Below, one piece after another: positions 1 to 64,000 of a DNA stretch of 64,000 nt (positions are counted from its first letter, which is position 1; every line of letters starts with the position of its first letter). Where the stretch lies: the NCBI RefSeq assembly GCF_002868715.1, contig NZ_PKLZ01000007.1, positions 1-64,000 of the forward strand, read 5' to 3'. This stretch comes from Kineobactrum sediminis (lineage in GTDB: Bacteria; Pseudomonadota; Gammaproteobacteria; Pseudomonadales; Halieaceae). Position numbers and translations under genes: made by a program. The notes beneath the pieces were generated by a model, which was not told where the DNA came from, ran no database searches, and was given only the letters and a program-made list of their open reading frames with translations.

Positions 1-1
1 G

Positions 2-280
2 GATGCCAGCAACAGTATTATCAAGATCATGGTGTTCAAGGATGTCATCAGTGAGGTCGGCGTCAAGCTCGCCATCGCCAATGGTGGTGCGCGCCCTGAA
101 ATACTGGTGGCGAATACCCTGGTAGGGCAGTGGGAGGAACTCAGCTTCGATTTCACCGGTAACATCGGCTTTTTTGAGTCGATTGATGTCGACCAGCTGA
201 TTGTATTCCCCGACTACCAGGACCGATCGGTGGATAATATTGTCTACTTCGATAATGTCCGCTTCACGGATGGCAACTAG
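2..280 (+). CDS. C-terminal fragment of a secreted carbohydrate-active protein (CBM-like domain)
   Basis: Only the last 92 codons are in the window; the reading frame is open from base 2 and ends with TAG at 278-280. The fragment is a beta-strand-rich segment with 'VGQWEELSFDF', 'IVFPDYQDRS' and a final 'NIVYFDNVRF'. That pattern is typical of the carbohydrate-binding repeat at the C-terminus of laminarinase-type (GH16) and related glycosidases in marine gammaproteobacteria. The TonB receptor, GH3 enzyme and sugar symporter downstream fit a beta-glucan utilisation locus. The catalytic part lies outside the window, so the enzyme class is unknown. Confidence 0.6.
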   Translation, partial: DASNSIIKIMVFKDVISEVGVKLAIANGGARPEILVANTLVGQWEELSFDFTGNIGFFESIDVDQLIVFPDYQDRSVDNIVYFDNVRFTDGN

Positions 281-368
281 ACACTGGAAAAAATAACAAG
301 CTCCGTTTAAACCGGGCCGAAAATCACTCTGACAGCCGTGATTAAAGATGACGACAAAGGGACTGAAC

Positions 369-3047
369 ATGAATAAATCCAAAAACAAAAACTGGATGTG
401 GCTTACGTCGTTGCCGTTACTGGCGTTGCCAGGTGCCGCTTCATCACAGGCTGATACCTCTACCAATGGTCGAGTGCTTGAGGAAGTCATCGTCACCGTG
501 GAGCGCCGGCAGCAGAGCTTGCAGGATTTTGAGGGCACAGCAGTAGCGTTCAGTGGCGACCAGCTGAAAATTCTCGGCATCCAGAGCCTCACTGATCTCT
601 CGGAACAAACCCCGGGGGTTGAAATCAGTAACAAGCAGGGCAATGTTGAAGTCTGGATCCGCGGTATTGGTTCCTCGAACAATACCGAGCTGGGCGACCC
701 GGCTGCCGCCACCCACCTTGACGGCGTTTATATCCCGCGCCCTGCGGGCATCGGTTCCGTATTCTTCGATATTGAACGGGTGGAGGTCAATGTTGGTCCA
801 CAGGGCACCCTGCGTGGGCGTAACGCCACCGCCGGCTCGGTCAATATTGTGTCATGGGAGCCTGGTCTGGGCGTTCTTGACGGTACCGTCGAATTCGAGG
901 CCGGCAATTACGACCAGCGCATGGCCACCGGCATGATCAACGTGCCCATCGGTGACACTGCTGCAGTCAGGCTGGCCGCCTATTCCCTGGATCACGACAG
1001 TTATTACAATGATGTCGGGCCGCTGGAGCTGGGCACTGCGGAGGCAGCTGATAATCAAGGCTACCGCGCGCAGTTCCTCTGGCAGCCAAATGATAATCTC
1101 CGGGTATTGTTGGCTGCCGATTACGTCTCAGAGGAGGGTACGGGCTATACCGGCACGAACTTCGCCAACTCGCTCGGCAATGGTATTGACCCGGACGATA
1201 TCGAAGACCCCCGCGATGTTGTCGCCCGCGGGTTCGAACCGGTTCAGGATACAGAGCATTGGGGTGTGCGCCTGAAGGTCAATTACGATCTCGGTTTTGG
1301 TGAGATTGAATACCTGACCAGCTACCGTGATCTCGTGTATGACTATTCTGCGGCGACCCCTCTCGCGCCGGATTATCCGGGTGTGTTTTCCACACTGGAA
1401 CCGCTTAATGAATCACTGGATAACTGGTCCCGCTTTCAGTTCATTACCGATTCGGAGTCGACTATTCACGAGCTTCGCTTCAAGTCTCCCGATGGTGAGC
1501 GCCTCTACTATACGGTGGGAGCGTTTTACTTCAAGGAAGACCAGAAAGCGTTCCTTGCCTCTGCCGGGGATCGTGGTGGTTTTTTCCAGGGCGCGGAGTT
1601 CAATCAGCCCGACACAGACGCGGAATCTTATTCCGTTTACGGCGACTTCACTTATGAGTTGACTCCCCGTTCACGATTGACCAGTGGCCTGCGCTTTACC
1701 CACGATGAGAAGTCACGAGTGGGCGTTAACGCACGCTATGCGTTTGCCCTTGGCGGTTTTGATACCAATACCGGAAATCCGTTTGGCTGCTGTATGGGCG
1801 CTCGTGTGGGAACTGAAGGTTTTGAGTTCGCCGGCTTTGACCGCACTGTCTATGATCCTGATGTCGATGGCAGCGGCGAGGTGTCGTCCCAGGAATTCAT
1901 TGATTTCTACCTGGATGGTATATCCCGGTTTGGCGAACGCGACACACTTGATGACATCATTGCCAATGGTGCACTGGAAGGTGGTGCAGCCAACCCGGCC
2001 GCCTGTACCGACACCGATTCCACCGATAGCCTGATTTGTCTTGAAGACGGTACCCATTCCTTCGCAGTACCTATTTCTCCTGATAATTCGATCACCCAGC
2101 AGGATGGGTCGATGTCGGAAAGTTTCGTTGACTGGCGCGTTCGCTACGGCTATGACCTCTCTGATGACATTCTGCTTTATGGTCTCGTCGCTACCGGGCA
2201 CAAGTCCGGCGGTTTCAACGACACCTTCAAGGACCCTGAAGTCGGTACCAATATCTCCCCGACCTATGACACTGAAAAAGTAACCATGTATGAGCTCGGT
2301 TGGAAAACCGAGTTTGATATCGGTTCGGTGCCGGCGAGGTTGAACGGCTCCGCATTCTATTATGACTACACCGATCAGGTTTTCACCTCGATCCTGTCCG
2401 TTGAGCAGGCTATTGAGTTCAACTCAGGTCAGGCCGCGGATCCCGCTGACGCCACTCCCGGAGCACTGGTAGTGTCCTTCAGCTTCAACGCCGCCGATTC
2501 TGAAATCTATGGCATGCAGTGGGATGGCCAGTTCCAGTTTCCCTACAACATCAACCTGAACTGGACAGCGTTGTGGCTGGAAGCAGAAATCAAGGATGCG
2601 GAAGATATTCAGGATTTCCGGTTCCAGGCAGACGTGTCACCCGATGAGGCCGTATTCAGGCCCATCAGTGGCAACCGCTTGCCACACACTCCGCGTTACC
2701 AGTTCAACGCTGCGCTATCCCAATTTATCGCCACCGACTGGGGTAGTTTTGATTATGTGCTCTCAATGGGTTGGAGAGATGACCAGTTCCTGACCATTTT
2801 CAACAGTAAGGATTTCATGTTTCCGGACGATCCGCGCATGCGCCTGGATGATAGGGTAGAGGCTTACTGGACCTTCGATGCGGGTGTCGGGTTCACCACC
2901 AAGAACGAGAAACTCAGGTTGGAAGCGTTTGTAAACAATATTGAGGATGAAGTAGCCACAGCGGCGGTAATTATTACTCAATTCGACAACACACGATTCT
3001 TTACCCGGCCACGCACCTATGGCGCGCGCCTGAAATACTTCTTTTAA
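369..3047 (+). CDS. TonB-dependent outer-membrane receptor
   Basis: This 892-residue protein would import a ligand, probably an oligosaccharide, across the outer membrane using TonB energy. From the chosen start there is a signal peptide (residues 1-28), a TonB-box-like 'EEVIVT' (38-43), a plug domain with 'VWIRGIG' and 'RVEVNVGPQGTLRGRNATAGSVN', and a long beta-barrel ending in the aromatic 'YFF' needed for barrel insertion. ATG 369 is preferred over ATG 348 because AAAGGG lies 7 nt upstream of it. The substrate is not readable from sequence; the GH3 and SGLT neighbours suggest a glucan oligomer. An intrinsic terminator follows the stop codon directly. Confidence 0.93.
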   Translation: MNKSKNKNWMWLTSLPLLALPGAASSQADTSTNGRVLEEVIVTVERRQQSLQDFEGTAVAFSGDQLKILGIQSLTDLSEQTPGVEISNKQGNVEVWIRGIGSSNNTELGDPAAATHLDGVYIPRPAGIGSVFFDIERVEVNVGPQGTLRGRNATAGSVNIVSWEPGLGVLDGTVEFEAGNYDQRMATGMINVPIGDTAAVRLAAYSLDHDSYYNDVGPLELGTAEAADNQGYRAQFLWQPNDNLRVLLAADYVSEEGTGYTGTNFANSLGNGIDPDDIEDPRDVVARGFEPVQDTEHWGVRLKVNYDLGFGEIEYLTSYRDLVYDYSAATPLAPDYPGVFSTLEPLNESLDNWSRFQFITDSESTIHELRFKSPDGERLYYTVGAFYFKEDQKAFLASAGDRGGFFQGAEFNQPDTDAESYSVYGDFTYELTPRSRLTSGLRFTHDEKSRVGVNARYAFALGGFDTNTGNPFGCCMGARVGTEGFEFAGFDRTVYDPDVDGSGEVSSQEFIDFYLDGISRFGERDTLDDIIANGALEGGAANPAACTDTDSTDSLICLEDGTHSFAVPISPDNSITQQDGSMSESFVDWRVRYGYDLSDDILLYGLVATGHKSGGFNDTFKDPEVGTNISPTYDTEKVTMYELGWKTEFDIGSVPARLNGSAFYYDYTDQVFTSILSVEQAIEFNSGQAADPADATPGALVVSFSFNAADSEIYGMQWDGQFQFPYNINLNWTALWLEAEIKDAEDIQDFRFQADVSPDEAVFRPISGNRLPHTPRYQFNAALSQFIATDWGSFDYVLSMGWRDDQFLTIFNSKDFMFPDDPRMRLDDRVEAYWTFDAGVGFTTKNEKLRLEAFVNNIEDEVATAAVIITQFDNTRFFTRPRTYGARLKYFF

Positions 3048-3055
3048 TGCCATGG

Positions 3056-3086
3056 CGCACTCGGGTTCCGAGTGCGTTTTGTTTTT
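3056..3086 (+). terminator. Rho-independent terminator after the TonB receptor
   Basis: A perfect 9-bp inverted repeat, CGCACTCGG / CCGAGTGCG, with a 3-nt GTT loop is followed by TTTTGTTTTT. It begins 8 nt after the receptor stop codon. It lies inside the longest open frame of the next gene, which argues that the GH3 gene starts downstream of it. It should separate or attenuate expression between the receptor and the GH3/symporter pair. Confidence 0.85.
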
Positions 3087-3103
3087 CCTGGATGGATTCA
3101 ATC

Positions 3104-5581
3104 ATGAAGGTCTTGAAAGCCCTGGTCGCTCCCGTTGGTGCCAAGTACACGTGGACTCTACTCAAAATCTCCCCATGGCTGGCGGGTTGCGCATTACTCA
3201 GTGGCATGGCATTCGCAGAACCACAATCCCCGGAATCCCGCATTGACAAACTGCTCTCGCAAATGAGTCTGGAGCAAAAAATCGGCCAGATGATGCAGGG
3301 TGAGATCAAGACCATCACCCCCAAAGAGGTAAGCCGCTTTGGCATTGGATCTGTGCTTAATGGTGGTGGCTCTTTCCCTTCTAAAAACAAAGGCGCATCG
3401 ATAGATGACTGGATCGATCTGGCAGAGGCCTATTACCAGTCAAGTCCCACGCTTGCAGATGGTACGCGTATACCCGCCATTTGGGGAACGGACGCGGTTC
3501 ACGGCCATAACAATGTCATGGGAGCGACACTTTTTCCGCATAATATTGGACTTGGCGCTGCCGGCAGTTCTGACTTGGTTGAGGCGATTTCACGCGCTAC
3601 GGCAATCGAAGTAAAAGCGACGGGAATTGACTGGGTTTTCGCTCCCACGGTTGCCGTAGCAAAAGATTTTCGCTGGGGGAGAACCTACGAGAGTTACAGC
3701 TCGGATCCACAACTGGTGAGCAGGTTGGGTGTGGCTGCGGTAAAGGGTTTTGAAGCTGAAGGCATAGTGGCTACGGCGAAACATTTTATTGGCGATGGCG
3801 CCACCCAGCGTGGGCGTGACCAGGGTGATGTGCGCAGCGATCTGGAGACTTTGCTTGAAGGCCATGGCGCGGGCTACGTCAGCACTATCAAGGCCGGCGT
3901 GCCAACTATCATGGCCTCCTTCAATAGCTGGAATGGCCGGAAAGTCCACGGGAGCCGGCAACTGTTAACCGAGGTACTTCGCGACCAGCTGGGCTTTGGG
4001 GGTATGGTAGTCAGCGACTGGAATGGTGTCGGACAGGTAGCGGGTTGTAACAACGCTTCGTGCGCGCAGGCAGTTAACGCGGGCATCGACATGTTAATGA
4101 CGCCCACGGACTGGAGACTCTTACAGCGCCGGGTGGTCAGCCAGGTTGAATCGGGCGAGATTCCGATGGCCAGGATTGACGAGGCAGTACGTCGGGTTCT
4201 GGCAGTCAAAGCGAACTATGGAATACTGGACCAGGGGTCGCCACGCGACCGTGTTACCCAGGAATTGAAGGCGAAGGTTGGCTCGGAAGAACACCGGGCG
4301 CTGGCTCGTAAAGCGGTGCGGGAATCCCTGGTACTCCTGAAAAATAACGGCGGTATCCTCCCCATCAAGGGCAATGCAAAGGTAGTTATCGCCGGAACCG
4401 GGGCGGATGACCTGAGTATGCAGTCGGGCGGCTGGACCCTGACCTGGCAGGGAACCGAAAACAGTAACAGTGATTTTCCCGGTGCGACGTCTATCTATAC
4501 CGGCTTCAATGACGCACTTGCAGCCATGGGTGGCGAAGCGATATTGGCGGCAGATACAAGCCAGGATGCGGATGTAGCCCTCGTGGTGTTTGGCGAAACA
4601 CCCTATGCCGAGGGGCAGGGAGACATCGAAAACTTGCAATACAAGCCCGATGATCATGTTGATCTCGAGCTCATGCGAGCGTTCAAGGCGAAAGACATTC
4701 CCGTGGTTGCAGTCTTCATTACCGGGCGGCCCCTGTGGATGAACCGTGAATTGAACGTCGCTGATGCCTTTGTTGTCGCCTGGCTGCCGGGAAGTGAAGG
4801 TGCGGGCCTGGCCGATGTACTGGTGGGTAATGTGCAGGGTCTGCCACGTCATGACTTTGTCGGCCGGCTGCCATTTGCCTGGCCGGCGCTTGACGTTAAT
4901 GAGATCGATGACTCATTGCCTGTGGACCGTTTTGTCTGGCCTGTGGGATACGGTCTTACCTATGCCGAGCCCGCGACTGTGGGGTCGTTGGACGAAAAAG
5001 CAGCCGGTAGCATCCTGAGCGCCGATGCCGTGATATTCAGGGGCGGTACCCAGAGTCCCTGGGCCAATTATATTGGCGACGAAAGCAACTGGATGACGCC
5101 CGTTTCCGGATCCTATGGCAAATCGGCTTTCGGCGAATTCGAGGTAAAAAGTGTGGACGTGCGTTTGCAGGAGGATGCACGCCAACTGACCTGGAGTGGT
5201 GCGGGAGAGCGGGATACCCAGTTCTACTGGATGACCGCGAACGGGAGGGGCCGGGATTTCAGCGAGCTTCGCGAAAAGAATGGCGCGCTCACCATGGTCG
5301 TGATGATGACTGAACATCCTGAGGGAACCACCTACCTGCGCATGGATTGCCAGTGGCCCTGTTCCGGCCAAGTTGATGTCACCCGCTTGTTCAAGGTTTT
5401 GCCGCTGAACCAGTGGGTGCGCCTGTCCTTTCCATTGGCGTGTTTTGCCGAGGCCGGCACCGAGATGGATAGGGTAAACACACCCTTCCTGCTGGTTACC
5501 AACCACAGGATGTCCATGACTGTACTGGATGTTGCCGTAGTGGAGACACCGGACCAAGACTCGCTTGTGAAATGTCGCTGA
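3104..5581 (+). CDS. Secreted glycoside hydrolase family 3 (exo-beta-glucosidase type)
   Basis: A GH3 enzyme of 825 residues that would release glucose from the ends of beta-glucans or cello/laminari-oligosaccharides. The N-terminus carries a signal peptide ending near 'GMAFA'. The barrel domain has 'IWGTDAVHGHNNVMGATLFPH' features and the nucleophile motif 'MVVSDWNG' (Asp305). The second domain has 'GETPYAEGQGD' with the probable acid/base Glu503. About 200 extra C-terminal residues resemble the ExoP-type beta-sandwich. The frame is open back to 3047, but that region contains a terminator; ATG 3104 has GGATGG about 8 nt upstream. 'LAGC' within the signal peptide could be a lipobox, but the hydrophobic stretch before it is short, so type I cleavage is more likely. 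The symporter gene follows after 13 bases. Confidence 0.9.
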   Translation: MKVLKALVAPVGAKYTWTLLKISPWLAGCALLSGMAFAEPQSPESRIDKLLSQMSLEQKIGQMMQGEIKTITPKEVSRFGIGSVLNGGGSFPSKNKGASIDDWIDLAEAYYQSSPTLADGTRIPAIWGTDAVHGHNNVMGATLFPHNIGLGAAGSSDLVEAISRATAIEVKATGIDWVFAPTVAVAKDFRWGRTYESYSSDPQLVSRLGVAAVKGFEAEGIVATAKHFIGDGATQRGRDQGDVRSDLETLLEGHGAGYVSTIKAGVPTIMASFNSWNGRKVHGSRQLLTEVLRDQLGFGGMVVSDWNGVGQVAGCNNASCAQAVNAGIDMLMTPTDWRLLQRRVVSQVESGEIPMARIDEAVRRVLAVKANYGILDQGSPRDRVTQELKAKVGSEEHRALARKAVRESLVLLKNNGGILPIKGNAKVVIAGTGADDLSMQSGGWTLTWQGTENSNSDFPGATSIYTGFNDALAAMGGEAILAADTSQDADVALVVFGETPYAEGQGDIENLQYKPDDHVDLELMRAFKAKDIPVVAVFITGRPLWMNRELNVADAFVVAWLPGSEGAGLADVLVGNVQGLPRHDFVGRLPFAWPALDVNEIDDSLPVDRFVWPVGYGLTYAEPATVGSLDEKAAGSILSADAVIFRGGTQSPWANYIGDESNWMTPVSGSYGKSAFGEFEVKSVDVRLQEDARQLTWSGAGERDTQFYWMTANGRGRDFSELREKNGALTMVVMMTEHPEGTTYLRMDCQWPCSGQVDVTRLFKVLPLNQWVRLSFPLACFAEAGTEMDRVNTPFLLVTNHRMSMTVLDVAVVETPDQDSLVKCR

Positions 5582-5594
5582 AGGAATTTTAAGT

Positions 5595-7154
5595 ATGTTG
5601 GGACAGATTGATCTGGTCATCGTCTTCATATATGCGGTCTCATTGTTCGCTTTGGCACAGTGGGTATCGCGGGAAAAAGCAGGGCATGTCAAGGACGCCC
5701 AGGACTACTTCCTGGCGGGCAGGGCATTGCCCTGGTGGGCAATAGGCGCATCAATGATCGCCGCGAATATCTCGGCGGAACAGATTATAGGTATGTCGGG
5801 GTCGGGGTTTGCAATTGGGTTGGCGATTGCATCCTATGAGTGGATGGCCGCCATCACCCTGCTATTGGTGGGCAAGTACCTGCTGCCCATATTCCTGAAA
5901 ATGGGCATTTACACCATGCCGCAGTTTCTTGAGCAGCGCTATGACAGCAGGGTTCGCACGGTAATGGCCGGATTCTGGCTGGGGGTTTATGTTTTCGTCA
6001 ATTTAACCGCCATTCTTTGGTTGGGCGCTTTGGCCATTAACACAGTCACCGGCCTCGATCTTATTCTCTCAATGATACTCCTGGGCGCCTTTGCAGTGAC
6101 GTACTCGCTTTATGGTGGCCTCAAGGCTGTCGCTTTTACCGACATTATCCAGGTCGTGTTGCTGGTGCTTGGCGGCATACTGATTATCACCATTCTCCTG
6201 CAGGAGGTGTCGGGCGGAGCCGGAGTTTTCGCGGGTTTTGTTCAGGTGCTGGAGGCCGCCCCGGAAAAGTTCGACATGATTCTCAGTCGCGACCATCCTT
6301 ACTACAAGAGCCTGCCGGGAATTTCGGTACTGGTGGGTGGCATGTGGATAATGAATTTGTCGTATTGGGGTTTTAATCAATACATTATCCAGCGTGCGCT
6401 CGCCGCAAAAAGTATCGATGAAGCGCAAAAAGGTATTGCCTTCGCCGCATTTCTAAAAGTGCTGATGCCGATGATCGTGGTGCTTCCCGGTATCATAATG
6501 TTTGTCCTGGAGCCTGACCTGGCGGTTCCTGACCAGGCCTACCCGCAGGCGATGACTTTGCTCCCAACAGGTATCAAGGGACTTGTTTTTGCTGCCTTGC
6601 TCGCGGCCATTGTGTCCTCGCTTGCCTCGATGTGTAACAGTATTTCCACGATCTTTACCGTTGACTTGTTTTCCCGCTTTGGCCACTACGAAATGACTCC
6701 CGCCAGGCAGGTAAAGGTCGGGCGCATAGTGTCCGTTTCGGCAATGCTGATTGCGATGATCACTGCCAAGCCACTGCTGGGTAATTTCGACCAGGCATTT
6801 CAGTATATTCAGGAGTTCACCGGCTTCTTCACGCCCGGTATTGTGGCTATTTTCCTGCTTGGAATGTTTTACAAGCCGACCACCGCTACGGCTGCCCTGG
6901 TGGTTGCCATTGGCTCCGCCGTGTTATCCCTGGCCTTCAAGCTGGGATTGCCGGACCTGCCATTCATCGACCGGGTTGGTCTGGTGTTTCTTATGTGCAT
7001 TATTGTTGCAGTGGTTCTTTCCCATCTGCGTCCCGCTCCCCAGATTGATCTTCTGGAAATAAACCATGTGGACTTTGGCACCAGCCAGGTATTCAATCTC
7101 AGTGCGGTAGTAGTCATCCTGCTAGTGGCTGCACTTTACGCGGTCTGGTGGTAG
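5595..7154 (+). CDS. Sodium:solute symporter, SGLT-like (SSS family)
   Basis: A 519-residue inner-membrane protein with about 14 hydrophobic segments. It carries SSS-family signatures 'DYFLAGRALPWWAIGASMIAANISAEQIIG' and 'GGLKAVAFTDIIQ' near the vSGLT sodium/sugar sites. It would bring glucose or a similar sugar into the cell using the sodium gradient. The start ATG has AAGGA 9 nt upstream. It follows the GH3 gene by 13 bases, so the two are probably co-transcribed: GH3 releases the sugar in the periplasm and this carrier takes it up. The exact sugar is inferred from context. Confidence 0.88.
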   Translation: MLGQIDLVIVFIYAVSLFALAQWVSREKAGHVKDAQDYFLAGRALPWWAIGASMIAANISAEQIIGMSGSGFAIGLAIASYEWMAAITLLLVGKYLLPIFLKMGIYTMPQFLEQRYDSRVRTVMAGFWLGVYVFVNLTAILWLGALAINTVTGLDLILSMILLGAFAVTYSLYGGLKAVAFTDIIQVVLLVLGGILIITILLQEVSGGAGVFAGFVQVLEAAPEKFDMILSRDHPYYKSLPGISVLVGGMWIMNLSYWGFNQYIIQRALAAKSIDEAQKGIAFAAFLKVLMPMIVVLPGIIMFVLEPDLAVPDQAYPQAMTLLPTGIKGLVFAALLAAIVSSLASMCNSISTIFTVDLFSRFGHYEMTPARQVKVGRIVSVSAMLIAMITAKPLLGNFDQAFQYIQEFTGFFTPGIVAIFLLGMFYKPTTATAALVVAIGSAVLSLAFKLGLPDLPFIDRVGLVFLMCIIVAVVLSHLRPAPQIDLLEINHVDFGTSQVFNLSAVVVILLVAALYAVWW

Positions 7155-7167
7155 GTGAGCAGTATGG

Positions 7168-7587
7168 TCATTCGCGGGCAAAGGCCTCGTTGACAGCTTG
7201 TTCCACCTGCGCCATGGTGTCTTCTACCGCCCTGCGAATGCAGACAAGTGTGCGTGGGGAACCCAGAGGATAGAGGGAATCCAGCTCGTTGCAGATCCGG
7301 GTGGCGGCGTCTTCAATGCGTTGCTCAAGTACCAGCAAATCGGCAGTTCGGGTGAGGTCGAGATCGGTTATGTCGAGAATCTCGTCACGCTCCACGATGA
7401 GCCCACCCATCGCGTCCAGAGGTGTCTCCCTGGTGATGCGTGGCGCCACCACGATAACCTCTTCCATCACTTTTTCATCGTCGATTTCCAGCAGGTCCTG
7501 GTCCTGCTGGGCAAATACGGGGGAGTGACAGGCCGCTGCCAGTGCTATGGCGGCAATAATAACGCTTCGGGTTTTGTCTGCCATCAT
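7168..7587 (-). CDS. UrcA-family secreted protein, copy 1
   Basis: A 139-residue protein with a signal peptide (cleavage after 'SPVFA'). The C-terminal half matches the UrcA family: 'DLDLTRTADLLVLEQRIEDA' followed by two conserved Cys ('ATRIC', 'TLVC') and 'AVEDTMAQVEQAV'. The family is named after a uranium-responsive Caulobacter gene; its molecular role is unknown. After the signal peptide comes 'MEEVIVVAPRIT', very like the TonB box of TonB-dependent receptors. GGAG lies 8 nt upstream of the ATG. A paralogue lies 155 bases upstream on the same strand. The gene converges on the symporter gene. Confidence 0.75.
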   Translation of the reverse strand: MMADKTRSVIIAAIALAAACHSPVFAQQDQDLLEIDDEKVMEEVIVVAPRITRETPLDAMGGLIVERDEILDITDLDLTRTADLLVLEQRIEDAATRICNELDSLYPLGSPRTLVCIRRAVEDTMAQVEQAVNEAFARE

Positions 7588-7742
7588 CAGGTGTTCTCCG
7601 TTTCTCGGTTGTTAAACCTTCACCTGGCCTTGTAACCATGACAAAGGCAACATTCAGTCCGGAAGTTACCGGCGAACGTTAAACATCGCGGTTAGAAGCG
7701 TGGCCATCGTGACGGTAACCAGGCTGGGAGCAAGCCTGCCGG

Positions 7743-8150
7743 TTATCGTACTCTGGCAAGCGCCTGGCTAACGGCTTTATCCGCCTGGTCCATGGCGTCT
7801 TCTACGGCCCGGTTAACACAAGTAGAGACATCGGGGCGCCCAAAAGGATACTCGTCCTCCAGTTCCTCACAAATAAGCTGCGCGGCTTCCCTGATACGAT
7901 TATCCAGCTTGCGAACATCGGCTGTCCGGCTGAGATTCAGGTCGGTTATATCCACAACGGCATCCCGGTTCACAACTTCCGTGAACATTGTGGAGCCCGT
8001 GCGGCGCTTTTCGGTTATTCGCGGTGCCACGACCGTAACGTTCTCCAGTGCCCGTTCTTTCTCCTGAGCAAAAACGGTGGCCTGGGGAACCGCCACTGTA
8101 GCTATCAATGCGGCCAGCGCTGTACCTGTAATCCCTGTTCTTTTCGTCAT
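7743..8150 (-). CDS. UrcA-family secreted protein, copy 2
   Basis: A 135-residue paralogue of the gene at 7168-7587. It has a signal peptide ending near 'TVFA', then 'LENVTVVAPRIT', then the UrcA core 'DLNLSRTADVRKLDNRIREA', 'AQLIC' and 'VSTCVNRAVEDAMDQADKAV'. The pair of Cys is conserved between copies and could form a disulfide in the periplasm. The start has GGAGG 10 nt upstream. The promoter region holds a well-formed Fnr-type operator (8241-8254) with a correctly spaced -10 box, so expression under low oxygen or altered redox is likely. Function is not known. Confidence 0.77.
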   Translation of the reverse strand: MTKRTGITGTALAALIATVAVPQATVFAQEKERALENVTVVAPRITEKRRTGSTMFTEVVNRDAVVDITDLNLSRTADVRKLDNRIREAAQLICEELEDEYPFGRPDVSTCVNRAVEDAMDQADKAVSQALARVR

Positions 8151-8213
8151 GACTTTGTTTCCTCCGTGTGTAAGGCGCTAAACCTTGGGTAAAGGTTTAA
8201 GAGTTACCCCTGA

Positions 8214-8254
8214 ACTATAGAAGATGCGGCAGAAACAAGCTTGATTAGGGTCAA
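8214..8254 (-). promoter_or_regulatory. Class II Fnr-type promoter driving the UrcA copy 2 gene
   Basis: On the minus strand the operator TTGAC-CCTA-ATCAA (8254-8241) is followed after 21 nt by TATAGT (8219-8214), a 5/6 match to TATAAT. The implied start site is about 8207, which puts the operator centre at -40.5, essentially the class II Fnr position. No good -35 hexamer is seen, as expected for an activator-dependent promoter. Confidence 0.65.
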
Positions 8255-8311
8255 TCAGGTGACGGGAAGTTGACGTTACTCTGGAACAATCGGTGTTGGC
8301 TTCGTAATATT

Positions 8312-9223
8312 TTACGAAGGCGCGGGCCATTGGGCGTGGGTAATGAAATAACGTTCATCTTCATGGCCCTCGCTGTTCAGTCGTACCACCAGTTGAGGGT
8401 GGCCGCCTTGGGCAAAGTGTGCCGTCAGGTGTTGTGTTATTGCAGCCGCCCCCAGCGGCCGCTGGCTGCACAGCGCCGATAGCCAAAGCAGGCGATCAGG
8501 TAATGCATAGGTGGCGTGTGGGTCGGCCTGCTGTTGCCAGTGGGCCAGGGTGTACCAATATTGCATGGGTACCATGGGGTTATAACCCAGAGGCGCGGGC
8601 AGGGCATCCGCCGCGGGCTGGAACAGGGCGCCGCGCAGGGCGATCTCCCGGCCTGGATTTTCAATTCCAAGATCGGCCAGTATCTCCCGGGCGAGGGGGT
8701 GCTGCCCCAGACGAATCTGGTGTTTGAGTAAGCGGTCCAGTTTACGCTCCAGCCTGTCCACAGTATTGGCACCCAGCCATTCCCGCCACTGGCTGTCGGT
8801 TTCTGTGGTCGTATGAGTGCGGTGGCCGAGATAAAACTTTACTGCCAGCTCGAGATGAAAATAGCGCTCTCGCTGATGGCAATAGTAGAGGCAGTCAAAC
8901 TCCCCGACAGTGCTGTTGCGTGTTCGGACCGGCAGGTTGTGTGCTATCAACTCCAGGTCTGGATCCTGGGTGAGGAAAAAGTGCCAGAGCTGTTCGTAAT
9001 AGAGCCCCAGCCGGCGGGCCGGGTTTTGTGCCAGTGAATCAAGCAGCGCCGCCGGCTCGCGGTCCAGTCTCGATAGCCATTGGCGGCGCTCCCGGGTGAG
9101 TATCAGCTCTGCCGGTCCAGCGCTGTAACCCAGTGTCTCTACCTGCAGCAGCGGTGGCGAAAAACAAGCCCAGGCGAGGTCGCGAACCTGGGGTGTAATC
9201 CATGGTGTATCGTCAGATTTCAT
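8312..9223 (-). CDS. DUF1853 family protein
   Basis: A 303-residue soluble protein of the DUF1853 family, whose function is unknown. Recognisable stretches are 'YYEQLWHFFLTQDPDLELIAHNLPVR', 'GEFDCLYY' and 'HLELAVKFYLG'. The spacing of Asp in 'GEFD' and 'E-x-A-V-K' resembles the PD-(D/E)xK nuclease active site, which is my inference. Only a weak ribosome site is visible before the ATG. It is divergent from the Crp/Fnr regulator gene, with 228 bases between the start codons. Confidence 0.7.
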   Translation of the reverse strand: MKSDDTPWITPQVRDLAWACFSPPLLQVETLGYSAGPAELILTRERRQWLSRLDREPAALLDSLAQNPARRLGLYYEQLWHFFLTQDPDLELIAHNLPVRTRNSTVGEFDCLYYCHQRERYFHLELAVKFYLGHRTHTTTETDSQWREWLGANTVDRLERKLDRLLKHQIRLGQHPLAREILADLGIENPGREIALRGALFQPAADALPAPLGYNPMVPMQYWYTLAHWQQQADPHATYALPDRLLWLSALCSQRPLGAAAITQHLTAHFAQGGHPQLVVRLNSEGHEDERYFITHAQWPAPS

Positions 9224-9333
9224 CTCAAATTTGGGCCGGCAATCAGGGTGAATGGTAGCAGCCTGGCTATCATAGGGGTTGCCCGCACTTTCCTCAATAC
9301 GGGGAATCCGCGACCAGACCCCTCCAGGAAAAA

Positions 9334-9375
9334 TTGATAATCGTCAATTGCCAGGTCGGGTTTCTTGTCTATAAG
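9334..9375 (+). promoter_or_regulatory. Class II Fnr-type promoter of the Crp/Fnr regulator gene
   Basis: The operator TTGAT-AATC-GTCAA (9334-9347, 9/10 to the Fnr consensus) is followed after exactly 22 nt by TATAAG (9370-9375, 5/6 to TATAAT). The predicted start site is 9382 with the operator centred at -41.5. The regulator gene starts at 9452 and its protein has an Fnr-type recognition helix, so autoregulation or cross-regulation by the second Fnr paralogue is likely. Confidence 0.7.
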
Positions 9376-9451
9376 AACTAGTCAGCTGCAGGAAATTTAA
9401 CGAAAAACAGTGCCATGGGTGGAGCTTCCTCCTGTGGCGAGGAGGGAACAG

Positions 9452-10171
9452 GTGTTAAAACCGATTACGGGTACTGGCCAGGACCGATCAATTGCACCTT
9501 ATCATTTTGCCAGAGCGGCATTGAAAGAGCGTACGGAAGAGGTTTCTGAAGTTGATGAACTATTCAGGACCAGCAAGGTAAAACACTTCCCGTCCAAGGA
9601 AGTGATTTACTGCGAAAACGACTGCGGCAATGGGGTCTACCTCATTCACAGCGGAATGGTGAAATTGGTAAGTTATTTGTCAAACGGTCGGGCTCGAATT
9701 GTACGCTTGCACAGCGACACCCACTGGTTTGGTCTCGAGGGCCTGGTCGATCAGGCCTATGAGCACACTGCGATTGCGGTTGGGAGTACCAGCGTCGTTT
9801 TCGTACCAATGAGCAGTATTCACCTGCTGGAACGTGAACATCCACAAAGATACTGTCGTTTGTTGAAACAGGGATATCGCCAACTCGCCCAGGCTGATAA
9901 ATGGATCGCGGATTTCTCCACCGGTCGCATTCAGTCACGAGTGGCACGATTGATCAGTTTCCTTTCGGAACTTGAATACGGGGATGCATCCGACAAGGTG
10001 GACCTGCTGACTGTGCATGAAATGGCGGATATGCTGGGTGCCACACCGGAGAGCGTCAGCCGGGTGCTGGCGAGCTTCAAGCGTAATGATATCCTGTATA
10101 CCCAGGGAGGCGCGGTACGCGAGAGCTATGGTATTGACGCGCAGAGGCTGCACTTCTTTGCCCAGCAGTAG
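9452..10171 (+). CDS. Crp/Fnr-family transcriptional regulator
   Basis: A 239-residue DNA-binding regulator with an N-terminal cyclic-nucleotide-type beta-barrel ('VIYCENDCGNGVYLIHSGMVKLV') and a C-terminal winged helix. The recognition helix 'TPESVSRVLASF' carries the E-x-x-S-R pattern that reads TTGA half-sites in Fnr. No N-terminal Fnr Cys cluster is present; Cys occurs only in 'YCENDC'. I choose the GTG at 9452 because GAGGAGGG lies 5 nt upstream; the in-frame ATG at 9410 has no ribosome site. The promoter has its own Fnr-type operator. The signal sensed is unknown. Confidence 0.83.
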   Translation: MLKPITGTGQDRSIAPYHFARAALKERTEEVSEVDELFRTSKVKHFPSKEVIYCENDCGNGVYLIHSGMVKLVSYLSNGRARIVRLHSDTHWFGLEGLVDQAYEHTAIAVGSTSVVFVPMSSIHLLEREHPQRYCRLLKQGYRQLAQADKWIADFSTGRIQSRVARLISFLSELEYGDASDKVDLLTVHEMADMLGATPESVSRVLASFKRNDILYTQGGAVRESYGIDAQRLHFFAQQ

Positions 10172-10174
10172 TGT

Positions 10175-12580
10175 TCACAGGGGCAGGTCTCGAGTCTCAC
10201 CGGGCGCAAGCGTGAAGGTCTCGCTCTTGACACCGACAGTAATCGGGTTCTCGCTGCAGGGTTGGGTGCCGATGGAAATGCGGTCTACGGTGACCCGCAG
10301 GTCGATAACCTGCTGTCTGTAGCGAATGTTCAGGCAGAGGCTGGTCAGTCCTTCTGGCAAGGTCGGATTAAACCACAAAACGTCGTCCCGGATCTCAATA
10401 CCTGTAAAGCAACGCTGGATAAGGTCGACAGTACCCGCCATGGCTCCGGTGTGAATGCCCTCCTGGGTAGTACCGCCCTGGATGTCGCCGACGTCACTTT
10501 CCAGCGCCTCTATGAAAAGTGGCCATGCACCCGGGCGATTTGAGCGCGCCAGTACCCACGAACTCACCGCGCGGCTCAGCGTAGAGCCATGGGATGTGCG
10601 CTGCATGTAGTAATCAATGTTGCGGGGGATAGTCTCGTACTCGAACGGGTAATCCAGCCGTCTGAACAGCACCTCCAGAACCTCTGCGGAGAGCAGGTAG
10701 AACAGCATCAGCACATCGGCCTGCTTGGACACCTGGTAATTATTGGGTGTATCGTCTTCCGCTTCCAGAATCCGGTCGAGGCGCTGGATGTCGCCGTATT
10801 TGCGTCGATAACCCTCCCAGTCAAAGGGAGCCAGTTTTTCGTATCCATCAAACTGACTGATGATGCCGTCGTCGTGAAACGGTACATAGAGTCTGTGGCT
10901 TAATTGATCCCAGTAAACCAGCTCCTCCGGTGACAGGCGAATGAGCTCGCAAACCTCGTCAAATCTTTTGGGGTCCAGAATGTCGCGTATTTCGAGTGCC
11001 CGGCAGAAGATCCATACCGCCATGATATTGGTATAGGCATTGTTATTCAGGCCCGGTTTGTCGGCGTCGGGATAGGCGTCATGGTATTCATCGGGTCCCA
11101 TGACATTGAGGATTTCGTAACGCCCCAGGGATTCGTTATAACTGGTGGCGCTGGCCCAGAACCGGGCTATTTCCATAACCATTTCCGCGCCGTAGAAAGA
11201 CATGAATTCCTTGTCGTTGGTTGCCTCGTAGTACTGCCAGACATTGTAGGCCACCGCTATATTGATGTGTCGCTGAAGCCTGGAGTTGTCAGGTATCCAA
11301 TTGCCTGACTTGGGGTTCAGGTGCACACGCTGGCTTTCCTCGCGGCCATTACTGCCACTCTGCCACGGGAACATCGCACCCCGATAGCCTTCGTCCTTCG
11401 CCGCTCGTCGCGCTTCGCCAAGCCGGTGGTAGCGATACCCCAGTAGCGCCCGGGTAATTTCCGGCATACGCAGGTTGAACAGCGGGAACACGAACAGTTC
11501 ATCCCAGAATATGTGGCCTCTGTATGCCTCGCCATGTAGTCCGCGAGCCGGCACACCAACGTCGAGATTCATGACATGGGGCGAAGTCGTCTGGATCAGG
11601 TGAAATATATGCAGCCGAAGGACCAGTTCCGAGCGTTTCTCTTCTTTTTTGTCATCGTGCTCGATATCAAAATCGAAGTGTTTCCACAACTGGCTCCAGC
11701 GCATGATATGACGATTGCAGAGGCCATCAAAACGGTCGGCATCGGCTACGGCTTTGCGGGCCTCAAGCGATGGCTCGCTAATGGCATAATCCCGGCCGGT
11801 ATACAGCGCCATCACCTTCTCGATATACAGGGGCTTGTCTCTGTCGAGACGGGTTGAGTAATAACAGGCAATATAATCATCTTCCTGGTGGGTACTGGAT
11901 CCCGGATAGACCTGTTGGTCAGCTTCAAAGAAGCGAGTGGTTGCCGCCAGGGCGATGCGGATATGCGATTGGTTGGTTTCGACGGTCAGCAGCATGGTAT
12001 CGTCGGCAACGGATTCCGTGCCCAGTCCCTGCAGGTGGCGGCTGGACAAGTCACGGTAGCGTGGAACTCCATCGTTTATTACCCGACCGTCGAGGGCACT
12101 GCATACTTCAATGCCGCCGCCCCAGTCTTCGGCTTTGATCTGCAAGGTCATGGCCGCAATATGTGGCTCATCCATTGATACCAGGCGCTGTTGCTCAATA
12201 CGGGTAGTGCGCTGGGCTTCGTCGCGGAAGCGGATAGTGCGGGTCAGGAGCCCGCGTTTTATATCCAGCTGCTGTTCGTAGTCAATTATCTCGGCATCAT
12301 CGAGATTAAACCAGTTGCCATCCTCGATCCGGAAATTGAGGGCCAACCAGTTGGGTGCATTTACCAGGCTCTCATTTTCAATGGTTTTTTCCGCAATAGT
12401 GTCCTGGAGCCGGTTGTAGCAGCCTGCGATATAGGTGCCTGGGTAATGAGTATCATCCGCGCTGGCCTCGGGCGCTGCGCCGCGACTGGCGAAATAACCG
12501 TTACCCAGAGTACACAGCGCTTCCCGCAGTGCCTCTTCCTCTTTAGTGAATTCGTTGTAAGAAAGGGTCCATGCTGTCAT
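10175..12580 (-). CDS. Glycoside hydrolase family 65 disaccharide phosphorylase (trehalose phosphorylase-like)
   Basis: A GH65 enzyme of 801 residues that would split an alpha-glucoside, most likely trehalose or trehalose 6-phosphate, with phosphate to give beta-glucose 1-phosphate. The family pattern is complete: 'GNGYFASRGA' near residue 30, 'FWDELFVFPLFNLRMPEI' and 'NVMGPDEYHDAY' with the catalytic acid Glu498, then 'LNNNAYTN'. Its start overlaps the stop of the upstream beta-phosphoglucomutase/phosphatase fusion by 4 bases (ATGA), so the two are translationally coupled. The partner consumes beta-glucose 1-phosphate, which supports phosphorolysis. Kojibiose or maltose as substrate cannot be excluded from sequence. 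Confidence 0.87.
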   Translation of the reverse strand: MTAWTLSYNEFTKEEEALREALCTLGNGYFASRGAAPEASADDTHYPGTYIAGCYNRLQDTIAEKTIENESLVNAPNWLALNFRIEDGNWFNLDDAEIIDYEQQLDIKRGLLTRTIRFRDEAQRTTRIEQQRLVSMDEPHIAAMTLQIKAEDWGGGIEVCSALDGRVINDGVPRYRDLSSRHLQGLGTESVADDTMLLTVETNQSHIRIALAATTRFFEADQQVYPGSSTHQEDDYIACYYSTRLDRDKPLYIEKVMALYTGRDYAISEPSLEARKAVADADRFDGLCNRHIMRWSQLWKHFDFDIEHDDKKEEKRSELVLRLHIFHLIQTTSPHVMNLDVGVPARGLHGEAYRGHIFWDELFVFPLFNLRMPEITRALLGYRYHRLGEARRAAKDEGYRGAMFPWQSGSNGREESQRVHLNPKSGNWIPDNSRLQRHINIAVAYNVWQYYEATNDKEFMSFYGAEMVMEIARFWASATSYNESLGRYEILNVMGPDEYHDAYPDADKPGLNNNAYTNIMAVWIFCRALEIRDILDPKRFDEVCELIRLSPEELVYWDQLSHRLYVPFHDDGIISQFDGYEKLAPFDWEGYRRKYGDIQRLDRILEAEDDTPNNYQVSKQADVLMLFYLLSAEVLEVLFRRLDYPFEYETIPRNIDYYMQRTSHGSTLSRAVSSWVLARSNRPGAWPLFIEALESDVGDIQGGTTQEGIHTGAMAGTVDLIQRCFTGIEIRDDVLWFNPTLPEGLTSLCLNIRYRQQVIDLRVTVDRISIGTQPCSENPITVGVKSETFTLAPGETRDLPL

Positions 12581-14142
12581 TCGTCACCGCCTTGGAGAAT
12601 ACTGGTCAGTCGTTTCAGGAAGATCTCGACTTCATCAGGGTTGGCCAGATGGTAGTTTGCGTGGGTAGGCTGCGGTTGTTCCGCAACCAGAATTCCAATC
12701 CCCTCGGTCTCGATTTCACGAAAGGCATCCTCATCAGTTACGTCATCACCAATATAGAGCGGAATGAAACGCTCGCTATCGAGACTCAGGGCCTGCATCA
12801 ACCAGCGCAGCGCCTGACCCTTGTCCCAGTCAATATCGGGCTGCAACTCGACGATTTTCTTGCCGGTGGTCATGCGCAGTTCCGGGTGATCAGCATGTAC
12901 CCCTGCCACGGTATCTTTGACGCCTTGAACATGATCCGGCGCAACCTGTCGATAATGTGTTGCGATCGAGAAATGCTTGCGTTCTACGCGCACTCCCGGA
13001 ACGTCGGCCAGTAAGTTGTTCAATTCATCCTCGGCGCGGTCCAGCACCGGCAAGTATGATCGACCTTCCTGGTATTGTGTGCGCTCGCCCCGGGGCCCGG
13101 CCATGTCAAAACCATGGCTGCCCGCGTACCATATGTTCTCCAGTGCAACACGCTTGCGTACATCTGCAAGATCCCTTCCGCTAATGATGGAAAGCTCACA
13201 AACCTCCGCCAGATCCTCCAGGGTTTTGCGCATGGTGTCGCTTAAGTTTGCATTATCAGGGTTATCTACTATTGGCGTGAGAGAGCCGTCGTAGTCGAGA
13301 AAAATAGCGAGTTCATGGTCGTTGCCCGGGTCAATCTCGTTCATGCAATCCAGTGCGGACGGTAAGTCCCTGGCGGCTGTGGCGTCAGAAGGCGAGGCCA
13401 CCCGGAGCTCTCCCAGGTCACTGACGACTATGTCCGCCCCATGCTTGAATAACGCTTCCTCATAGTCCCCACGATTGACACCGATAACACAACCGAAATC
13501 GGCGGCACGCAGTGACTCCACGCCGGAGCTCGCATCTTCGATGCCGACACAACGCTGTGGCTTGCTGGCAAGGCGGCGAGCCGCTTCAAGAAACATGTCG
13601 GGGGCCGGCTTACCCGGTAATTTGAGCAACTCAAGATCTACGCCATCCACCCGGGCTTCAAACAGGTCGCTAATACCGGCGGCTTCCAGCACTGCCTTGC
13701 AGTTCCGGCTCGATGAAACGATTGCCGTATGAATATCCGCGGCGTGTAATGCTTTTATCAGGGCGATGCTGCTGTCGTAAACGTTCACCCCATCACGCTT
13801 CAGCGTCTCGTTGAACAGTATGTTCTTGCGATTACCCAGCCCGCATATGGTTTCAGTATCGGGACTGTCTTTCTCATCACCATAGGGCAGCTCAATATCG
13901 CGTGACGCCAGAAAGCTGGCAACCCCGTCATAGCGCGGTTTACCGTCGACATAGTTGCGGTAATCCGTATCCATATCGAATGGTCTCGACTTGTCGGTAT
14001 GTGTGCCCAGATAGTCATCAAACATGCGTTTCCATGCCCGGGCATGCACCTCTGCCGTCTGGGTGATTACCCCGTCGAGATCAAAAATAACGGCATCGAA
14101 ATGCACCGGCGAAAGCGTCGTACTGGGATGCGGTTTGGTCAT
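12577..14142 (-). CDS. Beta-phosphoglucomutase / trehalose-6-phosphate phosphatase fusion
   Basis: A 521-residue protein with two HAD domains. Residues ~15-245 match beta-phosphoglucomutase: 'VIFDLDGVITQT' (nucleophile Asp21, Asp23), 'GNRKNILFNE', 'SSRNCKAVLEAAG' and 'GIEDASSGVESLRAA'. Residues ~270-515 match trehalose-6-phosphate phosphatase: 'IFLDYDGSLTPI' (Asp283, Asp285), 'ISGRDLADVRKRV', 'GSHGFD', 'WDKGQALRWL' and 'YIGDDVTDEDAF'. The fusion can supply trehalose from its 6-phosphate and turn the beta-glucose 1-phosphate made by the coupled GH65 enzyme into glucose 6-phosphate. The frame is open to ATG 14202, but I prefer ATG 14142: the first HAD motif follows at normal distance and 14202 falls on a palindromic operator. 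Confidence 0.88.
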   Translation of the reverse strand: MTKPHPSTTLSPVHFDAVIFDLDGVITQTAEVHARAWKRMFDDYLGTHTDKSRPFDMDTDYRNYVDGKPRYDGVASFLASRDIELPYGDEKDSPDTETICGLGNRKNILFNETLKRDGVNVYDSSIALIKALHAADIHTAIVSSSRNCKAVLEAAGISDLFEARVDGVDLELLKLPGKPAPDMFLEAARRLASKPQRCVGIEDASSGVESLRAADFGCVIGVNRGDYEEALFKHGADIVVSDLGELRVASPSDATAARDLPSALDCMNEIDPGNDHELAIFLDYDGSLTPIVDNPDNANLSDTMRKTLEDLAEVCELSIISGRDLADVRKRVALENIWYAGSHGFDMAGPRGERTQYQEGRSYLPVLDRAEDELNNLLADVPGVRVERKHFSIATHYRQVAPDHVQGVKDTVAGVHADHPELRMTTGKKIVELQPDIDWDKGQALRWLMQALSLDSERFIPLYIGDDVTDEDAFREIETEGIGILVAEQPQPTHANYHLANPDEVEIFLKRLTSILQGGDE

Positions 14143-14201
14143 GAGGATTCCATAGCGGATATTAATATCGACCATGATGGTGCTCCAGGTGTGTATGGTC
14201 A

Positions 14202-14215
14202 TTGAGAATTCTCAA
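14202..14215. promoter_or_regulatory. Perfect palindrome TTGAGAATTCTCAA, Crp/Fnr-like operator
   Basis: The site is a 14-bp perfect palindrome, 16 bp counting the flanking A/T. It lies between the divergent phosphatase-fusion and TVP38 genes and fits the core Fnr/FixK form TTGA-N6-TCAA. On the minus strand CATCAT (14179-14174, 4/6 to TATAAT) lies 22 nt away, the class II distance, which would serve the fusion/GH65 operon. The -10 match is weaker than at the other sites. Confidence 0.45.
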
Positions 14216-14314
14216 TGCACTCGATACAGGCGCAGGACCACACTCAGGTCTATAGTATCTGGTAAGGGTACCTGTCCTGTGCCGGGTTGACGGGTACGGG
14301 AAATATTCGGGAAA

Positions 14315-15064
14315 ATGGAGATGGAGTTGAAATTATTGGCACCGAATAGCGGGACCGGTTCTGCCGCCATGGGGATGGTGTTGAGCATATTGTTTGTTCT
14401 TTTAGTGCTGGGGCTTGTGTTTCTGTCTGGAGTCGATGAACGAATAACTGCGCTGCTGGTGTGGATAGAGCAACAGGGTCCGTGGGCAGGAATCCTGTTC
14501 ATGCTCCTCATGATACTGGTGACGCTGCTCCTGGTGCCCGGCATATTATTTACCACCGGCGCCGGTTTTGCCTTCGGTTTGCTCGAAGGTGTGGTGTACG
14601 TGGTTATCGGAACAACCCTGGGCGCCGTGCTCGCATTTCTGATTGCCCGTCACCTGATGGGCGAGCGCGCGGCGCAGTTTGTGCGATCGCATTCGCGTCT
14701 GCAGCATGTCAGCCAGGAACTTGTTCCCGAGGGCTGGAAGATCATCATGCTGACCAGGCTGGTTCCTTTTTTTCCTTTCAAGGTGTCCAATTATTTCTTT
14801 GGCCTTACCGGGTTTTCCTTGCGTGGATTCACCCTCGGGACGCTGGCAGGCATTATTCCCTTCTCCCTGCACAATGTATATCTGGGCTCAATCGCGGCGG
14901 ATATCGCTTTGCTGGGCGCCGGGGAATCCGCTTTCACGCCGCTGCAGTGGGCGCTATATGGCAGTGGCTTTATCGTGGTTGTCGTTCTTGTGCTGTACAT
15001 CAACCGCCTTGCGCGCCGTGCCCTGGCGCGCTACACCGATGACACTGAACCGGGAGAGGTATAA
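14315..15064 (+). CDS. TVP38/TMEM64 (DedA-like) membrane protein
   Basis: A 249-residue polytopic inner-membrane protein of the TVP38/TMEM64 (VTT/DedA) family. It has the hallmark 'LLVPGILFTTGAGFAFG' re-entrant segment (~75-92), 'LGAVLAFLIARHLMGERA', 'RLVPFFPFKVSNYFFGLT' and 'TLAGIIPFSLHNVYLGS'. Relatives act in lipid scrambling or lipid-carrier recycling. It shares its TAATG stop/start junction with the glycosidase gene that follows and heads a four-gene overlapping operon with a glycosyltransferase and a phosphatase-fold protein, which suggests lipid-linked sugar handling. Two in-frame ATGs (14315, 14321) are possible starts. Confidence 0.83.
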   Translation: MEMELKLLAPNSGTGSAAMGMVLSILFVLLVLGLVFLSGVDERITALLVWIEQQGPWAGILFMLLMILVTLLLVPGILFTTGAGFAFGLLEGVVYVVIGTTLGAVLAFLIARHLMGERAAQFVRSHSRLQHVSQELVPEGWKIIMLTRLVPFFPFKVSNYFFGLTGFSLRGFTLGTLAGIIPFSLHNVYLGSIAADIALLGAGESAFTPLQWALYGSGFIVVVVLVLYINRLARRALARYTDDTEPGEV

Positions 15065-17313
15065 TGGCTTGGACCAAATGGCTGCCCTGGCGCTTTGCTA
15101 TCCGCCGGCTAGCGCGCTCACATGGTTTTCTCGACCCCATAGCGCTGTTGGCACGTATGCATCGATTTGCACAGCCTTCAGAAGTGGCGGAGCCGGTCGA
15201 GCTGTTGCGGGCCGGCGTAGTATTCCATGCGCGAGGCCTGATCAATTCCCGTGTTATCCAGCACAACCTTGACTGGGTCTGGCCGTACTGGATTGAACGC
15301 CAGTTTGACCCGCTGGATGACGCCTTTATCCCCCGTGCCTTTTCGATTACCCACATTAACCTGACGCATCGTAACTGGACGGCTATCGGCTTGCCGGACC
15401 TGGATTTTCTACCTATTGTGGATGATCGTGGGTTGTTGACCCCCCACTACGATGGTTGGTCGATAGATACCTGGGTACTGGGTGACGACGGCAGTTACCT
15501 GCTGCCGTCGAGGGTTAAGGAGGTGAGCCAGCAATGGCAGCTGGATGAAGGCCTCTCGGTTAATACCAGTTCGGCTGCAAATGGCCTGCAGCTTGTGAGT
15601 CGAGCCGAGGTCGATGTCGATCCGGGCGAGTTCAGCTGCCATCTTCAGCTTACGGCCAACAGCGAACAGGGTGGCTGGCTGGTGGTCGCGCTGCGCCCTT
15701 ATAACCCCGAGGGGGTCGCATTTATTAACCAGGCGGAGCTATCGGCGGAGCGTAAAGGCTGGTGTATTGAAGGTGACCGTCGGGTGAATTTCAGTGCGCC
15801 GGCCGAGCGTCATCATGTGTCGGACTACCGCGCCGGGGATGTGAGTATCTACCTCAAGGATAAAACCGACGAGACCAGGGGGCTTTGCGATGTGGGCATG
15901 GTAACGGCCGCAGCCCTGTTCCGACTGGAGCCGGGTGAGGAGCGTAAACTCAGGGTGAGTGTGCCCCTGGCCGAGCGTTCCACCCCGTGCAAGAAATCGG
16001 CGCTGGCCTGGGAGGATGCACTCAAGGGTGTATGCCAGATCCAGGTTCCCGATGGAAAAATGCAATTTCTGTTCAACGCCGCGCTACGCACGCTGGTGCT
16101 GCATTCGCCCGGTGACGTATATCCCGGACCCTACACCTACAAACGTTTCTGGTTCCGGGATGCCGCCTTTATTATCAACGCGTTGCTGTGCGCCGGTTTC
16201 ACCTCCCGTGCGGAGCGGGCCCTGGACCAGTTTGCGCCACGACAGACGCTCGCCGGGTATTACCACTCACAGGAGGGTGAATGGGATGCCAACGGCCAGG
16301 CGCTCTGGATCATGCAACGGTATTGTGCCATGACCGGGACCACTCCCAAACCCGAATGGCATCAGCCCATTCTTCGGGGGGCGCGATGGATCGGCCGCAA
16401 GCGGGCGCCACAAGAGCATGGATCACCGACCAGCGGATTATTGCCGGCAGGCTTCAGTGCCGAGCACCTGGGTCTTAACGACTATTATTACTGGGATGAT
16501 TTTTGGGGTGTCGCGGGGCTGCGGGCGGCTTCGCATCTGTGTCATGCCATGGGCCAAGGTGTAGCAGGGGAGACATTCGAAGCTGAGGGGGCGGCATTCC
16601 AGGCCGACATCGATGCGAGTCTGGCGCTTGCGGCGCTGCGGCTGGAGCGGCCCATGATGCCCGCCGCACCCAGTCGGCGGCCCGACCCGGGTGCCATCGG
16701 CTCGCTGGCGATGGGTTATCCGGCGCAGTTGACCGAACCCCATGATGTACGCCTGATGGACACCGTGGATTTTTTACTGGACAACTGCATGGTCAGTGGG
16801 GGGTTCTTCCAGGATATGATTCATGCCGGTATTAATCCCTACCTGACTCTGCATATAGCCCAGGTCCTGCTGCGTGCCGGTGACCAGCGCTATTTCCAGT
16901 TGGTGGAGACAGTTGCGGATCTTGCAAGCCCTACCGGGCAATGGCCGGAAGCGATACATCCACGTACAGGTGGCGGCTGTATGGGAGATGGCCAGCATAC
17001 CTGGGCGGCGGCGGAATGGGTGTTAATGCTACGCAACATGTTCTTGCGAGAGGAGGGGCATCGATTGCTGTTATGCCAGGGAATACCGGATGCATGGCTC
17101 ATTCCCGGTGTGGTCTCACGTATTGGCCCGGCACCGACCGAATTCGGCACCGTAACCGTTGAGATTGTCGCTACCGAGCAGGTGGTACGAATAGCCTGGG
17201 AGGCTGACTGGCACCAGGCACCTCCGCATATTGAGGTGCATCTGCCGGGTTACGCGGCGGTTACCGTACCTCTCGATGAAACCTATATTGAACTGAAGAA
17301 ACACGAACGATGA
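15064..17313 (+). CDS. (alpha/alpha)6-barrel glycosidase, amylo-alpha-1,6-glucosidase-like
   Basis: A 749-residue cytoplasmic protein. The N-terminal ~300 residues look like a beta-sandwich domain. The C-terminal part resembles six-hairpin glycosidases of the debranching/GH15/GH63 type: 'YTYKRFWFRDAAFIINALLCAGF', 'EGEWDANGQALWIMQRY', 'DYYYWDDFWGVAGLRAA' and 'GQHTWAAAEWVLMLRNM'. Acidic residues in 'EWDANGQ' and 'YWDDFW' could be catalytic. The substrate is probably an alpha-glucan or glucosylated metabolite. It overlaps the TVP38 gene by 1 base and the GT4 gene by 4 bases, so all are probably made together. I cannot assign a GH family with certainty. Confidence 0.68.
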   Translation: MAWTKWLPWRFAIRRLARSHGFLDPIALLARMHRFAQPSEVAEPVELLRAGVVFHARGLINSRVIQHNLDWVWPYWIERQFDPLDDAFIPRAFSITHINLTHRNWTAIGLPDLDFLPIVDDRGLLTPHYDGWSIDTWVLGDDGSYLLPSRVKEVSQQWQLDEGLSVNTSSAANGLQLVSRAEVDVDPGEFSCHLQLTANSEQGGWLVVALRPYNPEGVAFINQAELSAERKGWCIEGDRRVNFSAPAERHHVSDYRAGDVSIYLKDKTDETRGLCDVGMVTAAALFRLEPGEERKLRVSVPLAERSTPCKKSALAWEDALKGVCQIQVPDGKMQFLFNAALRTLVLHSPGDVYPGPYTYKRFWFRDAAFIINALLCAGFTSRAERALDQFAPRQTLAGYYHSQEGEWDANGQALWIMQRYCAMTGTTPKPEWHQPILRGARWIGRKRAPQEHGSPTSGLLPAGFSAEHLGLNDYYYWDDFWGVAGLRAASHLCHAMGQGVAGETFEAEGAAFQADIDASLALAALRLERPMMPAAPSRRPDPGAIGSLAMGYPAQLTEPHDVRLMDTVDFLLDNCMVSGGFFQDMIHAGINPYLTLHIAQVLLRAGDQRYFQLVETVADLASPTGQWPEAIHPRTGGGCMGDGQHTWAAAEWVLMLRNMFLREEGHRLLLCQGIPDAWLIPGVVSRIGPAPTEFGTVTVEIVATEQVVRIAWEADWHQAPPHIEVHLPGYAAVTVPLDETYIELKKHER

Positions 17314-18599
17314 ATATTGTCATGTTAACCAATACCTACCTTCCCCATGTTGGCGGCGTGGCGAGGTCTGTTGCCGCTTTTACTGCGGAGTATCGACGGC
17401 AAGGACATCGAGTGCTGGTGGTGGCGCCGGAATTTGAGAAGCAACCGCCAAACGAAGAAGACGTCGTGCGCATTCCGGCGATTCAGCACTTCAACGGCAG
17501 TGATTTTTCTGCCGTGCTGCCGGTTTCCGGGCTATTGAATACCGAACTGGACAATTTCAAACCGGACATTGTGCACTCGCACCATCCCTATTTACTTGGG
17601 ATGACAGCGATGCGCATCGCGCGCTTCCGGCAACTGCCCCTGGTATTTACCCATCACACACTGTACGAGCAATACACGCACTATGTGCCGGTGGATTCAC
17701 CCGCATTCCGCCGTTTTGTGATTGAACTGGCAACACGTTACGCCAACCTGAGCGACCAGGTCTTCGCGCCCAGCGAGAGTATTGCGAAATTGCTACATGA
17801 GCGTGGGACAACGGCACCTGTTACCGTGATACCGACGGGAATCAAGCTGTCGGACTTCAGCAACGCCGACGGTGGTCGTGTGCGAGCGAGGCTTGGCATA
17901 CCCGATAACGCATTCGTGGTTGGTCATCTTGGTCGTCTTGCGCCCGAGAAAAACCTTGAGTTTCTCGCCACGGCCATAGCACGGTTCCTGAAGAACAATG
18001 CCGGGGCCCATTTTATCCTCGCCGGGGAGGGACCATCGGCCGGTCCCGTGCGGGAGATATTGTCTCGGGAGGGCGTGCTTGGCCAATTGCACGATATAGG
18101 CATTGTGAAACATCCGGAGTTGGCCGATACCTATGCTGCGATGAATGTGTTCGCTTTTGCCTCGACCAGCGAAACCCAGGGGATGGTGCTAACGGAAGCG
18201 ATGGCGGCTGGAGTTCCAGTGGTGGGCATTGATGCAACAGGGGTGCGTGAAGTCATCCGGGATGAATATAACGGCCGCCTGCTGCAGGAGTCGACGGTGG
18301 ATGATTTTGTCGCCGCCTTGCAGTGGGTCTCCGCCTCGGACAGCAAAACCCGGGAAGCACTGCACACTGCTGCCCTTGCCACAGCCGAGAAGTTCTCAAT
18401 GGAGCGCACGGCGGGGAGTGCGCTTGCCTGTTATGAGAAACTCATAGCTCAGGGTGCCGCGGCAAGGGCTGAAGAGTACGGCAGCTGGGAGAGCACGATG
18501 AATCTGGTGAAGACCGAATGGGATATTATCCAGGGCCTGGCGGCCGCTACGGGGGCCGCCATTCGTGGCAATGACCAGTCGGGGTCCATGCCATTGTGA
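17310..18599 (+). CDS. Glycosyltransferase family 4 (GT-B)
   Basis: A 429-residue GT4 retaining glycosyltransferase. The N-lobe begins 'MNIVMLTNTYLPHVGGVARSV' and has 'VHSHHPYLLGMTAMRIA'; the C-lobe has 'VVGHLGRLAPEKNLEFL', 'ILAGEGP' and the donor-binding E-x7-E pattern in 'ETQGMVLTEAMAAGVPVVG'. Sequence style is close to diacylglycerol glucosyltransferases and mannosyltransferases that act on lipid or polyol acceptors. It overlaps both neighbours (ATGA with the glycosidase, 1-4 bases with the phosphatase), so it works in the same pathway. Sugar donor and acceptor are unknown. Confidence 0.85.
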   Translation: MNIVMLTNTYLPHVGGVARSVAAFTAEYRRQGHRVLVVAPEFEKQPPNEEDVVRIPAIQHFNGSDFSAVLPVSGLLNTELDNFKPDIVHSHHPYLLGMTAMRIARFRQLPLVFTHHTLYEQYTHYVPVDSPAFRRFVIELATRYANLSDQVFAPSESIAKLLHERGTTAPVTVIPTGIKLSDFSNADGGRVRARLGIPDNAFVVGHLGRLAPEKNLEFLATAIARFLKNNAGAHFILAGEGPSAGPVREILSREGVLGQLHDIGIVKHPELADTYAAMNVFAFASTSETQGMVLTEAMAAGVPVVGIDATGVREVIRDEYNGRLLQESTVDDFVAALQWVSASDSKTREALHTAALATAEKFSMERTAGSALACYEKLIAQGAAARAEEYGSWESTMNLVKTEWDIIQGLAAATGAAIRGNDQSGSMPL

Positions 18600-20227
18600 T
18601 GTCCCGTCTCAAGACGCTTTTGAAGCGCATTCAGCTTGGTCGAAGTGAGTGGCTGGCGACCCTGTTGCAATTGCCGCGTACCGAAGCATCTCCCAGTACG
18701 CGCGGCCTGGTTATGATCCAGATTGATGGTCTCTCTCACGCCCAGATACAGCATGCACTGGAGCGTGGCAGAATGCCTTTTTTGCAAAAACTGTTGCGGC
18801 GCAAGGGGTATCGCCTGCACCGGCAATACGCGGGCATGCCATCCAGTACCGCCGCTTTCCAGGGTGAGCTGTTCTACGGCGTTAAGGGCGTGGTGCCGGC
18901 CTTCAGTTTTCGCGACAGCGATTCGGGCGAAATGGTGAGAATGTTTGAGCCTGGTGCTGCCTCCGATGTCGAACGACAGCTGGAGGAGAGGGGTGGCGAA
19001 CCTTTGCTGCAAGGTGGCAGTGCCTACGTTGACAACTACACCGGCGGCGCTGCCGAGGCGCACTATTGTGCCTCCGCCCTGGGTTGGGGCCCTGGCCTGA
19101 GACGAGCCAACACCCTTGTTGTCATACTGCTCTTCTTGAGCAACATATACAGCTTCATTCGGATTGCGGTGTTGTTTGTGGTTGAGCTTGTGTTGGCAAT
19201 CGTGGATTTTTGCCGCGGCCTGCTGCAGGGCAGGAATCTGGTGAGCGAACTCAAGTTCGTTCCCACACGTGTGGGCATTTCCATCGTCTTGCGGGAGCTG
19301 GTGACTATTGGCGTTAAAGTGGACATTGCCCGGGGGCTGCCGATAATACACCTGAACTTCCTTGGCTATGACGAGCAGGCTCACCGTCGTGGTCCCAAAT
19401 CCCTGTTTGCGCACTGGACGCTCAAAGGCATTGACGACGCAGTCGGTCGTCTGTGGCGGGCTGCTCATCGTTCACATTACCGCGATTATGACGTCTGGAT
19501 TTACTCCGACCACGGCCAGGAGGATGTGATTTCCTACCTCAGGCTCACTGGCCGTACCATTGAGGAGGCCGTGTCATCAGTATTCTCCGACTACTGCAAC
19601 CGTCCAGTGCCCTTGTCGTTGTTTGCCGGGCACGGCGTCCAGACTCATCGGGTACGCCGATTGGGAGGCAAGCGGATTCAGTGGTTGTTTCCGGTGAAAG
19701 ACCAACCGTCGGGTGACGTAACCGATGCAAATGTCGCGGTAAGAGGATTGGGGCCAGTGGGGTTTGTATATTGTGACGCTCTGGGGGAAGCAAAAGAGCG
19801 TGATGCCGCCGCACTCGAGCTTGCCACAAAAACGCAGGTTCCCCTGGTGATGGTACCCAATGGACCAGGACGCGCTATTGCCTGGGCTGGTGCCGCTGTT
19901 TACCAGTTACCCGAGCAAAGCGCCGATGTGTTCGGCGCGGAACACCCTTTTTTGCACGAAGTTACTGATGATCTCATTACCCTCTGTCATCATCCGTCAG
20001 CGGGACAGTTCATACTCTGTGGGTGGCGTATGGGTGTGGACCCCTGCAGTTTTTCCAACGAGAACGGTGCCCATGGCGGCGCCGCGCCCGAGGAAACCAG
20101 CGCATTTGTATTGGTGCCGTCCACAGTGGATCTTTACGCAGGTGGCTCCGGTCCGCTGCGAGCGACAGATTTACGCAACGCCGCTCTCATACACCTGGGA
20201 CGATCTGCGGGCCAAAAGGAAGAATGA
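18599..20227 (+). CDS. Alkaline-phosphatase-fold protein with inserted membrane segments
   Basis: A 542-residue protein of the alkaline phosphatase/phosphodiesterase superfamily. Metal and nucleophile motifs appear in order: 'VMIQIDGL' (Asp43), 'MPSSTAAFQGELFYG' (~80), 'LNFLGYDEQAHRRG' (~255), 'IYSDHGQ' (~302) and 'FAGHGVQTH'. A strongly hydrophobic stretch at ~171-205 interrupts the fold and probably anchors it in the inner membrane. ATG 18599 overlaps the GT4 stop by one base; GTG 18596 is an alternative. A lipid or glycolipid phosphodiester is a plausible substrate, by context only. It ends the TVP38-glycosidase-GT4 operon. Confidence 0.72.
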   Translation: MSRLKTLLKRIQLGRSEWLATLLQLPRTEASPSTRGLVMIQIDGLSHAQIQHALERGRMPFLQKLLRRKGYRLHRQYAGMPSSTAAFQGELFYGVKGVVPAFSFRDSDSGEMVRMFEPGAASDVERQLEERGGEPLLQGGSAYVDNYTGGAAEAHYCASALGWGPGLRRANTLVVILLFLSNIYSFIRIAVLFVVELVLAIVDFCRGLLQGRNLVSELKFVPTRVGISIVLRELVTIGVKVDIARGLPIIHLNFLGYDEQAHRRGPKSLFAHWTLKGIDDAVGRLWRAAHRSHYRDYDVWIYSDHGQEDVISYLRLTGRTIEEAVSSVFSDYCNRPVPLSLFAGHGVQTHRVRRLGGKRIQWLFPVKDQPSGDVTDANVAVRGLGPVGFVYCDALGEAKERDAAALELATKTQVPLVMVPNGPGRAIAWAGAAVYQLPEQSADVFGAEHPFLHEVTDDLITLCHHPSAGQFILCGWRMGVDPCSFSNENGAHGGAAPEETSAFVLVPSTVDLYAGGSGPLRATDLRNAALIHLGRSAGQKEE

Positions 20228-20250
20228 AAGGCCATTAAAACTGGCGTTGT

Positions 20251-21342
20251 TTACTTTAACTCGTCCGGCAACTCGGTTTGGGTGACGAACAGCTGTTGTG
20301 TCGGGAAGGCAAATTCGATCTGTTCCCGTTCAAACTGTTCGTGAATATAAAAATAGACGCCTTGCTGGATATCCATATACACATTGTAGTCCGGCATCAG
20401 GACGTAAAATACCGTTTCGAAAACCAGTGAATAGTCCCCATATGACGCAAAATGTGATCGGTCAAAGCGAGTGTGCTCCTGTGCTTCAACAGCGTTTCTC
20501 ATGATGGCGGGGATCGCCTTCAGCTTGCTTCGGGGCGTATAGTAAGTGACGCCAATTTTGAAGACGACCCGACGTTCATACATCCGACCATAATTGCGTA
20601 TACGGCTGTCGAGTAAATCGGAGTTGGAGAATACCAATTGTTCACCTGAGAGGCTCCGCAGCCTGGTGGTTTTCAACCCTACCTGTTCCACACTACCCAG
20701 ATAATCATCAAGTATAAGAAAATCACCCACTGCAAATGGCCTGTCCAGCATGATCGAAAGAGAGGCGAACAGATCTCCCAGTATTTTCTGTGAGGCCAGG
20801 GCAACCGCGATACCACCAATGCCCAGGCCGGCAATCAACGCGGTGATATCTACACCCAGATTATCGAGAGCCAGCAGGAAGACAACCGACCAGAGTGTAA
20901 TCCTGATGAATAGTCCGAGCACATTAATCGTGGTAACAGATGCAGGGTTCTCCGATAACGACCGTTTCCGATAGTGGTCCAGCGATTCTCTGCTGAATTC
21001 AGCGACCCAGAATCCAATTTGTATCAATAGCGCAACGATAAGGGTGTGCTCGAGAGCCACCTCAATATCGACAGGAAGAGTCAGTAGTGATGATGCAAGG
21101 ACAATACTGATTATCAGCAGGAACAGGATTTTGGTCTTTCCCAGTGCGGCGACCAGATAATCATCAATGTTGGTTCTGGTCCGTTTTGAAAATGCTGAAA
21201 GGCGCCTCTGGATAAATCCGCTCACTATTCTCAGTACCAGGGCAGCCACGAAAAAAACTACCGAGGCGACTAGCCAGGTCTGTAAGGAGTTATCAAGAAT
21301 TTCGCGATTCAGGAGTTCCATGGTGATGTTTTCATGCTCCAC
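20251..21342 (-). CDS. MscS-family mechanosensitive channel
   Basis: A 363-residue small-conductance mechanosensitive channel. Four N-terminal hydrophobic segments precede the pore helix 'LIAGLGIGGIAVALASQKILGDLFASLSIMLDRPF', followed by the beta domain 'VGDFLILDDYLGSVEQVGLKTTRLRS'. It would release solutes on hypo-osmotic shock, which suits a locus making the compatible solute trehalose. The frame opens at GTG 21342; ATG 21321 is another possible start, and neither has a strong ribosome site. It converges on the phosphatase gene. Confidence 0.88.
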   Translation of the reverse strand: MEHENITMELLNREILDNSLQTWLVASVVFFVAALVLRIVSGFIQRRLSAFSKRTRTNIDDYLVAALGKTKILFLLIISIVLASSLLTLPVDIEVALEHTLIVALLIQIGFWVAEFSRESLDHYRKRSLSENPASVTTINVLGLFIRITLWSVVFLLALDNLGVDITALIAGLGIGGIAVALASQKILGDLFASLSIMLDRPFAVGDFLILDDYLGSVEQVGLKTTRLRSLSGEQLVFSNSDLLDSRIRNYGRMYERRVVFKIGVTYYTPRSKLKAIPAIMRNAVEAQEHTRFDRSHFASYGDYSLVFETVFYVLMPDYNVYMDIQQGVYFYIHEQFEREQIEFAFPTQQLFVTQTELPDELK

Positions 21343-21348
21343 ATTGTT

Positions 21349-21364
21349 GGGGAAAATATTCCCC
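21349..21364. promoter_or_regulatory. Inverted repeat GGGGAA-AATA-TTCCCC before the mscS-like gene
   Basis: A 6-bp perfect inverted repeat with a 4-base AT spacer lies 6 bases upstream of the GTG start of the mechanosensitive channel gene. It could be a regulator site or a small RNA hairpin in the leader. No regulator can be matched to it. Confidence 0.3.
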
Positions 21365-21414
21365 GGTAAGCATCATGATAGGCGGATAATGGGGTTTTAC
21401 ATTGATAACGGACA

Positions 21415-22188
21415 TCATGGCCCATGATTCCGGTGGTCACTGCGGCGAAGGTATCCTTTTAATGGAAGATGATCGGACGCCATTCGTGCGAGTGGGCTAG
21501 TATGTACTTCGAGGCTTTCCAGCTGCGCGCGAGGGTCGACCCAGATGCGGTCAAGTGCAAATACCGGGCGTTTCGCCGGCCATGTCGCCCGGATGGGTAT
21601 CGCCTGAAAATGAGCATGCAGCCAGCGTAAGGGCCTGCCCCACAAAAACCACTCATTAAGATCACCCATTAGTACCGCTGTGTCAGCAATTTCTGGCTCG
21701 AACAGGGAGATAAGCTGCTGCACCTGCAGTCGACGCTCCCATGGCATCAAACCCAGGTGGGTGGCAACCAGTTGTAGCGTCCCGCCATCCCAGTCCAGCA
21801 TGACTTCCAGTGCCCCCCTGGGTTCTCGGCCCCCTGAACTGAGGTCAATCCGGTTAACCAGGCTGACCGGTAGACGGGTGAGTAACGCATTGCCGTAGCG
21901 CCGTGTGGCACGCAATAGCGTTGGACCGGCAATTGCCGTAAGTCCGGTCTCATTCGCCAGGTAATCAAGCATGTCATGACCATCCATATTGTGGTGCTCC
22001 ACTTCCTGTAGCGCTATGACATCCGCATCAAGCTCCAGTAACACGCTGACAGTTCGCTCGGGATCAAAGCGCTGGTCATTGCCGATACAAGCATGAATGT
22101 TATAGGTCGCTACGGTCAGTTCCGAAGCTGATGGCGGAGCCTTACCTGCCGCGGGATTGACTGGCTTGCGGATGTTCTTGTCCTGCAT
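21415..22188 (-). CDS. Endonuclease/exonuclease/phosphatase (EEP) family protein
   Basis: A 257-residue member of the EEP superfamily. The metal-dependent active site is present in order: 'TYNIHACIG' (Asn), 'IALQEVEHH' (Glu), 'THLGLMPWERR' (His), 'LMGDLNEWF' (Asp, Asn) and the final 'SDHLPL' (Asp, His). Members act on nucleic acids or phospholipids; relatives often sit beside cardiolipin-synthase or membrane-stress genes. No signal peptide is visible. It reads in the same direction as the mscS-like gene, 73 bases upstream of it. Substrate unknown. Confidence 0.82.
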   Translation of the reverse strand: MQDKNIRKPVNPAAGKAPPSASELTVATYNIHACIGNDQRFDPERTVSVLLELDADVIALQEVEHHNMDGHDMLDYLANETGLTAIAGPTLLRATRRYGNALLTRLPVSLVNRIDLSSGGREPRGALEVMLDWDGGTLQLVATHLGLMPWERRLQVQQLISLFEPEIADTAVLMGDLNEWFLWGRPLRWLHAHFQAIPIRATWPAKRPVFALDRIWVDPRAQLESLEVHTSPLARMASDHLPLKGYLRRSDHRNHGP

Positions 22189-22281
22189 TCCTTGTTGGCT
22201 CCCCCGACAATACTGATATATCTCTCATGATGAGTTGACCTGGTGACCTTACCGATTCTGCATATTTACCTTATCCATGCT

Positions 22282-22323
22282 TTGACGTTTATCAATGACC
22301 ATGCGGAATGTGGTTGCTGTAAT
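22282..22323 (+). promoter_or_regulatory. Class II Fnr-type promoter of the treS-treZ-malQ/treY operon
   Basis: The operator TTGAC-GTTT-ATCAA (22282-22295) is followed after exactly 22 nt by TGTAAT (22318-22323, 5/6 to TATAAT). The predicted start site is 22330 with the operator centred at -41.5, leaving a 110-nt leader before the treS start codon. In the other direction, towards the EEP gene, no -10 box is found at this spacing, so the promoter faces the trehalose genes. Confidence 0.72.
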
Positions 22324-22439
22324 GGGAGGCAGCACTATGTTCAGCAAGCTGGCCCTTGTGCGGTTCCAGGCTAGTGGCGGGCCTGGATTCCCTGCCTTTC
22401 GGGAAGTTGGGGGCGGGCATCAAATGACCGGAGAGAGTA

Positions 22440-25400
22440 ATGGCAGAACCCGTTGCAGATCACCTTTGGTACAAGGATGCAATTATTTACCAGTTACATG
22501 TGAAAGCGTTCAAGGACAGTAATAACGATGGCATAGGTGATTTCAAGGGCCTGATAGAGCAGCTGGATTACATCGCGGAGCTGGGCGTAAATACGCTCTG
22601 GTTGTTGCCCTTCTACCCATCGCCAATGCGCGACGACGGCTATGATATTGCCGAATACACAGGTATTCATTCCGATTACGGTACCCGGAAAGATTTCCGT
22701 AATTTCATGCGGGAGGCGCACCGTCGTAACCTGCGGGTAATTACCGAGCTGGTGATCAACCATACTTCTGACCAGCACCCCTGGTTCCAGGCGGCGAGAA
22801 AAGCGCCCGCCGACAGCAAAAAACGGGATTTTTATGTCTGGAGCAAGACTAACCAGAAATTCAGCGGTACCCGAATCATTTTCACCGACAGCGAGATCTC
22901 CAACTGGACGTGGGATGACGAGGCACAGGCATATTACTGGCATCGTTTCTTTCATCACCAGCCTGACCTTAATCACAATAACCCGGAGGTTGTAAAAGCA
23001 GTTATTCGGTTAATGCGATTCTGGCTGGATATGGGCGTCGATGGCCTGCGACTCGATGCCATTCCCTATTTGTGCGTACGGGAGGGTACCAGTAATGAAA
23101 ACCTGCCGGAAACGCATGCAGTGCTCAAATACATGCGGTCAGTAGTGGATGATCACTACCAGGATCGTGTTCTCCTGGCGGAAGCGAATCAGTGGCCAGA
23201 AGATGCCCAGGCCTATTACGGTGATGGTGACGAATGCCATATGGCCTATCACTTCCCCCTGATGCCGCGGATCTATATGGCGGTTGCACAGGAAGAGCGA
23301 CACCCTATTGTTGAAATAATGCAACAGACCCCGTCTATTCCCGACAGTTGCCAATGGGCCATATTTTTACGCAACCACGACGAGCTCACCCTGGAAATGG
23401 TTACTGATCGCGAGCGTGATTACATGTACGAGCGCTACGCGACGGATCCGAGAATGCGGATTAATGTAGGTATCCGCCGACGCCTCGCTCCCCTCATGGA
23501 CAATGACCAGGACAAGATAAAATTGATGAACAGTGTGCTGATGTCGATGCCGGGATCGCCCATTGTCTATTACGGTGATGAAATTGGCATGGGGGACAAC
23601 TTCTTTTTAGGTGATCGTAATGGAGTGCGTACTCCCATGCAGTGGTCTCCCGATCGCAATGCCGGATTCTCCAGAGCGGATCCACAATTCCTCTATCTGC
23701 CGCCAATTATGGACCCGGTATATGGCTACGAAGCTGTTAATGTAGAGGCGCATAAGCGCAAACCGTCATCCCTGTTGAACTGGATGAAGCGTCTGATTGC
23801 GATTCGCAGAGCTCACGCCACTTTCGGTAGGGGGTCTTTGGAGTTTCTACAGCCTGGTAATCGGAAAATACTCGCTTATGTGCGCGAATACGGCGATGAC
23901 TGCGTTTTGTGTGTGGCGAACCTGGCCCGCTCTGCACAGCCAGTGGAGCTGGATTTGTCGCGCTTCAGGGGAAGTGTGCCGATAGAGATGCTGGGCCGCA
24001 CCGCATTCCCGCCCATCGGCGATTTGCCGTATCTGCTGACATTACCCGGCCATGGCTTTTACTGGTTTGATCTGACGAGCGGCGCGGAAGCTCCGCCCTG
24101 GCACGAGGAAGCGCTGCCACCACCCGAGCTGCCGACGCTGGTATTTTTTGCGGGCTGGCGCAGTTTTTTCCCTGCTGAAGTGGAACCCGGGCGGAAAATG
24201 CTGGCGGAAAACCTCAGGTTGCAGCTTGAGCGGACAATACTGCCGGATTTTTTGCAGGCCCAGAGATGGTACGCAGAGAAGGGTCAATTGCTGCAGCGGG
24301 TAGATATCAGCGATATGCTGCTGTGGCCCGCGGAGGGCGGCGAGTGGCTATGGATGTGGGTGAATGCCTGTTTTGGCGACAGCAGCAGGCAGGCTTACCT
24401 GTTGCCGCTGGCCATGGCATGGGGAGAGCCGGAAGATGAAGCCGTCCGGCCCTTGCTGCCCTCAGCGCTCGCCCGGATTCGCCAGCAGGCACGTGCGGGG
24501 ATTGTCTATGATGCGGTTGCCGACGAGAGTTTTTTCCGCGCTATAGTCAGGGCAGTGCAGACGGGTGCAAGCGTTACAGGTCCGTCCGGAACACTGCGTT
24601 TTTGCGCCACACGGGCCTGCGCGGAGTTGGTCGATGATGCGCCTCTTAGCGGGCTCGGCAAGTCCTGGGTCGGGGGTAGCAACAGCACCGTGATCCTGGG
24701 TGACAGGTTGTTCCTGAAACTGTACCGGCGCGTCCACCAGGGTATCAACCCCGAGTTGGAAATGAGCCGTTTTTTGACGGACGTGGTTCACTACCCGAAT
24801 ATAGCACCGCTGGCGGGTTCGGTGGAATTTGAACACAGTAACGGAGCAACCAGTACTCTCGGGCTGGTGCAGGCTCATGTGCCCAACCAGGGAGACGGTT
24901 GGACATTTACAGTGGATTATCTCGAGCGCTTTTTCGAGGATTGCCTGACCAGGCCAGAGGGCGTGCCCCCGGACGGCGCTGAACGTCATGGCCAGTATCG
25001 CTGGATGGCGGAGATACTGGGCCAGCGGACCGGAGAACTGCATAGTGCGCTGGCGCAGCAAACGGGTGATCCCGACTTTGAACCTGAATCGATCGAACCG
25101 CAGGATCTCAAAGCGTGGAGTGACCGGGTAGCCGATGATGTTCATGGCACCCTGCTCGAGCTCGAAGCGCAGATCGACAATATAAAGCCTGCGTGGCAGC
25201 CCCTGGCCACAGAAATCCAGAGAAACAAGGCGCGTTTGCTGGCGCGGGTCGACAGTCTTGTACCTGAATCAGCCTCTGCGATGAAAACTCGCTACCACGG
25301 TGACTTTCACCTCGGCCAGGTCCTGTTGAATGCGAATGACGTGGTTATTATCGATTTTGAAGGTGAGCCGGCGCGATTGCCCACGGAGCGCCGACTGAAA

Positions 25401-25766
25401 CATTGCCCGCTACGCGATGTCGCGGGTATGTTGCGATCATTCAATTATGCCACCGGCGTTGCCCTGGCCAACAGTTCGGCCGCGCGGCCGGCTAACTACC
25501 AGGAACTACTGTCCTATGCCCGGGAGTGGGAGACGGTCGCGGTAGAGGCATTCCTTGCGGGTTACCGACGCGGGGTTCAGGGCTGCGCCTCCTGGCCCGG
25601 CGACGATGCCGTTGCAGGCCAACTGATAGAGCTTTTCGAGCTTGAAAAGGCGCTTTACGAACTGCGTTACGAGCTTGGTAATCGGGTTGATTGGGTCAAT
25701 ATCCCGCTGGAAGGGTTATTGAAGCTACTCACCGCAGCACCTGGACAGCTTGAGAGTCACTTGTGA
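22440..25766 (+). CDS. treS: Trehalose synthase-maltokinase fusion
   Basis: An 1108-residue two-enzyme protein. Residues ~1-550 are trehalose synthase (GH13), which interconverts maltose and trehalose: 'WYKDAIIYQLHVKAFKDSNNDG', nucleophile Asp206 in 'GLRLDAIPY', acid Glu248 in 'LLAEANQWP' and Asp314 in 'RNHDELT'. Residues ~600-1108 are maltokinase, which makes maltose 1-phosphate: 'LKLYRRVHQGINPELEMSRFL' and the kinase loop 'HGDFHLGQVLLN' (Asp955) with 'IIDFEGEPARLP'. GGAGAG precedes the ATG. It overlaps TreZ if the latter uses GTG 25763. Maltose 1-phosphate normally feeds GlgE, which is not in this window. Confidence 0.93.
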   Translation: MAEPVADHLWYKDAIIYQLHVKAFKDSNNDGIGDFKGLIEQLDYIAELGVNTLWLLPFYPSPMRDDGYDIAEYTGIHSDYGTRKDFRNFMREAHRRNLRVITELVINHTSDQHPWFQAARKAPADSKKRDFYVWSKTNQKFSGTRIIFTDSEISNWTWDDEAQAYYWHRFFHHQPDLNHNNPEVVKAVIRLMRFWLDMGVDGLRLDAIPYLCVREGTSNENLPETHAVLKYMRSVVDDHYQDRVLLAEANQWPEDAQAYYGDGDECHMAYHFPLMPRIYMAVAQEERHPIVEIMQQTPSIPDSCQWAIFLRNHDELTLEMVTDRERDYMYERYATDPRMRINVGIRRRLAPLMDNDQDKIKLMNSVLMSMPGSPIVYYGDEIGMGDNFFLGDRNGVRTPMQWSPDRNAGFSRADPQFLYLPPIMDPVYGYEAVNVEAHKRKPSSLLNWMKRLIAIRRAHATFGRGSLEFLQPGNRKILAYVREYGDDCVLCVANLARSAQPVELDLSRFRGSVPIEMLGRTAFPPIGDLPYLLTLPGHGFYWFDLTSGAEAPPWHEEALPPPELPTLVFFAGWRSFFPAEVEPGRKMLAENLRLQLERTILPDFLQAQRWYAEKGQLLQRVDISDMLLWPAEGGEWLWMWVNACFGDSSRQAYLLPLAMAWGEPEDEAVRPLLPSALARIRQQARAGIVYDAVADESFFRAIVRAVQTGASVTGPSGTLRFCATRACAELVDDAPLSGLGKSWVGGSNSTVILGDRLFLKLYRRVHQGINPELEMSRFLTDVVHYPNIAPLAGSVEFEHSNGATSTLGLVQAHVPNQGDGWTFTVDYLERFFEDCLTRPEGVPPDGAERHGQYRWMAEILGQRTGELHSALAQQTGDPDFEPESIEPQDLKAWSDRVADDVHGTLLELEAQIDNIKPAWQPLATEIQRNKARLLARVDSLVPESASAMKTRYHGDFHLGQVLLNANDVVIIDFEGEPARLPTERRLKHCPLRDVAGMLRSFNYATGVALANSSAARPANYQELLSYAREWETVAVEAFLAGYRRGVQGCASWPGDDAVAGQLIELFELEKALYELRYELGNRVDWVNIPLEGLLKLLTAAPGQLESHL

Positions 25767-25780
25767 GGCGGCGTCATACG

Positions 25781-27604
25781 ATGCCTTTTGGTGCGCACGT
25801 CGTTGATGAAGCGCGAGTACGATTTCGACTGTGGGCGCCCGCCGCCAGCGAGGTCGCAGTCTGCTTGCAGGTGGACACCGGAGAGCGAGTCCTCGCCATG
25901 ACCCCGGAAGGCGATGGCTGGTTCGCCCTGCTGACAACCGAGGCCGGGCCGGGTAGCCGTTACTGGTACCTTATCGACAACGATCTGCGAATACCTGACC
26001 CCGCATCACGCTTCCAGCCTGAAGATGTGGAAGGCCCCAGCCAGGTAGTCAATCCGCTATCGTGGGAGTGGCTCGATTCCAGCTGGCGCGGTCGCGCCTG
26101 GGAGGAAGTCGTTCTTTATGAACTGCACATCGGCACTTTCACCCCGGCCGGGAACTTTGCGGGGGTGTGTGAACGGTTGGACTATCTGGTTGGTCTTGGC
26201 ATCAGTGCCATAGAGATCATGCCGGTCGCGGATTTCCCCGGTGACCGCAACTGGGGATATGACGGGGTGTTGCCTTTTGCGCCCGACAGCAGCTATGGCG
26301 ATCCCGATGAGTTCAAGGCGTTGATTCAGGCAGCCCACGAGCGCGGCTTAATGGTATTTCTCGATGTCGTATACAACCACTTTGGTCCCCTTGGCAATTA
26401 TCTGCATCAGTATGCACCGCAGTTTTTCAGTAGCCGCCACCATACGCCCTGGGGGGCAGCAATAAATTTCGACGACGAGCACAGTGACACGGTACGCCGG
26501 TTCTTCATCCACAACGCTTTATACTGGATTGAGGAATTCAACCTGGATGGATTGCGACTTGACGCAGTGCACGCGATCGTTGATGACTCTTACCCGGATA
26601 TTCTCGAAGAGCTGGCGGCGGCTGTAAACAATGGGCCTGGCCAGGAACGGCATGTACACCTTGTGCTGGAGAACGATAATAATATCGCCCGCTATATGCA
26701 ACGCGATAACGATGAATCTGCGCGCCAGTATGTTGCGCAGTGGAACGATGATATTCACCACGCCTTGCATATCCTGCTTACGGGGGAAACGGACGGCTAC
26801 TACTCCGACTACGAACAGTTGCCGGGCTGGTATCTGGGACGTTGTCTTGCGCATGGCTTTGGTTATCAGGGCGAAATGTCGGGTTTTCGTGGTGCTCGAC
26901 GTGGTGAGCCCAGTACGGAATTACCGGCCGCCAGTTTCGTTTCATTCCTGCAGAACCACGATCAGGTGGGTAATCGGGCCCTTGGGGAACGTATTAACGC
27001 ACTGACCGGTGACAGGCAGGTCCAGGTGGCGGCCGCCATATTATTACTTGCGCCGGCGCCGCCCTTATTGTTTATGGGCCAGGAATTTGGGGCTACCCAG
27101 CCTTTCCAGTATTTCTGTTCGTTTACCGGGGACATGGCAGAGGCAGTGACCCGGGGACGACGAGAGGAATTTTCCCACTTCGCCCAGTTCAGTGACCCGA
27201 CTGCACGAGACCGTATCCCCGATCCCAATGCCGTGGATACTTTCCGGAACAGCAAGCTCGACTGGGCCGATTTGCTGGAGCCGGACCATGCGCAATGGCT
27301 GGCATTTTACCAGGAGCTGTTGCGTCTTCGACAAACAGAGATAATTCCGCGCGCAACGGGTGTCGGGGCGGGTGAATTCCTGTTACTGGGTGCAAACGCG
27401 GTGTGGGTGCAGTGGCAGCTGGCAGAGGGTTCAGTGCTGACCCTCATCGCCAATATCGGTGATTCACCAGTGTCTGTGAGCGATGATACGGGGGCCAGGG
27501 CACGCGTCCTTTATGCCCAGCCTCCCGCACTGGCAGCGGAGCTCGCGGCGCACAGGCTGCCGCCCTGGTCCCTGCGCTGGACCCTTCAGGAAGCAGGGAA
27601 ATGA
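25781..27604 (+). CDS. treZ: Malto-oligosyltrehalose trehalohydrolase
   Basis: A GH13 enzyme of about 607 residues that cuts trehalose off the end of maltooligosyl-trehalose made by TreY. An N-terminal CBM48-like domain ('VRFRLWAPAASEVAV') precedes the barrel with 'ELHIGTFTPAGNF', 'WGYDGV', nucleophile Asp261 in 'GLRLDAVHAI', acid Glu297 in 'LVLENDNN' and 'FLQNHDQVGNRA'. ATG 25781 with GAGGCGG about 9 nt upstream is preferred; GTG 25763 would add six residues and overlap the treS stop. Its stop overlaps the start of the MalQ-TreY fusion by 4 bases, so the TreZ/TreY pair is co-translated. Confidence 0.93.
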   Translation: MPFGAHVVDEARVRFRLWAPAASEVAVCLQVDTGERVLAMTPEGDGWFALLTTEAGPGSRYWYLIDNDLRIPDPASRFQPEDVEGPSQVVNPLSWEWLDSSWRGRAWEEVVLYELHIGTFTPAGNFAGVCERLDYLVGLGISAIEIMPVADFPGDRNWGYDGVLPFAPDSSYGDPDEFKALIQAAHERGLMVFLDVVYNHFGPLGNYLHQYAPQFFSSRHHTPWGAAINFDDEHSDTVRRFFIHNALYWIEEFNLDGLRLDAVHAIVDDSYPDILEELAAAVNNGPGQERHVHLVLENDNNIARYMQRDNDESARQYVAQWNDDIHHALHILLTGETDGYYSDYEQLPGWYLGRCLAHGFGYQGEMSGFRGARRGEPSTELPAASFVSFLQNHDQVGNRALGERINALTGDRQVQVAAAILLLAPAPPLLFMGQEFGATQPFQYFCSFTGDMAEAVTRGRREEFSHFAQFSDPTARDRIPDPNAVDTFRNSKLDWADLLEPDHAQWLAFYQELLRLRQTEIIPRATGVGAGEFLLLGANAVWVQWQLAEGSVLTLIANIGDSPVSVSDDTGARARVLYAQPPALAAELAAHRLPPWSLRWTLQEAGK

Positions 27605-30600
27605 CTATGCATGACGTGCTTGAGCGTCTTGGCCGGCGTTATGGTATCACCTCTGAATACAGCGATATCTGGGGTCAGCGGCATTCGACATCAACCCAAA
27701 CCCAAAGAGCGCTGCTCGCCGCCATGGGCGTTCCCACAGCGACCGACGATGCACTGGTTGCCGCGCTTGACGCTTTGGAGACCTCGGACTTACAGCGATT
27801 GTTGCCCGCGGTGCGGGTCGTGCGTGACGATGAGAGCTCCTTTCCGATTAACATCGGTGTCCCCGGAAAGAACGCTCATCATCGTTTTCACTGGCGCTTG
27901 TTCTACGAAGACGGTGCCGAAGAGGATGGTGATTTTTCGCCTGCCGATCTCAGGCTGCTAAGCGAGGACACGTGCGGGGATACTCAATGGCAGCGGTATG
28001 AGTTAACACTGTCTGGCGTAACCCGGACCGGTTACCACCGGCTGGAAGTCTATGATACCGAATTGCCGGAGACAAGCCCGGCGCAAATGTCCCTTATCGT
28101 TGCTCCGGGCGCCTGTTATCAACCCGAGGCAGTGCGCAACGACGGCCGGGTCTGGGGTATTGCGGCACAACTGTACGCGGTTCGCTCGGCGCGAAACTGG
28201 GGTATTGGGGATTACACCGATTTGCGCCGGTTACTGGCCGTTGCTGCCCAGGCAGGTGCCGACCTGGTGGGGCTCAATCCGCTGCATGCCCTGTTCCCCC
28301 ATAATCCGGCTCACAACAGCCCCTATAGCCCCTCCAGCCGTTTATTCCTGAACATCCTGTACCTTGATATAGAAGCAATAGCAGATTTTGTTGAGTGCGA
28401 AAAAGCACGAGTCCATACGGCACAGGAAGACTTCCAGGCGCGTTTGCGTGCCCTGCGTGCCTCCGAGCATGTGGATTACGTTGAAGTATCACGTATTAAA
28501 ATCGAAGTACTGCAGATGCTCTATCGGTCTTTTCGCCAAATGCACCTGGAGCAGGAGACGGAACGCGCCGGGGACTTTCGACGCTTCCGCGAACAGCAGG
28601 GTAGCGCGCTTCGGGAGCACGCACTTTATGAGGCGCTACAGGCCCACTTTCATGCTGATGACGCATCCATCTGGGGTTGGCCGGTGTGGCCGGAAGCCTG
28701 GCGCTCCCCGATCGGGGAGCCGGTTGATACGTTTGCATCGGAGCACGAAACGGAGGTCATGTTTTATGAATATTGCCAGTGGCAGGCGGACGTGCAATTG
28801 CAGTCTGCGGCCGAAGACTCCCACAGTGCGGGTATGGGAGTTGGCATTTACCAGGATCTCGCGGTTAGCGTTGATGTGGCCGGCGCCGAAGCCTGGATTC
28901 ACCAGGATCTTTATGCCTCCGAAGCCAGGATAGGATCCCCCGCTGATGATTTCAATCTCAACGGGCAGGATTGGGGCTTGCCTCCCTGGCGGCCGGAGGC
29001 TTTGCGGGAACAGGGATATGCGCCATTCATCGCGACCTTGCGCCAGAACATGCGTCATGCCGGCGCCCTCCGCATAGATCATGTCATGGCGCTTATGAGA
29101 CTGTTCTGGATACCGCTGGGTGAGCCGGCAACAACCGGCGCTTATGTGAACTACCCTTTTTCGGACATGCTCGGAATCGTAGCCCTGGAAAGCCAGCGTA
29201 ACCAGTGTCTGGTGATTGGCGAGGATCTGGGGACGGTGCCCGATGAAGTTCGCGAGGCGCTGGGGCCGCTTGGAGTGCTGTCTTACCGCCTGCTGTACTT
29301 TGAAAAAGGTCACCAGGGCTGTTTCAAGGCACCTGAAGAATTTGAACAGCAGGCACTGGTGGCCGTCACCACCCATGATCTCCCGACCCTGGCAGGTTTC
29401 TGGCAGGGGTACGATCTGGAATTGCGTGAACGACTTGGCCTGTTCCCCACACCCGAATTACGAGAGCGACAGATTATAGGGCGAGCGGAAGACCGGGCAC
29501 GGTTGTTGATGGCGCTGGAGCGGGAAAGCCTGTTACCTGCCGGGATGACTGTACAGCCGGTAGCAACCCCGGCGATGACACCGGAACTCGCCTGCGCTGT
29601 GCACCGCTACCTCGCGCGAACGCCTTCCCGGGTAATGATGATACAGGCAGAAGACATGCTCGGCGAAGTGGCGCAGGTCAATATGCCGGGCACTACCGAT
29701 GAGCATCCCAACTGGAGTCGAAAGCTGCTACTGGACTGCGAGTTGTGGGAGCAGGATCCGCACATTCGCGCCCTGTTCAGCATACTGCGCGGTGAACGTG
29801 GCGCCCCGATGGCCCCCACCAGTTTGTCGACTTCTGTCGAGGCGACAACGCGAACTGCCATTATTCCCCGCAGCACCTATCGGTTGCAGTTGCACAGTGG
29901 TTTTACCTTTCGCGACGCAGCGCTAATTGTTCCCTACCTGCAACAACTTGGCATCAGTCACTGTTATAGCTCTCCGTGCCTGCAGGCGCGTCCGGGAAGC
30001 CCTCACGGCTACGATATTATCAACCATAACCGGTTAAACCCCGAGCTTGGAGGTGAACAGGGATTCGATCATCTCAGCGACGTTCTAAAGGCGCATGACA
30101 TGTCGCTGATCATGGATATGGCGCCGAATCATATGGGCATCATGGGCAGTGATAACTCCTGGTGGCTCGATGTTCTGGAAAATGGTGTGGCCTCGAATTA
30201 TGCAACTTTTTTTGATATTGACTGGACGCCACTAAAGGACAGCTTGCGCGGCAAAGTACTGTTACCAGTGCTGGGTGACCATTACGGGACGACTCTTGAG
30301 CTGGGTGAATTAACCCTAGCCCTGGACGCGCAGCGTGGTGAACTGTCTATTCATTATTACGAGCACCGGTTTCCACTCGACCCTCAGCAATACCCCCAGC
30401 TGCTGGATCATGATATTGCTCGCCTGGAAGAGCGACTGGGCACCGATGATACGCGTTTGCTTGCGCTGCAGAGTCTTGTTACCGCACTGGCCAAGTTGCC
30501 GGCACACACGACCGCCCTCGAATCGGAGCGCACCGAGAGAGCGCGCGACAAGGAAGTCCACAAGGCCAATCTGGCGCGTCTGTATGAAGATGCTGATATC

Positions 30601-32763
30601 GCCTGTTTCATTGATGAAAATCTCGATGAATTCAACAGCCCGACAGGTATTGAGTTAATGGATAAGCTGCTGGACAGCCAGGCATGGCGGCTTGCCTATT
30701 GGCGCGTGGCTTCAGACGAAATCAATTATCGGCGTTTTTTTGATATTAATGACCTGGCCGGCGTGCGTATGGAAGTTCCCGAGGTTTTCGAAGCGACCCA
30801 TGCGCTGGTACTGGATCTCGTGGCAGCGGGTAAAGTACAGGGACTGCGTATCGACCATCCCGACGGTCTGTATGACCCCGCCGCCTATTTTAAGCATGTA
30901 CAGGCGCGTGTACGCGCACCGACGCAGGTAATGGTGGGCGATTCCCCGGTCACATCCGCGCCGGGATCGCCGATTCCGGATGAAGCCAAACCCCTGTATA
31001 TGCTGGTGGAAAAAATTCTTGCCAGACACGAGCGGCTTCATCAGGACTGGGCCGTATATGGTACAACCGGCTACGAATTCTCCAATCTGGTGGACAACCT
31101 GTTTGTGGATAGTGAAGGCGAAACGAGAATTGACGCTATTTACCAGGAATTTACCGGTGAAAAAACCGCACCGAATGATCTGGTGTACGACTGCAAAAAA
31201 CTGATAATACGCACAGCACTCGCCAGTGAGCTTAATGTACTGGCGCAGCAACTCGGTCGTATTGCAGAGCTGGAGCGGCATACCCGTGACTTCACCCTGA
31301 GCAGTTTACGGGAAGCGTTAGCGGACATTGTGGCGTGGTTCCCGGTTTACCGGACTTACGTGACCGGTGCCGGGGCCATGCAGGAAGACCGTCACTACCT
31401 GAACTGGGCAGTGAACATCGCCAAGAAAAAAAGCCCCGCAGCGGATACCCTGGTATTCGATTTTGTACGTGAAGTCTTACTCACCGACATTGCAGAGGGC
31501 AAGAGTGAAGACTATCGTCAGCGCGTGGTGGCCTTTGCGATGAAGTTCCAGCAATACACCGGCCCGGTTATGGCAAAGGGCCTTGAGGATACCGCGTTTT
31601 ATCGTTACAACCGTCTGCTGTCGCTCAATGAAGTCGGCAGTGAGCCGGATCGTTTCGGGCTATCGGTGGCCGCTTTTCATTTCCAGAGCCAGCAACGGCT
31701 GGAGAACTGGCCGCATGCGATGCTCAGCACCTCCACCCACGATAGTAAACGCAGTGAAGATGTGCGTTCGAGAATTAACGTGCTATCGGAAATAACGAGT
31801 CAGTGGGCAGCGAAGGTGCGGCGCTGGGCCCGCCTCAATGCGGGCAAGAAACGCTCGCTTGAGAATACTGAAGCGCCTTCCAGAAACGATGAATATTTGC
31901 TGTACCAGACCCTGGTGGGGGCATGGCCTGTACAGCCGATGGATGAACAGGCCCTGTCCGGATTCCGCGAACGTATCCAGGCTTACATGAACAAGGCGAT
32001 CAAGGAAGCCAAGGTTCACACCTCCTGGATAAACCCGGACAGTGACTACGAAGATGCGGTTGCCGGATTCATTGATGCACTGCTGGAACCTGCCGGCAGC
32101 AACACTTTCAGTAAATCCTTTTTGCCATTTCAGCAGCAGGTGAGTCGTGTGGCGATGTTTGCCGGTTTGTCGCGCACACTACTCAAGCTTACCGCTCCCG
32201 GGGTGCCGGACTTTTACCAGGGCAACGAGCTATGGGAGTTCCGCCTGGTTGACCCTGACAATCGCCAACCGATTGACTACGAACGGCGTGCAACGCTGCT
32301 GGCAGAGCTGCAGGATCAGGCAAGCGCGGCGGAGAGCCTGGCTGGGTTCACGCGAGAGCTGGTCCAGCAGATCGATGACGGGCGTGCCAAATTGTATCTG
32401 GTATGGCGCGGCCTGCAGGCGCGTCTTGCAAGTCCCGAGGTGTTTCATAGCGGGAGCTACCAGCCGCTTGGTACATTCGGCGAACGAGCCGACAATCTCT
32501 GCGTCTTTGCGCGGAATCACGGCCAGACATGGCTGCTGGTGGTAGTGCCCCGGCTGTTGTTCGGGCTGGCCGCAGAATGCGATCCCCTCGGGGATGATGT
32601 GTGGGGCGACACCCGGTTAGAGGTGCCCGTCGCAGACTGGCTTGACCTGCTGACCGATGAAACTCACCAGGGCACCCGTGTTGACGATGGCTGGTGCCTG
32701 CCTGTGGGTAGGGTGCTGGGTCATTTTCCGGTCGCGTTGCTTTTATCAGACACCCCACACTGA
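27601..32763 (+). CDS. 4-alpha-glucanotransferase / malto-oligosyltrehalose synthase fusion (MalQ-TreY)
   Basis: A 1720-residue fused enzyme. Residues ~1-745 are GH77 amylomaltase, with 'VWGIAAQLYAVRSARNWGIGDYTDL', Asp493 in 'LRIDHVMALMRLFWIP', Glu541 in 'IGEDLGTVP' and Asp593 in 'THDLPTLAGFW'. Residues ~753-1720 are TreY (GH13), starting at 'IIPRSTYRLQLHSGFTF' and carrying 'SPCLQARPGSPHGYD', Asp1085 in 'GLRIDHPDGLYDP' and 'MAKGLEDTAFYRYNRL'. The first half rearranges maltodextrins into longer chains; the second turns the reducing-end linkage into trehalose for TreZ to release. There is no stop or frameshift at the junction. The start overlaps treZ by 4 bases. Confidence 0.93.
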   Translation: MTMHDVLERLGRRYGITSEYSDIWGQRHSTSTQTQRALLAAMGVPTATDDALVAALDALETSDLQRLLPAVRVVRDDESSFPINIGVPGKNAHHRFHWRLFYEDGAEEDGDFSPADLRLLSEDTCGDTQWQRYELTLSGVTRTGYHRLEVYDTELPETSPAQMSLIVAPGACYQPEAVRNDGRVWGIAAQLYAVRSARNWGIGDYTDLRRLLAVAAQAGADLVGLNPLHALFPHNPAHNSPYSPSSRLFLNILYLDIEAIADFVECEKARVHTAQEDFQARLRALRASEHVDYVEVSRIKIEVLQMLYRSFRQMHLEQETERAGDFRRFREQQGSALREHALYEALQAHFHADDASIWGWPVWPEAWRSPIGEPVDTFASEHETEVMFYEYCQWQADVQLQSAAEDSHSAGMGVGIYQDLAVSVDVAGAEAWIHQDLYASEARIGSPADDFNLNGQDWGLPPWRPEALREQGYAPFIATLRQNMRHAGALRIDHVMALMRLFWIPLGEPATTGAYVNYPFSDMLGIVALESQRNQCLVIGEDLGTVPDEVREALGPLGVLSYRLLYFEKGHQGCFKAPEEFEQQALVAVTTHDLPTLAGFWQGYDLELRERLGLFPTPELRERQIIGRAEDRARLLMALERESLLPAGMTVQPVATPAMTPELACAVHRYLARTPSRVMMIQAEDMLGEVAQVNMPGTTDEHPNWSRKLLLDCELWEQDPHIRALFSILRGERGAPMAPTSLSTSVEATTRTAIIPRSTYRLQLHSGFTFRDAALIVPYLQQLGISHCYSSPCLQARPGSPHGYDIINHNRLNPELGGEQGFDHLSDVLKAHDMSLIMDMAPNHMGIMGSDNSWWLDVLENGVASNYATFFDIDWTPLKDSLRGKVLLPVLGDHYGTTLELGELTLALDAQRGELSIHYYEHRFPLDPQQYPQLLDHDIARLEERLGTDDTRLLALQSLVTALAKLPAHTTALESERTERARDKEVHKANLARLYEDADIACFIDENLDEFNSPTGIELMDKLLDSQAWRLAYWRVASDEINYRRFFDINDLAGVRMEVPEVFEATHALVLDLVAAGKVQGLRIDHPDGLYDPAAYFKHVQARVRAPTQVMVGDSPVTSAPGSPIPDEAKPLYMLVEKILARHERLHQDWAVYGTTGYEFSNLVDNLFVDSEGETRIDAIYQEFTGEKTAPNDLVYDCKKLIIRTALASELNVLAQQLGRIAELERHTRDFTLSSLREALADIVAWFPVYRTYVTGAGAMQEDRHYLNWAVNIAKKKSPAADTLVFDFVREVLLTDIAEGKSEDYRQRVVAFAMKFQQYTGPVMAKGLEDTAFYRYNRLLSLNEVGSEPDRFGLSVAAFHFQSQQRLENWPHAMLSTSTHDSKRSEDVRSRINVLSEITSQWAAKVRRWARLNAGKKRSLENTEAPSRNDEYLLYQTLVGAWPVQPMDEQALSGFRERIQAYMNKAIKEAKVHTSWINPDSDYEDAVAGFIDALLEPAGSNTFSKSFLPFQQQVSRVAMFAGLSRTLLKLTAPGVPDFYQGNELWEFRLVDPDNRQPIDYERRATLLAELQDQASAAESLAGFTRELVQQIDDGRAKLYLVWRGLQARLASPEVFHSGSYQPLGTFGERADNLCVFARNHGQTWLLVVVPRLLFGLAAECDPLGDDVWGDTRLEVPVADWLDLLTDETHQGTRVDDGWCLPVGRVLGHFPVALLLSDTPH

Positions 32764-32802
32764 CACAGCCCTGAAAAACACCCCGGTAACAGAGGTTATG
32801 CC

Positions 32803-34770
32803 ATGAATTCCGACACTTTCCAGGCGCAGCCCGACCAGGCCATTACTGAGGCGCTGCGGTTGTTGGGCAAACGGCGCCTGTCGCTGGCCATTCACGATAG
32901 CTGTTTCCCCCGGGACAGCGCCGAAGATATTGGGCGTGGATCTCCTTACAGCAACGGTGCACGGGCTTTTTTTGCCTTCGCCCGTAGCCTGGGCTTTGAC
33001 GGCATCCAGCTGGGACCCCAGGGCCAGACGGGACGCGAGAATCCCTCGCCCTATGATGCTACCCTGTTTTCCAGAAACAGCCTGAATCTCGATCTGGGTG
33101 CACTCGCGGATACCGTTAGCAGTGACGATGACTCTCCGGGCCTTCTGGACAGAAGCTTGCTGGACCAGCTGGTGGCGGGGTGCCCGGATCAGTCGCATTT
33201 TCGTACGCAACATACTTATGCCTACGATGCATGCAGTATCGCGCTGGACGATATTTACCGCCATTTTTGTAATGCGAGGGAGCTGGGTGACCCCGCTGTC
33301 GCAGGCCTTGCAGCGGGACTGGTTGCCTTCAGTGCGCGTGAACAGGACTGGCTGGAGGCCGATGCCCTGTATCACGCCCTGGCGACCGAATATAATGGGC
33401 TTCACCATCGCGATTGGCCTGAAACGGACGAAGGCTGTCCGGACCGGGAACTGTACCAGCATGCCCCCGAGCGCGACGCCTATTGTGCGTCGCGCCGCGC
33501 CCGCCTGCAGGAGCACTTTACCCAGGCCACCGAGCGCTATCGATTGGGCCAGTTTCTCCTGCAGCGCCAGCATATGGCACTTCGCGGTTATCTGCAGCAG
33601 CTGGGTTTGCTCGTGTATGGTGATCTACAGGTCGGCATTTCCTCTTGTGACGACTGGAGCCGCAGCTCCTGTTATCTGCAGGGCTATTACATGGGAGCGC
33701 CACCGAGTCGCACCAACCCCGCCGGCCAGCCCTGGGGTTATGGGGTGCTTGACCCGGAACAGTATCTCGATGCCAGTGGCCGCCCGGGCCCGGCCATGAG
33801 GTTGTTGTTAACCCGGGTAGGCAGGCTGGTGCAGGAATTTGACGGCCTGCGCATAGACCACCCGCATGGGCTGGTGTGCCCCTGGGTGTACGCCAGCGAT
33901 GATCCGGATCCTTACCACGCGGTACAAAATGGTGCGCGGCTGTTCTCGTCCCCAAACCTGGCCGATAAACCCGGCCTGGCCCGATACGCTATTGCGCGGC
34001 CGGATCAGCTTAATACCGAGGTGCCGCGGCATGCGGACAATTGGGTCCGGTCTCTGGATGATGCCCAGCTTGATCGCTACGCAGTGCTTATGGATGCAAT
34101 CGTCAATGGTGTGCTAAGCCACGGCGGTGCGCACGAAGATATACTCTGTGAGGTGCTGAGTACACTTCCGTATCCCCTGGCCCGGGCCATTGCCCGCCAC
34201 GGCCTGGGACGTTTTCGTGTTACCCAGAAAGCGGATCTGGATAATCCGGCTGATGTCTATCGCAGTGAAAACGCCGCTCCCGCCGACTGGATTATGGTTG
34301 GCAATCACGATACCCCTTCCATATGGCGACTGGCTCGGCGTTGGGTGAACGAGGGCAATGCGCCGCAGCAAGCCGCCTATCTCGCCGGGAAGCTGCGGCC
34401 CGGCACGGACCGGGATGATTTTGCACAGGAAATCGCCGGTAACCGGTGCAAGCTGGTACATGCCAAGGTGGCGGATATCTTTGCCAGTCCGGCGGAGCAG
34501 GTGATGGTGTTTTTTTCCGATCTGCTGGGGATCGAGGATGACTACAACCAGCCTGGTGTGCCCGGACCCGACAACTGGACGCTGCGGGTACCGCCTGATT
34601 ATGCCGCGCGTTACACGCAGTCGTTGCAACAGGGCCAGGTTCTGAACTTGCCTTGTGTACTGGTGCTTGCCCTGCAGGCCCGGGGCGCGGCATTCTGCCA
34701 GGCACACCAGGCATTGCTTCAGCGTCTGCGTGAGCTGGCAGGATGGTGGGTTGTTGACAGGCCCCTTTAA
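32803..34770 (+). CDS. Divergent stand-alone 4-alpha-glucanotransferase (GH77)
   Basis: A second GH77 protein, 655 residues. It differs much from the amylomaltase half of the preceding fusion but keeps the triad: Asp352 in 'DGLRIDHPHGL', Glu450 in 'CEVLSTLPYPLARAI' (in place of the usual GED-LG) and Asp503 in 'VGNHDTPSIWRLARRW'. It has 'SPYDATLFSRNSLNLDL' and an insertion around residues 120-230. It starts 40 bases after the fusion gene, so is probably in the same operon. Its stop overlaps the stop of the opposing Fnr-type gene by 3 bases. A glycogen- or oligosaccharide-specific disproportionating role is plausible. Confidence 0.82.
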   Translation: MNSDTFQAQPDQAITEALRLLGKRRLSLAIHDSCFPRDSAEDIGRGSPYSNGARAFFAFARSLGFDGIQLGPQGQTGRENPSPYDATLFSRNSLNLDLGALADTVSSDDDSPGLLDRSLLDQLVAGCPDQSHFRTQHTYAYDACSIALDDIYRHFCNARELGDPAVAGLAAGLVAFSAREQDWLEADALYHALATEYNGLHHRDWPETDEGCPDRELYQHAPERDAYCASRRARLQEHFTQATERYRLGQFLLQRQHMALRGYLQQLGLLVYGDLQVGISSCDDWSRSSCYLQGYYMGAPPSRTNPAGQPWGYGVLDPEQYLDASGRPGPAMRLLLTRVGRLVQEFDGLRIDHPHGLVCPWVYASDDPDPYHAVQNGARLFSSPNLADKPGLARYAIARPDQLNTEVPRHADNWVRSLDDAQLDRYAVLMDAIVNGVLSHGGAHEDILCEVLSTLPYPLARAIARHGLGRFRVTQKADLDNPADVYRSENAAPADWIMVGNHDTPSIWRLARRWVNEGNAPQQAAYLAGKLRPGTDRDDFAQEIAGNRCKLVHAKVADIFASPAEQVMVFFSDLLGIEDDYNQPGVPGPDNWTLRVPPDYAARYTQSLQQGQVLNLPCVLVLALQARGAAFCQAHQALLQRLRELAGWWVVDRPL

Positions 34771-35510
34771 TGAGGCCGTGAGATCATTCTGTTCAAGCCG
34801 TCAAAATCAAGGATGTGCGCCTGTGCGTGCCACGTCTTCACCAGCCCGCGGCTGGTAAAGTCCGCAAACAGGCGGCTCAGGGTCTCAGGGGACATGCCCA
34901 GATGATTGGCAAGGTCCTGCCGTGACATGGGCAAATCCAGGTGGCTAGCGGCCAGTTTCCCGGTCATTGTTTTTTTTGCCTGGGTGACGAGAAAATCGGC
35001 GAGCTTCTGGGCGGCGTTATAATTCCGTGAGGCCAGCAACCGCGATTTGGACTTCGTCATCTGCAGGGCCATCAGAGTCCACACATAATGCTCCAGGCAG
35101 GGCACCGATTTGGCGTTCTTGTCCTTCACGCAAGGGCCGGGAATGCTGCATATCAGGGAGTCCACAAGGGCCTCTGTGGTATTGTCGAAAAATGATTTTC
35201 CCAGTGAATCCATACCGGCAAATTCATTGGGGTAGAAAAAATTGATGACCGACTCATGGCCGTTACCATCTATATGGGTTTCCTTCAGGCAACCCTCCAG
35301 AAGCAGGTGGAAACCCGTAACAGGGCTGTTTTGCCTGAATAGTGTCTCGCCCGCGGCAAGCCGCACGGGTTGGGCAATACTCTTGAGTACAATCGGTGTG
35401 TTTTCACTGACCAGGTCTCCATCATCGCCGATCGCCAGGCAGGGCTTGAACGGCATATGTTGTGTGTCGCAGGCATTGCCCACACTCGACTCTTGTTGAA
35501 TATTTTGCAC
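34767..35510 (-). CDS. Fnr-type transcriptional regulator without a full N-terminal Cys cluster
   Basis: A 247-residue Crp/Fnr protein. It has the effector barrel ('VRLAAGETLFRQNSPVTGFHLLLEGCLKE'), a long dimer helix and the winged helix 'MSRQDLANHLGMSPETLSRLFADF', whose E-x-x-S-R reads TTGA half-sites. E. coli Fnr has a tight C-x3-C-x2-C-x5-C cluster; here only two N-terminal Cys about ten residues apart are seen, with further Cys in 'SIPGPCVKD' and 'VPCLEHY'. Canonical [4Fe-4S] binding is therefore doubtful. GTG 35510 is chosen because TCTGGAGG lies 6 nt upstream; the frame runs open to 35609 without a ribosome site. It converges on the alpha-glucan operon. Confidence 0.83.
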   Translation of the reverse strand: MQNIQQESSVGNACDTQHMPFKPCLAIGDDGDLVSENTPIVLKSIAQPVRLAAGETLFRQNSPVTGFHLLLEGCLKETHIDGNGHESVINFFYPNEFAGMDSLGKSFFDNTTEALVDSLICSIPGPCVKDKNAKSVPCLEHYVWTLMALQMTKSKSRLLASRNYNAAQKLADFLVTQAKKTMTGKLAASHLDLPMSRQDLANHLGMSPETLSRLFADFTSRGLVKTWHAQAHILDFDGLNRMISRPH

Positions 35511-35623
35511 GTCAAACCTCCAGATACACCAGGTGGTTGTCAGTCGAAAATAAGAGTTGCTAGAGAGCCCTAAACCTAGTTGAGGTTTGTAATTTGTCAA
35601 TAAAAGCAATCAGCAATAGCTAA

Positions 35624-35672
35624 TTGATCCCTGTCAAGACGTCCGGGGCGGCTTCTGCCAGCATAATATAAT
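35624..35672 (+). promoter_or_regulatory. Fnr-type operator with a -10 box before the CBS-pair gene
   Basis: TTGAT-CCCT-GTCAA (35624-35637) lies between the divergent Fnr-type gene and the CBS gene. Toward the CBS gene there is a perfect TATAAT (35667-35672) and an overlapping CATAAT (35662-35667). These put the operator centre at -48.5 or -43.5, near but not exactly the class II position. No -35 box is visible. Toward the regulator gene no -10 box is found at the right spacing. Confidence 0.55.
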
Positions 35673-35731
35673 CGCCTTGAGGCGTGATTATTGGCAGCAA
35701 TGAAATCCATACTTTATGAGGAGATACCGAC

Positions 35732-36226
35732 ATGTTGGTAGAAAATGCAATGGTCAGGGAAGTGGCATCCTGTTCACCGGATAGCTCGCTTGAAGAGATC
35801 GCCAGTCTCATGTGGAATAACGATTGTGGCAGTGTCCCGATACTCGACGACGAACAACATCCCGTCGGAATCGTTACCGATCGTGATATCGCTATGGGTG
35901 CGGGACTGATGCATAAGCCGCTCTGGGAAATATCGGCCCGGGAGATCATGGGCGATAAGAAAATAGCCTGCTGTAATACAGAGGATTCGGTGCAGAGTGC
36001 TCTGGCATTGATGGAGAAAAATGAAGTGCGACGGTTACCGGTTGTCAATCAATACGGGCAGCTTGCGGGCATGTTGTCAATGGGCGATGTCATATCGGCG
36101 ACGTCCGATTCGCGAGCACGCGGCAAAAAAGCCCAGCCCGACCAGATTGATGCAGCCGAGGTGCTGGATTTCCTGAAGCACGTTAGTGCGCATCATGAAT
36201 CCGCGAGATCCGCCTCAGTCGGTTGA
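35732..36226 (+). CDS. CBS-domain-pair protein
   Basis: A 164-residue cytoplasmic protein made almost only of two CBS motifs: 'VREVASCSPDSSLEEIASLMWNNDCGSVPILDDEQHPVGIVTDRDIAM' and 'MGDKKIACCNTEDSVQSALALMEKNEVRRLPVVN'. Such pairs bind adenine nucleotides (AMP, ATP or NAD) and work as energy or redox sensors, often in anaerobic or stress regulons. It has a strong ribosome site (GAGGAG, 8 nt). An Fnr-type operator is in its promoter region. Its partner is not known. Confidence 0.85.
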   Translation: MLVENAMVREVASCSPDSSLEEIASLMWNNDCGSVPILDDEQHPVGIVTDRDIAMGAGLMHKPLWEISAREIMGDKKIACCNTEDSVQSALALMEKNEVRRLPVVNQYGQLAGMLSMGDVISATSDSRARGKKAQPDQIDAAEVLDFLKHVSAHHESARSASVG

Positions 36227-36311
36227 TTGCCAGCGAAGGCCGCACCATGCCCGGACGAGACTGCTGCCTGTTGGCGGCATCCAGTCCGGGATAACCACGT
36301 AAGGGGGGGAG

Positions 36312-37046
36312 TCAGTGGCGGCTCATCACAATCAATAATGCGGTCAGGACCCCTGCAAATACAGCTGGCAGACTGAGTTTCTTCTGTTCATGTTCTGCCT
36401 CTGGCAACAGGTGTGTAGCGCCGATATACAGCAGGGAGCCGGCCGCCAGAGCGAGCAGGGCGCCCAGGGTTGTGTAGTCAATCTCGCTTATGAATGGATA
36501 GGAGATCACCATGCCCAGCGGTGTGGTGGCTGCTGCTGCCAGCAAAGCCATTAGCAGTGACTGGCGCTCGGAAAACCCCGCGCGTAATAAAAACAGGTAG
36601 ATAATGATGCCTTCCGGAAACTCGTGGAGCACCATGCCCAGCGTGGCGATCAAACCTGTAAAAACATTGACCGTAAAAGTAATCGAGTAGATGAATCCAT
36701 CAAGGAAGGAGTGGAAGGCTATACCTGTCATCGGTAAAAGGCCGAGAACATAGTTCACGTTCTTTGGGCTTTTCTCACAGATGACTCCGCTTAAAAAACG
36801 GTGAAAAACCAGCATCCCCAGAAATCCCGCGAGTAGCCACGCGTGAGCGTCGGGATTCATGCCCAGTGATTTTGGAACAAGGTGCAGGAAGGAGGCGCTG
36901 ATCAGTACGCCGGCCGCGAAACACATGAAGTAACTGATGTTTGCCTCCCCCCAGCGGGAGAAACGCCGAATTGTATAGATGCCAAGAGCGGTGACCGACG
37001 CGGCTATAAGGCTGGTAAAAAACGGCGCCCAGAAGGTGTTTTCCAT
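36312..37046 (-). CDS. ZIP-family divalent metal transporter
   Basis: A 244-residue inner-membrane protein of about eight helices with the two ZIP metal-site motifs 'IAFHSFLDGFIYS' and 'VLHEFPEGIIIYL'. It would import zinc, iron or another divalent metal. ATG 37046 is chosen because GGGAG lies 8 nt upstream; the frame extends to GTG 37061. It is divergent from the aldolase gene, and an Fnr-type operator sits between them at 37112. Metal preference cannot be told from sequence. Confidence 0.85.
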   Translation of the reverse strand: MENTFWAPFFTSLIAASVTALGIYTIRRFSRWGEANISYFMCFAAGVLISASFLHLVPKSLGMNPDAHAWLLAGFLGMLVFHRFLSGVICEKSPKNVNYVLGLLPMTGIAFHSFLDGFIYSITFTVNVFTGLIATLGMVLHEFPEGIIIYLFLLRAGFSERQSLLMALLAAAATTPLGMVISYPFISEIDYTTLGALLALAAGSLLYIGATHLLPEAEHEQKKLSLPAVFAGVLTALLIVMSRH

Positions 37047-37111
37047 CAATAGAACTCCCACTTTCCCCAGATCGTCTATCTTGAAGCTAACAGGTATCGT
37101 TGCGCCCGGGA

Positions 37112-37125
37112 TTGACCGGCATCAA
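37112..37125. promoter_or_regulatory. Fnr-type operator between the ZIP and aldolase genes
   Basis: TTGAC-CGGC-ATCAA matches the operator seen at 22282 and on the minus strand at 8241. It lies 66 bases before the ZIP start and 67 before the aldolase start. No good -10 hexamer is at class II spacing on either side: forward TGACGC is poor and reverse TAGCTT matches 3/6. The promoter it acts on is therefore uncertain. Confidence 0.5.
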
Positions 37126-37191
37126 TGACTACGACACCGGAGCACTATGACGCGGTTCGCCGCGTGAGCTGTCGAGCAGGAGAAAGAACCG

Positions 37192-38208
37192 ATGAGTCAC
37201 CGAACAGAGTTGCAGGATACGATCAATGATCTTGTTGACGGCCACCGTGGTATTTTGGCGGCCGACGAAAGTAATCCTACTATCGCCCGGCGCTTCTCGG
37301 CCGTAGAAGTCGAGTCCAGCGAAGAGACGCGGCGCGCCTATCGGCAGATGCTGTTATCGACCGAAGGCCTGGAAGATGCCATCGCCGGGGTGATCCTCTA
37401 TGAAGAAACGTTGCGGCAGAGCGACGACAATGGTGTACCGCTGCCGCAACTTATTGCTACCCGCGGTATCGTGCCCGGGATCAAGGTCGATAAGGGGAAG
37501 GGGCCCTTACCCGGTGCCCCGGGGGATATGATCACCTACGGGCTTGATGGTCTCGCCGATCGCCTGCAGGGCTATCGCGAACAGGGTGCGCGCTTTGCCA
37601 AGTGGCGGGAGGTTTATCCCGTGTCGGATTATAACCCGACCCCTCTTGGTTTAAGCGCTAACGCGGAGATGCTCGCGCGCTATGCGGCGCAGTGCCAGAA
37701 TGAGGGTATCGTGCCCATCGTCGAGCCGGAAGTACTCATAAAGGGCGACCATAGCATTACGCGCAGCGCAGAGGTCCACGAGCAGGTGTGGCAAGCGGTG
37801 TTTGGCGCCCTGCAACGCCATGGAGTTGTACTGGAATACATGTTGCTTAAACCCAGTATGGTCACCGCCGGCCAGGACGCCGCCACCGCGCCACCCGACC
37901 AGGTAGCTGAATTGACACTGCGTGCCTTGCGCCGCTCAGTACCCCTGGCCGTGCCAAGTATTAATTTCCTTTCGGGTGGGCAGGCGCCCGCAGAGGCGAC
38001 GGCAAATTTGAATGCGCTTAACCAGCGACGCGCGGATGGCTTGTGGCAGCTCAGTTTTTCGTTTGCCCGCGCACTGCAGGGGCCGGCACTGGAAGCCTGG
38101 CACGGCAAGACCGAGAACGTGCCCGAAGCACAGGCGGCGCTGGCCCTGCGTGCCCGTCTGAGCCAACTGGCAATGCAGGGCAAATACGCACCATCAATGG
38201 AGCGTTAA
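37192..38208 (+). CDS. Class I fructose-bisphosphate aldolase
   Basis: A 338-residue Schiff-base aldolase of the eukaryote-like class I type. It would interconvert fructose 1,6-bisphosphate with glyceraldehyde 3-phosphate and dihydroxyacetone phosphate. Motifs: 'GILAADESNPTIARRF', 'VILYEETLRQ', 'RGIVPGIKVDKG', 'FAKWREVYPV', 'IVPIVEPEVL', the Schiff-base lysine in 'MLLKPSMVTAG' and 'INFLSGGQ'. AGGAG precedes the ATG. The upstream region has an Fnr-type operator shared with the ZIP gene. It links the alpha-glucan island to glycolysis/gluconeogenesis. Its stop overlaps the opposing MFS gene stop by 4 bases. Confidence 0.93.
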   Translation: MSHRTELQDTINDLVDGHRGILAADESNPTIARRFSAVEVESSEETRRAYRQMLLSTEGLEDAIAGVILYEETLRQSDDNGVPLPQLIATRGIVPGIKVDKGKGPLPGAPGDMITYGLDGLADRLQGYREQGARFAKWREVYPVSDYNPTPLGLSANAEMLARYAAQCQNEGIVPIVEPEVLIKGDHSITRSAEVHEQVWQAVFGALQRHGVVLEYMLLKPSMVTAGQDAATAPPDQVAELTLRALRRSVPLAVPSINFLSGGQAPAEATANLNALNQRRADGLWQLSFSFARALQGPALEAWHGKTENVPEAQAALALRARLSQLAMQGKYAPSMER

Positions 38209-39509
38209 ACTACCGCCAGGCTTGTCTCACGATCGCTCTGGCGCTTGGCCAGGTCTGCCGGTAACTTGCGGGCACCGATATAAAACATGGCTATTGCCAC
38301 CAGGCCCAGCATCGAACTGATAACCATGGCGTAGCGCAGACTATCCTCGCCATATTGTGGCGCCAGCAAATCGCTCATCAGGCCAGTGAGAAAAGGCCCC
38401 AGCCCCAGGCCGATCATGTTCAGCACAAAAAACAGAATGGCCGAGGTCAGCGCTCGCATTGATGGTGGCACCAGTGCATGGGACAACGCGATACAGGGCC
38501 CGAGATACAGGGTTGTGAGAAGATTGGTGAATACCAGGACGACCAGCAGGCCCGTGGTATTGGCTGTAAGCAGCACATACAGGTAGGGCACAAAAGCTAC
38601 CGCCCCCCCGATCATCGGTACCCAGAGGTACCAGCGCGCATCTGCGGCGCCAAAGCGATCGCCCAGGTAACCGCCCAGGTAGGTGCCGGCCGCGCCAGTC
38701 ACCCCCGACACCAGCGCCAGTACCACACCTACCTGGCCAATGCTCATGCCGTGGCTGCGCATGAGGAACGAGGGAAAGAAATTGCCCACCCCGTAGCTGA
38801 CAAATGCGGTGAGAGAGCAACCTACGGCGATATACCAGAAGGAGGGACGTTGCCGCAGCAGGGTCATGGTTTCCGAGAGGGTCGGTTTATGGGTGCTTTC
38901 GGCAGCGGTGTCCCAGCGACCACGAATGGGCTCCTTGACCGCAAAGCGTAAAAATACCGCAAACAAAACGCCGGGAATGCCTACCACCAGAAATGCGGTG
39001 CGCCAGCCAAATGCCTCGGCAATGACACCACCAAACATGAAGCCAATCAGGATTCCGACGTAGATCCCCGTTGAATAAAACGATAGCGCACGACCCCGTT
39101 GCTCAGGGGGGTAATAGTCGCTGATCATCGAGTGTGCGGGTGGGCTGCCGCCGGCTTCGCCGAGACCAACGCCAATTCGCGCTGCAAGTAACTGGCCGTA
39201 GTTCTGGGTGAAAGCCGACAGGGCCGTCATGCCGCTCCAAACGGCCAGAGCCAGCGAGACGATATTGCGGCGATTGCCGCGATCCGCCCAATAGGCGATG
39301 GGAATGCCGGCGGTGACATAGATCAGGGCGAAGCTGAAACCGCTTAGCAGGCCCAGCTGCGCATCCGACAGACCCATATCGGCCTTGATCGGTTCCTGCA
39401 GGATTACCAGGATCTGGCGATCAATGAAATTGAACGCGTAGACAATGGTCAACATGACCAGTACGAAACGTTTATAGCCTGCGGAATAATCCTGGTCGGT
39501 ATCGCTCAC
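38205..39509 (-). CDS. MFS transporter, spinster-like
   Basis: A 434-residue, 12-helix major facilitator protein. Signatures are 'NFIDRQILVILQEPIKADMGLSD', 'YWADRGNRRNI' (motif A-like), 'ARIGVGLGEAGGSPPAHSMISDYYP' and 'RGRALSFYSTGIYVG'. This subgroup (spinster/hexuronate-like) is often found beside catabolic genes for lipids, terpenoids or aromatics, but the substrate is unknown. The start is GTG 39509. It follows the LLM oxidoreductase gene on the same strand after 57 bases, so the two are probably co-transcribed. Confidence 0.85.
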   Translation of the reverse strand: MSDTDQDYSAGYKRFVLVMLTIVYAFNFIDRQILVILQEPIKADMGLSDAQLGLLSGFSFALIYVTAGIPIAYWADRGNRRNIVSLALAVWSGMTALSAFTQNYGQLLAARIGVGLGEAGGSPPAHSMISDYYPPEQRGRALSFYSTGIYVGILIGFMFGGVIAEAFGWRTAFLVVGIPGVLFAVFLRFAVKEPIRGRWDTAAESTHKPTLSETMTLLRQRPSFWYIAVGCSLTAFVSYGVGNFFPSFLMRSHGMSIGQVGVVLALVSGVTGAAGTYLGGYLGDRFGAADARWYLWVPMIGGAVAFVPYLYVLLTANTTGLLVVLVFTNLLTTLYLGPCIALSHALVPPSMRALTSAILFFVLNMIGLGLGPFLTGLMSDLLAPQYGEDSLRYAMVISSMLGLVAIAMFYIGARKLPADLAKRQSDRETSLAVV

Positions 39510-39566
39510 GGGTGATGCATCCCTGTATTTTTATGTCCCCGCAATATACCTGCTGAGCCGGATGGG

Positions 39567-40580
39567 TTAAAGAACCAGCTCCGCCATTTCCCGCAAAAGT
39601 GCACTATCACCATTGATCAGCAGACTGGTGACAGGGGAGCTTTCCCAGTCCCTGATTTTTTCACGGATGCGGTCACGAGGTCCGCACAGCGAGATCTCAT
39701 CGGCAAACCGGCTCGGTACCAGGGCAATGGCTTCGTCGCGTTTGCCGGCAAAAAACAATTCCTGGATCTGTTCCGCTTCGTCGGCAAAGCCCATTCGGGC
39801 CATCAGCTCCTTGTGAAAATTGCGTGCCTTTGAGCCCATGCCGCCGATATAAAATCCCAGCATCGCCTTTACCGGGTAGAGTGCTTCCTCCAGGTTGTCA
39901 TTGATGTTGCACAGTACCAGCGCGGGAATTTCAAACCCGGGTTTGGCCGCCAGCAGCTGATCTGCGTATACCTCCTGGCGATAGGGTGAGTAATAAAGAG
40001 GTAACCAGCCATCCGCGATTTCCGCGGTCTGGGCCACGTTTCGGGGGCCCTCGGCGCCAATGAAAATGGGCAGGTCGGCCCTTAGCGGGTGGACAATGGG
40101 TTTTAGTGGCTTGCCCATCCCCCATGACCCGGGGCCGTGATAGGGCAGTGGGTAGAATTCACTGTCGCTGGTAACCGGTTGCTCGCGGGCGAGCACCTGC
40201 CTGATGATGTCGACATAGTCCCGGGTGCGAGTGACCGGTTTGCTGTAGGGCTGGCCATACCAACCCTCGACGACCTGGGGGCCCGATACGCCCAGCCCAA
40301 GCATCATGCGCCCTCCGGAAAGATGGTCCAGAGCCATGGCTGCCATCGCGCAGGCAGTGGGTGTGCGTGCGGACAACTGGGCGACCGCAGTGCCAAGGCG
40401 AATGCGTGATGTCTGGCTGCCAATCCAGGCCAGCGGGGTAAAGCAATCATTACCCCAGGATTCCGCCACCCAGACCGAATCGAAATCAAGACGCTCCGCT
40501 TCCTGTGCCAGGGAGACCAGGTTCGGCGGTGGTTGTGCGCCCCAATAGCCGAGCTGTAATCCCAGTGTCAGTTTGCTCAT
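39567..40580 (-). CDS. LLM-class (luciferase-like) F420-type oxidoreductase
   Basis: A 337-residue TIM-barrel protein of the luciferase-like monooxygenase superfamily, with 'LTLGLQLGYWGAQPPPNLVSLAQEAE', 'DSVWVAESWGNDCFTPLAWIG', 'RIRLGTAV', 'HLSGGRMMLGLGVSGPQVVEGWYG' and 'PIFIGAEGP'. The pattern matches family members predicted to use F420, though FMN cannot be ruled out and no F420 biosynthesis gene is in the window. GAGGACAGGA precedes the ATG. It is upstream of the MFS gene, suggesting a small catabolic unit. Confidence 0.83.
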   Translation of the reverse strand: MSKLTLGLQLGYWGAQPPPNLVSLAQEAERLDFDSVWVAESWGNDCFTPLAWIGSQTSRIRLGTAVAQLSARTPTACAMAAMALDHLSGGRMMLGLGVSGPQVVEGWYGQPYSKPVTRTRDYVDIIRQVLAREQPVTSDSEFYPLPYHGPGSWGMGKPLKPIVHPLRADLPIFIGAEGPRNVAQTAEIADGWLPLYYSPYRQEVYADQLLAAKPGFEIPALVLCNINDNLEEALYPVKAMLGFYIGGMGSKARNFHKELMARMGFADEAEQIQELFFAGKRDEAIALVPSRFADEISLCGPRDRIREKIRDWESSPVTSLLINGDSALLREMAELVL

Positions 40581-40836
40581 TTTCCTGTCCTCTTGTTATG
40601 GCGTCGTTGCGCTGCAGCGATATGATCCCTGGCCAACCCAGCTATCCCTCATTCTTTCAGCCCTGTTGAATGGGCTCCAGTGGTGGCTGTCATGCAGCAA
40701 CTTTACCGGAATCCCCTTGGCTGGCAAGCTCACATTGCGGCCATGGCTCCTGTCTTAAGCGCTCAGCACTGGTGTTATTTTTATGGCTGATTGGATACAC
40801 TGACGTTTGCGATTTTGCAGGATACGGAGCAGGGCA

Positions 40837-41325
40837 ATGGCGGAACTCACCCACCTGGATGCGTCTGGCACCGCACGCATGGTGGATGTGGGCGATAAGG
40901 CGATAACACAGCGTGAAGCAGTGGCTACCGCGCTGGTGTGCATGCAGCCCGAGACCTTCAGCCTGTTGCGCCAGGGGGGGCACGCCAAGGGCGATGTGCT
41001 CACGGTGGCTCGCATTGCCGGCATCCAGGCCGCCAAAAAATGCGCCGACCTCATTCCCCTGTGCCATCCGCTGATGCTCAACAGCGTTGATGTGGACTTC
41101 CTCCTTGACGCAGAGGCCAACGCGGTAAGGATTACCGCGCGCTGTAGTCTCAGCGGCAAGACCGGCGTTGAAATGGAGGCGCTGACAGCAGCCTCGGTAG
41201 CCGCGCTCACTATCTATGACATGTGCAAAGCGGTCGACAGGGGCATGGTGATCCGCGAACTTGGCCTGGCAGAAAAACTGGGCGGCAAGTCCGGGCACTG
41301 GCGCCGCGAACAGGGCCCCGACTGA
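40837..41325 (+). CDS. moaC: Cyclic pyranopterin monophosphate synthase MoaC
   Basis: A 162-residue molybdenum-cofactor enzyme that forms cyclic pyranopterin monophosphate in the first pathway step, with MoaA (not in this window). Motifs: '[25 protein letters not shown]', '[29 protein letters not shown]' and '[30 protein letters not shown]', with the usual catalytic Lys/His region. ATG 40837 has GGAGCAGGG just upstream; the frame extends to 40807 without support. The stop overlaps the moaD start by one base. A molybdenum hydroxylase is encoded about 3 kb downstream. Confidence 0.95.
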
Positions 41326-41576
41326 TGATACGGGTACGGTTTTTTGCCCGGGTGCGTGAACAGCTGGATTGCGAACTGCTTGAGCTGCCCTGGGAGCCCC
41401 GGTATGGCACCCTTGACGGATTGCAGGCGGCACTTGAGCAACGCGGCGAGCCCTGGGGGGATGTGTTGCGCCAGCCTAACCTGATCCGCGCGGTCAACCA
41501 GGCAGTAGTAAGCACCAACGCGATACTCCAGGCGGGTGACGAGGTGGCTTTTTATCCTCCCGTCACGGGTGGTTAG
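41325..41576 (+). CDS. moaD: Molybdopterin synthase small subunit MoaD
   Basis: An 83-residue ubiquitin-like sulfur carrier beginning '[17 protein letters not shown]' and ending in the required C-terminal Gly-Gly ('PPVTGG'), which is thiocarboxylated and gives sulfur to the pterin. The true start is ATG 41325, overlapping the moaC stop in TGATG; the same frame runs open to 41223 inside moaC but is not used. It forms the synthase complex with MoaE. Confidence 0.93.
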   Translation: MIRVRFFARVREQLDCELLELPWEPRYGTLDGLQAALEQRGEPWGDVLRQPNLIRAVNQAVVSTNAILQAGDEVAFYPPVTGG

Positions 41577-41580
41577 GCCC

Positions 41581-42045
41581 TTGGTCCGGGACCGGTTTGC
41601 AGTATCCATTCAAACGGAACCGTTCGTTACCGAAGCCCTGCAGAAGGCGCTTCACGAGCGCGAGGCCGGGGCCATTGTCACCTTCACCGGCTACGTTCGC
41701 GCGTGCAATGATGGGGCGGCAATAACCGCCCTGGAACTGGAGCATTATCCCGGCATGACCGAAAATAGCCTGCGTGCGATTCTTGATGAGGCTGCACAGC
41801 GCTGGTCGGTTCTGGCGGCGACTGTCGTGCATCGGGTGGGCCTGCTGGCGGTGGGAGAGCCTGTCGTTTGGGTGGGTGTCAGCAGTGCGCATCGTGGCGA
41901 CGCGTTCACTGCATGTGAATATGTAATGGATTACCTGAAAACCGAGGCGCCTTTCTGGAAAAAAGAACATGGCGACACAGGCAGCAGGTGGCTTGAGGCC
42001 CGCGCCAGCGATAGCGAACGGGCCCGGCGCTGGCAGCTACCCTGA
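41581..42045 (+). CDS. moaE: Molybdopterin synthase catalytic subunit MoaE
   Basis: About 154 residues. It matches MoaE through 'SIQTEPFVTEALQKALHEREAGAIVTFTGYVRA', 'LELEHYPGMTENSLRAI', 'HRVGLLAVGEPVVWVGVSSAHRGDAF' and 'KTEAPFWKKE' with the catalytic lysines. It inserts two sulfurs from MoaD into cyclic pyranopterin monophosphate. The start codon is uncertain: there is no in-frame ATG. TTG 41581 gives the normal family N-terminus; GTG 41569 and GTG 41536 are alternatives overlapping moaD. It probably relies on translational coupling. Confidence 0.92.
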   Translation: MVRDRFAVSIQTEPFVTEALQKALHEREAGAIVTFTGYVRACNDGAAITALELEHYPGMTENSLRAILDEAAQRWSVLAATVVHRVGLLAVGEPVVWVGVSSAHRGDAFTACEYVMDYLKTEAPFWKKEHGDTGSRWLEARASDSERARRWQLP

Positions 42046-42117
42046 ACGGGGGATGCGCGCGGCGGCGAGATAATTTGAACTGAACAGTCATAATTACGGT
42101 ATATACAGGAGTAACAC

Positions 42118-42594
42118 ATGGAACTGGACGGACGTGAACTGCGCAACGCCCTCGGGTGTTTTGCAACCGGGGTATGTTTGATAACCCTTGTTACCGAGGA
42201 GGGAGAAGCCCTGGCGTTAACCGCGAACTCGTTCAGCTCGGTATCACTGGATCCACCACTGGTGCTTTGGAGCCTGCAGAATAACTCGGATGTATTCGAC
42301 GCCTATGCCAAAGGCGGGCACTTCGCCATTAATGTGCTGGCAGGTAACCAGCAGGAGCTGTCCTCGCGCTACGCGCGCAAGGGGGATCACGTACTGGAGC
42401 CCGATCACTATTCGCTGGGGGCTACCGGTGCCCCTGTGGTAACAGACGCCCTGGTGACATTTGAGTGCAGTCTTGAGGCGACCTATCCAGCGGGTGATCA
42501 CCTCATTATAGTCGGTCGCGTTGAAGCAATGCAGAAGCGCGAAGAAGTGGAACCACTGTTGTTTTTCGGCGGGGCCTACCGGGCTTTGGCCTGA
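42118..42594 (+). CDS. Flavin reductase-like domain protein
   Basis: A 158-residue single-domain FMN-binding flavin reductase of the type that supplies reduced flavin to two-component monooxygenases. It shows 'LRNALGCFATGVCLIT', 'ALTANSFSSVSLDPPLVLWSL', 'FAINVLAGNQQELSSRYA', 'ECSLEATYPAGDHLIIVGRVEAM' and 'LLFFGGAYRAL'. AGGAG precedes the ATG. The partner oxygenase is not clear; the luciferase-like protein at 39567 is one candidate. Confidence 0.85.
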   Translation: MELDGRELRNALGCFATGVCLITLVTEEGEALALTANSFSSVSLDPPLVLWSLQNNSDVFDAYAKGGHFAINVLAGNQQELSSRYARKGDHVLEPDHYSLGATGAPVVTDALVTFECSLEATYPAGDHLIIVGRVEAMQKREEVEPLLFFGGAYRALA

Positions 42595-42654
42595 CACGGG
42601 CATGGGGTTCTGGTTAACGGTTTCACAGGCATCTGAAATAGATATGGGAATGCA

Positions 42655-43197
42655 ATGAAGTTTTGTACCAGTTGTGGCAGCACGGTGGGCCTGCAAGTGC
42701 CGGAGGGCGATGATCGCCAGCGCTTTGTCTGTACGGTCTGTGCCGAAATTCACTACATCAATCCCCGGGTTATTGTCGGGTGTTTGCCGGTTCACGAGGG
42801 ACGGATACTGCTGTGCAAGCGCGCCATCGAACCGCGACGCGGGTACTGGACGTTGCCGGCGGGATTTATGGAGAATGGCGAAACCACACTCCAGGGTGCT
42901 GCCCGCGAGACCTGGGAAGAAGCCCGCGCCCGGGCTACGGATATGGAGCTGTACCGTGTGTTTGATGTGCCCCACATAAGCCAGGTATACATGTTCTATC
43001 GCTGTGGCCTGGCTGAGGGCGCCTATGGGGTCGGTCCCGAAAGTACTGAGACCGAACTGTATCGGGAAGATGAGATCCCCTGGGACGAAATCGCATTCCC
43101 GGTAGTACGGGAAACGCTAAGGGAATACTTCGCCGACGCGGCCAGCGGCCATTTCCCGGTGAGGGTTTCGGCAATAGAGCCGCGCCAGCGCCTCTAG
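42655..43197 (+). CDS. NUDIX hydrolase with N-terminal zinc ribbon
   Basis: A 180-residue protein with a four-Cys zinc ribbon ('FCTSCGS' and 'FVCTVCAEIHY', residues 3-30) followed by a NUDIX domain. The NUDIX box is 'GFMENGETTLQGAARETWEE', matching G-x5-E-x7-R-E-x2-E-E, then one residue further. It hydrolyses nucleoside-diphosphate-linked compounds; zinc-ribbon members include NADH and ADP-ribose type enzymes. Substrate not determined. Confidence 0.85.
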   Translation: MKFCTSCGSTVGLQVPEGDDRQRFVCTVCAEIHYINPRVIVGCLPVHEGRILLCKRAIEPRRGYWTLPAGFMENGETTLQGAARETWEEARARATDMELYRVFDVPHISQVYMFYRCGLAEGAYGVGPESTETELYREDEIPWDEIAFPVVRETLREYFADAASGHFPVRVSAIEPRQRL

Positions 43198-43278
43198 GTT
43201 CACTGGCGGGGCCGATTTCGGGATCGACAGGGCTTTGTAACAGCACAGTGTTTTTATCAGCGGATCAATGGAGAGTAC

Positions 43279-43755
43279 ATGGCATTTCCCAAGATAGGCA
43301 ATCTGGCACCGGCATTTACGCTCCAGGACCAGGAGGGTAACCGGGTTAGCCTGAAACAGTTTCGAGATAGCAAGAATGTGGTGCTCTATTTCTATCCCAA
43401 GGCGATGACCCCCGGCTGTACGGTGCAGGCCTGCGGCATTCGCGACAGTAAACAGGCGCTGGACGATCTCGATACGGTCGTATTGGGCGTGAGTCCGGAT
43501 CCGGTGGCGCGACTGGGTAAATTTATTGACAAGCAGGATTTGAATTTCACCTTGTTGTCGGATGAAGACCACGCGGTTGCCGATAAATACGGTGCCTGGG
43601 GTCTGAAGAAATTCATGGGGCGGGAGTTCATGGGAATACTCAGGAGCAGTTTCATTATCGGCAAGGATGGCCGGCTCAGGCATGTCATGTCGAAAGTGGC
43701 CACCAAATCCCATCACGACGATATTGTTGCCCTGATCAAAGAACTGAAACTCTGA
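43279..43755 (+). CDS. bcp: Thioredoxin-dependent peroxiredoxin, BCP/PrxQ type
   Basis: A 158-residue thiol peroxidase of the bacterioferritin-comigratory protein group. It reduces hydrogen peroxide and organic hydroperoxides. The peroxidatic Cys is in '[14 protein letters not shown]'; the second Cys five residues later fits the PrxQ resolving position. '[16 protein letters not shown]' and 'VVLYFYPKA' complete the thioredoxin fold. GGAGAG precedes the ATG. It is 7 bases upstream of the iron-sulfur subunit gene. Confidence 0.88.
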
Positions 43756-43762
43756 GGATCGC

Positions 43763-44245
43763 ATGATCGAATTTCACCTCAATGGCCGTGGACGCTCTCT
43801 TGATACGGACCCGGCCACGCCATTGCTCTGGGTGATTCGCGACACACTCGGCCTGACCGGCACCAAATTCGGTTGTGGCATGGGTGTTTGTGGTGCCTGC
43901 ACGGTGCATCTTGACGGCGAGGCGATACGCAGTTGCGTGACACCGCTGTCCGCAGCGGCCGGCAAGGCAGTGACGACCATAGAGGGGCTGGGTGGGGATC
44001 ATCCATTGCAGCGGGCCTGGGTGGCGCACAATGTGCCCCAGTGCGGCTATTGTCAGTCCGGCCAGATCATGGCCGCTGCGGCCTTGCTGGCCAGTAACCC
44101 GGCTCCCGATACCGACGAGATTCGCCAGTCCATGGCGGGGAATCTGTGCCGCTGTGGCACGTATAACAAGATTCAGCGTGCCATTCACAGTGCCGCGGAT
44201 AGCATTGCCCACTGGCAACCGGATGCGCCGGAGCCACAATCATGA
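43763..44245 (+). CDS. Small [2Fe-2S] subunit of a xanthine-dehydrogenase-family oxidoreductase (IorA-like)
   Basis: A 160-residue electron-transfer subunit with the plant-type [2Fe-2S] site '[24 protein letters not shown]' and the second, all-alpha cluster '[17 protein letters not shown] ... GNLCRCGTY'. It resembles the alpha subunit of isoquinoline 1-oxidoreductase and aldehyde-type molybdenum hydroxylases. There is no export signal of its own; it probably travels with the Tat-signal-bearing large subunit encoded next (4-base overlap). Confidence 0.9.
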
Positions 44246-46419
44246 GCCTCAGTCGGCGGCGGTTTATCCGTAATGTATCGGTTACCGGCGGTGCCTTTGT
44301 GATTGGTTTCCAGCTCGCGGGCTGCTCGGGCAAGCCGCCGGAGCTGGGGCAGCCCGGAGATTTTGAACCCGATGCTTTCCTGCGTATCAATCCCGATGGC
44401 CAGGTAACTGTGCAGATCGCCAAGGCTGAAATGGGCCAGGGTATTGTCACCGGTATGGTGACGTTGGTGGCCGAGGAGCTGGAGCTTGACCCCCAACAGA
44501 TCCACTATGAAATGGCTCCGGTGCACAGTGCCTTTGCGGATCCCGAAATGCGTCTGCAAATCACCGGTGGCAGTGCGTCAATCCGTATCTATTACGACAT
44601 TTTACGGCAGGTGGGGGCTTCTGCCCGGGAAACCCTGGTAGCGGCGGCGATGGCGCAAACGGGATTGCCCCGGGCCTCGCTGATCGCGGAAAACGGCATG
44701 GTCCACGCAGTCGATGGCAGTGTGGCGATTGCCTACGCAGAGCTGGTCCCTGTTGCCCGAACGCTGCCGCTGGCTGCCGATGTGGTATTGAAGGAAGCGG
44801 CTGACTTTCGCCTGATTGGTCGCTACGAACAGCGCGTGGATGCCCTCTGCAAGAGTGACGGCAGCGCTCGTTTCGGCATGGACGTTGCGCCGGAGAATTG
44901 CCTGACCGCAGTCCTGTTGCGCTGTCCCTGGTTTGACGGTGAGGTGGTCGCGTTCGAGGCTACCCGGGCGCGGGCCATGGCCGGCGTGGTGGCTGTGTTC
45001 GCCACCGCCTATGGTGTGGCAGTGGTCGCCGAGGGTTATTGGCAGGCCAGCCAGGCAGCGGCAAAGGTCGAGGTTGAATTTACCCCGCCCGCCAGTGGGC
45101 TGCGCGATAGCAAAGCCATTGCCGAGGCCATGACGGCAGCCCTCGACGGCGATGATTTTGCCTCGGTGCGCAATGATCAATCCGGTGCTGAAGCGGGAGC
45201 AGGGCAGCGGGTACAGGGGCGTTATCATGTTCCCTTCCTCGCCCATGCACCGATGGAGCCCCTTAACGCCACCTGCCGGATTGGTAATGACGGCTGTGAA
45301 ATCTGGGTGGGCAGCCAGGCGCCGGATATTGCCCGTGACGCCGCCTCCCGTGAACTGGGTATTCCCCGGGAGCAGGTAGTGGTGCATAACCAGTTCCTGG
45401 GCGGTGGCTTCGGCCGTCGCGCCGCGGCGGATAACGTGGCCGAGGTGGCGGCAATTGCCAGGCAGTTGCAACGTCCGGTGAAGCTGGTGTGGAGCCGGGA
45501 GGACGACATCCGGCACGACTGGTACCGGCCGGCGATGGCGGGGCAGCTGCAGGCAGAGGTACACGGGGACGGCAGCATCAGTCATTGGCAGCATCGTATC
45601 GTCGGTCCCAGCATCAACCAGCAGGTGTTGCCCGAATTCGCCAAAAGCATGCTCCCGCAATGGGTGCCGGGTGCTGCCCGGAAATTGATCGGTGATGTTG
45701 CGGCAGGCAAGGATTTTGCTTCGGTAGAGGGGGCGGACGAGCTGCCTTACCGGTTTGATGGGGTGAGTGTGCAGTACCATAACCTGCCGGTGCCCGTGCC
45801 GCTTGGGTACTGGCGTTCCGTTGGCCACAGCCATACCGCATTTGCTGTCGAGAGCTTTATCGACGAGCTGGCACATGCCGCCGGCGCCGACCCGGTAGTG
45901 TTCCGGCGCAGGCACCTGCCTGCAGATTCCCGCCAGCGCCGGGTACTGGATGCCGTGGCCGAAGCCGCCAATTGGGGCAGTCCCGCGCCTGGTCGTTTCC
46001 AGGGTGTTGCGGTGCACGAATCATTCCATTCGGTGGTTGCCGAGGTCGTTGAGCTATCTCTGGGGGACAACGGCACACCGCGGATCGAGCATGTATATTG
46101 TGCGATAGAGTGTGGCCAGGTCATCAACCCCGACATTGTCCGCGACCAGATGGAGGGTGGCATTGTGTTCGCCCTGAGCGCTGCACTCTACGGGGAAATT
46201 ACCGTGGAAAAGGGGGCGGTACAGCAGAGCAACTACCACGACTACCCGATGCTGCGCCACAATGAAATGCCGTCAATGACGGTTGTTATTATCGACAGCA
46301 ACGCAGCACCCAGTGGTGTGGGTGAGCCCGGCACCCCACCCGCCGCGCCGGCCCTGGGTAATGCCCTGTTCGCCGCCACCGGCGTCCGCCAGCGTCGCCT
46401 GCCCTTCAAATTGGGCTGA
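44242..46419 (+). CDS. Molybdenum-binding large subunit of a Tat-exported xanthine-dehydrogenase-family oxidoreductase (IorB-like)
   Basis: A 725-residue molybdenum hydroxylase catalytic subunit. The N-terminus '[22 protein letters not shown]' is a Tat signal, and 'LAGC' near residue 27-30 could be a lipobox, so the complex probably sits in the periplasm, perhaps lipid-anchored. Cofactor motifs include '[11 protein letters not shown]', '[20 protein letters not shown]' and the catalytic glutamate Glu695 in 'GVGEPGTPP'. With the iron-sulfur subunit it would hydroxylate an N-heterocycle or oxidise an aldehyde. No cytochrome c or FAD subunit is adjacent, so the electron acceptor is unknown. moaCDE upstream supplies the cofactor. 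Confidence 0.9.
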
Positions 46420-46522
46420 CCGTTGCCTCGGTCGGCATTCCTGCCGCCGGGGCTGGTGGCGACATTAAATCGGTTCCCCGGGTACTGTACATGTGCCGCT
46501 ATTACGCTAGACTAGGGCGCTA

Positions 46523-46538
46523 ACTAATAACCATTAGT
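46523..46538. promoter_or_regulatory. Palindromic operator ACTAAT-AACC-ATTAGT before the P450 gene
   Basis: A perfect 6-bp inverted repeat with a 4-base spacer sits 43 bases upstream of the cytochrome P450 start codon. Size and symmetry fit a TetR-type repressor site. No TetR gene is in the window, so the regulator is unknown. Confidence 0.45.
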
Positions 46539-46550
46539 AGCACTGTCACG

Positions 46551-46567
46551 CAACGGCCACGCCGTTG
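46551..46567 (+). other. Leader hairpin CAACGGC-CAC-GCCGTTG
   Basis: A perfect 7-bp inverted repeat with a 3-base loop ends 2 bases before the AGGAG ribosome site of the P450 gene. There is no U-tract, so it is not a terminator. It may stabilise the transcript or affect translation starts. Confidence 0.35.
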
Positions 46568-46581
46568 CCAGGAGCGTATGT

Positions 46582-47811
46582 ATGTCCGGTTGCCCTCACT
46601 TCGACCTCAATAATCCCGATACCTATCGCGGCGGCCAGCCCCGCGAAATCTACCAGTACTTGCGCCGCGAACAACCGGTGTACTGGCATGAACCCAGCGC
46701 TGACCTCCCGGGCTACTGGGTGATTACCCGCCAGGCGGATCTGGACCTGGTATCAAAAAATCCGCAGCTGTTCTCCTCGGCCGAGCGTACCTGCATGCTG
46801 CATGAGCCGGACGAGGGCGATCTCGAGTTAATGCGCACCCAGATGATCAACATGGATCCACCCAATCACCTGAAGTATCGGCGTCTGGTACGCAGTGCTT
46901 TTACACCACGCAAAGTTGACAGCTATGAACCCGGGTTCCGAAAACTGGCAGTGGATATCGTTGAACGGGCAGTGCAGGGTGGTCGCTGTGATTTCGTCGA
47001 GGATGTCGCTGCCGGCCTGCCCTTAATGGCGATTTGCGAGTTGATGGGCGTACCCCAGGACAAGCGCCAGCGCCTGTTCGAACTCACCAACATCATGATT
47101 GGGATGGATGATCCGGATCTTGCGATGTCGAAAGAGGATGGCATGAACGCGATGATCGAGATGTTCATGATTGGCATGGAGATAGCCGCCACCCATCGTG
47201 AACACCCCGAAGATGACATTGTGAGTGTGTTGCTCAACGGTACGGTGGAAGAGGAACCACTGACTGATGACGAATTCTGCAATTTCTTCCTCCTGTTGAT
47301 AGTCGCCGGTAACGAAACCACCCGTACTGTCACCAGCCACGGTATGCGGCTGCTGCTGGAGCATCCGGACCAGTACCAGCAGCTGGTGGACAACCCGGCG
47401 CTGATTCCCGATGCGATCGAGGAGTTCCTGCGCTACAACCCGGCGGTGATTGCCTTCCGCCGCACTGCCATGGCCGACACGGAAATTGGCGGTGTTGCGA
47501 TCAAAAAGGGCGACAGGGTGCAGTTGTTTTACGCCGCTGCGAGCTCTGACGAAAATGTGTTTGCAGATCCTGAACGCTTCGATATTCTCCGGAACCAGCG
47601 CGAGGACGTGCGCAACGAGCACCGCGCCTTTGGTATCGGCCAGCATTTCTGCATGGGCTCGCATCTGGCGCGCCTCGAGCTGAGGGTCATCTTTGAGGAG
47701 ATCGTCCGCCGTATCCGCAACCCACGCCTGGATGGTGACATTGACTGGTTGCGCTCGAACTTCATCAATGGCATCAAGCATATGCCGATCACCTTCGATA
47801 CCGTCGCCTGA
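46582..47811 (+). CDS. Cytochrome P450
   Basis: A 409-residue soluble bacterial P450. It has the I-helix oxygen-binding motif 'IVAGNETTR' (~245), the K-helix 'EEFLRYNPAV' and the haem ligand Cys357 in 'FGIGQHFCMGSHLARLE'. It would hydroxylate a hydrophobic substrate, using a ferredoxin/reductase pair encoded elsewhere. Close in style to CYP enzymes acting on terpenes, sterols or fatty acids in marine bacteria; the substrate is unknown. AGGAG precedes the ATG. A palindromic operator and a hairpin lie upstream. It heads a same-strand cluster with an amidohydrolase, GSTs and a SnoaL-like protein. Confidence 0.93.
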   Translation: MSGCPHFDLNNPDTYRGGQPREIYQYLRREQPVYWHEPSADLPGYWVITRQADLDLVSKNPQLFSSAERTCMLHEPDEGDLELMRTQMINMDPPNHLKYRRLVRSAFTPRKVDSYEPGFRKLAVDIVERAVQGGRCDFVEDVAAGLPLMAICELMGVPQDKRQRLFELTNIMIGMDDPDLAMSKEDGMNAMIEMFMIGMEIAATHREHPEDDIVSVLLNGTVEEEPLTDDEFCNFFLLLIVAGNETTRTVTSHGMRLLLEHPDQYQQLVDNPALIPDAIEEFLRYNPAVIAFRRTAMADTEIGGVAIKKGDRVQLFYAAASSDENVFADPERFDILRNQREDVRNEHRAFGIGQHFCMGSHLARLELRVIFEEIVRRIRNPRLDGDIDWLRSNFINGIKHMPITFDTVA

Positions 47812-47957
47812 ACGCCCGCTGCTTTGGCACTTGTCGGTAGCCCGGTTCACGGTATTGTGCCCCGGGCCAGATTGTCCCTGGTGCAGGACTCGCCGGGCTT
47901 GGTGTGGCCGCGTTCGCAGCGCACAATGGGCCACCTGTAACCAAAGGAGAATCTGCA

Positions 47958-48830
47958 ATGCCCATGCCCAAGGATATTGGCGTTATCGACCTGATGCTGG
48001 CTGTTCCCGGTGATGATAACAGCCACTTTTACGAGTGGATAAAGCCCATGCTCATGGATAAGCAAAGCCATGAAATGTTCAAGATGCCGGCCCAGTACAT
48101 GTTCAAGGACATTCCTCAAATCGAGGGCCAGGATGATTATATTGCCTATACCGTCGCGCAGATGGACAAGCACAATATCGATCGCGCCATGATCGGCATC
48201 GGCCCCTACGCCGAACAGCACAAAGAGGCCCTGCGCCGCTACCCGGACCGTTTTTTTGCCTGCTACGAAGCCAACCCCAACAACGGGATGGATGAGGTTC
48301 GCGCCATCGTCGCCCTGCACGAGGAGTTCGATATTAAGGCGGTTACCGCATCACCGGCCATGATCTGTCCCCCCGTGCCGGTTGACGACAAAAAATGGTA
48401 CCCCATATATGCCAAGCTGGTAGAGCTGGACATACCTTTTTGTCCCTGTATGGGTATTCCCGGCCCGCGGCTGCCGTTTGGGCCGCAGAAAGTTGAGCTG
48501 CTGGATGAAGTGCTGTGGTTTTTCCCGGAACTCAAAGTGGTGACTCGCCACGGTTGCGAGCCCTGGACCGATGTTGCCTGGAAGCTGATGCTCAAGTACC
48601 CGAACCTGCATTACATGACCAGTGCCTTCGCACCAAAGCATTATCCCAAGGATATCGTCCATTTTGCCAATACCCGTGGCTCAGACCAGGTGATGTATGC
48701 GGGTTACTTCCCCATGGGGCTGTCGCTGGACCGCATTTTCAGCGAAATGCCTGAGGTCCCGTTTCGCGACGAGGTATGGCCCAAGTTCCTGCGGGAAAAT
48801 GCCATCCGCGTGTTCAAGCTGGACGCCTGA
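47958..48830 (+). CDS. Amidohydrolase-2 family protein (decarboxylase/hydrolase type)
   Basis: A 290-residue TIM-barrel metal-dependent hydrolase of the amidohydrolase-2 group, which includes aromatic-acid decarboxylases and lactone hydrolases. Seen: 'DIGVIDLMLAVPG', 'DRAMIGIGPYAEQHKEALRRYPDRFFACYEANPNNG', 'VVTRHGCEPWTDVAW' (metal His) and 'VMYAGYFPMGLSLDRIF' near the C-terminus. The usual N-terminal H-x-H is replaced by 'IDLML', so metal binding may be altered. ATG 47958 is chosen with AAAGGAGA 9 nt upstream. The next gene starts 2 bases after the stop. Confidence 0.75.
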   Translation: MPMPKDIGVIDLMLAVPGDDNSHFYEWIKPMLMDKQSHEMFKMPAQYMFKDIPQIEGQDDYIAYTVAQMDKHNIDRAMIGIGPYAEQHKEALRRYPDRFFACYEANPNNGMDEVRAIVALHEEFDIKAVTASPAMICPPVPVDDKKWYPIYAKLVELDIPFCPCMGIPGPRLPFGPQKVELLDEVLWFFPELKVVTRHGCEPWTDVAWKLMLKYPNLHYMTSAFAPKHYPKDIVHFANTRGSDQVMYAGYFPMGLSLDRIFSEMPEVPFRDEVWPKFLRENAIRVFKLDA

Positions 48831-48831
48831 G

Positions 48832-49596
48832 GTGGAGTATCTTGACGTTGAACAGGCGGTTGCGGCACCCGGATTGCGCCTCGTGCTTACCGCCGGAGTA
48901 CCCGGCCCCTGGGGTGAAGCGGCCAAAGCCATCTTTTCCTGGAAAGGGCTGGACTACCTTGCGGTTCGCCAGGAAGGTGGTGGTGAGAACATCGCGCTGC
49001 GCGCCTGGACCGGACAGGATTCCGCACCGGTAGCCATTTTTGAACAGCAACCGCCGGTGTCCCACTGGCTGGATTTGCTGCATCTGGCGGAGCGACTGGC
49101 ACCGGGAAAACCGCTATTGCCTGACGCTGCTGCCGGGCGGGCCGATGCCCAGGGCCTGTCGGCCATGATCGCAGGGGTCGATGGTTTTGGCTGGCTGCGG
49201 CGCCTGCAGATGCTGGCACCGGCGATGTCGATGGCCGAGCCGCCGGCCCCGATAGCGCGGATGGCAGCAAAGTATGGCTGGAGTCCCTCCGCCGCAGAGG
49301 CCGCCACTGACAAGCTGCAGGATATATCCGCTTTGCTCGATGGGCGCCTGGCCTCCCAGGCCTCGAGCGGTAGTCCGTATTTTGTCGGTGATTCGGTAAC
49401 GGCGGTCGATTTTTACTGGGCCAATTTCGCCGCCATGGTGAAGCCGTTGCCCGCGGACGTTAATCCCATGCCCGATTACATGCGCAGCATTTACGAATCC
49501 GGCTCAGCAGAGGTTATGGCCCTGTTGACCCCGAGGCTCGAGGCCCATCGCGATCTCATGTATCGGGACCATATTGCCCTGCCGCTGGATTTCTGA
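48832..49596 (+). CDS. Glutathione S-transferase-like protein
   Basis: A 254-residue protein starting at GTG 48832, directly behind the amidohydrolase stop and probably translated by coupling. The N-terminal ~85 residues look like a thioredoxin-type GST domain ('LVLTAGVPGPWGEAAKAIFSWKGLDYLAVRQ'), but the usual catalytic Ser/Cys/Tyr is not obvious and 'VPGPW' is in its place. The C-terminal helical domain ends in 'GSPYFVGDSVTAVDFYWANFAAMV', the usual GST N-capping region. It may bind or transfer glutathione to the product of the P450 pathway. Confidence 0.68.
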   Translation: MEYLDVEQAVAAPGLRLVLTAGVPGPWGEAAKAIFSWKGLDYLAVRQEGGGENIALRAWTGQDSAPVAIFEQQPPVSHWLDLLHLAERLAPGKPLLPDAAAGRADAQGLSAMIAGVDGFGWLRRLQMLAPAMSMAEPPAPIARMAAKYGWSPSAAEAATDKLQDISALLDGRLASQASSGSPYFVGDSVTAVDFYWANFAAMVKPLPADVNPMPDYMRSIYESGSAEVMALLTPRLEAHRDLMYRDHIALPLDF

Positions 49597-49634
49597 CCCC
49601 GGCGTTACCTGACACACACTCGGAGCCCAATAAT

Positions 49635-50084
49635 ATGATGTCACAACAACAGCTTTCCGATCGCCTTGAAATACAGGACCTGGTCGTTCAATACGCGCAC
49701 ATTATCGATAGTAAAACCTTTGATGAGTTGCGTGAGGTCTTTACTGAAGATGCCCATGTCGATTACTCGGCCTTTGGCGGCGGTGTTGGTAATCTGGAGG
49801 AAACCATCACCTATCTCAAGGAGGCCGTGGCCGACGCCATCTTTCCCAATACCCAGCACCTTAACGCCAATGTCCATGTCACTCTGCATGGGGATAGCGC
49901 AACCGGCCGGGTGATGTGTTTCAATCCGATGGAAATGGCCATGCCCGATGGCCATCGGCAGGTGTTTTTTCTCGGTCTGTGGTACCTGGATGAATATCGG
50001 CGCACGGCTGATGGCTGGCGTATGTGCCGCCGCGAGGAAGAGAAAAGCTGGGTGTTCAACGCGCCTGATTTCATGAATCTTTGA
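49635..50084 (+). CDS. SnoaL-like/NTF2-fold protein
   Basis: A 149-residue cone-shaped NTF2-fold protein. '[43 protein letters not shown]' is the standard opening of SnoaL-like isomerases, hydratases and ring-hydroxylating dioxygenase small subunits. '[24 protein letters not shown]' closes the sheet. Asp/His pairs in the pocket could act as acid-base catalysts. The role is unknown; position between two GST genes in the P450 cluster suggests a catabolic isomerase or dehydratase. A second ATG at 49638 is also possible. Confidence 0.8.
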
Positions 50085-50094
50085 AGGACTTACC

Positions 50095-50805
50095 ATGATT
50101 GACCTGTACACCGCGCCCACGCCCAATGGCTACAAGGCGTCCATTGCACTGGAGGAAATGGGGCTGCCCTATGAGGTGCATACGGTTGACCTGCGCAAGG
50201 GTGAACAGAGGGAACCCGCTTTCCTGAAGATGTGCCCGAACGGCCGTATTCCCGCCATTACTGACCGTGATGAAGATAATTTCGCGGTCTTCGAGTCCGG
50301 GGCAATCATGATTTACCTGGCGGAGAAAAGTGGCAAATTTCTGCCTGCCGATGTTCGCGGGCGCTCGCGTGTCATCCAGTGGCTGATGTTCCAGATGGGC
50401 GGTATCGGCCCGATGATGGGGCAGGCCAATGTCTTCTATCGCTACTTCCCCGAGAAAATCCAGCCCGCGATTGACCGTTACCAGGCCGAGGGCAGGCGGT
50501 TGTTTGAGGTACTGGATACACAGCTGGCCGAACATGAATTTCTGGCGGGCGATTACAGTATTGCCGATATGGCCAATTGGGCCTGGGTGCGCACCCACAG
50601 CTGGTCGGGGATATCCATTGCCGGCCTCGATAACCTGTCGCGCTGGATGGGGGCGATCTCGGCGCGACCGGGTGCCCGCGCCGGTGTTAAAGTGCCGGTG
50701 GATATTGCCGAGCTGATGGATGCCAAAAACAAGGAAGATGCTGACAGCTTCTCCCGCAATGCCCGCTCCATGGTCCTGGGGGCCGATTCTCCTAGCGGGG
50801 ATTGA
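50095..50805 (+). CDS. Glutathione S-transferase, Nu-class-like
   Basis: A 236-residue GST. '[35 protein letters not shown]' and '[15 protein letters not shown]' match Nu-class enzymes such as YfcG and YghU, which use glutathione disulfide and have disulfide-reductase or peroxidase activity. '[20 protein letters not shown]' holds the glutathione gamma-Glu site and '[18 protein letters not shown]' the helical domain. It starts 10 bases after the SnoaL-like gene, so is in the same operon, and converges on the acyl-CoA ligase gene. Confidence 0.9.
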
Positions 50806-50818
50806 CCTCAAGCCCCAT

Positions 50819-52513
50819 TCAGCGACTCGCCAGATGCGCCTCGCGTATGTCGCGCTTGAGCAGCTTGCCTGTGGCGTTGCGTGCGAGCGGCCCCGGGCTG
50901 AGTAACCATTGGGTGGGTACCTTGAAACCCGCGAGATGTTCCTTCAGGTAGGCCTGTAGCGCCTCGGGGTCGACATCCGGTTCCCCGTAAACCGTGGCGG
51001 CCAGTTCCTCGCCCAGCACAGGGTGGGGCAGGCCGTAGACCGAGGCCTCGCGTACTTGCGGATGTGCGGTGAGCACGCCTTCCACCTCAATCGGGTAGAT
51101 ATTTTCCCCGCTGCGAATAACCATGTCCTTGATCCGGTCGACAACATGGACAAAGCCATCCGCGTCCACGAAACCGATATCGCCGGTATGTACCCAGCCG
51201 TCGACAAAGGTTTCGGCAGTGGCTTCGGGAAGATTCCAGTATTCGCGCACGTTGGTCGGGCTGCGCACCACGAGCTCCCCGGCCTCGCCCGGTGGCAGGG
51301 GGTTGCCGGCAGGATCGATTGCACGCATTTCCACGATGGGTGATACCGTGCCGGCACACTCCGGACGCAGTCGATAGGCTTCGCCGGTGCAGCTGCTGCC
51401 GGTGGCATTGGTTTCGGTCATGCCATAGCCGGTGCCGGGGTAGGCATGGGGTACCTTGCTGTAGATCAAATCCTTCAGGTGAGGGGGGCAGGCAGTGCCA
51501 CCGGCACCCAGCGAAAACAGGCTGCTGGTGTCAGTCGTTGCGAAACGGGGTGATTCGAGCAGGGCGATGGTCATCGCCGGCACACCGGTGAACACAGTGA
51601 TACGCTCTCGCTCAATCACTTCAAGGGCCGCTTCCGGGTCCCACTTATACAGAATGCTGGTTTTGCGTCCGCCGCGGAGGTTGAGCAAAAACACGGCGTA
51701 GCAACCGGACACATGGAACAGGGGCACGGCGAGCAGAGTGGAGGGCTCGAACCCGGAAGACATCATCTGGCCGATAATCTCGGGGTTGGCCATGGCGGAC
51801 AGATAACCCATCAGCTCGAAGTTGTACAGGGCCTGGGCGATGGCAAAGTGGGTGGACGCCGCGCCCTTGGGTTTGCCGGTGGTGCCGGAGGTATACATGA
51901 TCATGGCCAGGTCGTCCGGACTGATCGCGACCTCCGGGCGCTCGGCGGGCCAGGCCAGAGCATCGGTCCAATGGGTGGCTTGAGCCACCGTGGGGGTACC
52001 CCGCGCCACGACAGCGTGGCAGCCCAGGCTTGCCAGCTGGGGCGCGATAAGGTCCAGGCGTTCGCTATCGCAAAACACCAGGCGAGCGCCGGCGTCGGTC
52101 AGGGCATAGGTCAGTTCTTCCGTGCGTCCCCAGCTGTTCAGGGGTACGGCCACGCCACCGACGGCAACGATGGCGGCAAAGGCGATCATCCATTCCGGGT
52201 AGTTGCGCATGGCAATGGCGACCCGGTCGCCCGGTGCTATCGCCCGTTCCCGCACCAGGTAGTTGGCCAGACGGTCCACGGCCTGGAAGAAGTCGTCAAA
52301 GGTGTAGCGCTCATCATTGTAGGTGACAGCGACTTTGCTGCCATGGGCGCGGCCTGCATCCAAAGCTTCGCGCAGGTTGGGCGGGGCATTGCGGTAACAG
52401 CGAACAGTGACCCCATTGGCCTGGCAGGTACCGAGTTCAAAGGGTGCTCCGGGGCTGGTCAGCTGTTCGGTGGCGGCGTGCAGGCGGCTGGTGATTTCGG
52501 TGACATCATTCAT
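50819..52513 (-). CDS. AMP-dependent acyl-CoA ligase/synthetase
   Basis: A 564-residue adenylate-forming enzyme that activates a carboxylic acid with ATP and CoA. Motifs: the P-loop 'MIMYTSGTTGKPKGA', 'GYGMTETNATGSS' (A5), 'VHTGDIGFVDADGFVHVVDRIKDMVIRSGENIYPIEVE' (A7-A8) and the acyl-transfer lysine in 'NATGKLLKRDIRE' (A10). The substrate could be a medium-chain, aromatic or terpenoid acid. It faces the P450/GST operon, with which it may form one catabolic module. The start at ATG 52513 has a distant GGAG. Confidence 0.9.
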   Translation of the reverse strand: MNDVTEITSRLHAATEQLTSPGAPFELGTCQANGVTVRCYRNAPPNLREALDAGRAHGSKVAVTYNDERYTFDDFFQAVDRLANYLVRERAIAPGDRVAIAMRNYPEWMIAFAAIVAVGGVAVPLNSWGRTEELTYALTDAGARLVFCDSERLDLIAPQLASLGCHAVVARGTPTVAQATHWTDALAWPAERPEVAISPDDLAMIMYTSGTTGKPKGAASTHFAIAQALYNFELMGYLSAMANPEIIGQMMSSGFEPSTLLAVPLFHVSGCYAVFLLNLRGGRKTSILYKWDPEAALEVIERERITVFTGVPAMTIALLESPRFATTDTSSLFSLGAGGTACPPHLKDLIYSKVPHAYPGTGYGMTETNATGSSCTGEAYRLRPECAGTVSPIVEMRAIDPAGNPLPPGEAGELVVRSPTNVREYWNLPEATAETFVDGWVHTGDIGFVDADGFVHVVDRIKDMVIRSGENIYPIEVEGVLTAHPQVREASVYGLPHPVLGEELAATVYGEPDVDPEALQAYLKEHLAGFKVPTQWLLSPGPLARNATGKLLKRDIREAHLASR

Positions 52514-52695
52514 GCGGGTGTGATTGCTCCGGAGATCGACTGGCGTTAGCGTATGTTATGTATATTTTACAGGGATTGGCGATAATACACAGCCCGGGCG
52601 CTGGTTGGCAGCGGGCTGTTGCGGGTTCCGGCCAATTGAACCCGGTTGGTCCATTCCGTTACACTGCGGGCCATTCTGCGATGGCTGGGCTACCT

Positions 52696-53478
52696 ATGGC
52701 GACAATTATCACCTGTAACACCAACGGCATCCGCTCGGCGGCGCGCAAGGGCTTTTTCGACTGGCTGGCGCAACGCAATGCGGATGTGGTGTGTATCCAG
52801 GAGACCAAGGCCCAGGAACATCAGCTGGGAGACGCTGTATTTTGTCCCGAGGGGTATCATTGCTTTTATAACGATGCCGAACGCAAGGGCTACAGTGGCA
52901 CCGCGCTCTACAGCAAGACCGAGCCCCGGTCGGTGGTTACTACGCTGGGATGGGATCCGGCAGACTCAGAGGGACGTTACCTGCAGGCCGATTATGACGG
53001 GGTGAGCGTCATCTCCCTGTATCTGCCTTCGGGTACCAGCAGCGATGCGGCCCTGCAAAAAAAATACGGTTTCATGGAGCACTTTTTCGAACACCTGCGG
53101 ACCCTGCGTCGCAAGCGCCGCGAGTTTATTATCTGTGCCGACTGGAATATCTGCCACCAGAATATTGATTTGAGAAACTGGAAGGCAAACCAGAAAAACT
53201 CGGGGTTTTTACCGCAGGAGCGTGCCTGGCTGGACAAGGTGTATGACGAACTGGGCTACCGGGATGCCTTTCGCCTGGTGAATCAAGAGCCGGATCAATA
53301 TACCTGGTGGTCCAATCGCGGCCAGGCCTGGGCCAAAAATGTGGGTTGGCGACTGGATTACCAGGTTGTTACCCCGGGCCTGGTGCCCGCCGTAACCGGC
53401 GCCGAAATTTACACGGCGGAACGTTTTTCCGATCATGCGCCGCTGGTCATGCACTATGATCTTGAATTGCATCCCTGA
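52696..53478 (+). CDS. Exodeoxyribonuclease III family nuclease
   Basis: A 260-residue DNA-repair nuclease of the ExoIII/AP endonuclease family. Active-site motifs in order: 'TCNTNGIRSA' (Asn), 'VCIQETKAQ' (Glu), 'SLYLPSG' (Tyr), 'ICADWNICH' (Asp, Asn), 'WWSNRGQAW' and 'SDHAPLVM' (Asp, His). It cuts at abasic sites and degrades one strand from 3' ends. ATG 52696 gives the usual N-terminus; the frame is open to 52558 but those residues do not match the family. The ribosome site is weak, and ATG 52681 is an alternative. Confidence 0.9.
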   Translation: MATIITCNTNGIRSAARKGFFDWLAQRNADVVCIQETKAQEHQLGDAVFCPEGYHCFYNDAERKGYSGTALYSKTEPRSVVTTLGWDPADSEGRYLQADYDGVSVISLYLPSGTSSDAALQKKYGFMEHFFEHLRTLRRKRREFIICADWNICHQNIDLRNWKANQKNSGFLPQERAWLDKVYDELGYRDAFRLVNQEPDQYTWWSNRGQAWAKNVGWRLDYQVVTPGLVPAVTGAEIYTAERFSDHAPLVMHYDLELHP

Positions 53479-53604
53479 GACCATCCGGCCTCCGGTCAAC
53501 CCGTCTTCAGATTGCAGCAGTCGGGGAATCACTGTACATTTACCGGCTTTCGGGGCAGCAGTAACGGCCCCTTCGTCCACTATTACTAACCAGGGAAATT
53601 ACTC

Positions 53605-53940
53605 ATGAGTTTATTCATTGCCAGCGCCCATGCCCAGGCGGAAGGAGCCTCTGCGGGAGGCGGGGAAATATTCCAGATAGTGTTTCTTGTCGGCCTGTTC
53701 GCCCTCTTTTACTTCATCGCGATCCGGCCCCAGCGCAAGCGCCAGAAAGAGCATGCGCAAATGGTGGCCGCACTCTCCAAGGGAGACGAAGTAGTGACCA
53801 GTTCCGGTATTCTTGGCCGGGTCACCTCCCTGGATGACAATTACATGGTACTCAACGTGGCCAATAACGTGGACATGAAGTTCCAGCGTATCCACGTGCA
53901 CGCCATTCTGCCCAAGGGAACCCTCAAGTCCATTAGCTGA
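53605..53940 (+). CDS. yajC: Preprotein translocase accessory subunit YajC
   Basis: A 111-residue single-span inner-membrane protein. One hydrophobic segment ('IFQIVFLVGLFALFYFIAI', ~25-43) is followed by the YajC hallmark 'RPQRKRQKEHAQMVAALSKGDEVVTSSGILGRV'. It associates with SecDF. secD and secF are not adjacent here; instead the stop overlaps the start of a D-cysteine desulfhydrase-like gene by one base. That is an uncommon neighbour, so this may be either the main copy or a second yajC. Confidence 0.92.
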   Translation: MSLFIASAHAQAEGASAGGGEIFQIVFLVGLFALFYFIAIRPQRKRQKEHAQMVAALSKGDEVVTSSGILGRVTSLDDNYMVLNVANNVDMKFQRIHVHAILPKGTLKSIS

Positions 53941-54950
53941 TGGTATCGCTTGGGTACCCGCCGAGGGTTGAGCTCGCCACCCGGCCAACGCCGCTGCAGT
54001 ATCTTGAGCGGGCCAGTCAGCGCTGGGGCCGGGGTCACAGGCTCTGGGTAAAGCGGGACGACCTGACCGGCTGCCTGCTGAGCGGCAACAAGGTTCGCAA
54101 GCTGGAGTTTATTGTGGCCCATGCCCTGGAGCAGGGTTGCGATACCCTCATTACCTGCGGCGGACTACAAAGCAATCACTGCCGGGCAACGGCTTTTGCC
54201 GGTGCCCAAATGGGGCTGGCGGTGCATCTGTTACTGCGCGGCGAGCAACCCGCCGGCAGCGAGGGCAACTACCTGCTCGATCAGTTGGCGGGGGCAACCA
54301 TCAACTGCTACCCAAAGCGCCAGTATGTAGCTGAGTTGCCTGCCCTGTTCGAGCACTGGCAGGCGCATTACCGGGCCGCCGGGCGCAAGGCACTGGTAAT
54401 ACCGACCGGCGGCAGTGACGGCCTCGGTATCTGGGGTTATATCGCAGCCTGTGATGAACTGGCGGACGACCTTGCCGGGGCCGATATCGCCTCTGCGCAA
54501 CTGGTGACCGCCACCGGTTCCGGTGGAACCCAGGCGGGGCTGACCGTTGGTGTGGCGCTGCAGCAATTGCCATTGACCGTCTGGGGCATCAACGTCTGTG
54601 ATGACGAACAGTATTTTCTTGACAAGGTCGCCGCCGATGTCGCTGATTGGCAGGCCCGCTATCCTGATATGCCCGCGCTTGATTATGAACCACGGATAAT
54701 CGACGGCTATGTCGGTAGCGGCTACGGTATTGCTGCCCCAGAGGTGTTCAGCCTGATTGCGGAGCTCGCCGCGCTCGAGGGATTGTTGCTGGACCCGGTG
54801 TATACCGGCAAGGCATTTTTCGGAATGGTCCGGGAAATAGCGGCGGGACGCTTCGGCGATTGCCGGGACATTGTTTTTCTACACACCGGTGGCGCTTTCG
54901 GGGTTTTTCCCCAGGCGCGGGGTTTTGACTTACCAGGGAAGGTGCAATGA
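53940..54950 (+). CDS. PLP-dependent D-cysteine desulfhydrase / ACC deaminase family enzyme
   Basis: A 336-residue fold-type II pyridoxal-phosphate enzyme. 'WVKRDDLTGCLLSGNKVRKLEF' contains the Schiff-base lysine, followed by 'LITCGGLQSNHCRATAFAGAQMG' and 'PTGGSDGLGIWGYIAACDEL' and the phosphate-binding 'TATGSGGTQAGLTVG'. D-cysteine desulfhydrase (giving pyruvate, sulfide and ammonia) or a related D-amino-acid lyase is likely. The AGCS symporter gene overlaps its stop by 4 bases, which suggests uptake and breakdown of a D- or small amino acid. Confidence 0.82.
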   Translation: MVSLGYPPRVELATRPTPLQYLERASQRWGRGHRLWVKRDDLTGCLLSGNKVRKLEFIVAHALEQGCDTLITCGGLQSNHCRATAFAGAQMGLAVHLLLRGEQPAGSEGNYLLDQLAGATINCYPKRQYVAELPALFEHWQAHYRAAGRKALVIPTGGSDGLGIWGYIAACDELADDLAGADIASAQLVTATGSGGTQAGLTVGVALQQLPLTVWGINVCDDEQYFLDKVAADVADWQARYPDMPALDYEPRIIDGYVGSGYGIAAPEVFSLIAELAALEGLLLDPVYTGKAFFGMVREIAAGRFGDCRDIVFLHTGGAFGVFPQARGFDLPGKVQ

Positions 54951-56269
54951 CAGACTTCATGACAACGGTTAACAGCTGGGCCTGGGGCCCGGTGATGCTG
55001 GCGCTGCTGCTCGGTACCGGGCTTTATTTGAGTATCGGCTTGCGCTTTCTTACCCTGCGCCATATCCCGCGCGCATTTGCGCTGTTGTTCGCCGGCCGCG
55101 AAGGCCATGGCAAGGGCGATATATCACCTTTCAGTGCACTGATGACCTCGCTCTCCGCCACTATCGGTACCGGCAATATTGCCGGCGTCGCCACAGCGCT
55201 GGCGCTGGGTGGGCCAGGGGCACTGTTCTGGATGTGGATCACCGCCCTGGTGGGCATGGCTACCAAGTACGCCGAGGCCGTATGCGCGGTACGTTTTCGC
55301 GAACAGGATGCCGAGGGCAACTATAGCGGTGGCCCGATGTACTACATTCGCAACGGCTTACACAAGCGCTGGCACTGGCTGGCGTGGGCCTTTGCCATCT
55401 TTGGTTCCCTGGCGGGTTTTGGTATTGCCAATACGGTGCAGTCCAATTCGGTATCCCAGGTACTGAGCGATTCCTTTTCCGTGCCGCCCCTGTTAACCGG
55501 CCTGGTCCTGATGGTGCTGGTGGCCGCGGTGATCCTGGGTGGCGTGCGCCGCATTGCCCGGGTCGCAAGCTGGCTGGTGCCGATCATGGCCCTGAGTTAC
55601 ATGCTGATGGGGCTGGTTGTCATTTTGATGCACATCAGCGAGGTGCCCGCGGCAGTGGCCTTCATCGTCGAGTCGGCCTTTACCGGTTCGGCGGCGGCCG
55701 GCGGCTTCGCCGGCGCTACCATCTGGGCAGCCATCCGTTTCGGTGTTGCCCGCGGTATCTTTTCCAATGAGGCGGGTCTCGGTAGCGCGCCAATTGCCCA
55801 CGCGGCGGCGCGCACCGACCAGCCGGTACAGCAGGGCATGATCGCCATGCTGGGCACGTTTATCGATACCCTGATCGTTTGTACCATGACCGGGCTGGTG
55901 ATTGTGATCATGGATGTTTTGCCATCCGGCATCAGCGGCGCCAGCCTTACCTCCATGGCCTTTGGCAATGCGCTGCCCGGCGGGGAATATGTGGTCACTG
56001 TTGGCCTGTGCCTGTTCGCCTTTACCACGATGATCGGCTGGTCATTCTATGGTGAGCGCTGTGCGGTCTTTCTGTTTGGTGTGCGTGCCAGTATGCCTTT
56101 TCGCCTGCTCTGGGTGCTCGTTATTCCCGTGGGGACACTGGTGGAACTGGAGCTGGTCTGGCTGATTGCCGATACGCTCAATGCTTTCATGGCACTGCCC
56201 AACCTGGTGGCTCTGTTGCTGTTGGGCCCGCTGGTGTTCCGCATCAGTAAAGAGTATTTTAAAAGCTGA
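54947..56269 (+). CDS. Alanine/glycine:cation symporter (AGCS family)
   Basis: A 440-residue inner-membrane carrier with about 11 helices. Family motifs include 'ALMTSLSATIGTGNIAGVATALALGGPGALFWMWITALVGMATKYAEA', 'YSGGPMYYI', 'FGVARGIFSNEAGLGSAPIAHAAARTDQPVQQG' and 'TMIGWSFYGERCAVFLFG'. It takes up alanine, glycine or a related amino acid with sodium or protons. It overlaps the desulfhydrase-like gene upstream (ATGA) and the 5'-nucleotidase downstream (TGATG). Confidence 0.92.
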   Translation: MTDFMTTVNSWAWGPVMLALLLGTGLYLSIGLRFLTLRHIPRAFALLFAGREGHGKGDISPFSALMTSLSATIGTGNIAGVATALALGGPGALFWMWITALVGMATKYAEAVCAVRFREQDAEGNYSGGPMYYIRNGLHKRWHWLAWAFAIFGSLAGFGIANTVQSNSVSQVLSDSFSVPPLLTGLVLMVLVAAVILGGVRRIARVASWLVPIMALSYMLMGLVVILMHISEVPAAVAFIVESAFTGSAAAGGFAGATIWAAIRFGVARGIFSNEAGLGSAPIAHAAARTDQPVQQGMIAMLGTFIDTLIVCTMTGLVIVIMDVLPSGISGASLTSMAFGNALPGGEYVVTVGLCLFAFTTMIGWSFYGERCAVFLFGVRASMPFRLLWVLVIPVGTLVELELVWLIADTLNAFMALPNLVALLLLGPLVFRISKEYFKS

Positions 56270-57168
56270 TGATGCCTGCAGCCGACAACAAGCTCGTTAT
56301 CGCGATTTCCTCGCGTGCGCTGTTTGACCTTGATGAAAGCCATTCCGTTTACCGGGAGCAGGGCCTGGAGGCTTACTCCGAGTATCAGGTGGCACGCGAA
56401 GAGCAACCGCTGGAACCCGGCGAGGGCTTCCCGCTGGTACAGAAGTTACTACGCCTCAATACCCTGTTGGGTGACCGGACCCAGGTTGAAGTCGTGCTAT
56501 TGTCCCGCAACAGTGCCGATACCGGCCTGCGGGTTTTCAATTCAATCCAGCACTACGACCTGGCGATCAGCCGCGCCGCCTTTTGTGGGGGTGAGAGCCC
56601 CTGGCGCTATATCAATGCCTTTGGCTGCCAGCTGTTTTTGTCGAATGAAGCTGAAGACGTACGCTACGCGCTCAACTGCGGCGTTGCTGCCGCAACCCTC
56701 GTTTCCAACAAGGCCGGTAACAGCAGCTCAGACCAATTGCGCTTTGCCTTTGACGGCGACGCGGTGGTCTTTTCCGATGAGGCTGAACGGGTATTCAAGA
56801 GTGAAGGGCTCGAGGCATTCAGCGCCAGCGAACGCGCGGCCGCACGCACCCCGTTAAGCGGTGGTCCTTTCAAACCCTTCCTCGCCGCTTTGCATCGACT
56901 GCAGCAAGCGTTTCCCGCCTCTGAAGCACCGATTCGCACGGCCCTGGTGACAGCGCGATCCGCGCCGGCACATGAGCGGGTGATCCGTACGCTGAGGGCG
57001 TGGAACATTCGCATCGATGAGTCCATCTTTTTGGGTGGACTGAACAAAACCGAATTCCTGCGGGCCTATGAGGCAGATGTTTTTTTCGATGACCAGGAAA
57101 CCCACTGCCAGCTGGCGGGGCCCCATATTGCCACCGGTCACGTTCCCCATGGGGTAGCCAATAACTGA
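56269..57168 (+). CDS. 5'-nucleotidase, NT5C1-like
   Basis: A 299-residue protein similar to cytosolic 5'-nucleotidase 1. 'KLVIAISSRALFDLDESHSVY' stands at the HAD nucleophile position, though the first Asp of the usual DxD is replaced here by Ser-Ser-Arg-Ala ahead of 'FDLD'. 'VVLLSRNSADTGLRVFNSIQHYDLAISRAAF', 'LFLSNEAEDVRYAL', 'FAFDGDAVVFSDEAE' and 'ADVFFDDQETHC' follow. It would dephosphorylate nucleoside monophosphates. The start overlaps the symporter stop; a second ATG follows at once. Confidence 0.85.
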   Translation: MMPAADNKLVIAISSRALFDLDESHSVYREQGLEAYSEYQVAREEQPLEPGEGFPLVQKLLRLNTLLGDRTQVEVVLLSRNSADTGLRVFNSIQHYDLAISRAAFCGGESPWRYINAFGCQLFLSNEAEDVRYALNCGVAAATLVSNKAGNSSSDQLRFAFDGDAVVFSDEAERVFKSEGLEAFSASERAAARTPLSGGPFKPFLAALHRLQQAFPASEAPIRTALVTARSAPAHERVIRTLRAWNIRIDESIFLGGLNKTEFLRAYEADVFFDDQETHCQLAGPHIATGHVPHGVANN

Positions 57169-57268
57169 AGCCCCGGTTGGTTATTCCATTGTATTTGCAC
57201 AAACGCGTATTTAAACACTATTCTGTATAAGCCTGGTTGGCCAGTAATTGGCCGTGGCCGTTTTTTAA

Positions 57269-58255
<987 letters not shown>

Positions 58256-58338
58256 TTATTTGACGTCCTCGCCCTTGTGGCCGGGAGCTGGCTTGGTTAG
58301 ATTGTGCCGCTTTCTGGAACTGCTTGGGAGAACGACAC

Positions 58339-58956
58339 GTGGAATTGGCTTGCCTGGATCTGGAAGGTGTTCTGATACCGGAAATCTGGATTGCTTTTGC
58401 CGAGCGCACCGGCATTGAAGAGTTGCGCGCAACCACCCGGGATATCCCCGATTATGACGTATTGATGAAGCAGCGCCTGCGCCTGCTTGACCAGCACGGC
58501 CTCAAGCTTGATGACATCCAGGCAGTCATTGCCACTTTGGAACCCCTGCCCGGCGCGGCCGAGTTTCTCGATTGGCTGCGTGCGCGTTTCCAGGTGATTA
58601 TCCTGTCCGATACCTTCTATGAGTTTTCCGCGCCGCTGATGCGACAACTGGGCTGGCCGACGCTGTTGTGCCACAAGCTGGTGGTGGACGAAGGCGGGAG
58701 CGTGATCGATTATACCCTGCGCCAGAAAGACCCCAAGCGTGCCTCAATACAAGCCCTGCACACACTCAATTACCGGATTATCGCCGCGGGCGACTCCTAC
58801 AATGACACCACTATGCTGGGGGAGGCGGATGTGGGGTTGCTATTCCACGCGCCGCAAAATGTGATTGACGAATTCCCGCAGTTCGAAGCGGTACACAACT
58901 TTCCCGCTCTCAAGGCTGCATTCATCGCCGCCAGTCATCGCAGCCTGACCCTGTAG
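58339..58956 (+). CDS. thrH: Bifunctional phosphoserine phosphatase / homoserine phosphotransferase ThrH
   Basis: A 205-residue HAD-family enzyme matching Pseudomonas-type ThrH nearly end to end: 'MELACLDLEGVLIPEIWIAFAERTGI', 'TTRDIPDYDVLMKQRLRLLD', 'ILSDTFYEFSAPLMRQLG', 'LRQKDPKR' and 'AAGDSYNDTTMLGEA'. It dephosphorylates phosphoserine and can move the phosphate to homoserine, joining serine and threonine synthesis. GTG 58339 with GGGAG 8 nt upstream is the start; the TTG at 58324 in the same frame overlaps that ribosome site. Confidence 0.93.
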   Translation: MELACLDLEGVLIPEIWIAFAERTGIEELRATTRDIPDYDVLMKQRLRLLDQHGLKLDDIQAVIATLEPLPGAAEFLDWLRARFQVIILSDTFYEFSAPLMRQLGWPTLLCHKLVVDEGGSVIDYTLRQKDPKRASIQALHTLNYRIIAAGDSYNDTTMLGEADVGLLFHAPQNVIDEFPQFEAVHNFPALKAAFIAASHRSLTL

Positions 58957-58989
58957 GCATTTCCCCGACCGCGACGGTGGAGCCCGCCG

Positions 58990-60375
58990 TTATCGGGGAG
59001 CGTGGGTGCCGAAGCGCTGTTCGAGGGTACTGAAGAAGCGACCGACCTTGTCCCAGGTCTCTTGGTATTCCTGGTCGCCGTTGGAATCCGCGACGATGCC
59101 GCCACCGCCCCAGCAGCGTATATCGCTGCCCTCGCAAAGCAGGCTGCGGATGGCAATGTTGCTGTCCATGCGTCCGTCTGCGCTGATATAGAGCAGTGAT
59201 CCACAATAAGCCTCGCGGCTACAGGGCTCCAGCTCGGCAATGATCTGCATGGCACGGCGCTTGGGTGCCCCGGTGATGGAGCCGCCGGGGAAACTGTCGC
59301 GCAGCAGTTCCAGGGGGCCGCGGTTCGCTGCCAGTTCGCCACGGATAGTACTTACCAGATGGTGTACCGTCGGGTAACTTTCCAGCTCGAACAGTTTCTC
59401 AACATGGATACTGCCCGGTACACAGCTGCGCCCGAGATCGTTGCGCAGCAGATCCACAATCATCAGGTTCTCTGCCCGGTCCTTGGGACTCTCCCGCAAC
59501 TCCCTGGCGCTGCGCAGGTCGCGGTCGGGGTCGGCGTAACGTGGCCGGGTACCCTTGATGGGACGGGTTTCAACCTGGCGGCCCTGGACGGACAAAAAAC
59601 GTTCCGGCGACAGGCATAGCAGGGCGCTGTCCCCGCCGAGGTCAACATAGCCGGAGAACGGTGCCGCGGCGACCTCGCGCAGGACCCGATAGGCAATCAG
59701 AGGATCGCCGCTGTAGCCCGCCCGGAACCGCTGTGCCAGGTTTACCTGGTAGCAGTCCCCGGCCTGGATGTATTCCTGGATCCGCTCAAAGGCGTGCCGG
59801 TACTCGGCACGGCTGCTGTCCGGCAAAAAACCGCTGTGTAACCTGAAAGTCCCGGGTTGCCGCGCGCTCGCACCAGGACCCAGGCACTGCCGAATGTCCC
59901 GGCGCCGGGCAGGGGAAACCCAGGGCAGCGATACCAGTACCGTGCGCTTTAGCAGGTGGTCCTGGATGACGCACCAGTCGTAGGCTGCAAGCCGGATCGG
60001 GGGCATGGCTGCCACGGTCGGGTGATGCGGCGTGATACCGTGCAGGGCATTGCCCGGTTCGTAGCCAATGTAGCCCAACAGGCCGCCACAGAAAGGCAGG
60101 CCCGGATCAGCCGGGGTGATGCCCTGGTAGCGCTCGCGATGCCAGCTCGCCAGGTTGGTGAAATAGCGGTCAAGATCGACGCCGTCGGTGGCCACAGGTG
60201 CCGCGGGCGAGTCCATGCTGGCCTCCGCCACCAGAATGTCATAACGTCCGCCGGCGGCCCAGGGCTGGGCGCTGTCCAGCCACACGGCATCGCCAAAATG
60301 GCGCAGGCGCTCGAATAACGAGCCGCTGTCCGGCTGCCAGTGGAGCTCGTCAAGCTGCAGATTCACGGGCGACAC
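58990..60375 (-). CDS. pabB: Aminodeoxychorismate synthase component I
   Basis: A 461-residue chorismate-utilising enzyme for folate synthesis, making 4-amino-4-deoxychorismate with a glutamine amidotransferase (PabA, not here). Catalytic-domain motifs are 'YIQAGDCYQVNLAQRF', 'PIKGTRPR', 'ENLMIVDLLRNDLGR', 'STIRGELA', 'FPGGSITGAPKRRAM' and 'RCWGGGGIVADSNGDQEYQETWDK'. The TAPIKGT-type Lys of PabB is present ('RPIKGT'), which favours PabB over anthranilate synthase. The start is GTG 60375 (or GTG 60366). It is divergent from the carboxyltransferase gene. Confidence 0.92.
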   Translation of the reverse strand: MSPVNLQLDELHWQPDSGSLFERLRHFGDAVWLDSAQPWAAGGRYDILVAEASMDSPAAPVATDGVDLDRYFTNLASWHRERYQGITPADPGLPFCGGLLGYIGYEPGNALHGITPHHPTVAAMPPIRLAAYDWCVIQDHLLKRTVLVSLPWVSPARRRDIRQCLGPGASARQPGTFRLHSGFLPDSSRAEYRHAFERIQEYIQAGDCYQVNLAQRFRAGYSGDPLIAYRVLREVAAAPFSGYVDLGGDSALLCLSPERFLSVQGRQVETRPIKGTRPRYADPDRDLRSARELRESPKDRAENLMIVDLLRNDLGRSCVPGSIHVEKLFELESYPTVHHLVSTIRGELAANRGPLELLRDSFPGGSITGAPKRRAMQIIAELEPCSREAYCGSLLYISADGRMDSNIAIRSLLCEGSDIRCWGGGGIVADSNGDQEYQETWDKVGRFFSTLEQRFGTHAPR

Positions 60376-60642
60376 CGTGCTACGGGCCTGTTATTGTTAC
60401 TGCCCTCGGAGTGCAATGGCACGTTTGCGTAGGAAATTGACAAAAAATCTACGCATTTATAGGCATGTTTTCGGTTAATACATTGCATATGCAGCTTCTG
60501 GACGTGTCGCATTTACGGCGCTTAAATTGACTTTCAGGCGGCTTGGAATTAATCTGGGTCGCCGAATTCAGGCAGGTTTGCCATCGTAAGCCGCGCCACC
60601 GTCGCGTGTAAACCCGGGAACCTCGACAGAAGATACAGGCAG

Positions 60643-60666
60643 CTGCCGGTTTTTTCGAGCCGGCAG
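60643..60666 (+). other. Leader hairpin before the carboxyltransferase gene
   Basis: A 7-bp inverted repeat (CTGCCGG / CCGGCAG) with a 10-base U-rich loop ends 8 bases before ATG 60675. It would cover the normal ribosome-site region of that start codon and may modulate translation. If ATG 60690 is the true start, it lies 23 bases upstream. Confidence 0.35.
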
Positions 60667-60674
60667 GCATCAGC

Positions 60675-62420
60675 ATGGATGACAGAACTATGACAAGTAA
60701 TACAACAGACCTGGTCGCATCGCTCAGCAACCCTTTTGCGACGCATGATGAACGTGAATTCAAGGTGCCGGGGCAAGTGGCTTCCGAGCCCGGTCTCTAT
60801 GAAAAGGCACTGAAGGCCGGCTGGGAGATGCAGCAGCGTCCACTGCAGGCGGCAGGCGTTAAAAGTATCCAGCGTCAGCACCAGAAAAACCGGATGACCG
60901 TCTGGGAGCGGATTGAATACCTCGCCGATGAAGCGCCCACCGTGCTCTACCAGAACTGGGGGCCGAACCTGGATGGCGCGTCCCTGGTTACTGCCCTGAT
61001 CAAAATCGGGGGTCGGGACGTGGCGATTTACGGCCACGACTTTACCGTGCGCGCCGGCTCCATGGACGCGACCAACGGCAAAAAGCTGGCCCGCCTGTTT
61101 GAGCTGGCCGCCAAGCGCAAGATCCCATTAGTGGGCCTCAATGATTCAGCCGGTGCCTATATTCCTGCCGGCGTCGGTGGCCTCGATGGCTATGCGGATG
61201 CCTTTACCGCCCTGCGCAAGATCAGCGGCGTGGTGCCCAGCATCATGTGCATGTTCGGCTTCAATGCCGGTGGCGGCTCTTACCTGCCGCGGCAGGGCAG
61301 TTTCCTGATCCAGCCCAACGAGACATTCTTTGGCCTCACCGGCCCCGGTGTGGTGAAGTCCGTGCTTGGTGAAGACGTTACCGCTGACGAGCTCGGTGGC
61401 CCCGGGGTTCACAGCCAGAGCGGCGTCACCGATTTTGTGGTTCCCGACGAAGTCGCCGCCCTGCGCAAGGTGCGCGCACTGCTCAACTATCTGCCAGGCA
61501 ACAACGATAGCGCACCGCCGTACCAGGCCTCTTCGGATCCGGTTAGCCGCAAGACCTGGGATATCGACATCCTGCTGAAAAAAGCCTTCAATTCCTCAAC
61601 CGGTTACAACACCCCGTTTGATATTGGCATCCTGATCCAGCAACTGTGTGACCACGGTGATTTTATTGAGCTGCAGGCCGAGCGTGCTCGCAATACGATT
61701 ACTGCGCTGGGTCGTATGGGGGGGAATGTGGTGGGTTTTGTTGCCAATAATTCGGCAGTCGCCTCCGGCCAGATCGATATCGCCGCGGCCTACAAGAACG
61801 CGCGTTTTATCCGCTTTTGCAATCTCTACAATATTCCGGTGATATTTCTCGAAGACACCACCGGCTTCCTGCCCGGTCGTGAACAGGAGGCCAGGGGTAT
61901 TGTGCAGGCGGGCAGGGCGATGCTGGATGCCATTGTCGACCTGCGCACACCGCGCTTCCTGGTGCTGGTCCGCAATGCCTTTGGCGGTGCCTATGCATCC
62001 TATAACAACTATGCCACCGGCGCCGACTTCGTGGTTGCCCTGCCCACTACCCGGGTGGCGGTAATGGGGCCTGCAGGTGTCGAGTATGTGTACAAGGATG
62101 AACTGCGCAAGATTCGCGGCAGCCTGGCGGAAAAAATCACCGCCGAAACCCGTGCCCAGGTCAGTGCCGGCCTGGCCCCGGATGAAGCGCGGGAGATGGC
62201 CGAACAGCTGGTGACCGTCTGGGCACGGTCGGAAGAACAGCTTCTGGCCCAGCGTTACGAACAGGAGTTAATGAATCCCAACGAGGCTTTGAGCCTGGGT
62301 TCCATCTCCCAGATCGTAATGCCATCAGACCTGCGCCATGTGCTGGCGGAGCATATGGATTTTTGCCTGCGTCACTATACGCCGGAACCGCTCACTTCAG
62401 TGCAGCGTGAATTCCACTAG
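60675..62420 (+). CDS. Acyl-CoA carboxylase carboxyltransferase subunit
   Basis: A 581-residue biotin-dependent carboxyltransferase with both crotonase-like halves fused, as in propionyl/methylcrotonyl-CoA carboxylase beta subunits. Oxyanion-hole glycines are in '[19 protein letters not shown]' and '[21 protein letters not shown]'; '[15 protein letters not shown]' is the acyl-CoA pocket. It is 40-70 residues longer than usual PccB. The biotin carboxylase gene follows by 40 bases. The acyl-CoA carboxylated (propionyl, geranyl, long-chain) cannot be told from sequence. ATG 60675 or ATG 60690 may be the start. Confidence 0.88.
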
Positions 62421-62460
62421 TCGTCGCTCGAAACAACCAGCCAGATTGAGGAAATAACAC

Positions 62461-64000
62461 GTGTCCAACGAACACTATCTGCGCAACCCGCTCATTCATC
62501 GTGATCGCCGTCTGGGCAAGAGTCGCTCCACCTGGGTGGCCGGCTTTGATTGCAGTGACCTGCGTCCGCTGATTATCTGTCGCGGGCCGATTCGCAAGGA
62601 GGCCATGGATGTCTTTACCGAGATGGGTATTGTGCATTTTGGTATTCTGCTGTCGGAAAAAGACTCCATTGTCTACCAGAATGCACTGGCGCCGGAATTG
62701 CGCTCCCTGACGGATCCTGACCGCATACACCGGGTGCCGGACTACACCGGTGCCAACAAGGAGGAGCGCAACGAGCGCATTGCCCAGATAATCAGCATTG
62801 CCCGGGACAATGATTACAATGCCATCTTCGCCGGCTACGGCTTCATGGCCGAGGACGAGGGCATGGTAGCCGCCATGGAACGCGCCGGTCTCAACTTCAT
62901 CGGCCCCTGTTCGCGCACCGTGCACGACGCCGGGCTCAAGGATGAAGCCAAGCGCACTGCACTCAAAACCGGCGTGTCGGTTACCCCGGGTATTGATAAC
63001 GCCACCGCGTTGACCCTGCTCAAGAAGCATCCTGATGTCGCCGCACTCAAGGCGCTCTGTGACATGCATGGCCTGCCAGTTGATACCGCGAAGCTGGACG
63101 ACGATTCGATAAGCCTCGAAGACAAGGCCGACTTCGTACTGGCGGCGTCGTACAACCAGGGTATCGATCTCTATACCGTTGAAGAGCTCAGCGATACCCT
63201 GGTGGAAGCGGTAAAGCGCATGCAGGCCGACTACCCCAGGAATCGTGTGCGCCTGAAGGCGATCAGTGGTGGCGGGGGTAAAGGTCAGCGTATCCTGGGA
63301 ATAGGCCAGTATGAGCGCACTGCCGAGCTGGTCCGGGAAATTCTCAACGAGGTCAAGACCACCGGTGTTGGCGACAACAAGAACGTACTGGTCGAGCTGA
63401 ATATCGAGACTACCCGTCACCAGGAAATACAGGTGCTGGGTAACGGTGACTGGTGTGTCACCCTGGGCGGCCGCGATTGTTCGCTGCAGATGCACGAGCA
63501 AAAACTGCTGGAAGTATCGGTGACTGTTGAATCCCTGCGCGCTGCCATTGCCGAGGCGGAAACTACCGGCAAGGCGACAGAAGCCGAAGTCCTGCGCCAG
63601 GACCTCGCGACACTCGAGGAAATGGAAGACGAGGCGTCGCGTTTTGGTGCGGCCGTCGGGCTTGATTCCGTCTCCACCTTCGAGTGCATCGTGGACCGCG
63701 ACAAGCATTTCTTCATGGAAATGAATACCCGTATCCAGGTTGAGCACCGGGTTACTGAACTGTGTTATGCCCTCAAGTTCACCAATCCGGATCTTGACGA
63801 TGACTATTTCGTGGTTGAATCACTGGTTGAAGCGATGGTGCTGCTTGCAGTACACGGTCCCCACCTGCCCAGGCCGACCCGGCTTCTGCGCCACAACGAC
63901 AGTGTCGAAGCGCGGCTCAATGCCACGGACCAGGCGCTGAGGCCCAGCGCCGGCGGTATTATCGAAGACTGGAGCGATGCGCTGGAAGGCGAGATTCGCG
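62461..64000 (+). CDS. Unusual biotin carboxylase (5' part, cut by the window end)
   Basis: The reading frame runs from GTG 62461 (GAGGAAATAACAC just upstream) through the window edge; 513 codons are visible. It is an ATP-grasp biotin carboxylase. 'FAGYGFMAEDEGMVAAMERAGLNFIGP', the glycine-rich loop 'AISGGGGKGQRI' and the catalytic 'FFMEMNTRIQVEHRVTEL' (~420) are clear. It departs from the standard form. The N-terminus 'RPLIICRGPIRKEAMDVF' replaces 'KILIANRGEIA'. About 80 extra residues separate 'KTGVSVTPG' from the glycine loop, and a coiled-coil-like stretch with 'EAETTGKATEAEVLRQDLA' lies before the active site. It is partnered with the carboxyltransferase upstream. A biotin carrier domain may follow beyond the window. 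Confidence 0.83.
   Translation, partial: MSNEHYLRNPLIHRDRRLGKSRSTWVAGFDCSDLRPLIICRGPIRKEAMDVFTEMGIVHFGILLSEKDSIVYQNALAPELRSLTDPDRIHRVPDYTGANKEERNERIAQIISIARDNDYNAIFAGYGFMAEDEGMVAAMERAGLNFIGPCSRTVHDAGLKDEAKRTALKTGVSVTPGIDNATALTLLKKHPDVAALKALCDMHGLPVDTAKLDDDSISLEDKADFVLAASYNQGIDLYTVEELSDTLVEAVKRMQADYPRNRVRLKAISGGGGKGQRILGIGQYERTAELVREILNEVKTTGVGDNKNVLVELNIETTRHQEIQVLGNGDWCVTLGGRDCSLQMHEQKLLEVSVTVESLRAAIAEAETTGKATEAEVLRQDLATLEEMEDEASRFGAAVGLDSVSTFECIVDRDKHFFMEMNTRIQVEHRVTELCYALKFTNPDLDDDYFVVESLVEAMVLLAVHGPHLPRPTRLLRHNDSVEARLNATDQALRPSAGGIIEDWSDALEGEIR

What the first reader, a model, noticed from the sequence alone, without database searches (positions are those of the whole stretch)
10175..14142. 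Beta-phosphoglucomutase fused to trehalose-6-phosphatase, coupled to a GH65 phosphorylase
One protein joins two HAD enzymes and is translationally coupled (ATGA) to a GH65 phosphorylase. Together they can run trehalose 6-phosphate to trehalose, to glucose plus beta-glucose 1-phosphate, to glucose 6-phosphate, so a complete trehalose breakdown route sits in two genes. A phosphatase that makes trehalose and a mutase that removes its phosphorolysis product on one chain is an unusual pairing and may channel intermediates or set a futile-cycle switch.
Basis: partly seen in the sequence, partly recalled or inferred. Interest (0 to 1): 0.62.

Follow-up and report, generated by a model that had tools for sequence, protein, structure and literature searches.

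The report
Possible nucleotide-free trehalose synthesis gene pair
Two overlapping bacterial genes encode three enzymes that meet at the sugar trehalose 6-phosphate, and in bacteria lacking the usual enzyme for making it they may build trehalose straight from glucose 6-phosphate without spending a nucleotide sugar.

Summary
In detail: a beta-PGM-type HAD domain and a trehalose-6-phosphate phosphatase (TPP) share one chain (12577-14202, minus strand), overlapping a GH65 gene (10175-12580) by ATGA. The GH65 falls with trehalose-6-phosphate (T6P) phosphorylases, not trehalose phosphorylases: five of six published specificity positions match (SQGQDE; T6P DQGQDE, trehalose TRIGPP), and the T6P-type structure 9lb6 is its nearest tree reference and best sequence and fold match. 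So phosphatase and phosphorylase share T6P as substrate. The set is not rare: 62 further fetched loci have TPP and GH65, 60 in the order PGM, TPP, GH65, as three genes, two genes or one chain (as, from recall, in M. tuberculosis OtsB1, function unknown). The window's genome has no GT20 (OtsA) and no PF02378 PTS EIIC, so the only recognised T6P source is the GH65 running backwards. Best reading: 2 G6P -> T6P -> trehalose without nucleotide sugar. Direction is inferred: 37 of 55 genomes with the set do have GT20, and this genome also has TreS, TreZ and TreY. FNR-type sites mark the region.

The parts
12577..14202 (-). Fused beta-PGM-type HAD + trehalose-6-phosphate phosphatase, 541 aa from the first ATG (532 or 521 aa if the start is 14175 or 14142)
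13405..14097 (-). beta-PGM-type HAD domain (about aa 36-266); D41/D43, T47, H53, R90, S163, K198, E222/D223
   Evidence: roles of single residues recalled from Lactococcus beta-PGM
12601..13308 (-). Trehalose-6-phosphate phosphatase domain (about aa 299-534); D303/D305, R343, E407, K409, H416, R418, K461, D486/D487
10175..12580 (-). GH65 of the T6P-phosphorylase type, 801 aa; general acid E498; phosphate-site candidates R354, S666, T667, H710; specificity positions S71, Q407, G409, Q417, D431, E606
12577..12580 (-). ATGA overlap of the two frames
14202..14215 (-). Perfect palindrome TTGAGAATTCTCAA just before the fusion gene; FNR/Crp-like half sites, candidate operator
9410..10171 (+). Crp/FNR-family regulator gene converging on the GH65 gene (3 nt between the stops)
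22440..32763 (+). Context: TreS-maltokinase (22440-25766), TreZ (25763-27604), MalQ-TreY (27601-32763), frames overlapping by 4 nt

Best explanation
The two genes encode three enzymes that meet at trehalose 6-phosphate. The GH65 is a reversible T6P phosphorylase (T6P + Pi <-> glucose 6-phosphate + beta-glucose 1-phosphate). The first HAD domain interconverts beta-G1P and G6P. The second HAD domain hydrolyses T6P to trehalose and makes the route one-way. In this genome, which has no T6P synthase (GT20) and no PF02378 PTS EIIC, the set most likely runs 2 G6P -> T6P -> trehalose + 2 Pi: trehalose synthesis without UDP- or ADP-glucose, about one ATP cheaper than OtsA-OtsB. It sits near TreS, TreZ and TreY, perhaps under FNR/Crp-type control. 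Shown by computation: domains, motifs, overlap, GH65 subgroup, absence of GT20 and PF02378, neighbours. Inferred: substrate, direction, saving, regulation.
For: GH65 group: code SQGQDE against DQGQDE of a tested T6P phosphorylase and TRIGPP of trehalose phosphorylase. Tree: 55 TPP-linked GH65s lie in one 58-row set (SH-aLRT 99) whose next row is 9lb6 (100), apart from GH65s of other codes beside a PGM without coupled TPP. Best sequence match 9lb6, 487 bits against 368 for kojibiose phosphorylase; best fold match 9lb6, Z 43.0 against 38.9. GH65 in TPP loci: 58 of 59 readable have Q at position 392; the exception, L114, is kojibiose-type and not coupled. T6P source: no GT20, single TPP, single GH65, no PF02378 EIIC. 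Control: in the class sample (369 genomes) all 41 with a non-fusion TPP have GT20, while 4 of 7 with the fusion lack it (Fisher p 1.8e-4, counted after seeing the data; G011's GH65 is not T6P-type, so 4 of 6 true sets). Phylum sample of 396: TPP without GT20 in 4 of 136 (G000, G477, G621, G701); G477 has the set with a 4-nt overlap. T6P synthesis by such enzymes is real chemistry: a Caldithrix GH65 made T6P from beta-G1P + G6P (PMC8537180) and a Lactococcus enzyme in a cocktail gave 93% molar yield (PMC13121652). A TPP makes sense for synthesis; for T6P breakdown it would be a leak (argument, not data).
Against: 37 of 55 distinct genomes with the set have GT20 over cut-off, so it is not a general OtsA replacement. 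This genome already has TreS and TreY/TreZ, so it does not need the route for trehalose; trehalase and TreT were not sought. T6P-type GH65s also occur beside PGM without TPP (L083, L084, L129, L133) or with neither within 4 kb (L130), and two PGM-GH65 genes without TPP (L129; L136 with the variant code HQGP) lie near phosphoketolase, aldolase or glyceraldehyde-3-phosphate dehydrogenase genes, which fits sugar breakdown. Code position 64 is S, not D; position 416 read as W in one of four alignments. 9lb6 is a long branch whose place the tree program calls unsure, and its record is named T6P hydrolase or phosphatase, not phosphorylase. G621 has a TPP with neither GT20 nor GH65, so an orphan TPP does not require this set. 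PF02378 does not cover every PTS family. No activity, metabolite or expression data.
Confidence: 0.5

Rival explanations
1. T6P disposal: T6P made elsewhere (OtsA) is broken down by the GH65 and the mutase to two G6P for energy, with the phosphatase as a second exit that keeps T6P low.
For: 37 of 55 distinct genomes with the set have GT20. T6P phosphorylase followed by a phosphoglucomutase is the known T6P degradation route (PMC12125463 passage). PGM-GH65 without TPP near phosphoketolase and glycolytic genes. Universal stress proteins are the commonest neighbour family (5 of 104).
Against: The window's genome has no GT20 and no PF02378 EIIC to make T6P; a phosphatase wastes the phosphate that phosphorolysis saves (argument).
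Confidence: 0.25
2. One reading: TPP makes trehalose, GH65 phosphorolyses it to glucose and beta-G1P, and the mutase gives G6P.
For: Family-level domains allow it; a glucokinase lies beside a relative's mutase-GH65 gene and among the 104 neighbours (one).
Against: GH65 code and tree position are T6P-type. GH65s of the same scan whose code begins TR or SR, which I take as trehalose-type, sit beside a PGM without TPP (8 rows). No recognised T6P source for the TPP in this genome.
Confidence: 0.08
3. The phosphatase and GH65 act on another phosphorylated alpha-glucoside, not T6P, made by a glycosyltransferase outside GT20.
For: GT20 absent; a GT4 gene lies at 17310-18599; Nitrobacter has an HAD-IIB hydrolase gene after its PGM-GH65 gene and no TPP within 4 kb.
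Against: TPP domain is well above the trehalose-phosphatase equivalog cut-off and its cap residues E407, K409, H416, R418 are kept in 59 to 62 of 62; GH65 code nearly equals that of a tested T6P phosphorylase.
Confidence: 0.12

Closest known systems
M. tuberculosis OtsB1 (Rv2006)
   Same: Domain order PGM-like HAD, TPP, GH65 (recalled). One-chain relatives from Nocardia and non-tuberculous Mycobacterium (open frames of 1217-1491 aa) fall in the same GH65 set, mostly with code SQGQDE.
   Different: One chain there, two overlapping genes here. Actinobacterial TPP domains have R or H at K448 (18 of 62) and some have a decayed PGM part. Its function is called unknown, with only OtsB2 active as phosphatase (PMC11046441 passage); a later paper calls OtsB1 uncharacterised and says the no-activity claim gave no data (PMC12090744 passage).
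T6P phosphorylase of Lactococcus lactis (TrePP, EC 2.4.1.216) with beta-PGM
   Same: GH65 T6P group (by code) and a partner mutase; reversible T6P reaction.
   Different: There it breaks down T6P made by a PTS (recalled; review passage); here a TPP is added and GT20 and PF02378 EIIC are absent.
OtsA-OtsB trehalose synthesis
   Same: Ends with T6P phosphatase.
   Different: T6P would be made by a phosphorylase from beta-G1P, not from a nucleotide sugar by GT20.
In vitro T6P synthesis with a GH65 phosphorylase (PMC13121652, 2026, called new-to-nature)
   Same: T6P made from beta-G1P + G6P by a T6P phosphorylase.
   Different: Beta-G1P comes there from maltose phosphorylase; here from G6P by the mutase, and T6P is then dephosphorylated.

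Membership tests
GH65 T6P phosphorylase (EC 2.4.1.216) | GH65 N, central and C domains with general acid Glu | tested here: met
   E498 in GPDEYH, kept in 58 of 58 readable relatives
GH65 T6P phosphorylase (EC 2.4.1.216) | Phosphate site (Lys, His, two Ser in solved GH65 phosphorylases, PMC8626586) | tested here: inconclusive
   H710 and S666 present, second Ser is Thr667, Lys is Arg354; same residues as in 9lb6; residue equivalence is my reading of the alignments
GH65 T6P phosphorylase (EC 2.4.1.216) | Code DQGQDE at CsKP positions 64, 392, 394, 402, 416, 585 | tested here: inconclusive
   SQGQDE: five of six; S at 64 in 24 of 62 relatives, D in 37, E in 1; position 416 read as W in one of four alignments
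GH65 T6P phosphorylase (EC 2.4.1.216) | Phosphorolysis or synthesis of T6P | not testable with these tools
   needs purified protein
GH65 trehalose phosphorylase (EC 2.4.1.64) | Code TRIGPP | tested here: not met
   SQGQDE
Kojibiose hydrolase (NF053734) | Curated cut-off | tested here: not met
   182.5 bits against 800
Trehalose-phosphatase (OtsB, TIGR00685) | Curated cut-off and HAD motifs | tested here: met
   193.7 against 68 bits; D303/D305, K461, D486/D487
beta-PGM family hydrolase (TIGR02009) | Curated cut-off | tested here: met
   179 against 153 bits
beta-phosphoglucomutase equivalog (TIGR01990) | Curated cut-off | tested here: not met
   116 against 189 bits: filed only at the TIGR02009 level; mutase activity is inferred
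OtsB1-type triple enzyme | Three domains on one chain | tested here: not met
   two overlapping genes; same domain order (order in OtsB1 recalled)

The most novel reading that the evidence does not exclude
A natural, nucleotide-sugar-free route to trehalose: beta-PGM, T6P phosphorylase in reverse and T6P phosphatase, spread over many bacterial phyla and some archaea as one, two or three genes, used where ATP is short (low oxygen or starvation), and the unrecognised function of OtsB1-type proteins.
Probability: 0.4. Interest if true: 0.75.

Novelty: new variant of a known kind. Interest (0 to 1): 0.57.

Why it matters
If right, trehalose synthesis has a further route needing only G6P, saving about one ATP equivalent per trehalose, and the OtsB1-type protein, called of unknown function in 2024, gets a concrete activity to test: T6P phosphorylase joined to the enzymes on either side of it. 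It would also explain what use some bacteria with a T6P phosphatase but no T6P synthase have for it, and would correct labels such as 'putative trehalose/maltose hydrolase' for Rv2006 (PMC2867773 table).

Tried and rejected
'Replaces OtsA everywhere': rejected, 37 of 55 distinct genomes with the set have GT20. Conserved neighbourhood as a clue to direction: genes like the window's TreS in 4, TreZ in 1 and MalQ-TreY in 3 of 64 loci, within the DNA held; neighbour families too mixed. FNR-type box before the set as a general rule: only 2 of 61 other loci have it (0.3 expected). The unannotated 749-aa neighbour: AlphaFold model useless (mean pLDDT 36), no PDB sequence match at E below 0.1. A basic residue as T6P phosphate binder: only R386 was basic in all 59 T6P-group rows and rarely so outside; not taken further. 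Literature: searches found no paper holding all terms; others (14 papers; 1; 4; 34) gave listings in which no title or abstract start suggests a natural synthesis route of this kind, but most of those texts are unread. Of the 34 papers I saw passages or sections of six (PMC13121652, PMC12125463, PMC8537180, PMC8626586, PMC8950772, PMC3518184). The library holds open-licence papers only.

Rows dropped before counts: the tree left out L116 (same genome as L051), L079 (frame broken), and L039, L046, L047, L058, L080, L085 (cut GH65). The OtsA count used 50 loci plus 6 class genomes; six loci with TPP and GH65 (L076, L082, L096, L100, L108, L109) and L114 were left out, and L051 repeats G266. Weak GT20 matches below cut-off in G410 and G412 were counted as absent. 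L090 and L091, two GT20-free genomes with different labels, have nearly the same GH65, so they are not independent. Most record titles name metagenome bins, whose missing genes may be missing data. Of 117 neighbour proteins computed, 104 were scanned. In the phylum sample I fetched the surroundings of four TPPs only, so further sets there were not sought.
Full report
WHAT IS THERE. They overlap by ATGA. Both HAD active sites look intact, and the Asp pairs are kept in all readable relatives (PGM 57 of 57, TPP 61 of 61). The mutase half passes the family model TIGR02009 but not the stricter beta-PGM equivalog TIGR01990. Best PDB sequence matches are 5gvx for aa 202-534 (250 bits) and 8h5s for aa 32-266 (205 bits); that these are M. 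tuberculosis OtsB2 and Rv3400 is recalled.

WHAT THE GH65 IS. A published analysis of GH65 (PMC8537180; introduction, results and tables read) gives a six-position code. Trehalose phosphorylase is TRIGPP, kojibiose phosphorylase EEAPxx, T6P phosphorylase DQGQDE, and the T6P prediction was verified for a Caldithrix enzyme that made T6P from beta-G1P and G6P. The window reads SQGQDE (aa 71, 407, 409, 417, 431, 606; position 416 read as W in the smaller alignment, where 9lb6 read the same). Best PDB sequence match is 9lb6 (487 bits; kojibiose phosphorylase 368), and the AlphaFold model (mean pLDDT 82) fits 9lb6 best (Z 43.0, next 38.9). The record names of 9lb6 disagree (T6P hydrolase, T6P phosphatase from Weissella ceti); it is a GH65 fold with code DQGQDK (DQGQDE), and I take it as a T6P phosphorylase. 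Stretches 51-72 and 408-432, which hold four of the six code positions, were modelled with low confidence, so the model adds fold, not specificity.

HOW WIDESPREAD. Of the fetched loci, 62 besides the window have TPP and GH65. Layouts: PGM-TPP + GH65 in 30, all in one chain in 18 (plus 3 whose mutase part was not matched), three genes in 8, PGM + TPP-GH65 in 2, one divergent pair (L048). Among the 30, L116 repeats L051 and L114 has a kojibiose-type GH65 on the other side of the fusion; L079 (among the 2) is frame-broken. The order PGM, TPP, GH65 held in 60 of 62 (not L048 and L114). Hosts include Pseudomonadota, Thermodesulfobacteriota, Bacteroidota, Actinomycetota, Chloroflexota, Planctomycetota and two archaeal bins. 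Public plasmid records annotate the pair as otsB and 'glycosyl hydrolase family 65 protein'. So the fusion itself is not rare.

SAME SUBSTRATE FOR TPP AND GH65. Of 59 TPP loci readable at position 392, 58 have Q; the exception is L114. In the tree of 76 GH65s (quick method, SH-aLRT only) all 55 TPP-linked rows lie in one 58-row set next to 9lb6, with three PGM-only rows inside; 9lb6 is a long branch, so its place is unsure. Rows with codes beginning TR or SR (8, taken as trehalose-like) and kojibiose-like rows from the same scans lie outside. T6P-type GH65s without a TPP also exist (L083, L084, and plasmids L129, L130, L133).

WHERE T6P COMES FROM. The window's genome (99.99% complete) has one TPP, one GH65, no GT20 and no PF02378 EIIC. 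In the class sample every one of 41 genomes with a non-fusion TPP has GT20, against 3 of 7 with the fusion (Fisher p 1.8e-4, counted after seeing the data). Dropping G011, whose GH65 is kojibiose-type, 4 of 6 lack it. In a phylum sample of 396 genomes (95% completeness asked for), 136 have a TPP match and 132 of these have GT20. The four without are the window, G477 (which has the set), G621 (plain TPP, no GH65) and G701 (a TPP match below cut-off). Among 55 distinct genomes with the set, 37 have GT20 over cut-off and 18 do not; by title two of the 18 are named isolates (Thioalkalivibrio thiocyanoxidans ARh2, Legionella saoudiensis). Three of the 18 have an EIIC. G004 (97% complete, one-chain form) has no GT20, TreY, TreS or EIIC match; TreT was not sought. 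The window's own genome does have TreS and TreZ/TreY, in the window itself.

HOW IT MOST LIKELY WORKS. With no other recognised T6P maker, the phosphatase has an obvious job only if the GH65 makes T6P: G6P -> beta-G1P (mutase), beta-G1P + G6P -> T6P + Pi (GH65), T6P -> trehalose + Pi (phosphatase, one-way). PMC13121652 (passages and one section) reports a Lactococcus T6P phosphorylase driving T6P synthesis with an equilibrium constant of 760 as the authors give it (quoted both for the overall reaction and for the last step), and 3 ATP per T6P for the synthase route. From two G6P the present route would need 2 ATP, which is my inference. The same enzymes could run T6P breakdown in genomes that have OtsA.

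CONTROL AND SETTING. Five exact FNR-type sites TTGAYNNNNRTCAA lie in the window against 0.19 expected, reached in 0 of 100 shuffles: before a Crp-type regulator (9334), before treS (22282), before a second regulator (35624), before an aldolase (37112) and at 8241. A related palindrome lies directly before the fusion gene (14202-14215). G242 and G011 have such a site before the fusion too, but they are the only 2 of 61 other loci. M. tuberculosis OtsB1 is listed in the DosR (hypoxia) regulon (PMC2867773 and PMC12090744 passages). A low-oxygen or low-energy role is a lead, not a result.

KNOWN OR NEW. All three enzyme kinds are known, and so is the OtsB1 protein, whose function the 2024 review calls unknown (PMC11046441 passage). 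A natural synthesis route of this kind did not turn up in the searches, which cover open-licence papers only and whose hits I mostly saw as listings. I rate it a new variant of a known kind.

Noticed in passing
window 8241, 9334, 22282, 35624, 37112 (and 14202-14215): Five exact FNR/Anr/Dnr-type sites TTGAYNNNNRTCAA against 0.19 expected, four of them before regulator, trehalose and aldolase genes: a likely oxygen- or NO-controlled sugar island.
   Followed up: partly
window 15064-17313 (+): 749-aa protein in a chain of 4-nt gene overlaps with a GT4 and a phosphodiesterase-like gene; no Pfam or NCBIfam match, about 25% identity to two plasmid proteins; single-sequence AlphaFold failed.
   Followed up: partly
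L132 (Rubrobacter radiotolerans plasmid 2): otsB, T6P-type GH65 and a polyphosphate kinase 2 gene in a row: suggests polyphosphate-linked supply.
   Followed up: no
L129 (Nitrobacter hamburgensis plasmid 2): glucokinase, PGM-GH65 (T6P-type code) fusion, HAD-IIB hydrolase, glycosidase, phosphoketolase in a row.
   Followed up: no
TPP domains of L057, L059, L063, L065, L066, L068-L072, L074, L076, L077, L079, L082, L096, L100, L109: K448 of the TPP domain is R or H in these 18 of 62, all labelled Nocardia, Mycobacterium, Rhodococcus or other actinobacteria; some (L074, L076, L077, L082) also lost mutase residues.
   Followed up: partly
L069, L090/L091: Record labels do not fit: a 'Bifidobacterium breve' bin whose GH65 groups with Mycobacterium; an 'Anaerolineae' and an 'Alphaproteobacteria' bin with nearly identical GH65.
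   Followed up: no
PDB 9lb6/9lb7: A Weissella ceti GH65 structure is named T6P hydrolase in one field and T6P phosphatase in another; its code suggests T6P phosphorylase.
   Followed up: no
G621:C54:5821-6720 (L127): Stand-alone TPP gene in a genome given as 100% complete with neither GT20 nor GH65: a second kind of orphan TPP.
   Followed up: partly
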